Shown here in pieces: positions 1 to 64,000 of a DNA stretch of 64,000 nt. Position 1 is the stretch's first letter, and each line of letters begins with the position of its first letter. Under the pieces are notes generated by a model. The model was not told where the DNA came from, did no database searches, and saw nothing but the letters and a program-made list of their open reading frames with translations. Source of the stretch: Apostichopus japonicus (taxonomy: Eukaryota; Echinodermata; Holothuroidea; Aspidochirotida; Stichopodidae); the NCBI RefSeq assembly GCF_037975245.1, contig NC_092578.1:16064821-16128820 (forward strand), in the 5' to 3' direction. The position numbers were made by a program, and so were the translations under genes.

Positions 1-58
1 CTATGCTTTCCACGTATGATATGCAAGCTAAAATCTGATTCAACATATCTGAACTTAC

Positions 59-139
59 CTTTACTATCACAGCTTTTCTGCCAGCGAAGCGTCCTGATAG
101 AACTAGCACAACACGCCCTTGCTTCATGAACTTACCCAT
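59..139 (-). CDS. RPL27: 60S ribosomal protein L27 (eL27), first coding exon, gene partial at left edge
   Basis: Structural protein of the large cytoplasmic ribosomal subunit. Read on the minus strand, the exon begins ATGGGTAAGTTC and encodes 27 residues, [18 protein letters not shown] followed by AGRKAVIVK. This matches the highly conserved eL27 N-terminus, which in human begins MGKFMKPGKVVLVL. The exon ends AAG with a GTAAGT donor at 53-58. An acceptor (TTTCAG) lies only four bases upstream of the ATG, so the start codon sits at the head of the second exon and a non-coding first exon lies upstream, as is usual in ribosomal protein genes. The remaining ~109 residues lie beyond the left edge. 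Identity is near certain. Confidence 0.95.
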
Positions 140-143
140 GATG

Positions 144-2164
144 CTGAAAGGCAAGAACACCACAAAAAACAAATAAATAAAAATAACAAATTTTCATTCA
201 TGCAAACTATGAAGGCTTCAAACTCTTGACCAAATTCCTCAAACATTTATTGCTATCTACATGATGTTATACTAATACATTGTCCCATTGGCACCGAGTG
301 TCAGCAATTTTATACTATGTTTATTTAATGCTTCGCTCTTGGCTTCGGCGTAGTCTATGACAAGTTCATTATTTACCGAGCCTGTATCCATCCTGAAACA
401 AGTGATAGTATGATGGTATACTGTAAATTTGCAATTAGTAAGGGCAATAACTTTCTTTTAGAGGGTAGCACTGATGACCATCTCATTGATTTTGCTAAGC
501 TATTAAGTTCCTTTAAGTAATGTGATTTCATCAATGGACCAAAATCCACCATGAATAGAGAGAATCATACTCGTAAAAGTGGTCAGTCAAACTGCATGAA
601 ACAAGGAAACTTTCTTAACTTCGCGCATGCTATAAAGTGTATTGTACAAACCCGCTGAATATGTGATACAATCCACAACAGAGTTTCAAATTCAACATAC
701 AAAGTTTACGTTTCTTAGTTTCACTGTAAGAAGTTTGCTATTTTTTCAAGGCTTTGTAGCATAAAATTGGAAATGCAAAAGTGGTGAAAATTTAACTAAC
801 AACAATGCAATACAGTCTCTTGTATAACTGTAAGAGCAGCTACTTAAAGTGATATATAAGTATAACACAGTAGTATACGCGAATTTACCGTATTCTACCA
901 TATACTGTAGTGTAGGGCCCTCATTAGCAACATTAGGCCTACCCTAGGCCTAACGTTGGGCTATGTTAGTTGTTACTGTTTGTCATTCATCGAAGCGGTA
1001 GGGTATGTAAGCCTCAGTTTCCTTACGTAGGCCTATGTCTATTCTATTTCATAGGCTAAGTTAACGGAGGTTAACAACCATGGATAGACTTGATTGAGGC
1101 CTGAGAGCTTGGCACTGTTAACTAGCGAGTATCTAGCCTAACGGTATGTACCAACGCTTTATATTACACAAAGTTACGATTAGGCTATACACAGGATACA
1201 TCTTGAACCCTCTTAAAACCCTTGCGACAATGGACTCCCTAATGTCGCATTCCTGGCAAAAGTCAAACAATTTTCGGGCTCAATACTGAGGAATGGACAT
1301 TGGGAACGAATGAAAATACAATTTGTGTAATATTCACACAGATTAGCATGATATTTTTGGATTGATATTCCACTCAGCAGATTGTTACCTTTGGGATTAT
1401 TGGCCGAATGAAAAAGGCAGGTTAAAGTTCATTTTGACATGTAAAAGCTAGCAATCAGTCGTTTGCATTGCCGAGAGGAAATTAGCAAGCATTCATCATA
1501 TGGAACGCCAAATTGACACCCTAGTGAGTGTAATAATAAAAAAAAAATGAACGGTAAATGAAAGGTACACAACGTCAATAAAAACAAAAACCTTCTTTGT
1601 ACAAACCTGCACGATGGTAGTTAAGTATGGCCACGAACAATTTACAAGGTGTAGAGTGTAGATTTATTAATATAGCACCATTTAACTTAAAATATGCCAA
1701 CTCGTTCCCCTAGATTTGTGTAAACAAATTTGTTGTTAAATTTAAAAAGCGCCCTTCGGTTGTTTGAAACATTCCAATACTACAATTTGTGATACAGAAT
1801 GTAGGCTACGAAGATTCATTTTCAGAGAATTTCGCGGTAAATGGTGATACCCCACCCCAATGAAATCAAATTCACGTGTCCCGCTTCCTCTCGAAGTCTG
1901 AGCTCACCATATTTGACCCAAGTTCCGACAACCCTCTTGGAAGCGGTTATTTTTTTTAATATTGAATTCTCATTTTCGCATCACAGATTCCTAGATTATT
2001 TCAAAAGCACTATACGGAGAGTTAATTTTTACCTACAAACATATTTCCAAACATTGAGAAAGTTAAGATTAGGCAATAACTTAATTCTGCTAAGCCTGGT
2101 ATGAGTAAAAGAGCCTATGGAAAACATTAGCAAATTATATTGATAAGATATGCTCTAGGACCAG
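144..2164. other. RPL27 5' intron and RPL27-CERS intergenic start, no further gene seen
   Basis: AT-rich sequence with several AGGCCTA words (about 925-1060). The region must contain the RPL27 promoter. Open frames here, such as the one at 1841-2104, show no recognisable protein. Confidence 0.5.
1389..1418 (-). other. RPL27: possible non-coding 5'-TOP exon 1 of RPL27
   Basis: On the minus strand a pyrimidine run (CTTTTTC) is followed by about 20 bases and an AAAG|GTAACA donor. This layout would fit a terminal-oligopyrimidine first exon joined to the acceptor at 144-146. It is position and pattern only; other donors exist in the 1.2 kb between, so this is a weak guess. Confidence 0.22.
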
Positions 2165-2750
2165 CGGAACCCTTGGCTTCCTAAGTAGGAATTTGCGCTC
2201 TTGCCCAACAGAATTACGTGAATGGGCCTATATGTCTATGTGTCGTTCTACTCTTGAATATGCACTCAGATTTGGGACCCTTATAAGGTCTCTGACCAAG
2301 ATAAAATAGAAAATATTCAAAGAAGGGCAGCACGTTTTGTAACTCGTGATTTCCGTGGGCAATCCAGCGTCACTGAGATCTTAAAGACTTTGAAATGGGA
2401 ACCCCTCATAGAAAGAAGGAAAAGGGCCAGACTCATGCTTTCTTTATCAAATTATCAATGGCCTAGCATGCAGTCCCAAACGTAACTAATCCCTTCTTGA
2501 AACCAGGCAGGCGTGGCCGCTATATACTCAAATTCCACATAATCATCGTGCTTTTCAGTATAGTTTCTATCCTAGGACTGTAAAAGACTGGAATACGCAA
2601 TCCTTGGCCGTTAATGAGAGCCCTAGTCTTGAGGTGTTTAAAACTAGATTGCCCACGCATTGTTACTAGCACTGCTGCGCTGCGTACCAACATCGATCGG
2701 TGTGATACCCGAGAGGGGTTTTTAACGAGCACCTAACAGAAACAGAAAGA
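2165..2750 (+). pseudogene. decayed 3' end of a non-LTR retrotransposon (CR1/jockey-like reverse transcriptase C-terminus)
   Basis: Translating across at least two frameshifts gives the familiar tail of LINE reverse transcriptases: LGFLSRNLRSCPTELREWAY, then KIENIQRRAARFVTRDF, TLKWEPLIERRKRARL, and finally HRAFQYSFYPRTVKDWN with SLEVFKTRL. The sequence has lost its frame and its 5' part, so it is a dead 5'-truncated copy. It ends near an AACAGAAACAGAAAG tail. The family assignment rests on these motifs; exact clade is not determinable here. Confidence 0.8.
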
Positions 2751-2986
2751 AAATGTTACAATATACTCTATTATTTGGGGTAACATTAATTATTGTAATT
2801 GTTGACTCAAGTTAATGACTTGCGCTTGAGTGGTAGTAGTAGTATGTGTGATATTGTGTGGTGTCGGAAAGGAAAATTAAATGAATTGGCAAGTCGCAAT
2901 TTTCCCTTTCCAAATTCAAGATTTTAATATGCTACAAATAATTACAACAGGATTTGCGTAACCCCCGCCCACCCCTCCCCCACCCC

Positions 2987-5000
2987 CAGTGGCGGAGCTA
3001 TAGGGGTATTGGTCAAGGGGGACGCGAATGGTCTGTAGGGGAGCTTTCGATAGTATCTAAACAGTGGCGTCGCCAAGGGGGGCACGTGCCCCCTCCCCTG
3101 GAAAACCTAGTGCCCCCCGAGTGCCCCCCATCTGAGATTTGGGTTGGTAAAAAAATATATATATATTATGTTATATTCAACTCCCATCTGAGTTGGTTTT
3201 TCATAAGGACAAAGAAGCACAGTAATTCGTATTTTCTTCAAATGAGCTGCGAAAAAATGAAAAAGTGTACCCTTGAACGTCGGGTATCGCAACCCGCGCC
3301 ATCACAACAGGTGTCGATATTTACACTTAATGTGTCAGTGCTCACGCCATACCAGCGGATATACACGTCCGCTTCGCGAGCTACATGACTGTAAGAAGGG
3401 AGGGTACTGCAATATGTTGCCTTGGTCTGAGGTTAACAGGTTGTTATAAGCTGACGAAATGTGAGAATGTGAGGGTCCGCAGGCACCATACTTGCTTATA
3501 TTTGTGGACCCATATATTAACCCTGTTGTGTAGGGGGTGCAGAGGTAATTTGAGGTCAGATGCTTGTTGGAACAAATGGCGAATGTTCACACCTGCATAC
3601 TGAGCCATACTCGATGTGTGATCAAACTTTGGATTGCATGGTGAGATCCCTGATAGGAGCCAATAACGATGCTCGAACCTGTTACATCTTAATAGATAAT
3701 GGGCGAAAACGAGGACAAGAAAGGAGTCGGGGGTCATGCACACATTAATTCAACAAATGTAGGTTCTATTGATATAGGGTTAGGCATAATATCGACAGCA
3801 TGTGGTTCATATCCTCTGCAAAATTCTGCGCCTTGTTAAAATTATTACCTCAAAAATAGCAATTTCTGGAGATATCTTCAGATCGAATTAAGCATCAAAT
3901 GTGGCAGCATTTTGCATCTCCGTATGCGAAAATTTTCCAAAGGGGAGGGGGGCAGTGGCGGCGGAACCGGGGGGGGGGGGGCTTGGGGGGCTCAGCCCCC
4001 CAATGAAAAAGTTGAGGGGCAATGCATGATAAGCCCCCCAATATTTACCAAGGCTCCGAAACGTGCATCTGCCCATTTTTTCAATGCATACTTGTCGATC
4101 TGTCCGATGCACACGTATACTATATAGGTGTAATAATTTTAGTAAATGCTGGGGGATCCTCGGCCCGTCCTCTGGCTATAGACCACATTGTCACCCCAAC
4201 CGCGTCTTCACGCCCCGTGAAAAGTGGAAGCAGTGAGTGTGAGTACCGGTATGCGCAACACAACTTCGTCTTAGGCCAATGACTTGCTTCATTTCAGCCA
4301 GTTCTCCAACATCCCCTTACTACACTCAAAAACGTCTTTGCGACTACACTACTAGTAATAGCTACTCTCTTAAAACACCATCGAATATACAAATTACAAT
4401 GTTTTTACAGACTTTTACGTGCAATCTGAGAAATTGCAGGCTTGAGACCCATATTTTAGTTCTAGGTATTCGCAGCATAAAACACTCGGGAACTTGTGCC
4501 GTTTCCGGCCATCTGGGGGTTTGAAAAACCCAAAATTTTCTTGTACGTTCCGCGCCAACCGATGGTGGCGCTCCGCTTAGATAGTCTCTGCACATTAGCC
4601 CCCCCCCCCCAATAATTTTCCCGTTCCGCCGCATCTGGAGGGGCACCCCCTCCCCTTAGACCCCTCCCCCAGGACGGCGATCCGTATCCACCTAAGTGTC
4701 CCCATCAAATGCTGGTGCCCCCCTGTGCCCTCCCAGACTGAAAAGTCTGGTGACGCCACTGGCCGGAAATGACCCTTTCCTGGCCTTGCTAATTTGCAAA
4801 TAAACGAAGAATAAATAGGTGTCATCGCCAACAAAATGTGACAAATGTCAATAGGTAGATGAGAGCGCAATGAGAAAGTAAATAATCGCGAATAATTAAA
4901 AAGTGGTAAAAAGCTGAAAAGGGCGCCAGCAGTCCATTTGAGTCCGTCAGGGGGGGGGGGGGGTCATCCGCCCCCTGACTGTATGGAAGCTCCGCCACTG
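2987..5000. mobile_element. hAT-like element with 13-bp terminal inverted repeats and 8-bp target duplication, containing nested elements
   Basis: CAGTGGCGGAGCT at 2987-2999 is exactly mirrored by AGCTCCGCCACTG at 4988-5000. Both ends are flanked by the same 8 bases, CCCACCCC (2979-2986 and 5001-5008), the duplication length of hAT transposons. The flank is low complexity, which weakens the point a little. No transposase is recognisable inside. The interior holds other GC-rich element ends: CAGTGGCGTCGCC at 3062, CAGTGGCGGCGG at 3953 and GGTGACGCCACTG at 4749-4761. Confidence 0.7.
3062..4761. mobile_element. possible inner hAT-like element inside the 2987-5000 nest
   Basis: CAGTGGCGTCGCC (3062-3074) and GGTGACGCCACTG (4749-4761) form a 12/13 inverted repeat. 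The 8-base flanks differ (TATCTAAA against GCCGGAAA), so these may be ends of two different insertions. A third 5'-type end lies at 3953, followed by a G-run and a GGGGGGCTCAGCCCCCC hairpin. Confidence 0.4.
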
Positions 5001-5370
5001 CCCACCCCCCCCCCCATTCATAGGGTCGTGGATGTGAACTGTCTAATTTTATTAACAACATACCCCATCTAACCGATTTGTGCGAAAGCTAATTAGTGCC
5101 ATATGAAATATATTTCAATTTGTGCTACAAAATATTACTGCATTCATACAAATGATTAATTCATTGATATCCTACGAATTACCGGTTATACATTTTAAGA
5201 ATGAATTAATCATTCATAAGAAAGATATGATTCAAATATTTTTTCGAATAGCTTTTGTAGATTCGAGTTATGACAGATAAGGTAGCCCCAACTCTGGCAA
5301 CCAAAAAATTTGTGAATATGTTGTATGGTAATTACGCACTGAGCTGGCTCGTCAGTAGTCACTGTAGTCC

Positions 5371-5427
5371 ATGTGCGTAATTTCGAAGCCATTCACAAGC
5401 AGCGGTCTGGAAGCAGACGACAGGTAG
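5371..5427 (+). promoter_or_regulatory. possible upstream ORF in the CERS 5' leader
   Basis: An ATG at 5371 opens an 18-codon frame that stops with TAG at 5425-5427, 43 bases before the CERS start. Whether it is in the transcript depends on the unmapped transcription start. Confidence 0.3.
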
Positions 5428-5470
5428 AAAACTACGTGCTGATCAACTGTTGAAACCAACTCATAAAATA

Positions 5471-5640
5471 ATGGAAACACCATTTGGATGGTTTTGGAAC
5501 GATCAATTTTGGCTTCCAGAAAATGTATCGTGGGGTGATTTGAAAGACAATGGAACGATAAAATATCCCCATTTAGAGGACTTTTATTATGTTTTACCGT
5601 TTGCTCTAGTTTTGATTGTTGTTCGTGGTTTCTTTGAACG
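5471..5640 (+). CDS. CERS: CERS coding exon 1
   Basis: Residues 1-56 plus two bases of Arg57. Begins METPFGWFWNDQFWLPENVS, which parallels the human CERS6 N-terminus including the glycosylated Asn at position 18. The run FYYVLPFALVLIVVRGFF is the first transmembrane helix. Donor GTAGGT. Confidence 0.96.
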
Positions 5641-8600
5641 GTAGGTGACCTAACGCACTCTCATCACATCATATTTCAATATAAATTGAATATGATACCC
5701 GAACATTTTGACTCATTCGTTGTCAATTTATTGTAACTTCCTCGACTCGCCTGTGAGTCACTGCGAAGTACGTAGGGATAGATAATGTTACGCTATTCAG
5801 CCTACACTCAAGCTGGTGTGCTAATGTGGTAGTAGTACAGTAGCCTACTGACTGAGTTTTTAAAAATGTTAAGCTAGTCAATAACTTTCTTTTTTATCTA
5901 GCTAAGTGAATTAGCTTGATGCCAGTAGTATTTGTAATAATAAAGTTTGTAATAATAAAGTTTGTGATAAAGCTACATCCAGCCCTGACTAGACCTAGTT
6001 ATGCTTTTGCATTATTACAGCTTTACAACTTTTTGATTGAATACTTGTGAAAGATTGACAATTGTTTTGACCTCCATTGTAATTGATAATGGTTACGCCC
6101 CTCTGTCAAGCCCAAAGGTCAAAGTAAAATTTAGGGCCCAACAAGTATAAACATGTCAGTAGGCCTAACTTCACTAGTTAACTCGAATTCAAATCACACA
6201 TAAATTTGCTCACATATCTCAGCTTATTTAGGCCTATACTGTAGTTTTCAACATAGGTGCTCAAAAGGATTGTCATTTACAGAAATAAATAGTGTAGGCC
6301 TGTATATTGTCAGAAGGTAGGAATTGCTGTAATGTAATTGACAGCATTCAATTTCAAAGTTAAATATCCAAAATTCAAAACTATTCAGCGTAATGTTAGC
6401 AAAAGCCTTAATGTACAGGTACAGTACAAATAAGGGATATCCCTGTTCGATCCCCGGAGGAAAGTAGGGTGAGCAACTTTTGGTTTTACTAGAATAAACT
6501 GTTTCTGTTTACATCAGCAGAGTGTCAAAGATCTTACTTTTTAAATTTTTGATCATTTCCCAAATGTTGGAGACTTCTGGAAAAGGTGTGAATTTTTGTC
6601 AAGAAGGTTCTGAACTGTAAAATAAGTAAGTAGCATAAAATGCCAAAAAGATATATATAAACACTATTTGAAGAGTAAATCATTAAACAGTGTGGGACAC
6701 TTAGAAGGTAATCTCTAGTACTGGAAATCGACTTCCAGATAAGGATCCTTATCTGTAGGCAAGTGTCTCCTAATGGTTCAGATGAACACATCTAATACCT
6801 TATTTGTAATGCATTATCACTATCAGATGATGTGTTTCCTGCATTTGATTACTTGAACAATCATTTAAATTAGGTGTTACCCTGCATTTAAGATGAGTAC
6901 TTACATGTTTTATCTTATAAGGTAAAATACTGGATATTTGCACACATTCTACCACGTAGAACAGATTTTCCAATCAAGCACTTAAAAACATGCTTGTTTT
7001 GCTTTATAAATGGCCTGGCAAGATTCAGCTCAAGCACACTATTATTTGTGATAGGAAAAATGAACAGTCTCATCACCATCATTAACCCTGTGAAGCCTTA
7101 CTTGATACATAACTTTTTGTCAAAGACCTGTTATCACATTGTGTGTGTGTGGGGGGGGGGGGATTCATGGTATTTGGAGATAGTTAAACATCAAACTGTA
7201 CCTTGGACCATACAGTATATCTAATTGTTGGAAATGCTGGGTCCAAATTTGTGTATGAGTCAATACAATATAGTTTCACTTTATTCTAATTTCATTAAGC
7301 CAGCCTTCACACAATTGCTGAAATTAAAGTCTTATTAACACAGAAAAAAAAGTATCCCCTCCCCCTCCCAAAAAATATGATGTTAAGCATTACTGTCTTG
7401 ATAATTTCAATTAAAAATCAAACAAGCAAGAATATTAAGTGTGGTTAAGTGAAGTGAAGTGGGTCACATCAGTGCACTTTATTTCTAGTACACTTTATTT
7501 CTTGAGTGCACTTTACACTTACATTTTACTTCTTTAGTGCATTTTACTTCTAGTGCAATCTACCTCTAGTACATATATGAGTGAATTGATATGCCTATCT
7601 TTTACTATGGTCATAGCCATTATAAATCTTTGCATGAAGAAAAGAAGAAAGTGGGTTGTGAAAGTCATGCAACAGTGCTGTACAATTTCCTTCCTATTCA
7701 CACAGCTTTAGCAATGCTGTCATGATCATGGTACAATTAGTTTCCTGTGAGAAATCTGTTAGATATCAATTGCTGCAGGATACAGTCAAAAAGGTTGGGA
7801 ATCGTAGCGGGCGGTTTTGTATGGTATTGGTTTAGTGCTTTTACTTGGCACTAAGTAAGTCAAAAAGTACAGTTTGTGGAACCTAGTGTGATCATTACAT
7901 TGAGTCAATAAATATTGGGGAGGAGGGTAGGAGAGTTTGATGGTGGTGGTGTTGGAAGAAGGGACACAGGGATAAACACCAACATTTTGGGACACAATCA
8001 TCTCATGTTTATTAATATAAAGTGCCCAAAAGACAACAGATGTACAGTACGTAGGCTATGTATATATGGCTATCCTAAATACCCCAATTCGATCTATTTT
8101 GGGGACTTTAAATCCTGTTTGGTGTTTCCAAGTTGACACAGAATTTGATAGGCGTACAATTTGCAATGCCAGACTTTTCCCTGGTGCTGTAGTGGGAATC
8201 ACTCAGTATGTGTTCTGGACACTTCAGCAATCATGTGTTTTGCAAGCTCAGCTACATACTGTGGTTATGGTATTCCGATACTAACAATATGCCAATTCTA
8301 CTTCCTTGTAATATTCCATGCTCATGTCTAAATAAACCCTCAAATCTGACTACCATAGCTTGTGAATGGTGTTTAATTGTACAAAGTGAAAAGCAAGACC
8401 TACAGTAACATATAAGTTTTACAGTAGGTCAGCTAACATTTACAGTATACACTTGCATCCATTAAAGTCTAGACCCTTTCCTGGGACAGGCTTTCATAGT
8501 CATTTTAGCTAAAATAGTATATTATCAAAAACACACTCACAAGTTATTCCGATAGTTCAGTATGAAACAAAAATCACTGCAAATTTCTGCTTGAGTAAGT

Positions 8601-11600
8601 TGGACAACATCAAATGTTGACTGCTTTCGATTTAGAGAACTGTTTAAATAGGTTTTGGACATATAATTGAACAAAAGCCTGTATCTGCAACATAGTTGGC
8701 TAACCTTGAAAGAAAGTTACAACAGAACACCAGAATAGAAAATGGTTTTCTGTCGATAAACGTTCATTGATTCACATTTAGTACACAAAGCTACTCCAAG
8801 AGGGACCATAGCATAAAAGTGATGAACCTAATATGTGCAAGCTTGTGCATTATAATTTTGTCAGTCTTCCTTTAATATAGATCTTGCTTTGAACAATGGA
8901 AATGGCGTTCCCTTTTAAATATGATACTGTTTGTATGTACATGTCATGTGTAAATCTAACAGGAAGCAAACAACTTGTATACATAATACATTTAAAGAGG
9001 CTAAATATCTATTACCGTGCACTTCATGTAACTTGTACAACATGTGTCCATCTGGCTTGGATCTACTGAAGGCAGTGTATTTCCTATTAAAATATGGTCA
9101 ACATACAGTATGACCATTGACATTAAATTTCATGGCTTCACACTTCCTCGAAAAACAATTGATTCCTGTGGTCGTTTGACCTACAGTTTCTGTACAGAAC
9201 GCTATAAATAAATCTACCAGTTGTTTCCTGGTTTTATATATAAACTTACAATATATTACATCTTAAATAAATATCATTACTAGTTTGAACCAAAGATATC
9301 TTATATCAGCTTTAGAGAGAACGATGCAAACTTCTAGGTTTGATGCTGTTTTTATTACAACATAGAACTACTGTATGGCATCTAACTAGATACACATGAA
9401 TGCTCATCTCTGCATGTTGATTCCCATCAATCTTGCATTGTACAGTAAGATTGACTGCACTCCTCTCTTACCTGTCTGGACTCTACTATTGCACCCTTCA
9501 AGTACCCCCCCCCCACCCTCCTTCCCTTCCTTCCTCCTTCCGAATCTACAGTTTGGGTATCAATCTGTGTGCATTTGCTCTTGATATAACCATCTGACGT
9601 TAATCTTGGTAGCCCTTAACTTTTAACTTCCCTTTAGTAATAATATATAAAGTACTACACAAGTCCACAAACTTTAGACACAACTATAGTAACACAATGT
9701 ATAATTTGCATATCAAATGTAAAATCAGCAAAAAGAGCAATGTTTTCATTCCAAACAAAATTGTGACATACTGTATGGTTACAACCGAATGTCATGAAGA
9801 AAAATAAAAGTGCTAAGGAGTTTTCCCAGATATTGTGCAGTAGTCAAAAGTTCACTGTAAAATTACTTCAACTTCTCATGGCTGAGACTGGTTGCCATAC
9901 AAAATTTCTGTTGTCAAGTACATTTTTAATATGTACAAAACAACATTTCTGGCCAGAGCTTGCACAATTAAAGGGTGTGAAGACTCGTGCAAAAAGAAAC
10001 GTCTAATGCCGGTAATCTGACCTAGTTTCGAATGAGGTGTAACAGAAGTATTAGACACAACCATCGATCCCAGAAAATAGTCACACAGCTTACTACCATC
10101 GGTAATTAGACACTAGTGTACAATCAGTACATACAGCTGCGGTCAATACCCACAGCACAGTGTACCAACGATACAGCGATGGACATCTCAGGTCCAGCTA
10201 AAGATAACAAGGTATCACGTTTCATTACTGTCTTCATTTTGTAGCGACACGAACAAAACGTCACTTGCAAGCAACAGAAGTTAACTTTATCAGATGGTTG
10301 CACGCGGTTTGGGGCGAGTCTTCAATGCCTTTAAGGTTTAAAGGAGTTCCAAATTTTACAATTTTAGCCACTTGGGGGAAAAAAAATTGACCTTGGCTTA
10401 TAAAATATCTACCGACTAAAACCAAGCTCTCGCTGTCATTTTCCTGAATTGTAACACACATTGGTTACTGTACAGATTTGTGAGAGTAGCCAGATAACAC
10501 TTGCTGATAATAGGCAGTATATTAAATGCTGTGCCTATGTTTGGAACAGATATCAAGCCAATTCTTTGACTGATGATTGTTTAATTGCATTATTTTGCAT
10601 TATATAGCATGTGACGAAAAATTGTGAAATATTACTGTAAGGTAACTTGTAATTAAGTTTTTTGATGGATTTTAAAATAAAGACACTTTTTTCCTTTGAT
10701 TTCTTGCAGCTTTATAGCCAGACCCCTTGGAATTGCTCTTGGAGTTCCCACGAAACACTCATCAGTTGTTAAACACAATGCCTTTCTTGAAAGAATCTTC
10801 ACAAAGGAAACGAGAAGGCCAGACGGTAATAGGATAAAAGGTCTTGTAAAGCAACTTGATTGGTCAACTAGAGAAGTTGAGAAATGGTTTCGAAAAAGAC
10901 GCTTCCAGCAACATAAAGTGAAAATTGATAAATTCACGGAAAGTTGGTGAGTACAGTATGTTAAGTTTTTGACATAATTTATGTTTTACATAGATGCAGC
11001 CTGCAATACGTTCAATAACATGCTACCATGCTGAAAGAGTTCTTTATTCAGTTACAGAAATATGTTTGGTTGAAAAAATTTTCTGGCAAACTTTCAATTT
11101 GTGACTGTCTTGTACGAGTACTCATTTTGATACATTTTACAACATTTTGTATGGCAAACAGAGTTGTAAGTGACATCATGGCAGTTATAGAACTTAATGA
11201 AATTCATGTTTCCGGTGTCCGTGTTTTCAGTGTCTGGATAAACTTTTTGTGATGTTTTTATCCCTCCCATTTTTGACAAAGTGATCAGTCATACGATACA
11301 TGTCTGATTTTCACTTCTCGTGGCAAACATCAGGACGTTTGCAAAAATTACAGAGTGCCGTCCATCACAAACTGTTTGATTGAAACCAACAGAAGGCATT
11401 GCTTATATGCATAATTTTATTAGCTGTTTTGAAGTTATCTATATGTTTCATATATAAACGGTACTATAGTACTAGACCTTTGAGCTGTGTAAATATATAG
11501 CCCAGGCAATAGCTTGCGAGATTAATAAAATGAGATGTTATGAAGCTGCTGCGCCAGCTATTGTATGTGGCATATCCGTTACATTTTCAAAGTATTGTTT

Positions 11601-14600
11601 ATTGATGTACTTACCAGCTCACTGTATAGTACATTTATGTTGTAGTATATACCTGTACCTGTACATGATATATTTAGAACTGTTAGAATATTCTTTGTAA
11701 CATACGTTACCCAATCATGTTTCCTATAGCTAGTGTACTGTACGCACTATAGCAATCGCTGTGAGGGTATTTCCTTTTGTGCAGGGGGGGGGTGGGGATA
11801 ATAAATAAATTAATTAATGAATGAGCTGGTCGAGATAAATTTACAAGTTAAGGCAACCGATGAAAAGTAACATGAATCTTGATCAATCACAAATTGACCG
11901 TTGTAGACTTGGTAGAATGGTAGGTTCAAAAGGAGTTGGTGTTGGAGGGTGTTGACCTGGAAGTTGGTCAGAAGGGGATGGAGATTAAAAACTGTCCATT
12001 TCATTGGCTAGGTAAAGGATAAAGTGTCTTTAGTGACCTGAATTTTTCTAGGTGGTAATTGTTCAATTGCTATACCCCTGTACAGGTATTGGTTTCCCAC
12101 GATAGTGTGTTCGTGTTGGGATTGTTGGTCCGTATGTACACAGAAGATGTATCTGCTGTGCTTGTATACCGTGCCTTGGCTGCGTTTTGTTTATGTGCAA
12201 CGTTGATAATTTTGATAGAGACAATCTTGACAAGTTGGTTGCCTGATAATTTATTCTAAATCAGATTTATAATGTAAGGCCCTAAAGAGCTTTCAAAACT
12301 GATTCTTTGTTGCCTCAACCTTCTTCCTTCTATCTCGAGTCCTCTTTAATTAAAATCACAAGAGATAAATGCATTGCAGACCACTGAATAATCCTTAACT
12401 TCATCCCCTGATCCCCCAAACCCTTCCCTCCTCCACCCACCTAAACAATTGAAACATTCAAACCTAATAATATATCTCAGATCAGCTTCTTCACATTAGC
12501 TTTGGGAACCATTATTGTAAAATAATGTGCTGTACAAAAAAGCTCTACAACTCAACGGGATATTGGGAAGGAAACTTTAAGTAAGTTTGCCAAGAGTTGT
12601 GTGTCACACAATACACAACTAACCACAGTATATGCCCAGCTATGTGGTGCTTGCAAAACAAACTCCTTGGTTTCAGAAGGATAGAAACAAACTTAAGAAG
12701 TTTCCAAGTTTACTGTTCCCCTGTATTGTTCTTTTACTGTATAGTTGTAAAAGTATCCGAGATAGCATTTAAGGGTAAATACCATAAAAATAGTTGTTTC
12801 GAGAATCAACACTAAACCTGTTTTAGATCCTGAAAGGATTACACAAACCTGTACAGTACTAGCATTACATACAGTAGTAATGTGATACTTTTTGCCAAGT
12901 GGGTACATTGGATACAAACTACAGTAAGGAACTAGAACAGCAGGGAGTCGTATTGAACAACAACTCCCTGATTACAGTAGATACTGCTCCTTATCATACC
13001 AAGGAGTTGTTCCATACAACTCCCTGATCATACAGTGTATTATATACCTAGTACTATTCAAAATGGTTGACACAGTCTTGCTGTGGGAAATAACAAACAA
13101 CTTTTTGTGGTGGGATTGATAGATTTTTTTTCCTATTTTGTAGAAATTCCGTTTGATAATAATGGAAGGAATGTCTTGATCTCATAAATTGATAATTTTA
13201 CAGAATTCAGGAGTAAGCCTAAATGTCTAGAATTACTTTGAGATCCTCTGAAAAGGTCCTGCTTGGTATTACGAGAGGTTCACATATTTAAGAACTGGTC
13301 TGACAATCTGCTCTGATTATGCCCCATTTGTTTTTGAGGCACACTTAAAGTAACACTGTAGTGATAGCTTCTGCAAAGTGGTATTTGAATAAGTAGCCCA
13401 AAATTTCAATCTTGGCATTAGTGTATGAACTTCAAGTAGATATATTTGAGTCAATTTGAATAAATTTATGGTGTTATTTTGATCAATACAGTACTAAGCG
13501 AGGCCATGGCAATTGAAATCATTTGCTTGACTAGTCAAGTTTCAAAAATGGATTGGAAGGCAACGATATCAGTTCGCTTTTTACTTGTGATATTAATGTT
13601 AGTATGCAAAGTGTTGGTGGGACGAGGTGCTGACAATCACATTGATTCGTTAAAATTAAGTCAAGCATCAATTGCCATCTTACTAAGTTGCAGAATACCC
13701 CTGAATGGTTTAAAAGGTTTGAATTTCTTGTTCCAGAATAACTTGAACAGTTCTTCTTACCTATACTAATTGATTTCCTTATGAATTGGATAAATCATTA
13801 TCTTTATGTATGTTACAGTACAGTGACGGCCTGCAAGCTACAGAATCTGCTTTCATGCATTCTGGGCATTGAATCAGAGGTTTGGGACCCTGTCGGGACC
13901 ATGGCTCAGTCCTTCCTCATGAATTCATGCAAGGTCTCTGGTCATGGACTAAAATGTTGCCAACCCCTGATTTACAACATTGTGTGTGTAGTCGTCTTAC
14001 ACTACTATGATGTGGTGGGTATTACAAGGTAATACCCACTTGTAGTGGGTATTGAACCTGAGGATGGGGTCATGGCTCAGTCCTTTCTCATGCAAGGTCT
14101 CTGGTCGTGGACTACAGTAGAATGTTGTGGACCCCTGATTTACAACATACATGTGTGTGCATAGTCTTAGACTACTAAGATGTGGTGGGTATTACCCACT
14201 TGGTAATACCCACTTGAAGTGGGCATTAAACCTGAGGATTGGGGCTCTGGTGGGGTCATGGCTCAGTCCTTCCTCATGCAAGGTCTCTAGTCATGGACTA
14301 GAACGTTGTGGACCACTGATGTGCAGCATACATTTGTGTAGTCTTTGATTACCGTGGTACGTGTGGTGGGTATTGCAAGGTAAATACCCTCTTGAAGTGT
14401 TCTGGAAAGTCTGTGTTTGCACAAACAAGTCTAATTCATCACACTTTAGTAGCTTATGTAACGTAGATCAGCCCAGATACTCTTTTTGTGTGTGTCTAAA
14501 ACAGAGAAAGAAATTCTCCTCAATTTATTCCTTCTAAATCATTCCATTATAATTTATTTGTTAGAAACAGATCATATGTGAATGGAATCTTCTTTCTCTG

Positions 14601-17600
14601 ATCTACCATAGCCTAAGAATTGGTAATATTCTTGCAACCCCACCTCTGATTAGCTTCTCAAAGGTCACCTTCATCTTCTTCCAATCGGGTTGTGTATTTT
14701 AATTTCAATAATTGAAAGTATGAATGTATGAAAGTATGAATGAAAGTATGAATAGATTAATGTAACTCTTTCCTCTCATGTGGGATCTCCATAAAGGCTC
14801 TCAGTTCTAATCTACCTGCACTACTTAATCTCCATCCCTTGTCTACTAATCCCCTTACATCTATCTCTTTGTGTTCACCGTGCTCATTAACCTGTTTGTA
14901 TTCTGTGCTTGTTTTTGTCCCTTCTGTTACTGTTACTTATCATTTAACCTCTGAAGAAGATCCTGCTAGGATTGAAACGTCAGGCCAACTTTCTTTTACA
15001 CTACTTAAACTTGTAACTTTTTAATCACTCAACATGCCAATTGTATCTTCTTCCTTGGCGACCTCTCACTTCCTCTCTTCTGACTCGACCATTCTGAATC
15101 TCTCTGGATGTGACATCAAAGAACAGAATTACTTGTGATCGGATGAATTCAGCAAGAACAAGGACCATGTATCGCTGTCAGTTTAGAAAAGAAATCAATA
15201 ATAGGGCTAGCACCGTTAATCTGAATTTAATGTTTGAGTTATTAACTGATGGAATAACTGTTCTCAATTCCGTTTAATAGAAAATCCCTTCAGTGAATAG
15301 AAGTAGGCTCTATACCATTCAGGTTCTCAAGAAGATAGGACCTGGTTATCGACATGCCCTTTTAAAATCAAATGAATATCAAGATGTGACCAAGAACTTC
15401 CAAGAAGTAACAAATTCTGATCTATAATGGAGGAAAATAGTTCCATGGTAATTTATGTTCTAATACCTCGAACCTTTTGTTGGAACAGAATGTCCTGTAA
15501 CTCAGAACATATTAAATCTTAGTACATAGTAAGTGAATTAATGTAATACTATGGGTACTACATTACCACAAACAATCCTTTTCTTACATGTGAAAGCCTT
15601 ATCACAGGCTTTAAATCTTGAATTAAATTCCTTTCCTTCATTCTGGAAAATACCTCTTTATAAATAGATTGGTACTGTACCACAGTAGGTACTGTATATA
15701 CCAGTTTTAAGCTGATTTTGAGGCCTTGTACAGTGTGTATGTTGTGTTGTATGATTCTATGATACAGTCACATGATTCTTCATTCAATGTATGGTGTCTC
15801 TATTCATTCATGCTGTTCCCTATTGATGCCCTGTTTATGTTAACACAGTCAGGGATATAATATATTGCTCAGGTTTGATCTCAGATAAAGCTGTTATAAA
15901 TAGGGGAACTACAGGATGAAAGGATATATGTTAGTGTATGCTTCCTAGATATTCAAATTAAATTGGGAAAATTCGAGATTTATAGACCATATTGCCTGAA
16001 AATCAGATGGTTTAAAGCTCTGTCTGACATGGTGTTGTAATTCTTCTATGTAGACATATTCTGACCTAATCATAAAACATTCACACATAGTTAGACACAG
16101 CCTTTGAAATATCACATAGCTCAATATAGGAACTTTTAATTGCATTTTTGCACTTCCAAAATGTTTTCTCACTCCCCTCTCCAGTCTCCCCTCCCCTCCC
16201 CTCTCCCACCCTCTCCCCTCTCCAACTCTGGTGCCATCACTGCGTATACAATCATTTTATTTAATTTGAATTGTAATTGCCCCTTATGGTTACCAACTTA
16301 AAGACATCAAAGATGACTTGTGCAACCAATAAAGTATAATTTTGCAGTATTCATTATGTCATATACCATAGATACTGTATGTGAAATTTGGTTGAGATAC
16401 AATGCATATACTTTGCATGGAAAAGCTGCTTAATGGGATGTGATATTTCTGACTTGTCCTGAGTGACCTGAAGTAAACAGCTACTTTAAGTAAGGAGAGA
16501 GATGATAGGTACACACCCAGTGGGAAGAAATGGGGGGGGGGAGGGGAAGACTGGGTTTCCTGCAGCAACTTCCTGTAATAATTATAGCTCAACTGATAAA
16601 CAGCAAGAATAAATTTCATACCCTCATATACTCATATACTTATATAAGGGGATGACTTCAATCTATCAAACATTGTGATTGCTTGAAGGTACTGTACTGT
16701 ACATATCAAGGAATAATTTAGTTTTCATTTTGTTGTTGTAGCAGTGTGGAAGGCTCTGAATTTTTTCTCTCATAACATACAATGTATGCTGTGTTAAAAA
16801 CAAAACTGCTACAAATGTTTGCACATGAGTCTGGATAAGTTATTCCCCCGCATTGTGTGCAGAAGTCTTGTGTTTCATGTGCACTTCTATTGGGTATTCA
16901 TTTATTAAATGACATATAAACATGTACACATTATCAAGAAATTATCAGAGTTCAAAGGTTATGTCAGCTTAAGAAGAATGTATCTATCTTTGCAGATCAC
17001 TTATATGAAAAGCAAATTGTTATCTAAAGCCAAGCGGGCCTTGCCAAGTTGCTGTTTAGTTGTATGGTACACACTTGGTGTATACATGATCTTATCTGAT
17101 TTTAAACTGTGTGCAATATGTTACCAATTCTGTTTGGCCCATAAAATATTTATTAAGATCTAGAAAATCAAAAGGAAAACAAAACAAAACAAAGCCTCTT
17201 CACTGCTGCTGCACAAAAAATTTGAACACTGAATTTTTAAATTTATTCCCTGGGAGATGTCCAGCTTTTTGTGGCTTTTTCTGTTATTTTGTACCATTTC
17301 CATCAGGAATCCTTTCAGCCAATGGGGTTAATAATTTTTGGTTTCTTCACGGTGGGAGATCAATTTGGTTCTAGATGTTATGCAAAGAGAGTGGTATCAA
17401 TTGGTCAAAAGAATAAAAAATTGAAATGATGTCAAATGTCATTGAAAAGTTAAATTATCACCTGGGAGGCAATGAGACTATTAAGGTGAAAACCTTGGGG
17501 TCTATAAAACCTGCTGTATCTCAGCAAATAGTGGACACAAAGTATTTCATATGAGTGAGTATAACAAAAGTACTATCGCCATGGATACAAGAGACCTTCA

Positions 17601-20600
17601 AACTATGTCCTTAGATACTTCAAGATTTGGAAAAGGATTCCTTTAGCTTCAAAAGAAATGATAGTCTACTTTCAAGTAACATGATGTCAATTTATCCAAA
17701 TTCAATGTGGAGAAAAGATTGTTTTATAGTCTTGAGGAGGATTTAGTTTACTTTGCTTAAATTTTGTTGTTATTTTGCCCATCAGGGACATAGCCAAAAA
17801 TTTGAAAGTGGGGGGGGGGAGCAGAATTTCAAAATGGGCACTTTTCACAAAGGGAGCATTATTACACTTAATGGAGTGCCATAATGTACAAAGAAAATTT
17901 TTGCCCAAAATGCCTCCCACATTGCAGGAAATAAACAATAAGAGCAAATACATAGCAGACGAACTGTCAGGGGAAAGATTGAGTAGGGTCACTTAGCTTC
18001 CTTCAACCTGAAAAAGAGCTTTAATGATAATTCCTGCTTTTAGTTAAAAAAATTCGAGGTAATCAATGGTAGGGGGGAACGATAGCTACCCCTGGCTACG
18101 TTTCCTGCTGCCCATATAGGCAACCTGTGTTTTTGGTCTTATTCTTTACTCATGTTTTCTGAGTATCTACTGTCACAAATAATCGTTAATAATCTAGATG
18201 TCTCATTTCCTTTGTTTAGCAAACACTTGACAGATTCCTTCCTTTTTTGGTCTCAACAGTTGGCGTTTTGGATACTACTCTTTTCTGTTTGCGTATAGTG
18301 CTACCAACATACCACAAGAGAAATGGTTCTGGAATATGTCACTATACTGGCATGATTTTCCTTTTCATGTAAGTGGAAGTAAACTGAATAATACCCTCAA
18401 GCAATGGCAAGGGGGATGGGAGAGGCACCCCCCCCCAAAATGTTTGGTTCCACCCTGGTTCCCCCTCCCTCAAAATAAATTTTCCAATTTTTCCTAAAAA
18501 AAGGTAAGGAAGATACACAACTGTGACTTTAATTACCTTACATCTACCTCAAAAATTATGCTTATTTGAAGCAGGAAACGATGAAAACTGCAAAGCATTC
18601 AGAGTGGCTTACCACTGGTATTTAGCCAGTTAATAGCCTGAATTTGATGGTCTGAAAATTGTAACGCCCTCCCCCCCCCCCCAACAACTATTTTTGGTTT
18701 TTGGAACCTAGGTTGTAATCCCACTTCTTACTGCAGAATCTACAAGAATTCTGCAAGAATTATGTTTAAGGTATAAAGACATCTGGGAAAGATTAAGAAG
18801 ATCTGAATCTTGCAGAAAATGTCATTTGTACATCTTTTAATATTGTATTAATATTATTTTGCTCACATTTTTGGAGCAAGTGCTGATGATGTTTTCATTT
18901 TGCAGAAAGTATCAAGAAGATTTTCTACTAACATTCTTCAATAACGTTTGTTGTGATCTTTCCCCTCCTTTGCAGTCCATCAATTCATCCATTTCCAATC
19001 TCTACTTCTTCGAGCTTTCGTTTTATATCTCTCTGATGCTGTGTGCACCCAGAGACGTTAAGAGGAAGGTATGGACACTTTTCTTTATCACAATTTTTTT
19101 TTTTTAATTTAGTTCAGCAAACATTATAGTAGAATACCATGGTCAGCAGAATTGAAGATTCATGCATGCTATCACAGCAAATAGAATAGAGGACAAATTG
19201 TTATGGCTTTTCCCAGGTTGTCATTCAGATGATGTGTTCTTGAAATGACATCGTTCAAATAACAAATTTGGTTGAACATAGTCATCTGTGACGATCAAAT
19301 AACAGTTAATAATTTGTCCTGTAGCAGTACTTCTCGGTTTTAACTAGGTTTATGCTCCTCTTTACTCCTCATAACAATTGCACTTCCATTTTCTTTTTGC
19401 ACTGTCTCCATGGGGTAACTTACTGGATTCATTCTTACCCCCCCCCCCTCATTCTATTCTACAGTACCACCCAGAATACAGTAACTGTCTCTCTTTTGTT
19501 TCTAAATGGATTTCTTAATCAGCTGGCTTGTTTGGTGACCATCCTCACTGGCACTTATTCCTTCAGAGGGGCACTACCATCTGTCTTGTGATAGGTGTAT
19601 TTATGCCCTACACCCTATATAGTTTAACCCTATCTGATCCTATACCCTCATGCCCTCCCCCACCCCCCTCCCCCATCCCCATCCACTGTGTGGAACATTG
19701 CATTGTGATTGGAAATTGTCTTTTGAAGCATGATTGATGCTTTAACTTAATAACCACACATAAAGTCTTGCACAGAAAGATTTTTTGGGGGGCTTGGAAC
19801 ATTTTTTGGTTCCTTATTGAAAGTAAATATTTATCTAGAACATTCCAGCATGTTATACTTGTTAAATTCCTGAGATCATGTTAGACTCTATGCAGTCCTT
19901 TTGATAAATGACTGGAATTGTTTTTTTGGAAAAAAGCTGGTGGTATTCTTTTTTACCTTAATTTAAAATGGAAATGATCTAGTGATTTCATCAAAATCAA
20001 ACCGCGATGTCAGTTTAATAAGAAAGGGTCCATATTGCATGATCAGTGAAAAACGATGGGAAACAAAGACAGTTTGGTACGTTCTCCTTGTGTCACATCA
20101 CAAATTACATCACAATGTATATTAAAATTATCGGAACAAAATAGAATGAATATAATTCAAAATTAAGTATTTCAGCAATGAAGCAAAGCTATGATTAAAG
20201 GCATTGAAGACTCGCCCCAAACGGTGTGCCCCGCTCTGAAAAAGTTAACTTTCTGTTGCTTGCAAGTGAAGTTTTCTGCTTGTCGCTACAAAATGCAGAC
20301 AGTAATGAAACAAGATACCTTGTTATCTTAAGCTGGACCTGAGATGTCCATCGCTGTATCATTTGTACAGTGTGTTGTGGGTATTGACCGCAGCTGTATG
20401 TACTGACTGTACGCTAGTGTCTAATTACCGACGGTAGCAAGCTGTGTGTGTATTTTCTGGGATCGATGGTGGTGTCTAACACTTCTGTTACACCTCATTC
20501 GAAACTAGGTCAGATTACCGGCATGAGACGTTTCTTTTTGCGCGAGTCTTCACACCCTTTAAGACAGCTGGACCGTACAGTAGGTATGTGACATCATGTT

Positions 20601-23600
20601 TTTTAACTGCACTGTATGGTATCATTTGTTTTTATAAAATGAAAACTTTATGACACATTTAACTACAATGTCTGTTATGGTTTTGTAGACCTGTGGGAGG
20701 CAGGTGTTGCATTGTCATCACAACCAGGTTTTGTAATTGTATATATAGATTTGACCTTGAGTTAATGGTACATTAGGGTTGCTATGAAATGGGAAGTAAA
20801 CTTAATTAATTAATACTCAAAAAAGTGCATTGTTACAAAAATGATTTGTGACAACTCTAGTTGATATCTATAGATGCTCCATCAAGCTAAGTTCTTTAAG
20901 GATGGTTTCCCCCACTATTTACTCCTACCACTTTGAATCTTACACCCCACACATGCCCCCCCCCCCTTCCCAACCCAACCAGACATCCTCGTACCACCTT
21001 TGTTATGTTCAAATTATTTGTTTGGAAGAAAGATGTTTTCAAGACCAAAATATGTTAAAATTGAAGGTTTGAAATTTTTTAGATTTTATCTTAACTTTCA
21101 TATTTGTGTTGATGTGGTGACCTTGGATATGTGTTTCGGATACCACAGAATTTGGAAAGGTCTGAATGGGATCTAGTAGGACTGGAAGCACCACACTGTT
21201 GTAGCAAATTAATATATACAGTATATATGACGTATTTTGCATCGTTGAGACAAAGAACTACAATCCTTGAAAATAATAAAATAACAAACATATGGGGTTT
21301 CAGAACCATTAGAAATGTATCTAAGAAATGTTTTTTTTAGCACTTCTCAGCATCTGAAATTTTGGGCCAATACTGATGACCTCTTAAGGTCAAATAGTGT
21401 GACACCCAAATAGTTACTTATGTTCAAGTTTCAAATTATAGCATTTTTTACTACCACAGGTCTTCAAAGTTTGTTGGTTCTTCTATGAATTTAACACTTC
21501 ATGGTGACGTGACTGGAGATAGTACTTAGGATCAGAATGTACAGGAAGGAAACATTTCATACTGTAAATATTAGTCAAGTTTTAATGACCCAATCAGAAT
21601 TCTGATGAACTGATAAAGAATAAAGAAACAGAATTGAAAGCTTGTTTCATTAATCCAGCTATTACATACGTACACACCATGTATCAGTGAGTACATCGAC
21701 AGAGTGTATATAAGTCAGACTCCTTAGTTATCCTTTTAAAAGCGAAAGAATTGGGTGAACATGTCATCTATATTTAGATTTTTTTTTATAGCCAAAGGAG
21801 CAATCTCGTGCTGCTTTCCGTGCTTGATATAGCCACTTGTGATTAATAACGAAAGAGCACATCATGAACTTTACTTCCGTGTTAGACTAAAGTCGTGTCT
21901 GTTCATAAGAAATCTGATCCCTCGACATTCCTTTCTATGCTTTAGTACTTGCCACTGTTCTTTAACGTATTGGTCACTCCCGCTGTAAATGACGCTTCGC
22001 AAAACAGACTCTGAACACAGCGGTTTTAATTTATGCACAACTTAAGCCCGGGTCACATCTGCGCGATTCAACACGCGATTCAACTCGCAATACAATTGAA
22101 GGTTGAATCGCGTAGTTAGACACGGGTATCAACTTGTTGCGCAATAAAAGTTGCGCCGTCGATTTGCAATAGAGCAATGTCCTAATCAGCGCAACTTCTC
22201 TGAAGCAACTTTTCTGATTCGCGTGATTTTAGTTGCGAGTTGAATCGTGTGTTGAATCGCGCAGATGTGACCCGGGCTTAAGGGCTATATTTGTTGCTCT
22301 CCAAACTGGTGGCAAAGTTAGAAACTCATCATATTACTGGTTGTTGAATGTTAATTATTGCATACTGTACCTCTTGGTCACTCATCACTGTGGATCTACA
22401 AATAGTCAGCAAGGGGTGCATATACTAGCAATGCGTACAAAGTCTCAGTGGGCCATGGAAGGCAACCAAGAAGTGGTACCAACTAGTTGGGAGGGAATTT
22501 TAAGTCTGAAAAGTTGATCCTTCAGTGACACATATGTGAAAGTCACATTTCTCTTGAAACCCCTTTTCCTGCCATTTTCTGGGTTGTATTGAATGTAACT
22601 GGGGATTGACCCCCCCCCCTCCACAGTTACACATGATACAAGGTACTTTGGCTTCTGACAGGCATCTCAGAAAAAAGAAATGATGATAATATAGGGATCG
22701 CCAGCAACCAAGGGCTGGAGGATCAGTTGCTAGAGTGCAGGTTCTTGTAATCCCGAGGTCATTGGTTCAAATTTTATTTGAGCTATTAAAGCAGCATTTT
22801 GCCGCCTTTCTCCACTTTTTTGACAAGTCCATCAAGTTTTTAACATATCAATCACAAAACAGCGTACTAAGATATTAGCCAAGTTTTTTTCCCTGCTAAG
22901 AGCATTAATTGGCGAGTAATTAAGGACATTTGCAGATAATGAGAAAAGTGTCCTCCGACAAATTACACATTTAATATTAATCGCATAAAAATTCAACCAA
23001 TCAGAGATGCAGGTTTAGTTATGAGCCGTTGCTAAAAATAGATTCAAAACGTCGAGTTGGTAACTTCGTACAACCAGCGAGCTGGTACTCTAACATCTCC
23101 CTGGTACAACTCCCATAGACAATCTACACAAATCAAGCATGGTGTTGTATTACGTATTGGTCAATGACGTTCGTAGCTTTCAAATATTTATATTTTGGGC
23201 GAGGTTTATTCGGATCCCAACGGAAAATACCTTCGAGAAAAACAAAGTTGAAAGTTGTAAATTTTTCGACTTTTATGCCACCATTTGAAGTAAGATTTGA
23301 ATAGATAAGCTAGTTATGTATGTCGTTATGGGCATAGTGGAATCAATGAGGTTGAGAAAAACCATAGAAAAGGACGCAAAATGCTGCTTTAAATCTCAGG
23401 TGTTCTTTTCCATGTCTGAAAATAGAATTTTTGTCGTTAGGTAGTTTGAAAAGTGTTTGCAAAGGAAGATTTTTGAGTTAAGCAATTGAAGGAGTTTTCT
23501 CCAGCTCATGTAGATTTTATTTCCTCTTGTTATGACGTGTAAACTCATATTCAGGATATCAGTGCTTAAAAAACACTGACGGAAATGTTATGAAAAAAGA

Positions 23601-24319
23601 AAAACCCCTTTTCATTAACCTTGTACCGTCAACCTCGCTTCAATATATTAAAGTTTAGTGCAATTTATTAAGTTGTCTTTTGTATTAAGTTGGGACTACT
23701 TTCACTCTCATTCCCTCCACTCTAATGAAGAGATACTCCTTATGATGAAGTTATTAATTGACTATGATAAACACAAACACAAAAACAAAGAAGAAAGACA
23801 ATGTTTTTTGTCCCACAATGTTCCTTTCTCAAACAGTTTTAAATATACTGAACATTTTCTGTAAAAGGAACCTTGATGTGTGGTCAATGATTTGAAGTTT
23901 GGCAGTGGTCTTAAGTGAGGCCATATAGTGACCGATCAAGTAGTACTGTAAGTTCATGTGCCTCTTTTGGTTTTCATGGAAACCTATTGTATTTTCCAAG
24001 AGCATCAGTTGATAAAATTATCAGAACAGAAAGCAGTCTAGAAAATCACTTGTGCTGTTTGTAAAAATCCATTGTCTCACTAGTGACCTATTTGGGTAAA
24101 CATCAAAGTAGAATATATTTAAGCAGAATAAAGCCAAAGAAAGGTACTTGTCATAGACAGGTAATATTCTTCCATTGGAATCGTGCTATGGCAGCAAAGA
24201 AAATAGAAGAACATGCTTAAAATAAAACATGAAAAAATCGCATTGCAAGTTTGTTGTTAGACATATCTTTAAAGCTCTCTGGGCTGATAACATGGGGATT
24301 TGGGGCTACTGAGGATTTT

Positions 24320-24355
<36 letters not shown>

Positions 24356-27300
24356 ATCAAATCAAATTGATATGAAATGTTCCTTAGACTAAGCTGACTT
24401 ATTTAACATACTGTATTATAAAAAAAATATCATTGACAACAAGATTTGAATAGCTAGAAATGGTAGTAAACATGCCACAATATAGTTAGCTTGAGAATTT
24501 TCCAAAATGTTCTTTCTTGAGCCAATGCTATAATCTTGTGACTACCAGTTTTTGTTTATCTGTATTCCCGTGTGCCTCTGCCAAAGATGTAATTTCATTT
24601 GAACTGTTTTGTAAGTGAGAGACAGGTATCTGGAACATTTGGCAAGAAAATAATGTGAAGTATATTCTCAGGTAGTTGTTGTTTGATTTATAGTTGTTTT
24701 TGATCAACTTCCTGGAAAAGTTCAAATTCGTGTTTGATATGCAACCATTAAATTTGGCGATTTCCTAGGTGGCAATCTTATGACACAGTTTCCATGGAGA
24801 TCCTTCTCAGTATGACACTTTAAAGCATTGTGTTGGAAACTTTTATTGCTCTATAAAATGGAATTAAAAGGAAGGTTTGTTAATGTCACTAAAGCATGAC
24901 TAATGTGTAACCATCTGAAAATGGATCATAGATGATGATTGAAGTTTCTCTCATGTTTTTTTAATGTACAGTACCGTTTGTCAGTTCAAAGTATTATGGA
25001 GATTACGTACGAATTTATCATTCAAGAGAGTGAAAAGTACAGTTACTGTTTCATTTACGGAACGAAACATAAACGCAAAAATGCAAAAAGAGGGGTTCTC
25101 AACAGGCAGCCTGTGGAACTAATTATTGCTACAAGAGATTCACTCCAGTCTGTACACTAACAGGAGGGGAGGGGGAGGTACTAGAGGGAGGGGGAGGTAG
25201 GAGGGGGAGATAGGAGGGGGAGGTAGGAGGGGGAGATAGGAGGGGGAGGTAGGAGGGGGAGGTAGGAGGGGGAGGTAGGAGGGGGAGGTAGGAGGGGGGA
25301 GCGTATGTGGATCTTGCTCAATCTAAATACAGTGAGAGTTAAATTCTCTCTGGCTGGCTGATCCTTTGCCCAATGTTTTGCTCTGACTCTAGAAAGTTAA
25401 AAAAGTGAACCAATGCTGTAAATTAAGTAATTGGAAGGTCTGAGATGTTAAGTAAACATCATTTGTTATTCAATCTGTTGTCAGTGACTATAAAGGAAGC
25501 AAGAACAGTCATTCCCTTACTACTGATTAATTACATCTACTGTACTATATGCTTTTGAATGGAGATTTACCAAAGTCTACTCTCAAGTACATTGATGTAT
25601 CAAGTATCTTAAAAGGGGCATATTGCATTGAAATGTCTGTTTATTTAGCAACAATTAACAGATTCCAGTTTGAAATTTAACCCTCTAAAAGGTGAAATAT
25701 AAACAAAGAAATCATAACTAAAACCATCACAGTTTACAGAAACACCCAAGCTCATTAACGGTCTTTCAATCACGAATCACGTCTGTTTCGTATGTGACAG
25801 AATACCCAGAGTCCTGGACACTGATTGGTCAAATAGAACAACAATGTTGACGTTACTGTAGCGTAGTCAGCCTAGCCTAGTTAGGGAAATTTTTGGAAAA
25901 TACAGTGGACTTTACCCAAGGATTAATGCACGATTACTCTGCCTATGGAAAAGAATCTTTATGGATGAGAACAATATGTTAGATGCGAATAGAACTTTCA
26001 GTACTAGCTTTGTCATTTTGTCATACATTGGCCATGATGACTAGTACATGTAGTCTGTGCAAGTTCAGTATGTAATATCAATACACAGTATGGTACAGTA
26101 TATTGTATAGGCTGTAATCATGGTTCAGCTACAACTAGTAGTATAGTACATCAATGTACGTATTATGAGCGAAACAGGAGGATTTGTTATTGTCTGGCAT
26201 CACATGGTAGAGATGATTTGATTGGTTGAGTTTAAAATATGAATGACAACAATGTGGTTTACATGTTTAATTGTTTGGGAGAACAGACATGTCAATTTTG
26301 ATGAAAAAGCTAATTATTTGTTAATTAGGGTTTCACTGAGTAACAATTCTATCACAGTAATCTCTCTTTCATCAATCCTACATTGCTGATATGTAAGTGA
26401 TAAAGGGAGTGCTAAAAAATTCCAGATAAATGCAATTGACATTTAAGGTCTGTGGACAGGAATTCTGATTCGGGGCAAGGGGAGGGGGAAGGGATTGGCA
26501 CCAAAACTTGAAGGATTGGGACACCTGTAGCTTTTGAAGTGTACACATGGAGGTGCCATTAATCAGAGGCATGCTAGTCTGCATGGGGGAACCCCAAATC
26601 CCCTCATCTGTGCCCCACCCAGCCTGGCTACCGTTCTGACCTTTTGAAGTTTCTTTTGCTGAATTTGCTTGACCAAACCTACTGAGTATTACTCAAAATA
26701 ATATTGGTAATTGATCAATTATTAGCAATCCTTGCAGATAATTCCACCAAATGGAGGTTTATTAGGGGAAATTAAGTCATGACTTGATTGAAATTTAATC
26801 ACCTATAGATCAAGCAAACTTTTAAGTACTGAAAAGTGTGCTGTATTGCTGCATTATTTGAAATGAAACTTGACCAACGAAAATGTGAAAGAAATACATA
26901 GTGAAGAGGTTTAAGTATCAAATAACATAAAACAAACAAAAATATATATATATGTATGAAATATATTCAACAGTATCAACTAAAGGTAGTTGAGTTCTAA
27001 ACATATTGTAGTTTATTTCTGCATGTGAGACAGAAAGACCCAAACCATACAAGTACAATGCAGAAATCAACAGACTGTATTTCACAATGCTTTACAGCTG
27101 ATGGACGTCTGATCTTAACGACCATTTAATTAGAAACAAAAACATCAATCTTAAGAGCAATGGAAAGCTCTGGCGAGATTGGAATTCGAAGCAGTCACCT
27201 TAGAATTTACGAGATTATTAGATTCATTTTAGGCTTTGGGTCATTGCCATGTCAGTCTAACATAACCTTTTCTTGATATTAACTTTTTTCTCTGCAGGAT

Positions 27301-30300
27301 TTCTGGCCCATGTTCTGCCATCACATCTTCACAAGTCTCCTTCTACTTTTCTCCTGGGTGTGCAATTTCGTCCGCATCGGGTGCCTTATAATTGTCATTC
27401 ATGATATCGCTGATGTCTTCTTAGAGGTAAATTTATGATCAATATATATGTAAGGTACCGTTCATGATACAATACCATTCTTGTAACTGGCGGGAAATTT
27501 AGCAAGGTTTTCCGACCCTGGTCCCTGATCCTGGAAACTTTCAATTCATCCCCCCCAGCCCCATATCTTACATCATCTTTGGTAATGACACAAAAGCAGC
27601 TGGTTTAACTAAGGGAAAGCTATGAAGTCACTTTTACCGTACTTGTAAAATTGTGACGGGGACCGCGGATCGCAAAGTCGGCAATGACTATAGCGCCGAT
27701 TGAAAGTCGGTAATTACTATTATGCTTAGATTAGTCCAAGTCGGCAGCATACAGAAAGGTTGTACTCAAAGCCGATTGACTTAAACTTGACTTAATCAGG
27801 TCACACATCAGGAGTCTATGCATGCTAAGTTCTTCAATACTGCCCTCATTACCTTCCGGGAAACATTTGATAACGTAGTTTTGATTCCTACACTGACTTT
27901 CTAAATGAAATTTAATGATGTGTACAAGTCTCCATGTCAATGCCTACAACTGAAATCCTATCAACCCTCAAAATGTTCCCCTAAAATCACATTATTTCTA
28001 TGAGGTGCTTTTTGGAGTTGATTATTATTAATTTTAAGAAAAATTTGTTTCAGCAGTGAGTACTCATTACATGTTTTCGATATGACTTAAATTATACAAG
28101 ATTTTATATCCTATGGGTCGAGTGGTTTCTATAGTTTTGTAATATTCACTCATACACATTGGTAGACAGTACCTTCAAATTCTATCAATCGAAGAGTCAT
28201 CGACTCCTTCATCTTATTAATGTCAGTGTTTTGTTTTTTTTTCTTGTACATTGTGTTCTTGGGACCTGCACTGATATAATTATCTCCATAACGTGATTCA
28301 TGTCTTCTTTTGTTTTTAATACAGTCAGCCAAAGCGTTCAACTATGCAAAGTGGGCATTATTATCTCACTGTATGTTTGCTGGTTTCGCCCTGTCATTCT
28401 TCTTCTGCCGAATTGTGATTTTCCCATTTTGGTAAGAATTTGAATTTTTTACCCATTTTTCATGTTCTTTTTTTTTCTTTTTTCTTGAGGTCAGTGAAAT
28501 ATATGAGACAATTTTCAAACAACAGACATGAGATGTATTCTAAAAATTTCCAATATGTATGATTTTGGATGGTGGGAGTTAAAGAGGCTAAGGGGAGGGG
28601 AAAAGATAAGATAAACACATGTTAAAGGCATTGAAGACTCGCACACAAAGAAACGTCTCATGCCGGTAATCTGACCTAGTTTCGAATGAGGTGTAACAGA
28701 AGTGTTAGACACCACCATCGTTCCCAGAAAATACACTCACAGCTTGAGTCGGTAATTAGACACTAGTGCACAGTGCAGCTATGGTCAATACCCACAACAC
28801 AGTGTACATAGCAGCGATGGACATCTCAGGTCTAGATAAAAGATAACAAGGTATCACGTTTCATTACTGTCTGCATTTTGTAGGGACACGAAAAAAACTT
28901 CACTTGCAAGCAACTGAAAGTTAACTTTTTCAGATGGCGGCACACGGTTTGGGGCGAGTCTTCAATGCCTTTAAAAATTAATGTATTCCTAAGGGCTCTT
29001 CTTTATATATTAGTAAGGACTTAGTTTAAACCAATGCTTCAATTGGAAACTTCTTTAAAAGTGATGTTCTAAAGTATCCCCTTACTAGGGGTAGGGGGAA
29101 AGAACGAGGGAACAGGAGTTTTTTTTACTAGACATATTGCAAAAGATTTGTCATCTTTAGTTTTATTTCACTTTTAACTACAAAACATTGTTTCTTTTCT
29201 GTTCAAAATGACAATTCTATGCACAAAGTGCAGCGTTACTGTATTCTTCATATCTCTATTAAAAATGCATGTGAAAAGTCTAGCAGAGAAAAAAGGATAA
29301 CCTTGAAAAGAATTTAAACAAAGCAATTTTATTTTGTTTAGGTTCCATTGAATGTATCAATGCCTATTGAAATAGCTTTATGTGTTTCTCATAATTTAAA
29401 AACAAAAATTCTTTGTACCCTTATATGCTCAAGGTTCATGAATTGTTGTATATCTTGTTAAGTTCCCAGAAACTGAGTACTTATCATTATGAAAGAAACA
29501 TTGCAAAATAAATATAAAAAACTTATTCACAAAGAGAAGTCTTCTTTCATTGTAGCATTAATGCCTACCCTAATCCAATTGATTCATATCATGTAAGCAA
29601 AAAAGAGCCCAAAATTAAAAATAAAATGTTTACTTTACATTTTCATTTCTAAATATGACTTATTAACATTCTATGAACCCCTCTCCCCCCCCCCCCCTCT
29701 CTAAAGTTTAAAGAAGTTTGATACATCATGTTATTTCAGTCTAGATTAGGCATCGACTTTTCATAAATGCAAGGTTCATTTTGTATATCAATTCCAAAGT
29801 ACAACCTATGCAATTAATCTCAAGGTAGCAGTACTTGTCAAATTGCTTACAGTAGCAAACCTATATACCTATAAACCTATATACAGTATGCGTTTGTGAA
29901 CGTCAGTGTGAAAACTTGTTGACTCACTTGGGGTGATGCTACTGTTGACTAACGAACGTTATACAATTGCCAGGTTTATTTGTTCTTAGTAACAACTGAA
30001 GGTCAAGGTGTAGATAATATTCTCCATTGTTCTGAATCTTTAGTTATCTTTGTCTTTGAATGTCACCTTTTTTGTATCTTGATTGTGTTAGATTGATATT
30101 TTAACAATTGAGTTAATAATGATGTGAAACATTGATAACACTCAAGTTTAAACAAGATATCCTCATGAAGTTCATGAACTGTTGCACAATGTTTTACATT
30201 CATTAGGTAAAGAGAGGACTTCTTGAACTCATAAAGTTTATATAATTTATATATTTTATATATTTTATGTGTTTTACATATTTTATATAATTTATATATT

Positions 30301-33300
30301 TTATGTGTTTTACATATTTTATATAATTTATATATTTTATGTGTTTTACATATTTTATATAATTTATATATTTTATGTATTTATATATTTTATGTATTTA
30401 TATATTTTATGTATTTCATATATTTTATATATTTTATGTGTTTTACATATTTTATATAATTTATATATTTTATGTGTTTTATATATTTTATATAATTTAT
30501 ATATTTTATATATTTTATGTATTTTATATAATTTATATATTTTATGTATTTATATATTTTATGTATTTATATATTTTATGTATTTATATATTTTATGTAT
30601 TTCATATATTTTATATATTTTATGTGTTTTACATATTTTATATAATTTATATATTTTATGTATTTATATATTTTATGTATTTATATATTTTATGTATTTA
30701 TATATTTTATGTATTTCATATATTTTATATATTTTATGTGTTTTACATATTTTATATAATTTATATATTTTATGTGTTTTATATATTTTATATAATTTAT
30801 ATATTTTATATATTTTATGTATTTTATATAATTTATATATTTTATGTATTTATATATTTTATGTATTTATATATTTTATGTATTTCATATATTTTATATA
30901 TTTTATGTGTTTTACATATTTTATATAATTTATATATTTTATGTGTTTTATATATTTTATATAATTTATATATTTTATGTATTTTATGTATTTTATATAT
31001 TTTATGTTTATAATAAGGTGCAAAGAATTGACAGTAAAAGTTGAAATATGTCACAGTTTTAGCTTGTTTGTAGGTCAAACATATACAATGTGGGAGAACA
31101 TTTATGTCCTCCATTTCATCTCAATGGTTTTTTATTCTAAAACACATATTGAGAAGCAGAACTAAAGTTTGCACTGACTTCAAGTTCAAAGAAATTTAAT
31201 GTATATCAAATACAAATTTGATTTCCATATTATTACATATTTCCTCCATTGAATAATTTAGGTTTGGTTCATCCCTGGGTTAGGTCTGTACCCCCTTCCC
31301 CCTAACACACACCCTCCTCCAATGACTTTCTTTATGGAGGATTTGAGTTTGTTTATCCCCCTCTTGAAAGAAGAGTGAGCTTTTAATACACATGTGGTTC
31401 AATAGATACGATATGTTCATTTCCTTGTCCTTGACAGTCTGTGAAAACCTTGTTGAGTGTATTTCTCTTTGCAGAGTTTTGACACGCTACATCTCGTAAA
31501 GATACCTTCAATGGATGAAAAGAAGCATTCAATATGTGTTTAATAATTAATAAATAAATAATTAAGTATATATATCAATGAAAGTACTCTAGAAAACTGA
31601 ACACCCACGGATTTTGTATACTGATCCAAGCAACAGTTAGCCACATCATTATTGGAGGAATGGTTCAGATTTGACTATGAATAAACATAAAGGGGAGGGG
31701 CTTAACAAAAGTGCACAGTCCTTTATATGAATCAAGTTAATAGCATTTTCATTATAAGGATATCTCACCTATAAGTTTATAATTTGTGTATATAAATCAT
31801 TGTAAAACTTGTCTCATTGTTTACACTATACACTCTTGGAGAGAGGGATTCCAGACCGTTAAAGACCCCGAAAAGGTTCCAAATACATGACAATTTTGGA
31901 CCCTTTTTCCTAAGTAACACGTTGAATAATCCTTGAAGAACCAAGATAGGTTCCAAATACGTGACAAGTTAGAACATTTTTTTCTAAGAGTGTAATATCC
32001 ATTTCTGTCATACATTTCTGGTAATTTTGTAAACATACTGAAGAAATAATAAATAAATAAATGAATGAATTAATTAATTAATGAGTCCTCAACCAGTAGA
32101 GCTAGTAAAAACTGCAATATGTTGATGTTAATTGGAAACACTTCTAAGGTATGGCTTTTTATACAATGTGGAGGAGGGTAAGAAAGGTTTATACTGACAG
32201 CAAGACATGATTTAATGAGTTCAGAGAGATCAAGTGATCGATGGAACGAAATTTGTATGCCTAAACCTATTAACGTTTCAAGCAGTTTTAGCAGATACTA
32301 ACTTTGATAGACTCTAGACTAGATATAAAATCCATCTAGACTTCTTCTCATTAATACTCATTGATAAGGAGGTACCTCTTTGTAAGTGGTATTTTAATTG
32401 TAAAATTTTGCAGACCGCTCTGGTAAAACTCTAACGTTTTCTTCCTTCTCTTCTGTTCATGTCTTCTCTCAAGGGTCATTCACAGTTCCATGGTCCTCAG
32501 CTGGCAGATCATCGGTCCTTTCCCGGCTTGGTTCTTCTTCAACGGATTGCTGTCGATAATGATGGCGCTCAACTTATACTGGTTCTATTACATCAGTAAA
32601 ATGGTGCTGAAAATTTTGAGAAGCGATGGAGTAAGAAAAATCAAACACTTTCAAACACTCATTCAATTTACTCATTATAACACAAGCAATTCAGCCCTAC
32701 TGTTCATCTAGTTTCGTAGGGACTTTTTTGGTAAATACTGAAAAGTTCTGGCTTATGGAGTCGTAGTAGTACGTATCTTCAGAGGAAATATAAAAGATGT
32801 ATTGTGCTCTGCATACACTGCAGAGGATGAGCAAAATGTGCCAATTTAGTATGGAATATATCTTAGCCTTGGAATAGCTAGGCAATGTAAGCCATGCTCC
32901 CTTGATAACCATGGCTTCTAATATACCTACCTAGTACTAAACATGTCTGACTTCTTAACTGAACTCTGAACAGTATTGAATGTGTATGAGTAGAAGTCAT
33001 TGTACCATTTACAAAACCCAACCTTGATATAATTTGCGTAATTGTTTTGGTCCCTACCTTATTCAGTCCGATAAATTTTGAATTTTCCCCCTTTCCTCCC
33101 TCACTTTTGAAATCCTGTGCATGCCATTGATATAGCCAATGGTGTGCAGTCCATAGCTATATATAGTTATATAGTTAACACAGCTATATAGTTAAATACT
33201 CAGTCCACATTGTTACCATGGATTATTAATATTATCATTAGTTCTATTATTCTTTATTATTATTATTATTCTTTATTATTATTATCATCATCATCATTAT

Positions 33301-33576
33301 CATCATTATCATTATCATCATTATCATCATTATCATCATTATCATCATTATCATCATTATTATCATTATCATGATTATTATCATGATTATGATCATGATT
33401 ATATTATTTATATTAATATTATGATTTTTATGACTTTTTTTGTCTCGTTCCAGTTGAAAAACGAGAAAGACATACGAAGCGAAGACGATGATTCTGATTC
33501 CGAAGAGGGAAGTGAAGAAGAAAGAAAAGTGGAAGCAAATGGAGCCAATCATCAGAAAATACCAAATGGTTCTTAA
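5471..33576 (+). CDS. CERS: ceramide synthase (CERS5/6-like), complete, 8 coding exons
   Basis: Joins a fatty acyl-CoA to a sphingoid base to make (dihydro)ceramide in the ER membrane. Coding exons: 5471-5640, 10710-10946, 18260-18368, 18976-19068, 27298-27426, 28325-28431, 32474-32630, 33454-33576; all introns are GT-AG and phases agree, giving 374 codons (human CERS 380-390). Domains in order: N-glycosylation site NVS at residue 18, first membrane segment about 38-56, Hox-like domain about 66-127 with WSTREVEKWFRKRR, then the TLC/Lag1 domain with H211-H212 and HDIAD (238-242), and an acidic serine-rich tail. The start at 5471 is chosen because it yields the conserved N-terminus and has A at -3 and G at +4. 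The sequence SWQIIGPFPAW in the last lumenal loop resembles CERS5/6, suggesting but not proving C16 preference. Confidence 0.96.
7441..7570 (+). repeat. degenerate short tandem repeat of AGTGCACTTTATTTCT
   Basis: About six imperfect copies of a 15-22 base unit, with variants such as AGTACACTTTATTTCT and AGTGCATTTTACTTCT. Confidence 0.5.
9968..10334 (-). mobile_element. TTAA-type miniature element, family 1, copy A
   Basis: TTAA at both ends (9968-9971 and 10331-10334). Inverted termini run AGGGTGTGAAGACTCG and CGAGTCTTCAATGCCT. The interior matches the four other copies in this window, including CATTCGAAACTAGGTCAGAT (reverse strand) and the GATCGATGGT block. TTAA duplication is typical of piggyBac-class insertion. 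No coding capacity. Confidence 0.75.
10710..10946 (+). CDS. CERS: CERS coding exon 2 (Hox-like domain)
   Basis: Completes Arg57 and encodes residues 58-135 plus two bases of Cys136. Starts FIARPLG after a TTGCAG acceptor. Carries the Hox-like domain with the helix-3-like WFRKRRFQQHK stretch. Donor GTGAGT. Confidence 0.96.
13870..14400 (+). repeat. tandem triplication, unit about 171-186 bp
   Basis: The phrase ATGGCTCAGTCCT recurs at 13901, 14072 and 14258. Each copy continues through CAAGGTCTCTGGTC, ACCCCTGATTTACAACAT and GTGGTGGGTATTAC. The spacing is 171 then 186 bases. Copies are diverged, so this is not an assembly echo. Confidence 0.8.
14945..15010 (+). repeat. retroelement-tail-like motif with GATCCT/AGGATT hairpin, copy 1
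   Basis: CTGAAGAAGATCCTGCTAGG followed by ATTGAAACGTCAGGCCAAC. A second copy lies on the minus strand at 38715-38765. The GAAACGTCAGGCC type of ending is common next to LINE or Penelope-like elements; that origin is inference. Confidence 0.5.
17783..18107. mobile_element. hAT-like miniature element, 325 bp
   Basis: The left end CAGGGACATAGCCA is mirrored by TGGCTACGTTTCCTG at the right end. The flanking octamers are TTGCCCAT (17775-17782) and CTGCCCAT (18108-18115), a 7/8 target duplication. A poly-G run follows the left end. Non-coding. Confidence 0.65.
18260..18368 (+). CDS. CERS: CERS coding exon 3
   Basis: Completes Cys136 and encodes 36 residues beginning WRFGYYSFLFAYSATN and containing QEKWFWNMSLYW. 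This is the CWRF.Y segment at the start of the TLC domain, with a membrane helix. It is too short to appear as a long open frame. Donor GTAAGT. Confidence 0.95.
18369..18975 (+). other. CERS intron 3
   Basis: 607 bases with poly-C tracts near 18430 and 18670. Nothing coding seen. Confidence 0.5.
18976..19068 (+). CDS. CERS: CERS coding exon 4
   Basis: Residues 173-203, in phase 0 at both ends. Contains YFFELSFYISLMLCAPRDVK, matching the ELSFYWSL...DVKRK block of the family; Ile replaces the usual Trp. Acceptor TTGCAG, donor GTATGG (a weaker +5 position). Confidence 0.95.
20195..20562 (+). mobile_element. TTAA-type miniature element, family 1, copy B
   Basis: TTAA at 20195-20198 and 20559-20562. 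Ends AGGCATTGAAGACTCGCC and GCGAGTCTTCACACCCT. The best-preserved copy, 368 bp with both TTAA tetramers. Confidence 0.78.
22042..22281. mobile_element. TTAA-type miniature element, family 2, with ~45-bp inverted repeats
   Basis: TTAA at 22042-22045 and 22278-22281. The termini begin GCCCGGGTCACATCTGCGCG and are mirrored at the right end for about 45 bases with few mismatches, so the single strand could form a long hairpin. 240 bp, non-coding. CCC-type ends and the TTAA target point to the piggyBac class. Confidence 0.75.
22716..22783 (+). repeat. tRNA-derived SINE head (fragment)
   Basis: AGTTGCTAGAGTGC resembles an A-box and GGTTCAAATTT a B-box, spaced as in a tRNA gene. There is no convincing cloverleaf, so it is read as a SINE or tRNA pseudogene rather than a working tRNA. 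It is interrupted at 22786 by the next element. Confidence 0.5.
22786..23392. mobile_element. TTAA-type element, family 3, 607 bp
   Basis: TTAA at 22786-22789 and 23389-23392. Terminal inverted repeat AGCAGCATTTTGC, mirrored as GCAAAATGCTGCT. Inserted directly after the SINE-like piece. No long reading frame inside. Confidence 0.7.
24322..24352 (+). repeat. poly-A run of about 31 bases
   Basis: An uninterrupted A tract, either a slippage product or the tail of an unrecognised retroposon. Confidence 0.85.
25166..25302 (+). repeat. G-rich 13-bp minisatellite
   Basis: About ten units of AGGAGGGGGAGGT, with AGAT variants. The strand is almost entirely purine, with runs of five G at fixed spacing, so G-quadruplex or triplex folding is likely in vitro. 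Confidence 0.9.
27298..27426 (+). CDS. CERS: CERS coding exon 5 (Lag1 motif, catalytic residues)
   Basis: Residues 204-246, phase 0 at both ends. Begins DFWPMFCHH and ends VIHDIADVFLE. The two adjacent histidines and the HD..D group are the conserved Lag1 residues needed for activity in studied ceramide synthases, so the enzyme looks intact. Confidence 0.96.
27427..28324 (+). other. CERS intron 5
   Basis: 898 bases, no repeat of note and no gene seen. Confidence 0.5.
28325..28431 (+). CDS. CERS: CERS coding exon 6
   Basis: Residues 247-281 plus two bases of Trp282. Begins SAKAFNYAKW, the family's (E)xAKxxNYAK signature, followed by a hydrophobic helix ending CRIVIFPFW. Donor GTAAGA. Confidence 0.95.
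28622..28974 (-). mobile_element. TTAA-type miniature element, family 1, copy C
   Basis: TTAA at 28622-28625 and 28971-28974. Ends AGGCATTGAAGACTCGC and GCGAGTCTTCAATGCCT. Same orientation as copy A, 353 bp. Confidence 0.75.
30237..31013. repeat. AT-rich minisatellite, about 780 bp
   Basis: Built from TTTATATATTTTATGTG/A and TTTTACATATTTTATATAA words, with a higher-order 300-base repeat (the block at 30411 recurs at 30711). The composition is nearly free of C and G. The long apparent proteins rich in Y, I, F and L in several frames are artefacts of this array. Confidence 0.92.
31826..31996. mobile_element. small element with TACACTCTT inverted ends
   Basis: TACACTCTTGGAGAG at the left is mirrored by CTAAGAGTGTA at the right. 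The interior has two related halves (GGTTCCAAATACATGACAA and GGTTCCAAATACGTGACAA). CACTCTTAGAAAAA-type ends occur in several DNA transposon groups; class undecided. Confidence 0.45.
32474..32630 (+). CDS. CERS: CERS coding exon 7 (acyl-specificity loop and last helix)
   Basis: Completes Trp282 and encodes residues 283-334. VIHSSMVLSWQIIGPFPAW corresponds to the lumenal loop reported to set acyl-chain preference. The last membrane helix follows (FFFNGLLSIMMALNLYWFYY). Acceptor CTCAAG, donor GTAAGA. Confidence 0.95.
32631..33453 (+). other. CERS intron 7
   Basis: Ends in the ATT/ATC microsatellite and a T-rich tract just before exon 8. No gene seen. Confidence 0.5.
33237..33424 (+). repeat. 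ATT/ATC trinucleotide microsatellite
   Basis: Tandem ATT and ATC triplets with ATTATC alternation, ending about 30 bases before the CERS exon 8 acceptor. The antisense poly-Met/Ile reading is meaningless. Confidence 0.92.
33454..33576 (+). CDS. CERS: CERS coding exon 8 (acidic C-terminal tail)
   Basis: Residues 335-374 and the TAA stop. Contains RSEDDDSDSEEGSEEE, a casein-kinase-2-type acidic serine cluster like the cytosolic phosphorylated tail of mammalian CERS. The acceptor TTCCAG follows a T-rich tract directly downstream of the ATC/ATT microsatellite. Confidence 0.95.
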   Translation: MKNEKDIRSEDDDSDSEEGSEEERKVEANGANHQKIPNGS

Positions 33577-36387
33577 AAATCTCATCAAATTTGGTCCTAT
33601 TTTGTACTTTCATGTTCAGGTTACATCAAGATCATTTAAGTTGTAATGAGTTCTCTTGAGTGATAAGTTTTGTCTTTTTTTAAACAGATGTTGTGAAAAG
33701 CACATCTGCATAGCACATTATTAATGGTCAAGGAGAAGACAAATGGAAAAGAAAAAAAAAGATTTATTAATACATGTCTCTTTCATGTATGCATTGTAGG
33801 CTATACCTACTCCATAAGGTATCAACTGTGTTAATTGGACACACATGAGGGGAAAGCCTATTGCAACTAATATGATACTTTTACTTCCTTTAGTGGGAAT
33901 CCCATTACATAGCAGCTGTGGTGCCCAGTGACACTAAATATCACTATATATCACTATATGACTAAATATCACTATGTGAAAGATGACACCATTATACCTT
34001 CTTACATTTGGTTCACGCTGGCCACAAATTTATGGCGTAACCGAACAGAAAGTAGTTTCGGATCGTACATGCATACTTTTCTGCGGGTAGTTTTTGTATC
34101 CAAGCATTAACTCATTCAGTACAGTACAGATAACACGTACTAGTAGCATTATCATAGCTGTGCATGATAGCATACAAGGCATGTCTCATTCCAGTTCGTT
34201 AGTTAAAGCGGAAAGCTAATTAAATATCCGATCGGCGATTCCTCAAAGTTGACACTGCCAAGGCTGTATGACAAATAGAGTTCAGGTGTCGACCTAAAAC
34301 TAACAGAGATTGTCAGTAACTTTATGCTCGGGATAGCCTAAAATTCTAAACTCCGTTAAATGCCGATATTTGTGACTTTTCACTATCAGAATGGGAAATC
34401 ATATTGAAAGCAGCCACATGACACGGTTGTATATTAATTGAATTGGGTACAAAACCTGGTGGCAGTATTTGACATCTCACGAACACCGACTCTCGCATTG
34501 TGATAAATTGTCCCTTTTGAATTCAGCCGAGGCTGCTGGTTATTATAAGCAGCCATGTAAGACTTGCCATATCAATTTTCGTTCATAGTTCTGTATTACT
34601 ATTAAATTCTCACATATTCCTTTACTTGTGATATTAACTTGGATGCACTGCAACCAAAAACATTTTGAAACATTTGATCATTTCCTGCACTCTTCTTGCA
34701 AACTTTGCATGAAATTCCTCACACTGTTAGTTAAGTTTTGTTTTATTAATCATCTTATGAATCCAAAACGACGCCTGGCTTAAGAAAAAAAGACAAAAAA
34801 TGTTTTGATGTTCTGCCTGTAGAATGTCTCCTTTTGGAACCATAGCAGTCAAAAGAGATTTAGCAGTTTCCTGGAATAGATGAATAGATGATACGGAAAC
34901 AACTGCAAAAGCGCCCTCAGTAAAAATGAGAAATATTGATTGTGGTGACATTAACTCAGACTAACTCAAACCTTCTGATGTAAAGCTAAAGCATACTTAT
35001 ATCTTGCCAATGAAACAAGACCAAAACATTTGTTTTTGAGAGATTTGTATAATCAAAATTTAATATAAAGCTTGAGAGGTTCTGTGCAAATGTGTATTTC
35101 TTTTTGCTTTTTGTTTTATAGTAACATATCGAATCAGTCTTGCCTCCTGAATCTCCTTTTAAGGTGAACACCCAACAGCTCTAATACTTCCTTTGCTATA
35201 TCTAAAATATTAAATATTGTGTAGTAATACATGTAAAGCTATCAACAACAAAAAAAGAACGAAAAAAAAAAATGAAATTTTATATTTAAAGAGATGATTC
35301 CAGTGGTTGAAGTTCATTGACTTCCACTGGATCATCCCCTTGATTGTGACTTAAAGATCAACATTTTGAAATCATAAATGGTCAACAATATTTTTGGTGC
35401 TGAATGATATCATCAATTTAAACAATTCGTTTATCCAGGTTTAAAATAAGTGTAATTATATTGATTTACTAGACTGTTTATATATATTTTTTTCAACTTC
35501 TGTTATTGTCAAGATCTGTTAATTTTCTGTTTCATGGTGGTGGGTTGGGTTTTGAGGAACAGGATGTGGATGCACTCCCCCGTAACTCAAAGATTCACAT
35601 TTTGCTGGGTAGAGAATGGTCTTTTAAGCAGCGTGGGGGAGGGGGGGGGAGCTAATACCAACTTGGTCAAAATGTCACAAAACACAATCTTACAAGGACA
35701 TCTTTTATAACCAAATCACAATCTATTATAATGAGAGCTTATCATTTTTGATTTACTTAATTTTTTTCTCCAAAACTTGCTAATTTCTTCTCATTTACAA
35801 AGGTCAGAGGTTGTCGTCTCATGTACAGTTAAACAATACCCAGAAGATTTAGCATTTGATATTGTCTGTTCTCAGTTGACCTGCATGACATTCATTATTC
35901 ATTATTGATAGTTGTGATACTGGAATATACTATTGCCGTTATCCCTTAATTTTTTTTCTTCAAAATATGGACCGACAAAGAATACATTTCGGTCTATGCT
36001 TTACCAACTGAACTGTCCAGCTGTCTCTATATAGTCATTTCTTTGGATGGGGAGGGGGGGGGGGACTGTCGGACTTGTCGACCCTAAGGTCACCATTTTG
36101 AATCCATGGTCTAGCAGAGAGATTTGTTTGCTTTATTTTATTTTATTTCATATTTTTATTATTTTTTTTTTTTGGGCCCATGAGTCAGTAATGCAAGACA
36201 ATTACAACCAAAGAGTTTGGTGAGCAGTTTTCTTTAAATTTTGTTTAGCCTTAATTTAGTATCAGCAATTTTTTTTTAATGCCAGAAGCTTTACTTATAT
36301 ACAAAACTCTATAATTGGATGTACTTTTCCTTGCCAAATAGATCATTCGGTTATTTATTTATCTTGTTTAAAATTCACAGTTTAAAG

Positions 36388-36460
36388 GTACCACATTCTT
36401 AGAAAAGGTGTTAATGCTATTGTTCATGCTGCAAAACATATTAATTTCAAACATTTTTTT
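36388..36460 (+). repeat. dispersed ~70-bp repeat, copy 1
   Basis: GGTACCACATTCTTAGAAAA, then GGTGTTAATGCTAT, ATGCTGCAAAA and ATTAATTTCAAACATT. Nearly the same text occurs at 41518-41590. Confidence 0.75.
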
Positions 36461-38714
36461 CTGCAAGGTTAATAATTACAAGGAGAGGAGAAGTGAATTA
36501 CAAATTATTAAAGGTCACCGTTCTGCATGAGTTGTTTTTGTTCAGTGTTTTTGTGTGTGTATTATTATATTTTTAGAGATTTTAATTATCATATCTTTTT
36601 ATCAAAGATTTCAGCTCAAAATTTCAATATAAAGAAAGATGTTTTTTTTTTAATTCTAATCTTTCAATGCTGTAGTCATTGTAATTTTTTTTTAATATTT
36701 GATCTGTGTAAGTTTTCTACATCGTTTATGAAAATTAAAGCCTTTGAAGAGAAAAATGGAGCCGTCGTGTGAAAATGGCCGTTTTGTAAGAATTTTATTC
36801 AACCTTTTACTCTGTGGTGTGATTACTTTAAACTTCAGCTGACAACACCAACATATGTAAAAGAATACTGTACAAAGAAAGCTCACAATTTTATGAATAA
36901 TATCTAACTGATTGTCCAATGACAAATATGAAGTTCCTTTCAACAAGCATCTTTCATCAATAAAAAAAAACAAATCTATAAATAAATATATTTTATTACA
37001 AATTTGGCTAAATTTTTTCTTGGATAATTCCTTAATGATTGCAGACTGAAAAAAAACCCTGCATGAAAGGCATGAGTATAAGGAAAGTGAATGTGTTTCA
37101 TTTATATATATATGGAGACATTCAGGATACTCTAATCTGTATATTTACTGAAAATTACAAGCAGAATCTCAAATGTAAAACCTGAAATGAAGAAACAACG
37201 AATCGCTGTTCTGATCGTCATTTGTCCGTAAACAATTTTCAAAAATTGACTGCACTAATTATCTGTATTTCATTGCCCAAAAATTCTGCATATGAAATAA
37301 AGTAGTGTCACATTTTCTTGACAAACCCACTTTCTACTACTTTATGAAGCAGATGTTGAGGGTGGTAGTGTGAGGTGTTTGCAGTCACTCAGTATTGTAT
37401 CAAACAGTTCAGTTCACTAGCATAAACTTTGTGGTTCGATTTTTCACAATTTATCATCAACGGAGATGTTTGAAATCCTTGCGAAAGTAATTTTTTTAAA
37501 ACAACACAACAATTATCAGCATATATTAAACAATACTTTAGAGGTAGATGAAGACCAGGTTTAACTTTAACTTACTTTGCAGACAAGAAATTTTAGCAGA
37601 AGTCGTTATTGCCATTAGCTGTTTTGCAGTCTTTTGCTTTTGAATGTTTTCAGAGGATGTAAAATGCATGAGGGGAACTTTAAACCATGTAGTATTTGGT
37701 GGAAGTTTTTTGGGGAATTCGGTATATCATTTTTAGTCATGTTATACAACCAGCTGTCTTAATTGATTTAAGGTAAAATAACAGAAATGCTTGTTATAAA
37801 TATTTTTTGTTTTGAAATCTGTTCACAATTACAGCTGTTTAACATCTTAAAGTGTATGAATGGCAAAGTGTTTCACCATAATATGTATTTTTCTATTTAA
37901 TTTTACAATTTCATTTTTCTCTGATGTTTAATGTTTACCCATCTATTCGTGAAACTTCACAATGCAACAAAACTAACATTGATTTCATTATACACTTGAC
38001 TGTGGCTTCACCAGTTAATTTTGCAATTTTCAACTTTAATGACCTTCTTCAAACGTTTAATCTTCTTTTCTTTGTCATCCAACATCAATATAAGCATTTG
38101 TCTTCATTGATAATGCTTTCTTTGATTATGTTATCAGTTTCTGCTAGCAGAATGATATTCATAGCGAAAATTATTCGGCAAAATACCCAAATATCTGAAG
38201 ATCCCTTGATTTAAGGGATGTCAGACAGTTGTATTTTGACTTACATTCAATTATAACTTAGTTTAAGATCTTTTTATCTGACAAGAGAACAAATTACCAC
38301 TCCCCCCCCTCCCCCCACCGGACCGCCACAACATGCATCGAGTAATTCAGAGAGAGTAATCAGAGACAGCCCATCCAAAGATATTGTTACATTTGAAATA
38401 AATGCTTTCCAAATATTAAAATGCTAAGCTGCTGTAAGTTGCTGGTTTCTAAGTTTATTTTTTGTGTGGATTTTTGGAGGCCTTTGAAAGTCACAAACGG
38501 TGTTAAAAAAGTTTCGGAGTAGTATCCTTTAAGTTTTGGAGGGTTTTTAGGACTCGTATCTTATTCGTAACTTATTTAAAATAAATCATTTCTTCGAGAG
38601 ACCTGGAACTTGGTTCAACTTGATCTGCTATCAGTATTTTTTTTACGAAGCATTTATAATTTTTTTTTTTATAGATCTCTGGATCTAAGCAGTAGGAACA
38701 ACCAATGTGTAAAA

Positions 38715-38765
38715 GTAAGTTGGCCTGACGTTTCGATCCTAGCAGGATCTTCTAAATGACAAGTG
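38715..38765 (-). repeat. retroelement-tail-like motif, copy 2
   Basis: Minus-strand copy of the 14945-15010 motif: AGAAGATCCTGCTAGGATCG then AAACGTCAGGCCAAC. It has a perfect GATCCT-GCT-AGGATC hairpin and lacks the CCTCTGA part present in copy 1. Confidence 0.55.
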
Positions 38766-41517
38766 AACCAAAACGTAGGAACCAAAACAGAAGCAGGAAA
38801 AGAACCTTTTTACAGACTTCAATCACGGGTCACATCGTCATATCACAATGAGAAACTACAAAACCTTGTGATCTGCGTGCGGACTGCTGTCAATAAACTA
38901 ACTTTCATTTTCACAAATGAATTCAGCTCTGCGACATTTTTTCAAAAGAGTCGTAAAGTGATCTGGGTTGTTCTTTGACAGATTCTATTGACACAGCGAG
39001 CAGCTTCTATGCACAGTGTTCTCTTTATCGTAATTAAGCTTGCGACACCTCGTGTTTTCTCGTACAGTGCAAGATACCGTGAAACCTGCACTTAGCAAGT
39101 GTCAATGCTGGTCACTTAACAGTGGTTACATAGCTTAAAAAAAGAAAAAGTAACAATATCTGATCGGCAGTCTAATTCTAATTACCTCTAGTAGAAATCT
39201 GTATAGTTGCTGTTTATAACAAAGAACCACATTGTAATAGCCATCATATCCAGCATGTGACATCCCATATTTATTGCCCCTATGTCCCCCATCCCCCCCC
39301 CCTACAAAGTTTCAGTCGGTCGAGCAGTTAGAACCTACTATCTATTGCCAATGTTTCCTCTCAACCTTTCCTTTTAATACTGTTTGTCCTTCATGTGATG
39401 CTTTGTAAGTGTTTTGATGTCGAAAATCATCAGTTCAGAAAGAAAAAATCTTCATTTGTAAAATGTGCTTTTACTTCACAACTGATAAGTTTGCTTAAAT
39501 CAGTTTTTGTGTTTTCATGTGCAAGTGTATGAAATTTGCTTGTGATTCCTCCATATACTTTGAAGATATAGAAAGTATTAAAGATGGTAAGGGTCAAATG
39601 TTTGGATATGGAAACGGAGCCAAGCTGCAGACTTGAAAAAGTTTGCACCCTTATATAAAGTGTTAATGGTCTGTCCAATTTATCAGCAGTTCCATCATGG
39701 GTAAGATGTGAACTGATTGCACAATTAATGCCCTGATTTATCTCACGATACCAGATTTGCGGGTGGCGGGGGGGGGGGGGGAGAGGATGGTACCATGACA
39801 CAACTATGGTATAGCCTTTTGCTCTGCTCCGTATATTAATATTAATTTCTCCAAATATTAATTTCACCATGCTTTTGTCATACTCAATGCTAGTGGCCAT
39901 CAGATATTTCTTATATTTTTTGACATTATCACAAAACTACACTTTTTAGATTTCGTAAGTGTGTATTGAAGTCACCCCTTTTTTCCCTCATGTTTTGCTG
40001 TAAACGTTGGATTAATTGATTTTGAGTGTACCTTGTTTGTTTCAGTATCAGTTACATTGACATGTATTTCTATGCAATACCTTTTATTTCATAATCATTT
40101 TAAATATTCCAGATGGAATTTTTAAGTATTAAAAAGTTAAGCTTTCTTGAATGCACTTTTGTAAGTTTTAGTCATGTGACTAAATTCCTTACATTAATTG
40201 GAAGTTTTAATAACCAAATGTTGCCTTAGGGAATTAATTTTGCATTTGACGTAAAATAATATAGTCTGCTTGCTTGTCGGTTCAGTCAGCTTGAAAATTT
40301 GCCCTCCAAGAATGCTTATGACAAAAAGTATTGATCTAAGATGTAAAACATCAAAAATTATGGTTTTATTGATTTTTTATTACTGCGACATTTCCTTTTA
40401 TGTGTTACATACTCCTTAGTTTATTGTGGAAAAAATTTATTCTGTGAATAAATTAAAAAAGAAAGAAGGAAAAAAAGATGACTATTATATTTTCAAAGCA
40501 ACTTTTTAAAGCTTCATTTTTCTGTAGTATCAGCTTTGTTGCTAAAACAAGTATTATCCAAATTTTTTTTTTTTAAAAGTGTAGATACCTTTCAAAGCAT
40601 GTTGTTTCACTCTCTAAAAGAAAAGATCTTTCAGCCTTTTAATTGCCTTTCACCGTTTTTAAAGCATTGAGTATTTAGTAATTAAACATAAAAATCCAGA
40701 TATGTGAACTGTTTAAACCAATGGTCTACTAATTATGAGACCCTGATCCAAAAGTGAGCTATGAAAATTTTGGGACAATCACAGAATTTTTCCAGAAATC
40801 AGAAAATTTATCTACGGTTTTCTGATGGATGTGTGGCCGGGTCTGGTGGGTTGTAGCTCGGTCCTGATGGAAGCTCCTTGGTCCTGGGCCTAAAATTTTG
40901 CAATCCGCTGGTTTCAACACCATGAATTGATATTGAAATGAATGGCAGAAAACCGTTGTATTTACAATGTGCTTAAATGCATTCCATAGTTGCTGTTTCG
41001 TCGTTTTTTCTTCTCACTTTTTCATTAAAAATGTTTATAATACATTCTGTCTTGCCTGAAATTGACCCAAATATAAAATCTTTCTCTTTCAAAAACTAAT
41101 CCTGTTTTGTATCACATTTTTTGCATTTCTGTTTTTACTGTATTAGACTTTTTTTTTCTTCTTCAATTTTCAGTTTCCATTAGATTTTGTCACAATTTAT
41201 TGATACAATTCTTCACTATTAGATGAATGGTAAGGTCCCTGACACAATATCACACCAGGAATAAAGCATAATTATGTAAAAGATTTGCAATTTTTAATAT
41301 TTTTGGATAAATTTAGAGAATTATGAGGGAAAAAATATTGAAACTTAAAATATGCCCAACTTGAGAAAATGGAGAAGCCAACTGGCAACAACTTAGACCT
41401 AGATAGACAGTTAACCAATTATGTGGGAAAACAACATGGTTTTTATGACCATGACACAAAGTTAAACAATCCATGACCCCCCCCCTTACCCCCTCCAAGA
41501 AAAAATGGCAGCATAAA

Positions 41518-41590
41518 TGGTACCACATTCTTAGAAAAGGTGTTAAATGCTATTTTTCATGCTGCAAAAAAAATTAATTTCAAACATTTC
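41518..41590 (+). repeat. dispersed ~70-bp repeat, copy 2
   Basis: Near-identical to 36388-36460 with a few substitutions and one inserted A. No terminal repeats or target duplications recognised. Confidence 0.75.
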
Positions 41591-42985
41591 ACAAGCGATA
41601 GCAAACAAAGGCTCTTGAAAGAACTGAACAGTGTGGATCACCATACAAAATGATTTGAAACACAAGGTGCTCTTAATACGAAAGTGTTAGTATTGATACG
41701 GTTGTTGCTTTTACAGAGGGATATCTTTCGTTATGAAGAACTGACAAATTTTAAGAGGACAAAGGTCATCCAAGATGGATGCCATGGAGAAGCATCAGAT
41801 TTTAGAGGCTAGACCTATGTAACCCAAAATTCAAGTGACTGTGATAATTAGGGTTACGGTACCATGTTTTATCTGAAGAATGGGAGGGAAGGGAAGGGAT
41901 CTTAAGTTGACAGGTTCCTCGTAACCTTTGTGAGAGAAAAACTGACTTGAAGGGTACCTACAAGAACGTGGAAGATTTTAAGGTTTAAAAGCAAGTTCAA
42001 AATGGTTGAAGAACTTTTGAATATTGAGCTTTCTTCACTCAAATTGCAGTAGCTAGACGGTCAAATCCCCATCCAGAGAATTTCTCCAGTTAATTTATAA
42101 CCACTTTATTGATAACTAGCTAGAATTAAGAGGACACATCCTGGGAAATTCGACATATGGTATTAGTGATGACTCACTTAACTGCTCGCGTGATATAATG
42201 AGCAACCAGAAATGGAAATTTACAACCTTTGCATGGCATTTTCTTTTCTCTTAATGAGAATGCCATTTTTTTCGATGGAAATTTCTTGTACGTGGCGTGT
42301 ATGGTTTCTGACATCTAAGGGTATAAAAGTGTGTAACTGTTAACAACGTACCTGTAAAAATGTACAGGGTTGAGGGAGAGCAAACTTTAGACCATATGGT
42401 ACAGCTAACCACTCAGTAGTTACTTATTTTTCTCTACTACGCATAGACAAATAACATGACATATTGTTACAGCTTTCCCCAGTATTAAATAGGGAATGTA
42501 ATTATCGTCATATTCGATTGACAAAAATATATGAGCAACTTCAAATTCACGGCATCAAAACATAAAATTTGTATACAAATGTGGCAAGATTTTTTTCCTC
42601 TTAAACACATCAAGAAAAAAAAAGAAAAAAAATTATGTAAAGGTAGAAATCATAGCAACCAAGGCACTTTTTGGTAAAAGTTTGGAATTAAGTCAAAATC
42701 ATAAACTGAAAGCCAATTTTGGGTAGCAAACATTTAAATGATACATAACAGCAAATCTAATTCAAGGATTGTTTTGACAATGATAATGTTGTTGTACATG
42801 ATGTATATAACAAAAAGTACATCTAACCCACACAGAGTAACTTTCCTGTTCCAATTATCTGTGGAGGAATGGCAGATCCCATTTTGATCAACATTTCTTC
42901 AACTTTGTCCTCTATATCACAAGCAAAAAAGAGGTCACCAAGGCTTTTCCGACCTTTGATCCCTTTGTTGTTCTTACTTACTTTA

Positions 42986-43229
42986 GGAGTGTTAGGTCAG
43001 TGGATAACGTCGGTGCCTTTCAATCATGAGGTGCCGAGTTCAAGTCACTTCAAGATTAATTTATGTTGTCCAGTTACAGAGTTGTTGACAATTGACAATT
43101 CATAATCATGGACGTTAAATATGAATCTAAGAGACTGACTTCGGTCAGCTTGTGGCTTTGATAAGCCAATGATGGCTTCTTCGTGAGTTCCTGCTTGCAG
43201 GAGGCTCTAAATTACATACATACATACTT
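42986..43229 (+). repeat. tRNA-derived SINE with CATA-repeat tail
   Basis: Head: GGTCAGTGGATAACG (A-box region) and GAGTTCAAGTCAC (B-box region) at tRNA spacing. Body: GACTTCGGTCAGCTTGTGGC and TTCCTGCTTGCAGGAGGC. Tail: CATACATACATAC. This head-body-tail order is that of a SINE. It overlaps a chance 78-codon frame. Confidence 0.75.
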
Positions 43230-44145
43230 CCATCTTGTAAAATCGAATATATATACCTCAATCGTGTCTTTATCTAAAATTCTGGCCTAGTAAATCTCCC
43301 TGTGACCTTTTAGTTTAGTTTACCTTAAAAATACCTTCGGGGTTTTGTTCTGCTTTAAAATAATAATCGATGCTAAGAGTCTCACCACGTTCACCCAATT
43401 ATCCACACCCTCTCTAGAAATATCAATCTGTGATGGATTTATGCGAAGGGAGTGTTTTCTTTTGTTCATGGGATTGCATTTTCCATTAGATATACCTCTT
43501 TAAACATTGTGCCTAACCTGTCATAATACATTGTTGCATTTAATCCACTATAAAAAATATTCATATATTCATGCACGCATAATGACCTATTATTATTATT
43601 CCAATGATAGAACTGTAAGTGAAACATTCAAATGAAAATCAAGGTGAAAATTTCCGATATTTTTACTGTGTTGTTCACTTGTGACAGGTTGGCAAGACAC
43701 CCCTAATAAAATCTAACTTTTTGTTTAATTTACAAATGAAATTTTCAAAGTGCTGAATGAAAAACCAATGACACCGTTTAATATATCATTTAATATCTTA
43801 AGAGCTCAAATGCAGAAAACTACGTTCATTGGGCGTTAGGATTTGTTCATCAAATCCTGCAACCCTTTTTTGACCAACTTTAAATTAGCTTTTACAGTAC
43901 TTGAAGTGCTGGTTATGGAAACTAATTATGTCTTGCACCCACCTATATAAAAATAAATGTAAAGATTATAATGACTCCATTATTGATCCTAACAAAGTGT
44001 TTAACGACACTGGTATAAAAAATAATGTTATCTCATCATTCAATTAGGAATACTTCCTTTTTCCATTTGGCAGTTTCATAAAGTTTGGATTAATCAACAA
44101 CAAAACATAGGCTGGGTTAATTAAAAACCAGATGTATCAAAAGCT

Positions 44146-44528
44146 GAATCTTGATTTGATCTATAAACAAGTTTCCATAACTTTTTGTAAAGAAACTGTT
44201 AATGCTTTTCTTGATAAAAATTGTAGACTTTTTAAATCAAAACTCGCAAATCAATCTTTAATATATTAATTAAATTCTTCTTAAATCTATGGTAGTACCA
44301 ACTGAAACTTGATTTTATCTTTTTAAAAGTGCCTATAACTTTTTGTAAAGAAAGTTTTAATGTTATTCTTGATAAATATTGTAGACTTTTTAAATCAAAA
44401 CTCACAAATCTTTAATATATATCAATCAATCAATCAATCAATATATATCAATATATATATATCAATATATATCAATATATATCAATTGAATTCCTGTCAC
44501 ATAGATCTGTGGTAGGTAGTACCAGCAT
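44146..44528 (+). repeat. 158-bp tandem duplication with inserted CAAT microsatellite
   Basis: ACTTTTTGTAAAG recurs at 44180 and 44338 (period 158). Both copies continue with TTGTAGACTTTTTAAATCAA and TTTAATATAT. The second copy has an ATCA/ATAT microsatellite (44413-44486) before the shared AATTxAATTC...GGTAGTACCA end. Confidence 0.7.
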
Positions 44529-44667
44529 TACTCCTTGAAGACATCGAACCGGACAAGACAGATACCACTACAAACGTTTCTTGGTGAGAGTTTGAAGGCT
44601 GAAGAGATTTCTGCTCTGGCCAAGAATTGGACTAACACGTCTTTAATAACCCTACCTCTCTCTGAAG

Positions 44668-45141
44668 CAGGGGTTCCCTAACTGGGGTGCATGAACCCCC
44701 AGGGAGTGTGTGAGTCCATCCCAGGGGGTTCGTGTGACGTTTCTCAAAGTCAAAACTAGAGTACTTCTTGTTGAACTAAAATCTGATATATCATATAATT
44801 TATTAATGTACAAAAGTCGTACCTATCGACAAACTCTTCTCGCGTTCCATACACATATGTTGCCATAGTAATACCGTACCATGCATGTGATAAATAACTG
44901 AATTATGAATCGATGCATGATACAATTCGTGATCTGATCTTGAGGTTTCCAAATAAATATTTGTTCATCTCTTGTTTTTATTCATTGCAATATTACACTA
45001 TGGACTTGATCTTTTACGAAGCACTGTTATGCGTATTATAGCATAATAATGACTCAGATTTTGTCTCGAAAAGTTGGAGGTTCGTGGACAACTCTGACAT
45101 CAACAGGGGGTTCATGGGGGGATAAAGTTAGGGACACCCTG
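44668..45141. mobile_element. hAT-like miniature element, 474 bp
   Basis: The left end CAGGGGTTCCCTAACT is mirrored by AGTTAGGGACACCCTG. Flanking octamers CTCTGAAG (44660-44667) and CTCTTAAG (45142-45149) match at 7 of 8. These are classic hAT termini. Non-coding. Confidence 0.78.
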
Positions 45142-45374
45142 CTCTTAAGCATTTGAAAAGTAATTTAGAGCGGTTATCTGGCCACTCGGTTCAGAGCAGA
45201 AATATTTGTGTGGACCAGAATCACATTGTCGATATATCCAACATTCTGTTGAAAAATCAAATTTGTCCATAGACCTGTGAAGTAACTTGATTGGTTTGCT
45301 TCATAGTTCAAAAGCGTTGCACGGATATTCTCGTGACAGAATCGAGTCAGGAAATTATTCACCGACCTCAGGTA

Positions 45375-45850
45375 TCATTCAAACCAGATACATATCAGAG
45401 TGAGCCTCATTCCTGAAACTAGATTCCGGTTATCATCAGGAAGAACTGTCTGTCTGAACCTAGGCTCAGGTTCATATCAGAAGAGGCCATTTTCTCGAAA
45501 CTGGGTTCAGGGCCACATCACTGAAGAACATTCCTGAAACTAGGCTTTACGTCAATGTCAGGAAGAATTGTTTTCTGAAACTAGGCACAGGTTCTTAGGC
45601 TCAGGTTCTCATCGGGAAGAATTGTCTGTCTGAACCTAGGCTCAGGTTCTCATCAGGAAAAGCTACCTGTTGGAACCTAGGCTCAGGTCATCCACATACA
45701 GTAAGTAGAACCATTTTCTTGCAACTGGGTTCAGGCCCACATCAGCAAGAAACCCCTTCCTGAAACCATGTTAAAGTTCTCGTCAGGGAGGACAGCTTTT
45801 CAAAACCTTGGCTCAGGTTCACATCAGTGGGAACCTCATCCCAGATTTGT
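45375..45850 (+). repeat. degenerate ~41-bp minisatellite, about 11 units
   Basis: The core GAACCTAGGCTCAGGTTC is followed by CACATCAGGAAGAA and a variable spacer. Unit length drifts around 41 bases (not a multiple of three) and stops interrupt all frames, so it is not a repeat protein. Confidence 0.8.
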
Positions 45851-46385
45851 CAAAATTATTTCAGCATCTCTCTGTTAGTAGAACCATTAACCTTTGCTCA
45901 AAACAGTAATATGGACTGATATTTTTCACAAACATTTCTACCGAGTCAAATGTGAACTTGATTGCAAAACTTTCATAACTGTTATAAGCAAATTGCACTT
46001 TCTCTTACAATATGAATAACAACATATATTGGCAGTGTACAGTACCGCGTGTACTGCAACTTACTTCCTACTTCAAAACTAGGAACTTCCACAGGAAATC
46101 CTGAACAGAGATCTACAAAAGTTTGAACCCTTTGTGGTCATCACTGGATTAGGCTTTGAAGTTTTCATTCCAAAGGCCTGTAGGACTGCTGCCTCTTTCA
46201 CTTGTCACGATCAATGCACGACCGCTACTTTTTCCCATGTTGCTTTTACAATTATATACAGGTGGAAGAGACCGACATGGAATTTTCTCTCTGGAGATGT
46301 GAAAACTGCTGCATTCAGAATTCAATCCTCAATCAATAATTGTCCAAAATAAAATTGCCCAATTCCTTCCTGAAGAGTTCTCCGA

Positions 46386-46613
46386 TTAGTGTTGAATTAT
46401 TCCACGGTATCCTTCGCTGCTTCTGATGTCCTCTTCCAAGCTGAAGTCATAGAGATACTTATCCAGATCCAAGGGTTCAAGTTGAGCTACTGGGGAGTTA
46501 TGGCTGGGATTCTGAAGGTTCACTATAACTTGAAGTCGAGGATGAAGGGCAAACGGTATATCGGCAGCAGGATGGGAGCCACAACCGGGTTGGGTATTTC
46601 TGTCAGTTGACCC
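46386..46613 (-). CDS. UMAD1: UMAD1 coding exon 2 (UMA domain and stop)
   Basis: 75 codons plus TAA, starting GSTDRNTQPGCGSHP after a TTATTGACAG acceptor. It carries PFALHPRL and YLYDFSLEED, the two blocks of the UMA domain. The plus-strand frame over the same bases is a shadow. Confidence 0.87.
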   Translation of the reverse strand, partial: GSTDRNTQPGCGSHPAADIPFALHPRLQVIVNLQNPSHNSPVAQLEPLDLDKYLYDFSLEEDIRSSEGYRGIIQH

Positions 46614-47933
46614 CTGTCAATAAATGAAACACTTGGTTATCCAGGGATGAGCTTGGGGTAAACAAAAAATCACGGAACTTTGCAAAAATTGCGGTATAGG
46701 CTCCAGTTTGCGTATGCTACAGTGTGTTAGGATAATAGTTTTTGTCCCCGAGGTAGAAAAGAAATCACGGATATTCCACGAATTCGCGGAAAAAGCTCAT
46801 GCCTGATTATCACTGCCAGATATTACGTTTAAATGTTTTCTTTTGGAATTTCTGGTCGTCATATTATTAAAAATTGCTTTTACAGTCCTCTTAAATGAAA
46901 CATGCCCTTTTCCTTTGTGAAACTACAAGTGCTTTCATTGGTTAATTGAACAAATATTTGTGGTATGAAAATGCAAAGAGTGGGGAGTGAAGAACTTTGT
47001 GGAGCATTGAGAGTTGCGATTTTGATCTGATGAGGCCAACCCTCGATAAACTTCCTGAAAAGACTATTAATTTTTGATGCATTCCAAACCACCAAATATC
47101 GCTGATAGACAATAGGGCACTTGTACTGTAGTCTACCAACAATCTTACCTTTTGTTTGCACCAGAGAGAGTACTTTTTGTTATGACAAAAATTGAAAGAA
47201 AAAACAAACGGTCACTTTTCATATCATTAGATACGGCACTTCCGATTAAAGGCATTGAAGACCCGCCCCAAACCGCGTGCCGCGCTCTGAAAAAGTTAAC
47301 TTTCTGTTGCTTGCAAATAACGTTTTCTTCTTGTCGCTACAAAATGCAGACAGTACCTTGTATCTTTTATCTAGACCTGAGATGTCCACGCTGCTATGTA
47401 CACTGTGTTGTGGGTATTGACCGTAGATGTATGTATGACGGTACACTAGGGTCTAATTACCGACGGTACCAAGCTGTGTGTGTATTTTCTGGGATCGATG
47501 GTGGTGTCTAACACTTCTGTTATACCTCATTCGAAACTAGATCAGATTACGGCATGAGACGTTTCTTTGTGGGTGAGTCTTCACACCCTTGAATGAAATG
47601 GGGGAACCCTTTAAAAGTTGTTTTTCCACAAAAGTAGGGGAACGGCCCGATGTAACTTACCACATCTTGGTAGGATGGAGGCGGTGGAGAGGCGGATTTC
47701 TGATGCACTTCGATGTACTTGGGGGACGGATCCGTACCGACCTCCGTCCTCTCCGATGCAGTGGAACCGATCACGAGATAATCGTCTTCTTCCTTGGTCT
47801 GGGAGAGATGTTCTGGAATGGGCTGGGATGCGCCACTACCCATGGTCGGCACTGCGGTGGTCTTGTTGGGTGGTTGGTTTGATTTCAAAGGTAAGAAGTT
47901 CCTTAGGTTGGAGAAGACTGAACTGGAGAGCAT
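46386..47933 (-). CDS. UMAD1: UMAD1-like UMA-domain protein (ESCRT-I associated), complete, 2 coding exons
   Basis: Small protein predicted to join ESCRT-I through its UMA domain and so act in multivesicular-body sorting. Coding exons 47661-47933 and 46386-46613 (GT-AG, phase 0 at the junction) give 166 codons; human UMAD1 is about 137. The N-terminal half has EEDDYLVIGSTASER, comparable to the EADGFVLLG segment of human UMAD1, and ends PPPPSYQDV, which includes a PPxY motif. The C-terminal half carries the UMA domain about residues 108-155, with DIPFALHPRLQVI and LDLDKYLYDFSLEEDI. The identity is inferred from these motifs and supported by the RPA3 neighbour. The intron contains a transposon copy. 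An additional small exon cannot be excluded. Confidence 0.85.
46614..47660 (-). other. UMAD1 intron
   Basis: 1047 bases, a third of it TTAA family 1 copy D. A 93-codon minus frame at 46880-47161 has no start context or recognised motif and is left unassigned. Confidence 0.6.
47246..47592 (+). mobile_element. TTAA-type miniature element, family 1, copy D
   Basis: TTAA at 47246-47249; the right-hand tetramer is mutated to TTGA. Ends AGGCATTGAAGACCCGCC and GTGAGTCTTCACACCCT. Lies in the UMAD1 intron 68 bases from exon 1. Confidence 0.72.
47661..47933 (-). CDS. UMAD1: UMAD1 coding exon 1
   Basis: 91 codons from ATG at 47931-47933 to GTG, then donor GTAAGT. Proline-rich end SASPPPPSYQDV. An upstream out-of-frame ATG (ATGCACACA) lies 35 bases before the start. 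The exon sits between two direct copies of TTAA family 1 (47246-47592 and 48288-48648). Confidence 0.85.
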
Positions 47934-48287
47934 GATGGACGATGTGGCATCTCTATCGTTGTGTGCATCTCAGTGAGAGAGGAATCGACTAGAGTAAATC
48001 ATAATGGAGAGATATGACATAAAGTTAAGACATGGAAAATGACTTTTCACTCGTTATACATGATGAGGTTATTAACTCGCACACTGGCAGTCATATTTGC
48101 TTCATCAACGAATGTTTTACCTCCAACCGATAGGATTACTTTTCAAATTGATAGAAAAAGCCACAAGACATTGTTTAAAGCAGTGGCAATATGCATATAA
48201 GTAGACTTACAATTACTTTTCTATGGAAAGAAAACATCATCTTTTACCTCAAAACTGACAGAGTTTTCATACTTTTGGTTAAGTATA

Positions 48288-48648
48288 TTAAAGGCATTGA
48301 AGATTCGCCCCAAACAGCGTGCGGCCATCTGAACATTATGTTGTTGCAAGTGAAGTTTTCTTTGTGTCGCTACAAAATGCAGACAGTAATGAAACGTGAT
48401 ACCTTGTTATCTTTAGCTGGACCTGAGATGTCTATCACTGTATCATGTGTACAACACTGTGCTGTGGGTATTGACTGCAGCTGTATGTACTGACTGTACA
48501 CTAGTGTCTAATTACCGACAGTAGCAAGCTGTGTGTGTGTATTTTCTGGGATCGATGGTGTCTAATACTTCTGTTACACCTCATTCGAAACTAGGTCAGA
48601 TTACCGGCATTAGACGTTTCTTTTTGCGCGAGTCTTCACACCCTTTAA
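48288..48648 (+). mobile_element. TTAA-type miniature element, family 1, copy E
   Basis: TTAA at 48288-48291 and 48645-48648. Ends AGGCATTGAAGATTCGCC and GCGAGTCTTCACACCCT. Same orientation as copy D, about 1.04 kb from it, on the 5' side of UMAD1. Confidence 0.75.
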
Positions 48649-51124
48649 AGAAGTCAAGGCACACATAATCTATATTGGAATAAGCAGGGTTAATCTCAGG
48701 AAGTGGCCTGGGCTCTTTCTTATGAATTATTTTGGGACTAACATACGGTACTTTCATGCAAAACAAACTTAATTTTACTCAAAGCCAAAACATAGTGAAT
48801 TACTTGACACTTTCATGAATATCTATTCTGATGTTAATTTGGTTGCTCAAATATTCATGACTGCAATTGGTGGTCAAGGGTCAAGTAAAACCTGATGCTT
48901 GCATATTCATGAGAGGAATATTTCTACTGTCTGTACATGTTGTATATAGTTACTCTGTGCCTTTAGAGAAGCACATGTTTTTGTTTTGGAAGGATACCAC
49001 TATACACTACCAAGGAGAGCCAAATCTTGATTATTTCACTACACTGGGGCAAGTTACATTTTTCTTTCTACTTATCATAAGTAATTTTTTGGCTATATAT
49101 ACAAAAATAGTCATATTGGTTTTCAGATCTTACTCTAGTCTTAGTTAGTTACTACAGTAGTTACTGTAGGGGCATTAACTAGACTTAGGCTTACAGAACT
49201 GTATGTTATTTTCTAACAAGGAGCTGAATTAAAATTAAGTTACTAAACTGCTATTTTATAAGATATACAGTTCTAGTAGAATGAGCCCAATAAGTCCCCT
49301 GCTTTGGGCCTAAGTTCCACTTGGTAGGTTTTGCTTCATAACAAGCTTACTCTTGAAGCAAGAGTTTGAAAGGGTCAGCCAGGCCAAGATAGTGTAATTG
49401 AGTCAGCCCTGTTATATGGTGGTATTTGGTAACTTTGCATGTACCCTAACTTTGTGTTCTGTGTTAAATATATGTAGCTACACTGTTAGATACTGCAGTT
49501 ACTATTTGAAAGTTTAACTGTGACCACTGTCTTCAAATACAGTTCTGAAGTACGCACAAAACCTTATGAAAACCACTAACATTGCTACAGTGAAAAAAGG
49601 ACAAATCAATTTTGTATTCTGAAGTATTTTCACGCAATATTGTGCTCACTTATTGGAATTATACAGTAAACTTCAATGCATATATCTGAAGTTAGGGAAA
49701 TTTGGCCTTCTTTTGAGCAGTTTGAATAAGCGCTCTTTACAAGTATAATTTTATCTGTTTCTGGCGTAAACGGATCAAAGCAAAGATGAAATCACATCGT
49801 TGAAGGACAGAACTAAACCACAGTGGGACATTGAAAGATTGTCAATACCACTGTTCATTACAGGAAATAATTTTGCCCTCAACATCCAGAAGTTACTGTA
49901 TTACCATCCTACCAGGATTTGAAATCAGGGTAAGTCTACAACATTATTATACTTACTCTAAAGAAAATGGTGGAAACATGTGGCATAGTTTTTGCACATG
50001 AATTCCTTACTTTTTACACATCTTTTAATGTATTGCTATTTCAGTAGTAATTTTGGTATCTACCGTAACTTGTCTCCGCCTCTACCAAGAATTCCTGGAT
50101 CTACTCATTACAGAGCAAAAGGAGACAAATTCATTATTAAAGCATGAAGCTTTATTACAGATTGATCAGCCTAAGCCAAAGCTTTCTTTGTGCAGCCTAA
50201 GGTAATCTAACATTCCTGATACCTGCACAAATGCAAATCTTGAACTAACAAGTGGTATATATTACACAGGTCATATAATAAGAATAGCCTTCCTATCGAT
50301 GTATAGCCTTCATTATAAATAGGATATGCACCTGCTACTCCATACTGTAAGTTTCTGTGTAGGCCTAGGTTTTGACTAAGTATTTCCAATATGAATAAAA
50401 GTTACCAAAGAAACGCAATGACATTACATTTACCATGCTTATGTTACTTGCAACTTACACTCAATTTAGATTCAGCTGGCCAATACCTTCGCACATGAGG
50501 CTGCCTTGTAAGATAAGACTAGGCTATTACTAGGTTAAAGGAATAAGGCTGTAGGCTACGGCTGAGAAGTTTCCAAATTCCTGATCCCAAATTGACATTA
50601 CGAGACACATAAAAAACGTTTGTTAATCAGCGATGCATTCGTCAATGTCAACAATGAAAACGTAAACAGATTAACAACACCAGCATTGTCGTCACTAGTC
50701 TACATTGAGCGGCAGAGAGTAAGGATACGTACAAGTCTATGATCATAAATTTTTGTGGTTATCACAAAGTTTCAGTACAGTACAAAGGTTACCAAGGCCA
50801 GATGACGTTACTAACAAGGGAATTCCCGAACACAGAAATTACACTAGTCTGTGAGTGTCATGCGCACTGAACTAAAATCACGTTTCAGTGGTCATCATAG
50901 AAATTGAACAGAGTGCTCATGTGATCGAATTATTAGTTATCATACACAGATAACGTCTGACATATGTAAGAAAAAGCCTTTGAAGTTTTTCGAAATTTGA
51001 TGTATGTAATTAATGAAAACTTAGGAAATTATTAACCTAGATGTGACATATAAGTTTTAATTGAATATAAAGGATATTATCTTACTTTCATAACAGCTAG
51101 GCTCTTCCACACTCGTGCGAGTTA

Positions 51125-51135
51125 TTTGGCGGGAA
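51125..51135 (+). promoter_or_regulatory. E2F-type site TTTGGCGGGAA
   Basis: Matches the TTTSGCGC/G-type E2F/DP consensus with the flanking AA. It lies 1.8 kb upstream of the RPA3 ATG, before the 5' UTR acceptor at 52850. Replication genes are common E2F targets. Match only, no occupancy evidence. Confidence 0.45.
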
Positions 51136-51582
51136 GGGAATCAAACTCAGCGGTTGAGATTTATTCAATACAGTGTCCAGGCCTTGCGAGAATATTGAAG
51201 AAACCTATAAAAAGTGTATTCCAGCGGTGCTTCATTGATCAGAAAAATATTCAGTCCAAAATCGGTACAAGTTAGGTGCAGGAGCCAGTCGTTTATTACT
51301 TTGCGCTTGTCAAACTTGATAACTGACTATTTCCAAACTGATATATAGCCGAGAGACCACTAGTAATAGTATTATTATTAACGTAGTAGCAGTAGGCTAG
51401 TACTAGTAGTAGAACTTAGTACTGGAGTAACTGAGTTCGGTTATGCTAGTAAATATTAATATTAAGGCCTAACCTAACCAATAGGCCAAGGAAAAATGTT
51501 AGACTATTGCATATGCAACTAGGCAACTAGGCTGTCGCCTTTGGGTTATACCTTTTGTCCATTTTCCTGTGATGCAACCACC

Positions 51583-51594
51583 CAATATGGCGGC
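51583..51594 (+). promoter_or_regulatory. YY1-type site CAATATGGCGGC
   Basis: Matches the CAAnATGGCGGC YY1 promoter-type consensus. Such sites sit at or just after transcription starts in many housekeeping genes, so the RPA3 (or UMAD1) start may be near. Confidence 0.45.
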
Positions 51595-52249
51595 CGTGGC
51601 AGGTGAAAAAGGCATAAATTTTCTGTGATTTTGTGACAATTAACCCAGTAGGAACTCTGTGATTTCTCAAATTTTTGCATTTTCATTGCTAAAAAAATTA
51701 GCACGGCTTTGCCATCGCAAAGGCCAATATGCAACCTTGAGTCAGACTGAACAACATGAAAATGATTGAGATCAATATTCTTAAGGGGGACAAATTGCAG
51801 CTACTATTTCATTTAAATTGGTAGGTCATCAATAAAACACTCAATATTGCTGTTTTGCGGGACCTTTGACCGGGACCATTGAATTTGACAAATGTCAAGT
51901 TCGTAATTGTCAGCCTTTGAAAGCAATCTGCATGAGTACCCTTGCTTATTTACGTAACCAAAAACAATTTGAATCCAGTTAGTGAATGTATCACATAATT
52001 TTTATATTGTTTCAAGGATGATCATGTTCTGTTAATTCCCCATGTTTTAATTGGGAACGCATGTAAACCCAGACTCTTGACTATATAAGCACTACTGGCA
52101 CCAAAGCTATAGTAAATAAGTGACAACTTAATTGATTATCGTTACTTGTCACTCTGCCCAGTTATATCTTGAACAGCATTTGAATTCCACGAGACCGAAG
52201 GTCCGTGTGACCGAATTTCCGCGAGTCGATGGTCCGCGAGACCGATGGT

Positions 52250-52472
52250 CTATGGATAGTCCATCGATCGTAACTAGACTTTTTCATTAGAGGGGCTTAA
52301 GAGGGGGTCAAAGAGATTGACAAGGGGGCTATTAACATTGTTTAAAATAAGGTATCGCTATATCAAATTATTAAGTTATATTCTATTCTAAAATTTCATT
52401 TGGGGCAGCAGGGGGGCGAGACTTTGAGAGCGGGGGCTTTTGCCCCTTGCAACCCCCCTGGTTACGCGACTG
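52250..52472. mobile_element. possible degenerate hAT-like miniature element
   Basis: The right end CCCCCCTGGTTACGCGACTG is a common hAT terminus. The left end (ATCGTAACTAGAC) is only a loose mirror and no target duplication was found. A ~20-base repeat of GAGACCGATGGTC words precedes it (52190-52250). Confidence 0.4.
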
Positions 52473-52866
52473 ATGGAGGCCTGGTATCAATGCAAGCCGC
52501 CCCAGCCCCTTGTGCAAGTCACTGGTATCCACTATGAAAAGAACTGGCTGTAAATTCTCTTTAATTACGCGCTTTATCAACGTAACATTACTGGTAGTAA
52601 TATTTGTCTTACCAGTTTTATAGGCCTAGTAATAGTTTCGGTCTCGCGGGGCCTAGTAATAGTTATGTTCTCGTGACCTGTAACCCTTTCCTGCAAATGC
52701 ACAACATGTTGAAATGCAAAAAGGTAATGGTGGTTTCTAAATCAATTTTCACCCAATTGTGTATAAATTTAAACCATCAATGAGTTACATATATATACCA
52801 TATGCTTTCAAATATTTAAGTTTTTTTTCATCTCTTTCTTTCATCAACAGATTAGAAGACAGTTTT

Positions 52867-52893
52867 ATGCTAACAAAATCCACTTTGTTATAA
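52867..52893 (+). promoter_or_regulatory. uORF in the RPA3 5' leader
   Basis: ATG at 52867 opens eight codons (MLTKSTLL) and stops at TAA 52891-52893, 50 bases before the RPA3 start. Its context (T at -3) is weak, whereas the main ATG has G at -3 and +4. It is in the same exon if the acceptor at 52841-52850 is used. Confidence 0.45.
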
Positions 52894-52943
52894 AACAGGC
52901 TTTTGTTTCTTTTGCAAAAAAAACATTACAAGGAACAAAAGTG

Positions 52944-53033
52944 ATGGATTCATCAGCAAAGCCCAGGATCAACGGTGCACTCCTCAGTAACTATAAAGGA
53001 CAAGTCGTTTGTGCATTGGGCAAATTAAAAGTG
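52944..53033 (+). CDS. RPA3: RPA3 coding exon 1
   Basis: 30 codons, MDSSAKPRINGALL to GKLKV, donor GTAAGC. The exon begins at 52851 after a TCAACAG acceptor, so 93 bases are 5' UTR. Confidence 0.95.
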
Positions 53034-55517
53034 GTAAGCACTATGACACTGTTATGTACAGTACTATATAGTATTATATAGTATTTATATAGTATTTATA
53101 GTATATTATATATATATCACACAATTTATGTAAAATAAATTGTAGTAGAACTTCTGTATTTTCTAATATAGAATATGAATCATAATCGGATATATTGTTA
53201 ATTGGCCTGATAGGGCAGTTATATTTTACGACATTGAGCAGCCACTTGGGCATGTGTGAAAAAGTCCAATGGCTTAATATTACTTACACTTCACATGGGA
53301 TGGCTATAAAATTAACAGTTTTTAGACCATTTGAGATTTCTACTAAACAATTTGGAAGACCATTTCAGATGGAAGAAACTGTTGACCTGTTCCTAGATCG
53401 AAAGGATGGAACCCCATTGTACTTTAGCCTAGCCATTGCTCGAAGTCATGACTAACTACCAGCTGTTAGGTTTCATGACTTCATAGCTTCAGTAATGCCA
53501 CTGTATTTATTCACTAGACAATAGCACTCGGTCTGGTTTTTATCCAGAGCAGAGTTTGAACTTGAGGTGGTTGAACATGTTACCAGCCTCATAGCCTCAA
53601 GATTCAAGACTAGTTTCTGTGAATTTTGAAAGAAAGCAAATTATGTCATCCTAACAAGTAACTGGCAGTTCAAATTTAATTTATTGGTCAAATTATAATG
53701 TTAAATATTATAAACAGTTATATTGGGAGGGGGGATCTAGTTTTGGGTAAATTTTATTTTGGTTTATAATAATTACACGCAGGTGAAAGGGTGCAATTAA
53801 TATGCATTTCAAATTTTAGAAGGTATGTTTTTTTTTCTTTTTACTTTTACAAACTATGGAACAAATTCATGAGTTACTTAACAGTTTTCAGGAAATTCAA
53901 TTGAGCTGGGGAAAACAAGTTCAATAACAAGTTTGTGACAAAAGAAGACTAAATAGTTCAATATGATATTACTCCATGACTCAGTGGGTCCTATATAAAT
54001 ATAACTTTTGTTTTCAAACATTTTAGGACAACGGATCATCCTTTTCTATGACGCTTTGCGATGGCACGGATGTAGAGGTCTTTTTGGACAAGAAGGTAGG
54101 TGATACCAAGAAGGGGAGATTGTCTAGACTTGGGGGGGGGGGTGGGGAGAGGATATGGGGAGGGGAATGATGTTGTGGATTAAACCCAAAAGGGAAAAGC
54201 AAACTTCATGTTCTCTTTCCTGGTCTTGTTACTCCACTTCTTTGAAGTGACTGAACCATAAAAATGTTTTGAAGAGCACTCTAGAATCAATTTTCCATCT
54301 TTGTTTCCTCTGTGACCCGTTTGTAGGCAGTGTGGTGATATATGGTTACTTTCTGTGTTCCACTGATAAAACGCTGTAGTTTGTAACCACTATTTCGAAT
54401 GCAATGTTAATACACGCAGCCTCTGTGAAAATGAGTGGAATCCTAGTAGTGAAAGAGGGAAGCATTACTTTTGTATTTTGAGAATAATTTTTTCAAACAT
54501 AATTTCACCTTTTTTTGTGGAATTATACAGTGTACACTAATACATACATGTGTGATGTTTTGGGAAATTAATTTTGAGCTTTTTTTTTGACTGAGAGACC
54601 TTTAAGAAGTATCCATCTATTTCATTCTGGCAGACCCATTCATGACATCACATAGTTGCAAGATAGGCCCAAAACACAGAGCACAATCAGAAAGATAGGG
54701 AGAGATTTAAGGAACATTTGTGTCCTTAGCATCACTGACTAACCATAGCACATATCCTAAATTTATGTGAATATTACTGTGTGTTATGTCTCATTCAGTT
54801 TGAACCGATACGTATATATTTCCCTTTTCTGTAGCCTGAAAAAGAGTTGGAGGGGATGATTGAGGTGGTAGGAGAGGTCGGGAGTAACCATCATCAAATA
54901 CAGGCCCTCGTTCATCGGATTCTCGGCGATGTCGAATTTGGTGAGTGGCAGTAGTGGTATGGAAAAGCTACTGTACCTTAACAGAATTGCTGTTCTCTTG
55001 TTAAGCAAAACTCCAACTAGTGCTTCTTCTGATAGAGAAAAGTTAAGTCATGTTCACCTTATGTAGCATAAAAGTCCTTATTGACTATATTGTTTCAAAA
55101 AGAATGTATAACCAAATTTGACATCACCCCTTTCCTAACCCTCTCCCCCCCCCCTCCCTCCATAAGTTTATCAACCTCTGATTTTGTCGTTTTAAGGCAT
55201 TCATTGCCGAAACTGACTGATTCTGGTTACCAGAGAGACAAAATTGATGATTTTGAAATATTTACCGTTGTACTGTACAGTTTTCTCGTTTGACATGTCA
55301 CCCTCTTGTGAGAAAGGTCGATAAAAATCTCAAGTCGCCATAGCAGATTGCTACTCAAGATCACCCCACCATCTGATAAATTATGTTTGTTTATATTTTG
55401 TTTCCAGATGTGAATCTGTACAATGAAGCTGTCAACTTGTCACATCAGTTTCCAGAGTTCTATAAAGTTGGTATTTCAGACGCAGACAGCCAATCCCAAG
55501 ATACCATGGACGCCTGA
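52944..55517 (+). CDS. RPA3: replication protein A 14-kDa subunit, complete, 4 coding exons
   Basis: Smallest subunit of the nuclear single-strand DNA binding heterotrimer RPA, needed for assembly of the trimer in replication, repair and recombination. Coding exons 52944-53033, 54027-54095, 54835-54940 and 55408-55517 give 124 codons (human 121). It is a single OB fold throughout. Matching blocks: PRINGALLSNYKGQVVCALG, SMTLCDGTDVEV, ELEGMIEVVGEV and DVNLYNEAVNLSHQFPEFY, all of which parallel human RPA3 in order. Start chosen at MDSSAKPRIN because it precedes the conserved PRIN directly and has a good context. A 5' UTR acceptor at 52850 implies at least one upstream non-coding exon. Head to head with UMAD1, tail to tail with MIOS. 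Confidence 0.96.
53034..54834 (+). other. RPA3 introns 1 and 2
   Basis: Intron 1 (53034-54026) holds an 86-codon plus-strand open frame at 53195-53455 that is not recognised and has no splice signals in register. Intron 2 (54096-54834) contains a G-run and sequence loosely similar to 49560-49690. Confidence 0.5.
54027..54095 (+). CDS. RPA3: RPA3 coding exon 2
   Basis: 23 codons, DNGSSFSMTLCDGTD to FLDKK, the middle strands of the OB fold (human FILSDGEGKNGTIEL region). Acceptor TTTTAG, donor GTAGGT. Phase 0 at both ends. Confidence 0.95.
54835..54940 (+). CDS. RPA3: RPA3 coding exon 3
   Basis: 35 codons plus one base. PEKELEGMIEVVGEV matches the EEISGIVEVVGRV block. Acceptor CTGTAG, donor GTGAGT. 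Confidence 0.95.
55408..55517 (+). CDS. RPA3: RPA3 coding exon 4
   Basis: Completes Asp and encodes VNLYNEAVNLSHQFPEFYKV, the C-terminal trimerisation helix, then a short polar tail ending DTMDA and TGA. Confidence 0.95.
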
Positions 55518-58500
55518 TTCCCTTCAAAAACCAGTCTGAAAAGTCATCCTCGTGACGAGGAGTAAATTTTGCCGAAACTGATAGTCGGCATATTTGGACT
55601 GTGGAAGACACACAGTGTTTACATGCCGGACTACGATAAAGCCTTGAAATAGCCACGAGAAACTTGGTCATTCGACGACCAGCTATTGTAGAGTAGTAAT
55701 AATATAGTCACCAAGTTTTACAATGTCTACACAGCAAGCATTTGTCCATCAACCGAATTATTTTGTTGTACTCTGAATTTATAGTGATATATTGTCACAT
55801 TACAGCTCTTCTACCAGACTTGAAGGCTAATGTATATGGAATTTTGCAGCAACAGGCAAGGAAATATGAATAGTTGCTTATGTTCACTGTACCATCTAGC
55901 TTGGAATGCAGTTTCTTGCAGTCCTTAAGTCATCCCTGCAACATTTTGTGTGTGAGCAGGATTAGCGGTTCTGACATTGATGGAAGTGTACTATGCTTTC
56001 AATCGAGCCCGTTGGATCCTGACAATTCTATATGCAGGTTTCATTTCGTGCACTCACTTTCGATTTTGTGAATGGTTTTGTAATATATGGTGTAAGTTCA
56101 TCGATAATTTTCAATCAATGATGGCTGTAGATAAATAATGCAGAAGTTAACATTTTAGAGCACTAATTGCTTCAGTTTTTTGTAAAGCTGGGAAAGGGAG
56201 TGGGGTTGAGGAAAGGGGTTTAGAGGGGGTAAGGCAGAATTGTAGTCTGGATGCGTAGTCTGAATGAAATAGATGCTTGGAGTCTGATTGAAACATGTTG
56301 CCATGTGTACGACTCCATTGATGGGCTCCATATTACATAGCTCCTGGTATTTAGTAGGACATATTTCTAGTAGGACATGCAGAGCTATTCTGTGGCTCTT
56401 TGACATTCTCCATTCTCTTGAGAAAGTCTGTTTTCTGTAAGCTGACAGAACAGCTAGAGGTATGGATGAAAAAGTTCATCTTCAGAACTTAGTGATTTCA
56501 CTAAATTTAAATCCATTTCTGGAAATGGGCCACATTCTGTTTCAAAACAGAAATTTTGCACAGAATTTATTTACCCGCATCATTATACCCAATGTAAAAA
56601 TTCAATGTAAGGGTAGAAATGAGATCATCTTTCGTATAACGATTGCAATTGAGCCTGAAAGGTTGGGTCATGTGACTTGCATGTTAGTCAGTGGTTGCTA
56701 TGCAGCATATTATATCCCAGCATGCAGTTTCCCCCCAGATCATTCATAATTCATGATGTAAATATATAATGTACTGCTTGCATGGAAATACAAGGAGACA
56801 TACTCTCATTGTTTGTAATCCATTTATTTTTGTGTGACCACATCTTTATGAAATTTTTAATTTGTGAGATTTAATACATATTTACATACCCTAATAGAAT
56901 AAAATTCCCAAGAGAGTTGTGGTTTCTTTAAGTATGAAAAGACAAAGTCACAGAACATTACTATACTAGGTTATACTTTCATTTAAATTTAATAACTTGT
57001 ACTGAAATATTGATATTATATACTGCTTCAGCTTTTCAGTTTTATAGATACTTTCACCAATTTCATGAGAGTGTTTTAAGCAATATTGTAATACTGCCAC
57101 CTATCCATACATACAATTTTTGCACACTGGTAAACCTGAGCCAAGTTTTGAGGTCAGTTTGTATACCTGTGTACCTCTGTTTATGAAGGACAACCTACAC
57201 TTGTTCTGCAGGGATGCACCCAGGATTTCATAAAGTAGAGGGTTTGGCCTTGGGGGTAGGATAGGGAAGGGGTGGAATCTAACTCTCATGTTGATTCTGA
57301 GGTATATATAAACCATAAATTATATCAATTGGTAGGTACCAAGGCTTGGCTGCACTAATAACAACCTTTCAATTATTTTGGAGAGGGGGCAGGGTTTGTA
57401 CAACAACGTTGTTTAACTCACGTCACACCTCTGCTGACCCCCAAGTAGCCCTTGAAATATTCTGTTATTGCACACAGTAATCCGTTACAAATTGATATCC
57501 AAAAGTGAGCCTCAAACCAAGATTTTTGATGACATAATTCACAGGAATATCAAACGTTATTTAATATTTCAGATCCTTTTGGTGGGTCCAACAAAAATGT
57601 TAAAAGAAATTCAATAGCAGTACTCTTGTATTTGTTAATATAGTTGCATGACAGATTTAATCCCATTTAAAATACAGAAATCTTTTACAACCGATACAAT
57701 AGGTAACTTCCAAAATGAAAATGGGAATATACAATGGCTCCAATCTTTGTATAGAAGCTTTCTCTTGCAGACTTCGTCTCAGTTCATTTTCCTTCAATAC
57801 GATATGAGTCGAGGTAGTTTTTATATCCTATGTGAGGAATAATACAAAATTACCCATAACCGAAAGATGTAAATATTTTAAGAAACTTTTATACTCTTTT
57901 GAGTTACACAATTCAGAGCAAAAAGCACTTAACCACATGACACTTGACAATAGGAGGAACACTTGAAGCACACATTCATTGAAATAGGTCTATGGACACT
58001 GAACAGCTTCATCCAACCTCACTGAGAAACATAACCGATGTTAAAGTCAGCTGAATGCAAAGATAACGTCAATCCAAAGTTTGAACTTTTTTTGCCTCTA
58101 AAATTTGACGAAGGACCGCTCTCCTTAAACCTCTCGCATTGCTAGTCTGGTCGAGATAAACCTCCTGGGAATGAGTTTTGTCACTGCAGGAATAAACCGT
58201 TGTATCCCGTAGCATTTGCTTATGTCTGGTCAAGGCAATACTCTGTGACATCGGTCAACCAGTGTCTGGTGTCCGCAGAACGAAGGAAATTGGTCATAAA
58301 CAGAAACAAATTTGGAAGTGAAGCTAGAAGACGATTCTGTCCATCAAGCAAGTTCAGAGCCGTCTTAATTTTAGTGTTTGCTACGTCCAGTCAAGGCAAC
58401 ACATTTTATCTGTTCTATTCCCTCTGTTTTCCAGCAGTTGAAAGCCATCGATATTTACATTTCATGATTGCAAAGTTTCCGGTGATTGTTTTTCGTTTGT

Positions 58501-58625
58501 GTTCCTCCATCTCATGGTTACTGCAATTCCCAAGAAGCCGATGGAACATCTCTTTTCTTGTCTGGTTGTATTAGTTCCGTTACAATGCAAAGAGTTAGGA
58601 TAACACGGCTAACCCCCCCCCCCCT
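55518..58625. other. convergent 3' region of RPA3 and MIOS
   Basis: RPA3 3' UTR with AATAAA at 56898-56903, and MIOS 3' UTR on the other strand with AATAAA (read on minus) at 56823-56828. If both are used the two messages would overlap by about 75-100 bases. Frames at 58069-58251 (minus) and 58200-58574 (plus) fall in this UTR and are not recognised. Confidence 0.45.
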
Positions 58626-58722
58626 TCAAGTGTCCATGGAGTCTAGTGCGGGAAACGCTCCCACCGTGTCTAGCTGCATACACTTACATACACATCCAGT
58701 GACAGGACATTCGGAATGTGTG
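58626..58722 (-). CDS. MIOS: MIOS last exon
   Basis: Completes Ser and encodes THSECPVTGCVCKCMQLD, a short tail ending LDSMDT and TGA. Acceptor TTTTGCAG. Confidence 0.96.
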
Positions 58723-61700
58723 CTGCAAAAGAAAAGGCGGGAAAAAAAGAAAAAAACTGGTCAAAAATCCTGGAGAGACTTAGGCTGAGCACGAAAAGCT
58801 CCTGAATAAAGAGCAGGGTAAATATAAGCGTTTACATTTTGAAAAGCTCATTTTCCCGTAGATAGTTATAAAAGATTGAAACCACTTTGATTTTTAAAAA
58901 TAAAAAAGCTGCTCAACTTTTTGAGGATTTGTTTAGCAATTCGGTCACATCTGCATATGGAGGGAGGGGGAGTGGGGGGGGGGAGAGGGGAGCATCAAGA
59001 TTGGGGCACCAATTCCCTCTCCCTCCACATGACCCCCTATGATGCTGCCACTTTATGTAATACAAACAGGCTATCACTACCGATTCTACTGTTCCTACAA
59101 ATCTGTTGAGCTGTCACATGACAGTACTGTGTGTAAAAAAAAACATGTCCTGAATGGGTTGCCTATCGTACGATCGCCACTTACCTGAACCAATCCCGAA
59201 GGTGACAGCCATGTCCACCATGTCTACACGACTGACACCAGGTGAACCATACATCAAAGCTGGCCTTCACCGCATTATCTCCTGCAAGAAAATAATAATA
59301 GGGCATTTATATAGTGCCATACATGAAACGATATTCTATGGCGCTTTACAAGGAAAAACTAAAACATACAAATAAACAGAAACAGCAACAAGAGAGAAAA
59401 GAGAAAAAATTGGATTACTTGAAGGCCTTATTAAAGAGAACTGTCTTCAGACCTTTTTTTGAAAAAGAGAAATGTGGATTGGTCAACAACCAAAATAAGC
59501 AGACAAAACAGAAAAAGGAGCACTTTGATTCAAATTGTATTATACCTGTACTGTACCAAACGAAGGAAACGACCAAATAATCATTTCCGGTCTGTGATGA
59601 AATTTGGAAATGGGTGACTTGATTTTCTTATTCCATTATCTAATTATTAAAACAACTTGTTTGTGCCAGCTTGGTTGCCATGGTGTTGAAGAGGAAGATT
59701 TTGCCTTCGCTTGGTTATTTGAGAATGTGGTTGGATGTCGGAGTAAACTCTCAACCATCAGGTGTAAGGGGAAAGGGGGTGGGGGGATTAAATGGCAGAC
59801 TCGGGATAAGGAAAGGGAGAGGTAATCTAAGGAGAAGAAATATGTAGGCTGGAGTGAGATGGTAGAATCTCCCCCCACTCCCCCCAGAGAGTATTTATCC
59901 GGGGGATGTTCTAGTGAAAAGCTTGGGATTTATTCACCTCTATAGTAACTGGTACATTTAAGACCTCTACAAGTGATACTTTCTGCTGTCCCTTTGTTAT
60001 TTCATACAAAACTATATCCTCTGCTTTTCAGCATTAAGTAGTAAATACACAACTAGCCTAATGTATGATCTCATCGAAGATGCTTTACACTTGTTAAAGA
60101 CATCTCTCGGGCAAATATACTCTAGGAGGGACATTCACAATTGCTACAAAGGTAATCTCCTACAAATATGACATGAAATAATGAAATATGAATTGCATTC
60201 CTTATCCTAAGTATGACCTAAGCTTAACTTGACATGAATAAACTTAACTAAATACTCAAAAATATACAAATATCCCTCATGAACAAAGGCAGGTGACCCT
60301 CTTACCTCCCCCTGTACTGCTCTGCAATGCCTTGCTTGATTTATTCCTTTGAGGTAAAAGCTTTGAGGTTCCTGAAGTAGTGCCCATATTCATTTGACAT
60401 AGAGAGCACCGGGGGAGTGGCTTCCTGCAAACATAACAGGCCTTTGGCTGAAACAGGATTAAAGGGAAAAATTTAAGATGAATAAAAAAAATGGTTGCAT
60501 TGCTTTAGACAAATTTTAATTATCTTCAAAATCAAATTAAATATACATTACAGGTTTTTCGAAATAAGAAAGTAAAACCTGCATTATCAAGACCTTCTTA
60601 TTCAATAATGCAGTACATTTTGTCTATGCTATACTTTATATTGTGTGAGTCATACTATGATCGGGGTAATACGATACCAAACAGCACTTTACATGGGTAT
60701 TGGGACTTATTAGATTTCACCTGTACGGGTAAGACCCTCGGGTCGCTACGTGCTTCGGACAACCCAAGGTTTTGGTGTAATCAGTACCTCACATTCGATT
60801 AATCGGTAACGAACATTTGATTGATCGGTACCGCACATTCGATTGATAGGTACCGCACATTTGTTTGATCGGTACGGTACATTTGTTTCACGGTATCGCA
60901 CATTCGATCGATCTGTATCGCATATTCGTTTGATCGATACCGAACATTCGATTGATCAGTAACGCACATTCGATTGATCGGTACCGCACATTTGATTGAT
61001 CGGTACCGCACATTCAATTGATCGGAAAGAAAACGAACGAGTCACCTTCAACGTGGACTGGCCCCGGCCACCGAACCTCATGTGCGAGCCTCCGCTTTGG
61101 ATTGATCTCGAGGAGAGGAGAGAGGGAGAGACTGGACTGGAGCAGAAATGACAATGAACGTACGTCTGTTCTGGGACTTTCTTACGAGAGTCGATGGCAT
61201 GGAGAAACATGTCAAATTTGGCTCTGAGGAAGAAGAAAAAACAGTAGACGACAATGTTATTGTGAATAGTCGTATGCATTCTTCCGGTTCATTTTTCGGA
61301 AAGGAAAAATGGAATTTCCAGGAGTTCAAGGTGGAGCTTAACCTTCTTTCATCATATGCTTACTGATTAATAATTGTAACATTTCCTGTGACTTGTGGGG
61401 GTGGGGGGAAGGGGGGGATTGATTTTGGAGGGTACCCACACTAAAATACTTGTAACGATAAGTTGCTTGTTATATGCCCTCGTAAGATGAGAATTGTAGA
61501 AGAACTGTTTTGTTAAGTTTGCAATTAACCTTGCTGTGCTCAAATTCTCAAATGGCCAAATGGCTTAACCACCATCAAAAAAGTTTTTCCACTTTATTTA
61601 TTGCAACTTTGTCATAGCTACCTAACTATCCAGACATTTTTTTATATATTTTATTCTGTAAATAAACCTATACGTTTGGGTAAGACTGAATAAGAGAATA

Positions 61701-64000
61701 TTTCAAGAGAGGAATCAAGATGTTTGTTAACCAGAGGCGTAGGAGCCCAATTTGATTTGGGGGGGCTGTAACGACTTGCCTGAAAAAAATATAACAAAAT
61801 TTTTCGCACGCTCCACGCACGTCCAACATGTTAAGGTGCATATCGTATAGGCATGCATCGGTTATTACATTGCATGCCAATAACATACGATCATTTTCCG
61901 TGTTATTACCATTCCATATTGGTTATAATTATTGGGGAAGTCGTTACAATACTAATGATCATAATAATATAAGTTTAACCATTGAAAAACACATTGTTAA
62001 ATTATTTGCCCGAAAAATTCTCAGCATATTGCCCGCATTTTCACAAACATTTTTGGTTGGGGGGACTGCAGCCCCCTTGCCTCCTACGCCTATGATGTTA
62101 ACCAAGGGCGGCGGAAGCACTTTTAATCTGGGGGGGCATCGAGATCTCTTACTGAAATATCGCTGACCTAATAAGGTGATCAAGAGTACAATTTTTATGT
62201 AGAAAAAGGGCACATTTTTAACCTGAGGAAAAGTGGGGGGCACGTGCCCCCCCGGTTCCACCGCCCTTAATGTTTACCCTACCTCTGATGCCAGAGTCTC
62301 CACGTATCGAGTAGTCTCCGATATATTTGCATCCATTGCTCCACTTTCTTGTCCCTGATGAGTTCTGATGCATGCAACACCACACAGCTGACCGATTGCA
62401 CATCGCATGTCTAAAAACATGGCATAAAAAATAATAATAATAAAAAAATAATAGTAATAATAATAATAAAAAATAAAAAAATAAAATAAAAAATAAAAAA
62501 ATCAAATTTTAGGATAGCATAATTGGGTCACCTAAGAGCAATTGTACTATAAGACCATTTTCCTAAATCTGTTTGGTTTTACATATTTAATATGTGCAGC
62601 ATCAGGTACACTTACAGGAATGAAAAAAAATAAAATATGAAGATAAAAACACTGTACAACACATTGGACCTACCACACTTTTACAGCAGATGTACAGGCC
62701 TAGCCTACTCTACACATAACAATCGAACCTGACGTTTATCACTGTCATCAACTTTTGAAGATATTGATGATCTTATTTCATATTTTTTAGGCATTTAAAC
62801 TTTTATGAAATTGTAGAAATGATTGATGTTTTTTTTTTATCTTTTTTTGTGTGCTTGCTGCTTTTGAGAGATGTTTCTTGGAAAATGTACATGTTTGAAC
62901 TTGAAGCAAACAAGTTTGATTCCACAGATGCACAACTATCATAAAAGTTTTAAAAACATTTTCAACTTTAAAAGCACGATGCAGCAAAATACGAATACAC
63001 CCATGTTTATTGGTAGTTTATAAGCTTCATAAATAGTGAAAGTTTTAACTCTAACTTGTCGCAGGTCAAAGAGGAGAATGAAAATTGAAAAATAAAGAAA
63101 AAAAACAAAACATATTTTGCATCAATGTGCATCTATGATGTTACACTTGCTTGCATACAAAGTTCCTTTTCTGTACAACAATTTCAACCAGAAATATCTG
63201 GAGAATGCTATGCATGAATTCTAGGCATATTTTAACCATGACTTTGTTTCCTGGTTTGCAAGACAAAAATAAATTTACAAATGAACTGTTTCGTTTAAAC
63301 TTTCACAAACTGGTTATAATGAATAGGCTATCAAATTATGATATTTAATTATTTATTTACATATATAGTTTTTGTTGCACTCACATGATCCAGATAACTC
63401 TGCAGTAGTTCCAAGCCACTACCTTTAGTCAAGCCGGTGACCAGCACACCTGCCAGATTACCATTTCGTATGATGCTAGTGGATAGCTGTTCTAAATATT
63501 CACTCAAATGTTGGTCGTTCAGATAAAGGCAGGCAAAGCCTATTCGGTCTTCAATTTGCATCTCAGCCTCTTTCTATAGAGAGAAAAAAAAAAAATGAAA
63601 ATTGTTTATGTAAACATCCTTTACAAATGAAAACACAAGAAAGGTCACCACAGAAATATAAAGTGTTTAAGAAAGACGTTGTATTTAAATATAGCAAATA
63701 TCAGCCTTGGCAGAAACCTACCAAAACTGATATTTAAAGTCTTGAGAAAGGTCTGTAACTTGTAAGGAGCAATATCAAACTAAAGCCTAAACCTACCACA
63801 ATTTGCTAGTAGAGATACTTAGCCTAGCTTACTCTGCACAACAGAAAACATTACTAAAACTTTCATCATCATTAACTATTTGGGGCTAAATACTGGTTAA
63901 TTGTGCAATTTTGGTGGAAAAGAAAAGAGGTTAAGAAAGTTAAGCTGTACAAGTTCGGAAAAAACATATAATCTTTATTGTGGTAAATAACTTACAAGAA
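58626..64000 (-). CDS. MIOS: GATOR2 complex subunit MIOS (C-terminal 276 codons), partial at right edge
   Basis: MIOS is part of GATOR2, which opposes GATOR1 and so promotes amino-acid-dependent mTORC1 activation at the lysosome. Minus-strand exons: 63385-63573, 62283-62410, 61046-61223, 60306-60447, 59185-59281 and 58626-58722, all GT-AG with agreeing phases. They encode an alpha-solenoid end (GVLVTGLTKGSGLELLQSYL, LLDTWRLWHQR) followed by the C-terminal zinc-binding region: CHFC, CYVCRKPLPRCSLCQMNMG, WFTWCQSCRHGGHGCHLRDW and CPVTGCVCKCMQLD. The order and motifs match human MIOS (875 residues); the WD40 propeller and most of the solenoid lie beyond the right edge. All zinc ligands seen in the human motif are kept. 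Confidence 0.96.
59185..59281 (-). CDS. MIOS: MIOS exon (WCxxCRHGGH block)
   Basis: 97 bases: DNAVKASFDVWFTWCQSCRH then GGHGCHLRDWF. This is the most conserved part of the MIOS RING-like end, shared in form with WDR24 and WDR59. Confidence 0.96.
60306..60447 (-). CDS. MIOS: MIOS exon (zinc-binding core)
   Basis: 47 codons plus one base: PKACYVCRKPLPRCSLCQMN, then a variable SK-rich loop ending SSTGG. Acceptor GTTTCAG, donor GTAAGA-like (GTAAG). Confidence 0.95.
60783..61023. repeat. 22-bp minisatellite, 11 units, next to a MIOS donor
   Basis: Unit GGTACCGCACATTTGATTGATC with point variants, eleven units over 241 bases (one is 21 bases). It ends about 22 bases from the donor of exon 61046-61223. 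Confidence 0.9.
61046..61223 (-). CDS. MIOS: MIOS exon (first zinc-binding CxxC)
   Basis: Completes Arg and encodes 59 codons, AKFDMFLHAIDSRKK to GGRGQSTLK, with CHFC. Donor GTGACT is weak at +4 to +6. The intron sequence after the donor stays open into the 22-bp array. Confidence 0.93.
61734..62095. mobile_element. hAT-like miniature element, ~362 bp
   Basis: The ends AGGCGTAGGAG (61735) and CTCCTACGCCT (62081-62091) are mirror images. TGTTAACCA occurs just outside both ends (61725-61733 and 62096-62104), a target duplication of 8-9 bases. Poly-G follows the left end. Confidence 0.68.
62103..62269. mobile_element. hAT-like miniature element, 167 bp, abutting the previous one
   Basis: The ends CAAGGGCGGCGGAAGC and GGTTCCACCGCCCTTA are mirrored. 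Flanks ATGTTAAC (62095-62102) and ATGTTTAC (62270-62277) match at 7 of 8. Contains GGGGGGCACGTGCCCCCC, a perfect palindrome. Ends 7 bases before the donor of exon 62283-62410. Confidence 0.68.
62283..62410 (-). CDS. MIOS: MIOS exon
   Basis: 42 codons plus two bases, starting TCDVQSVSCVVLHASEL and ending RRLLDTWRLWHQ. Acceptor TTTTAG next to an A-rich (minus T-rich) microsatellite, donor GTAGGG. Confidence 0.95.
62425..62505. repeat. A-rich AAT/AAAAT microsatellite
   Basis: AATAATAAT and AAAATAAAAA runs. On the minus strand it precedes the acceptor of MIOS exon 62283-62410. The poly-F/L/Y frame read from it is an artefact. Confidence 0.85.
63385..63573 (-). CDS. MIOS: MIOS exon (alpha-solenoid end)
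   Basis: 63 codons in phase 0 at both ends, KEAEMQIEDRIGFACLYLND through NLAGVLVTGLTKGSGLELL to LDH. Acceptor CTATAG, donor GTGAGT. The human counterpart has NLEGILLTGLTKDGVDLMES. Confidence 0.95.
63574..63987 (-). other. MIOS intron at right edge
   Basis: No exon recognised; AT-rich sequence. Confidence 0.5.
63996..64000 (-). CDS. MIOS: possible 3' edge of the next upstream MIOS exon
   Basis: A GTAAGTTA donor on the minus strand (63988-63995) directly follows bases TTCTT. Ending in CTT it would join in phase 0 with KEAE. Only five bases are visible. Confidence 0.35.

Follow-up and report, generated by a model that had tools for sequence, protein, structure and literature searches.

Why should three genes of unrelated function lie side by side in Apostichopus japonicus in the arrangement that they have in human? 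UMAD1 is a subunit of ESCRT-I and an abscission factor, RPA3 is the small subunit of RPA, the complex that binds single-stranded DNA, and MIOS is a subunit of GATOR2 with a link to mTORC1; these functions are unrelated, and the three genes form no single functional unit. Human 7p21.3, which we take to carry MIOS (+), RPA3 (-) and UMAD1 (+), mirrors the order described here, so that the two arrangements are the same. In this study, we analyzed a 64-kb stretch of DNA without a single N (the window) and asked whether this order is inherited from a common ancestor and what may have kept it.

If the triplet is ancestral, the neighbourhood of human RPA3 and UMAD1, where GWAS has placed a locus for rheumatoid arthritis lung disease (PMC7509520, available text), dates to before vertebrates. 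Comparison between species could then also test which of the genes is served by the control elements of that locus, and UMAD1 would be placed outside vertebrates. In the available text of one paper UMAD1 is described as 'conserved across vertebrates' (PMC10445733). UMAD1 outside vertebrates was not found among the literature matches listed, which came from searches mostly aimed elsewhere, and it may well be known.

Results

UMAD1, RPA3 and MIOS are neighbours

UMAD1 (46386-47933, minus strand), RPA3 (52944-55517, plus strand) and, for its C-terminal part, MIOS (58626-63573, minus strand) read as spliced open genes, with canonical GT-AG at nine of the nine introns of the three models (Table 1). 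Since it carries spliced genes, the window reads as nuclear DNA of an animal. UMAD1 and RPA3 are divergent, head to head, with their start codons 5010 bp apart. RPA3 and MIOS are convergent, tail to tail, with 3.1 kb between the stop codons, and the three genes span about 18 kb up to the end of the window. From the gene models and profile matches, the initial annotation had the identities, order and strands of the genes correct, UMAD1 being less certain than the other two; the adjacency in the window is real and confirmed. The two intergenic gaps are overlapped by 48 ORFs of at least 50 aa, of which 32 were compared with PDB and gave no match; most of the other 16 lie at 57.3-58.8 kb. ARAGORN found no tRNA in the window and Rfam no match at the gathering score. 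Single-protein queries of bacterial/archaeal and viral collections, which detect close relatives only, returned no relatives.

Table 1. Coordinates of the features discussed in the window
Feature	Position	Strand	Basis
Ceramide synthase, homeobox-like exon	near 10.70-10.95 kb	+	PDB CERS6, E 2.6e-18
Ceramide synthase, collinear piece	near 18.94-19.13 kb	+	PDB CERS6, weak, E 0.5
Ceramide synthase, collinear piece	near 27.26-27.45 kb	+	PDB CERS6, E 2.3e-6
Ceramide synthase, collinear piece	near 32.41-32.62 kb	+	PDB CERS6, E 4.9e-5
UMAD1 last coding exon, UMA domain (DIPF...YDFSLE)	46386..46613	-	acceptor AG, stop; UMA profile; motif spacing
UMAD1 first coding exon found (MLSSS...PPPPSYQDV)	47661..47933	-	donor GT; phase-0 splice to 46613
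CpG-rich patch, candidate promoter region	50600..51400		CpG o/e 0.98
Perfect E2F consensus TTTGGCGGGAA, the only one in the window	51125..51135	+	pattern search
RPA3 coding exon 1	52944..53033	+	gene model, Pfam, PDB
RPA3 coding exon 2	54027..54095	+	gene model, Pfam, PDB
RPA3 coding exon 3	54835..54940	+	gene model, Pfam, PDB
RPA3 coding exon 4 with stop	55408..55517	+	gene model, Pfam, PDB
MIOS last coding exon with stop	58626..58722	-	gene model, PDB
MIOS coding exon, zinc-binding region (WFTWC..CRHGGH)	59185..59281	-	gene model, PDB
MIOS coding exon (CRKPLPRC)	60306..60447	-	gene model, PDB
MIOS coding exon	61046..61223	-	gene model, PDB
MIOS coding exon	62283..62410	-	gene model, PDB
MIOS coding exon, end of alpha-solenoid	63385..63573	-	gene model, PDB

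The four-exon RPA3 model encodes 124 aa and matches Pfam PF08661 (Rep_fac-A_3) over the full domain length (positions 1-105 of 105; E 2.2e-20) as well as the human RPA14 chains in PDB (E 1.6e-12). The last six exons of MIOS encode its C-terminal 276 aa, which match Pfam PF17034 (E 9.9e-21) and, in PDB, residues 610-867 of the 875 of human MIOS (E 1.1e-70). By these two matches, the zinc-ribbon region that follows the alpha-solenoid is present. The gene runs past position 64000 and off the window, and the N-terminal WD40 propeller of MIOS would fall there. Judged against a curated profile and solved structures, the identities of RPA3 and MIOS can both be regarded as secure. One MIOS intron holds a CpG-rich tandem repeat of a 22-bp unit in 11 copies (60780-61025).

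The probable UMAD1 gene

UMA domains were reportedly defined by de Souza and Aravind in 2010. The two-exon UMAD1 model encodes a protein of 166 aa whose UMA-like region is C-terminal, and position 46386, at which the initial annotation began, is the final base of its stop codon. The protein has no match in Pfam, NCBIfam (a prokaryote library) or PDB, but with a home-made UMA profile, built from four human UMA-domain sequences, its second exon ranks first among the 2190 ORFs of the window (E 0.014). The score of 12.6 bits was reached in none of 100 dinucleotide-shuffled windows, the best of which gave 11.6. When UMAD1 was left out of the profile, the same exon still came first among the 2190 ORFs (E 0.17), with a score that 23 of 100 such shuffles attained. 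One shuffled window in 100 attained the phmmer score of the human UMAD1 sequence, and the local alignment of the whole predicted protein with human UMAD1 was equalled by 4 of 5000 shuffled proteins. For exon 1 alone (EEDDYLVIGST against EADGFVLLGDT) the similarity is not significant, since 1593 of 5000 shuffles reach it.

In the available text of a study of human UMAD1, V89-P90-F91, Y125, F127 and E130 were mutated, with loss of ESCRT-I binding when VPF was changed (PMC10445733). The mutated residues are found at the same numbers in the human sequence used here. The predicted protein keeps five of these six ESCRT-I-binding positions, without gaps and at the human spacing, with isoleucine in place of V89 (I-P-F, Y, F, E). 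The pattern [VI]PF-x33-YxFxxE, which was fixed post hoc with the match already seen, has a single occurrence over all six frames and none in 1000 mononucleotide shuffles. Taken together, these comparisons suggest that the gene is very probably UMAD1. Near the end of its first coding exon (47670-47687, minus strand) lies PPPPSY, which contains PPxY (PPSY), a ligand of WW domains; human UMAD1 presumably has no such PPPPSY motif.

The flank beyond UMAD1 and the repeats

Past UMAD1, the nearest gene recognised is a ceramide synthase (CERS6-like) on the plus strand at 10696-33573, convergent with UMAD1; the ORF at 33196-33573 contains what reads as its acidic C-terminus. When 1501-46500 was scanned with Pfam in six frames, at E up to 0.5, nothing matched that would make GLCCI1 or ICA1 the left neighbour. 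It returned four matches, all under the curated cut-offs: Homeodomain (0.0048), Polysacc_lyase_14 (0.071), WH_PARP12 (0.22) and Med31 (0.38). The homeodomain-like match turned out to belong to the ceramide synthase (PDB CERS6). Because the scan overlooked the remaining exons of this gene, a gene with short exons is possible at 33.6-46.4 kb. Human 7p21 is not known to carry a ceramide synthase, so the two regions have the three genes in common as far as the window shows.

A dispersed repeat of 350-370 bp is present in five copies that are 80-92% alike (9967-10334, 20195-20562, 28622-28974, 47246-47594 and 48288-48648), one of them in the UMAD1 intron and one between UMAD1 and RPA3. A long imperfect tandem array of a 9-bp unit at 30227-31010 is open in more than one frame, with Tyr/Ile-rich readings, and is probably non-coding.

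The gap between UMAD1 and RPA3

Regulation shared by UMAD1 and RPA3 had been suggested as the force that holds the block, and the gap between them speaks on both sides. In its favor, the only perfect match to the E2F consensus in the window lies in a CpG-rich patch; against it, the start codons are 5.0 kb apart and a repeat copy lies between them. In pairs with a bidirectional, shared promoter, the two transcription starts diverge from sites no more than about 1 kb apart; the 5010 bp measured here lie between start codons rather than transcription starts. The patch at 50600-51400 is the CpG-richest part of the gap. Among the non-overlapping 800-bp segments of the 64 kb it ranks fourth, tied with the fifth: three others exceed it and one equals it. 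A TATA-like CTATAAAAA starts 69 bp downstream of the E2F consensus. The strict consensus, searched for post hoc with the site already seen, has one match against 0.03 expected, and 3 of 100 shuffles contain one. A looser E2F pattern had been one of 11 patterns tried. When the strict consensus is allowed one mismatch, four matches are present where 1.5 are expected (8 of 100 shuffles), which is no excess. Patterns for CREB, DREF, ETS, NF-Y, NRF1, SP1 and YY1 were absent from 47500-53100 in the pattern search. A second CpG peak near RPA3 (51900-52600) was rejected as a promoter, being partly tandem repeat and dropping from 0.83 to 0.61 after masking.

Linkage in human, pig and birds

The match to human 7p21.3 was borne out as regards linkage in the available text of three human studies. 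A haplotype in 7p21.3 is listed with GLCCI1, ICA1, COL28A1, MIOS, RPA3 and UMAD1 (PMC5958065), a single duplication covers COL28A1, MIOS and RPA3 (PMC5455099), and one SNP within introns of both RPA3 and UMAD1 is an RPA3 eQTL (PMC7509520). Pig chromosome 9 is alike: MIOS, RPA3, UMAD1 and GLCCI1 are named there in one excerpt (PMC10500877), and a second likewise supports the linkage (PMC7724110). In birds, UMAD1, GLCCI1 and ICA1 occur together, and RPA3 and MIOS go unnamed in the excerpts (PMC7718761, PMC10669838). As far as their available text goes, the human and pig papers give linkage alone, and order with orientation is absent from them. Among the literature matches listed, no paper named a UMAD1-RPA3-MIOS block outside mammals, and the main text of a study of echinoderm regulation, in the part available, contains neither RPA3 nor MIOS (PMC13317027).

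Discussion

The order UMAD1-RPA3-MIOS would be an ancestral gene-order block, inherited alike by this lineage and by vertebrates. Common ancestry of the order is quite likely in our judgement; the joint claim, that the gene at 46386-47933 is UMAD1 and that the block order is ancestral, is somewhat less so but still probable. As for what has kept the genes together, the 5-kb gap may contain control DNA common to UMAD1 and RPA3, for which the patch at 50600-51400 with the E2F site at 51125-51135 is the candidate. Untranslated first exons in the gap would then be spliced to the coding exons of UMAD1 and RPA3, and MIOS would be carried along as the convergent neighbour of RPA3. Such a shared element would make sense if RPA3 is under S-phase control and has a link to UMAD1, an abscission factor. 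Shared control is nevertheless a guess, which we hold to be less likely than not. The boldest form of this reading, which we think unlikely, is that UMAD1 predates vertebrates and has long been paired divergently with RPA3, both being controlled by a single element that E2F drives. Over the cell cycle this element would couple DNA replication, through RPA3, to abscission, through UMAD1, and MIOS would be a neighbour that was kept.

The ancestral order may also have been kept through inertia alone, in a genome that changes slowly and is seldom rearranged, without shared control. This account makes the same core claim as our preferred explanation and differs in the reason for retention, for which we give it a little under an even chance. 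The three functions are unrelated, the start codons of UMAD1 and RPA3 stand 5.0 kb apart and are separated by an inserted repeat copy of 370 bp (48288-48648), and the next recognised gene past UMAD1 differs from that of vertebrates, all of which inertia accommodates. However, RPA3 overlaps UMAD1 in human, and introns of both genes contain an RPA3 eQTL, which suggests entangled control at least there (PMC7509520, available text). The identity of the outermost gene bears on how much is common at all. It might encode a different UMA-domain protein, related to MVB12 or UBAP1, or a protein outside the UMA group, leaving only RPA3-MIOS common to both. The silence of Pfam, NCBIfam and PDB, the 23 of 100 shuffles that reach the profile without UMAD1, and the possibility of coding exons further upstream would fit this. 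Yet the UMA-like region is C-terminal in a protein of 166 aa, its ESCRT-I-binding residues have the spacing of human UMAD1 (0 of 1000 shuffles), and only 4 of 5000 shuffled proteins equal the alignment to human UMAD1. MVB12 carries a MABP domain, and that pattern is absent. So is the pattern of UBAP1, in which, according to excerpts, the UMA domain is residues 17-63 (PMC4007767) and a SOUBA domain is present (PMC3314968). We therefore consider another identity very unlikely.

Least probable of all, and by our estimate highly improbable, is that the genes came together independently, by convergence or chance, here and in vertebrates. The flank past UMAD1 looks unlike that of vertebrates, which would suit independent assembly. 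Against this, the order and relative orientations are the same as those that we take human to have. With about 20,000 genes in random order, we estimate that a given triplet matches by chance at about 1e-9 to 1e-10, and that some triplet in the genome does so at about 1e-5. Inheritance of the block from a common ancestor is the reading that we prefer.

Human 7p21.3 and pig chromosome 9 resemble the window in that MIOS, RPA3 and UMAD1 are linked, with what we take to be the same order and orientation. Unlike at human 7p21.3, the coding parts of RPA3 and UMAD1 in the window do not overlap, the three genes lie within about 18 kb up to the window end, and the next recognised gene past UMAD1 is a ceramide synthase where human has GLCCI1. 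Ancient bilaterian microsyntenic blocks are reportedly the subject of Irimia et al. 2012. In human, RPA3 and UMAD1 are entangled, with one SNP in the introns of both (available text of PMC7509520). Blocks of at least three genes are common in the available text of another study, in which the inferred bilaterian ancestor gained 256 new blocks, whereas shuffled genomes gave 45, 48 or 56, and co-expression is higher in dense ancient blocks (PMC8851819). As in those blocks, unrelated neighbours would here have been retained for very long. Genomic regulatory blocks, in which a developmental gene is linked to a bystander, are similar in joining unrelated genes, but UMAD1, RPA3 and MIOS include by family no developmental regulator. 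The finding is real and was read well by the initial annotation, and the linkage is of an ordinary kind; the block is best filed as a further example of a known one, ancient animal microsynteny.
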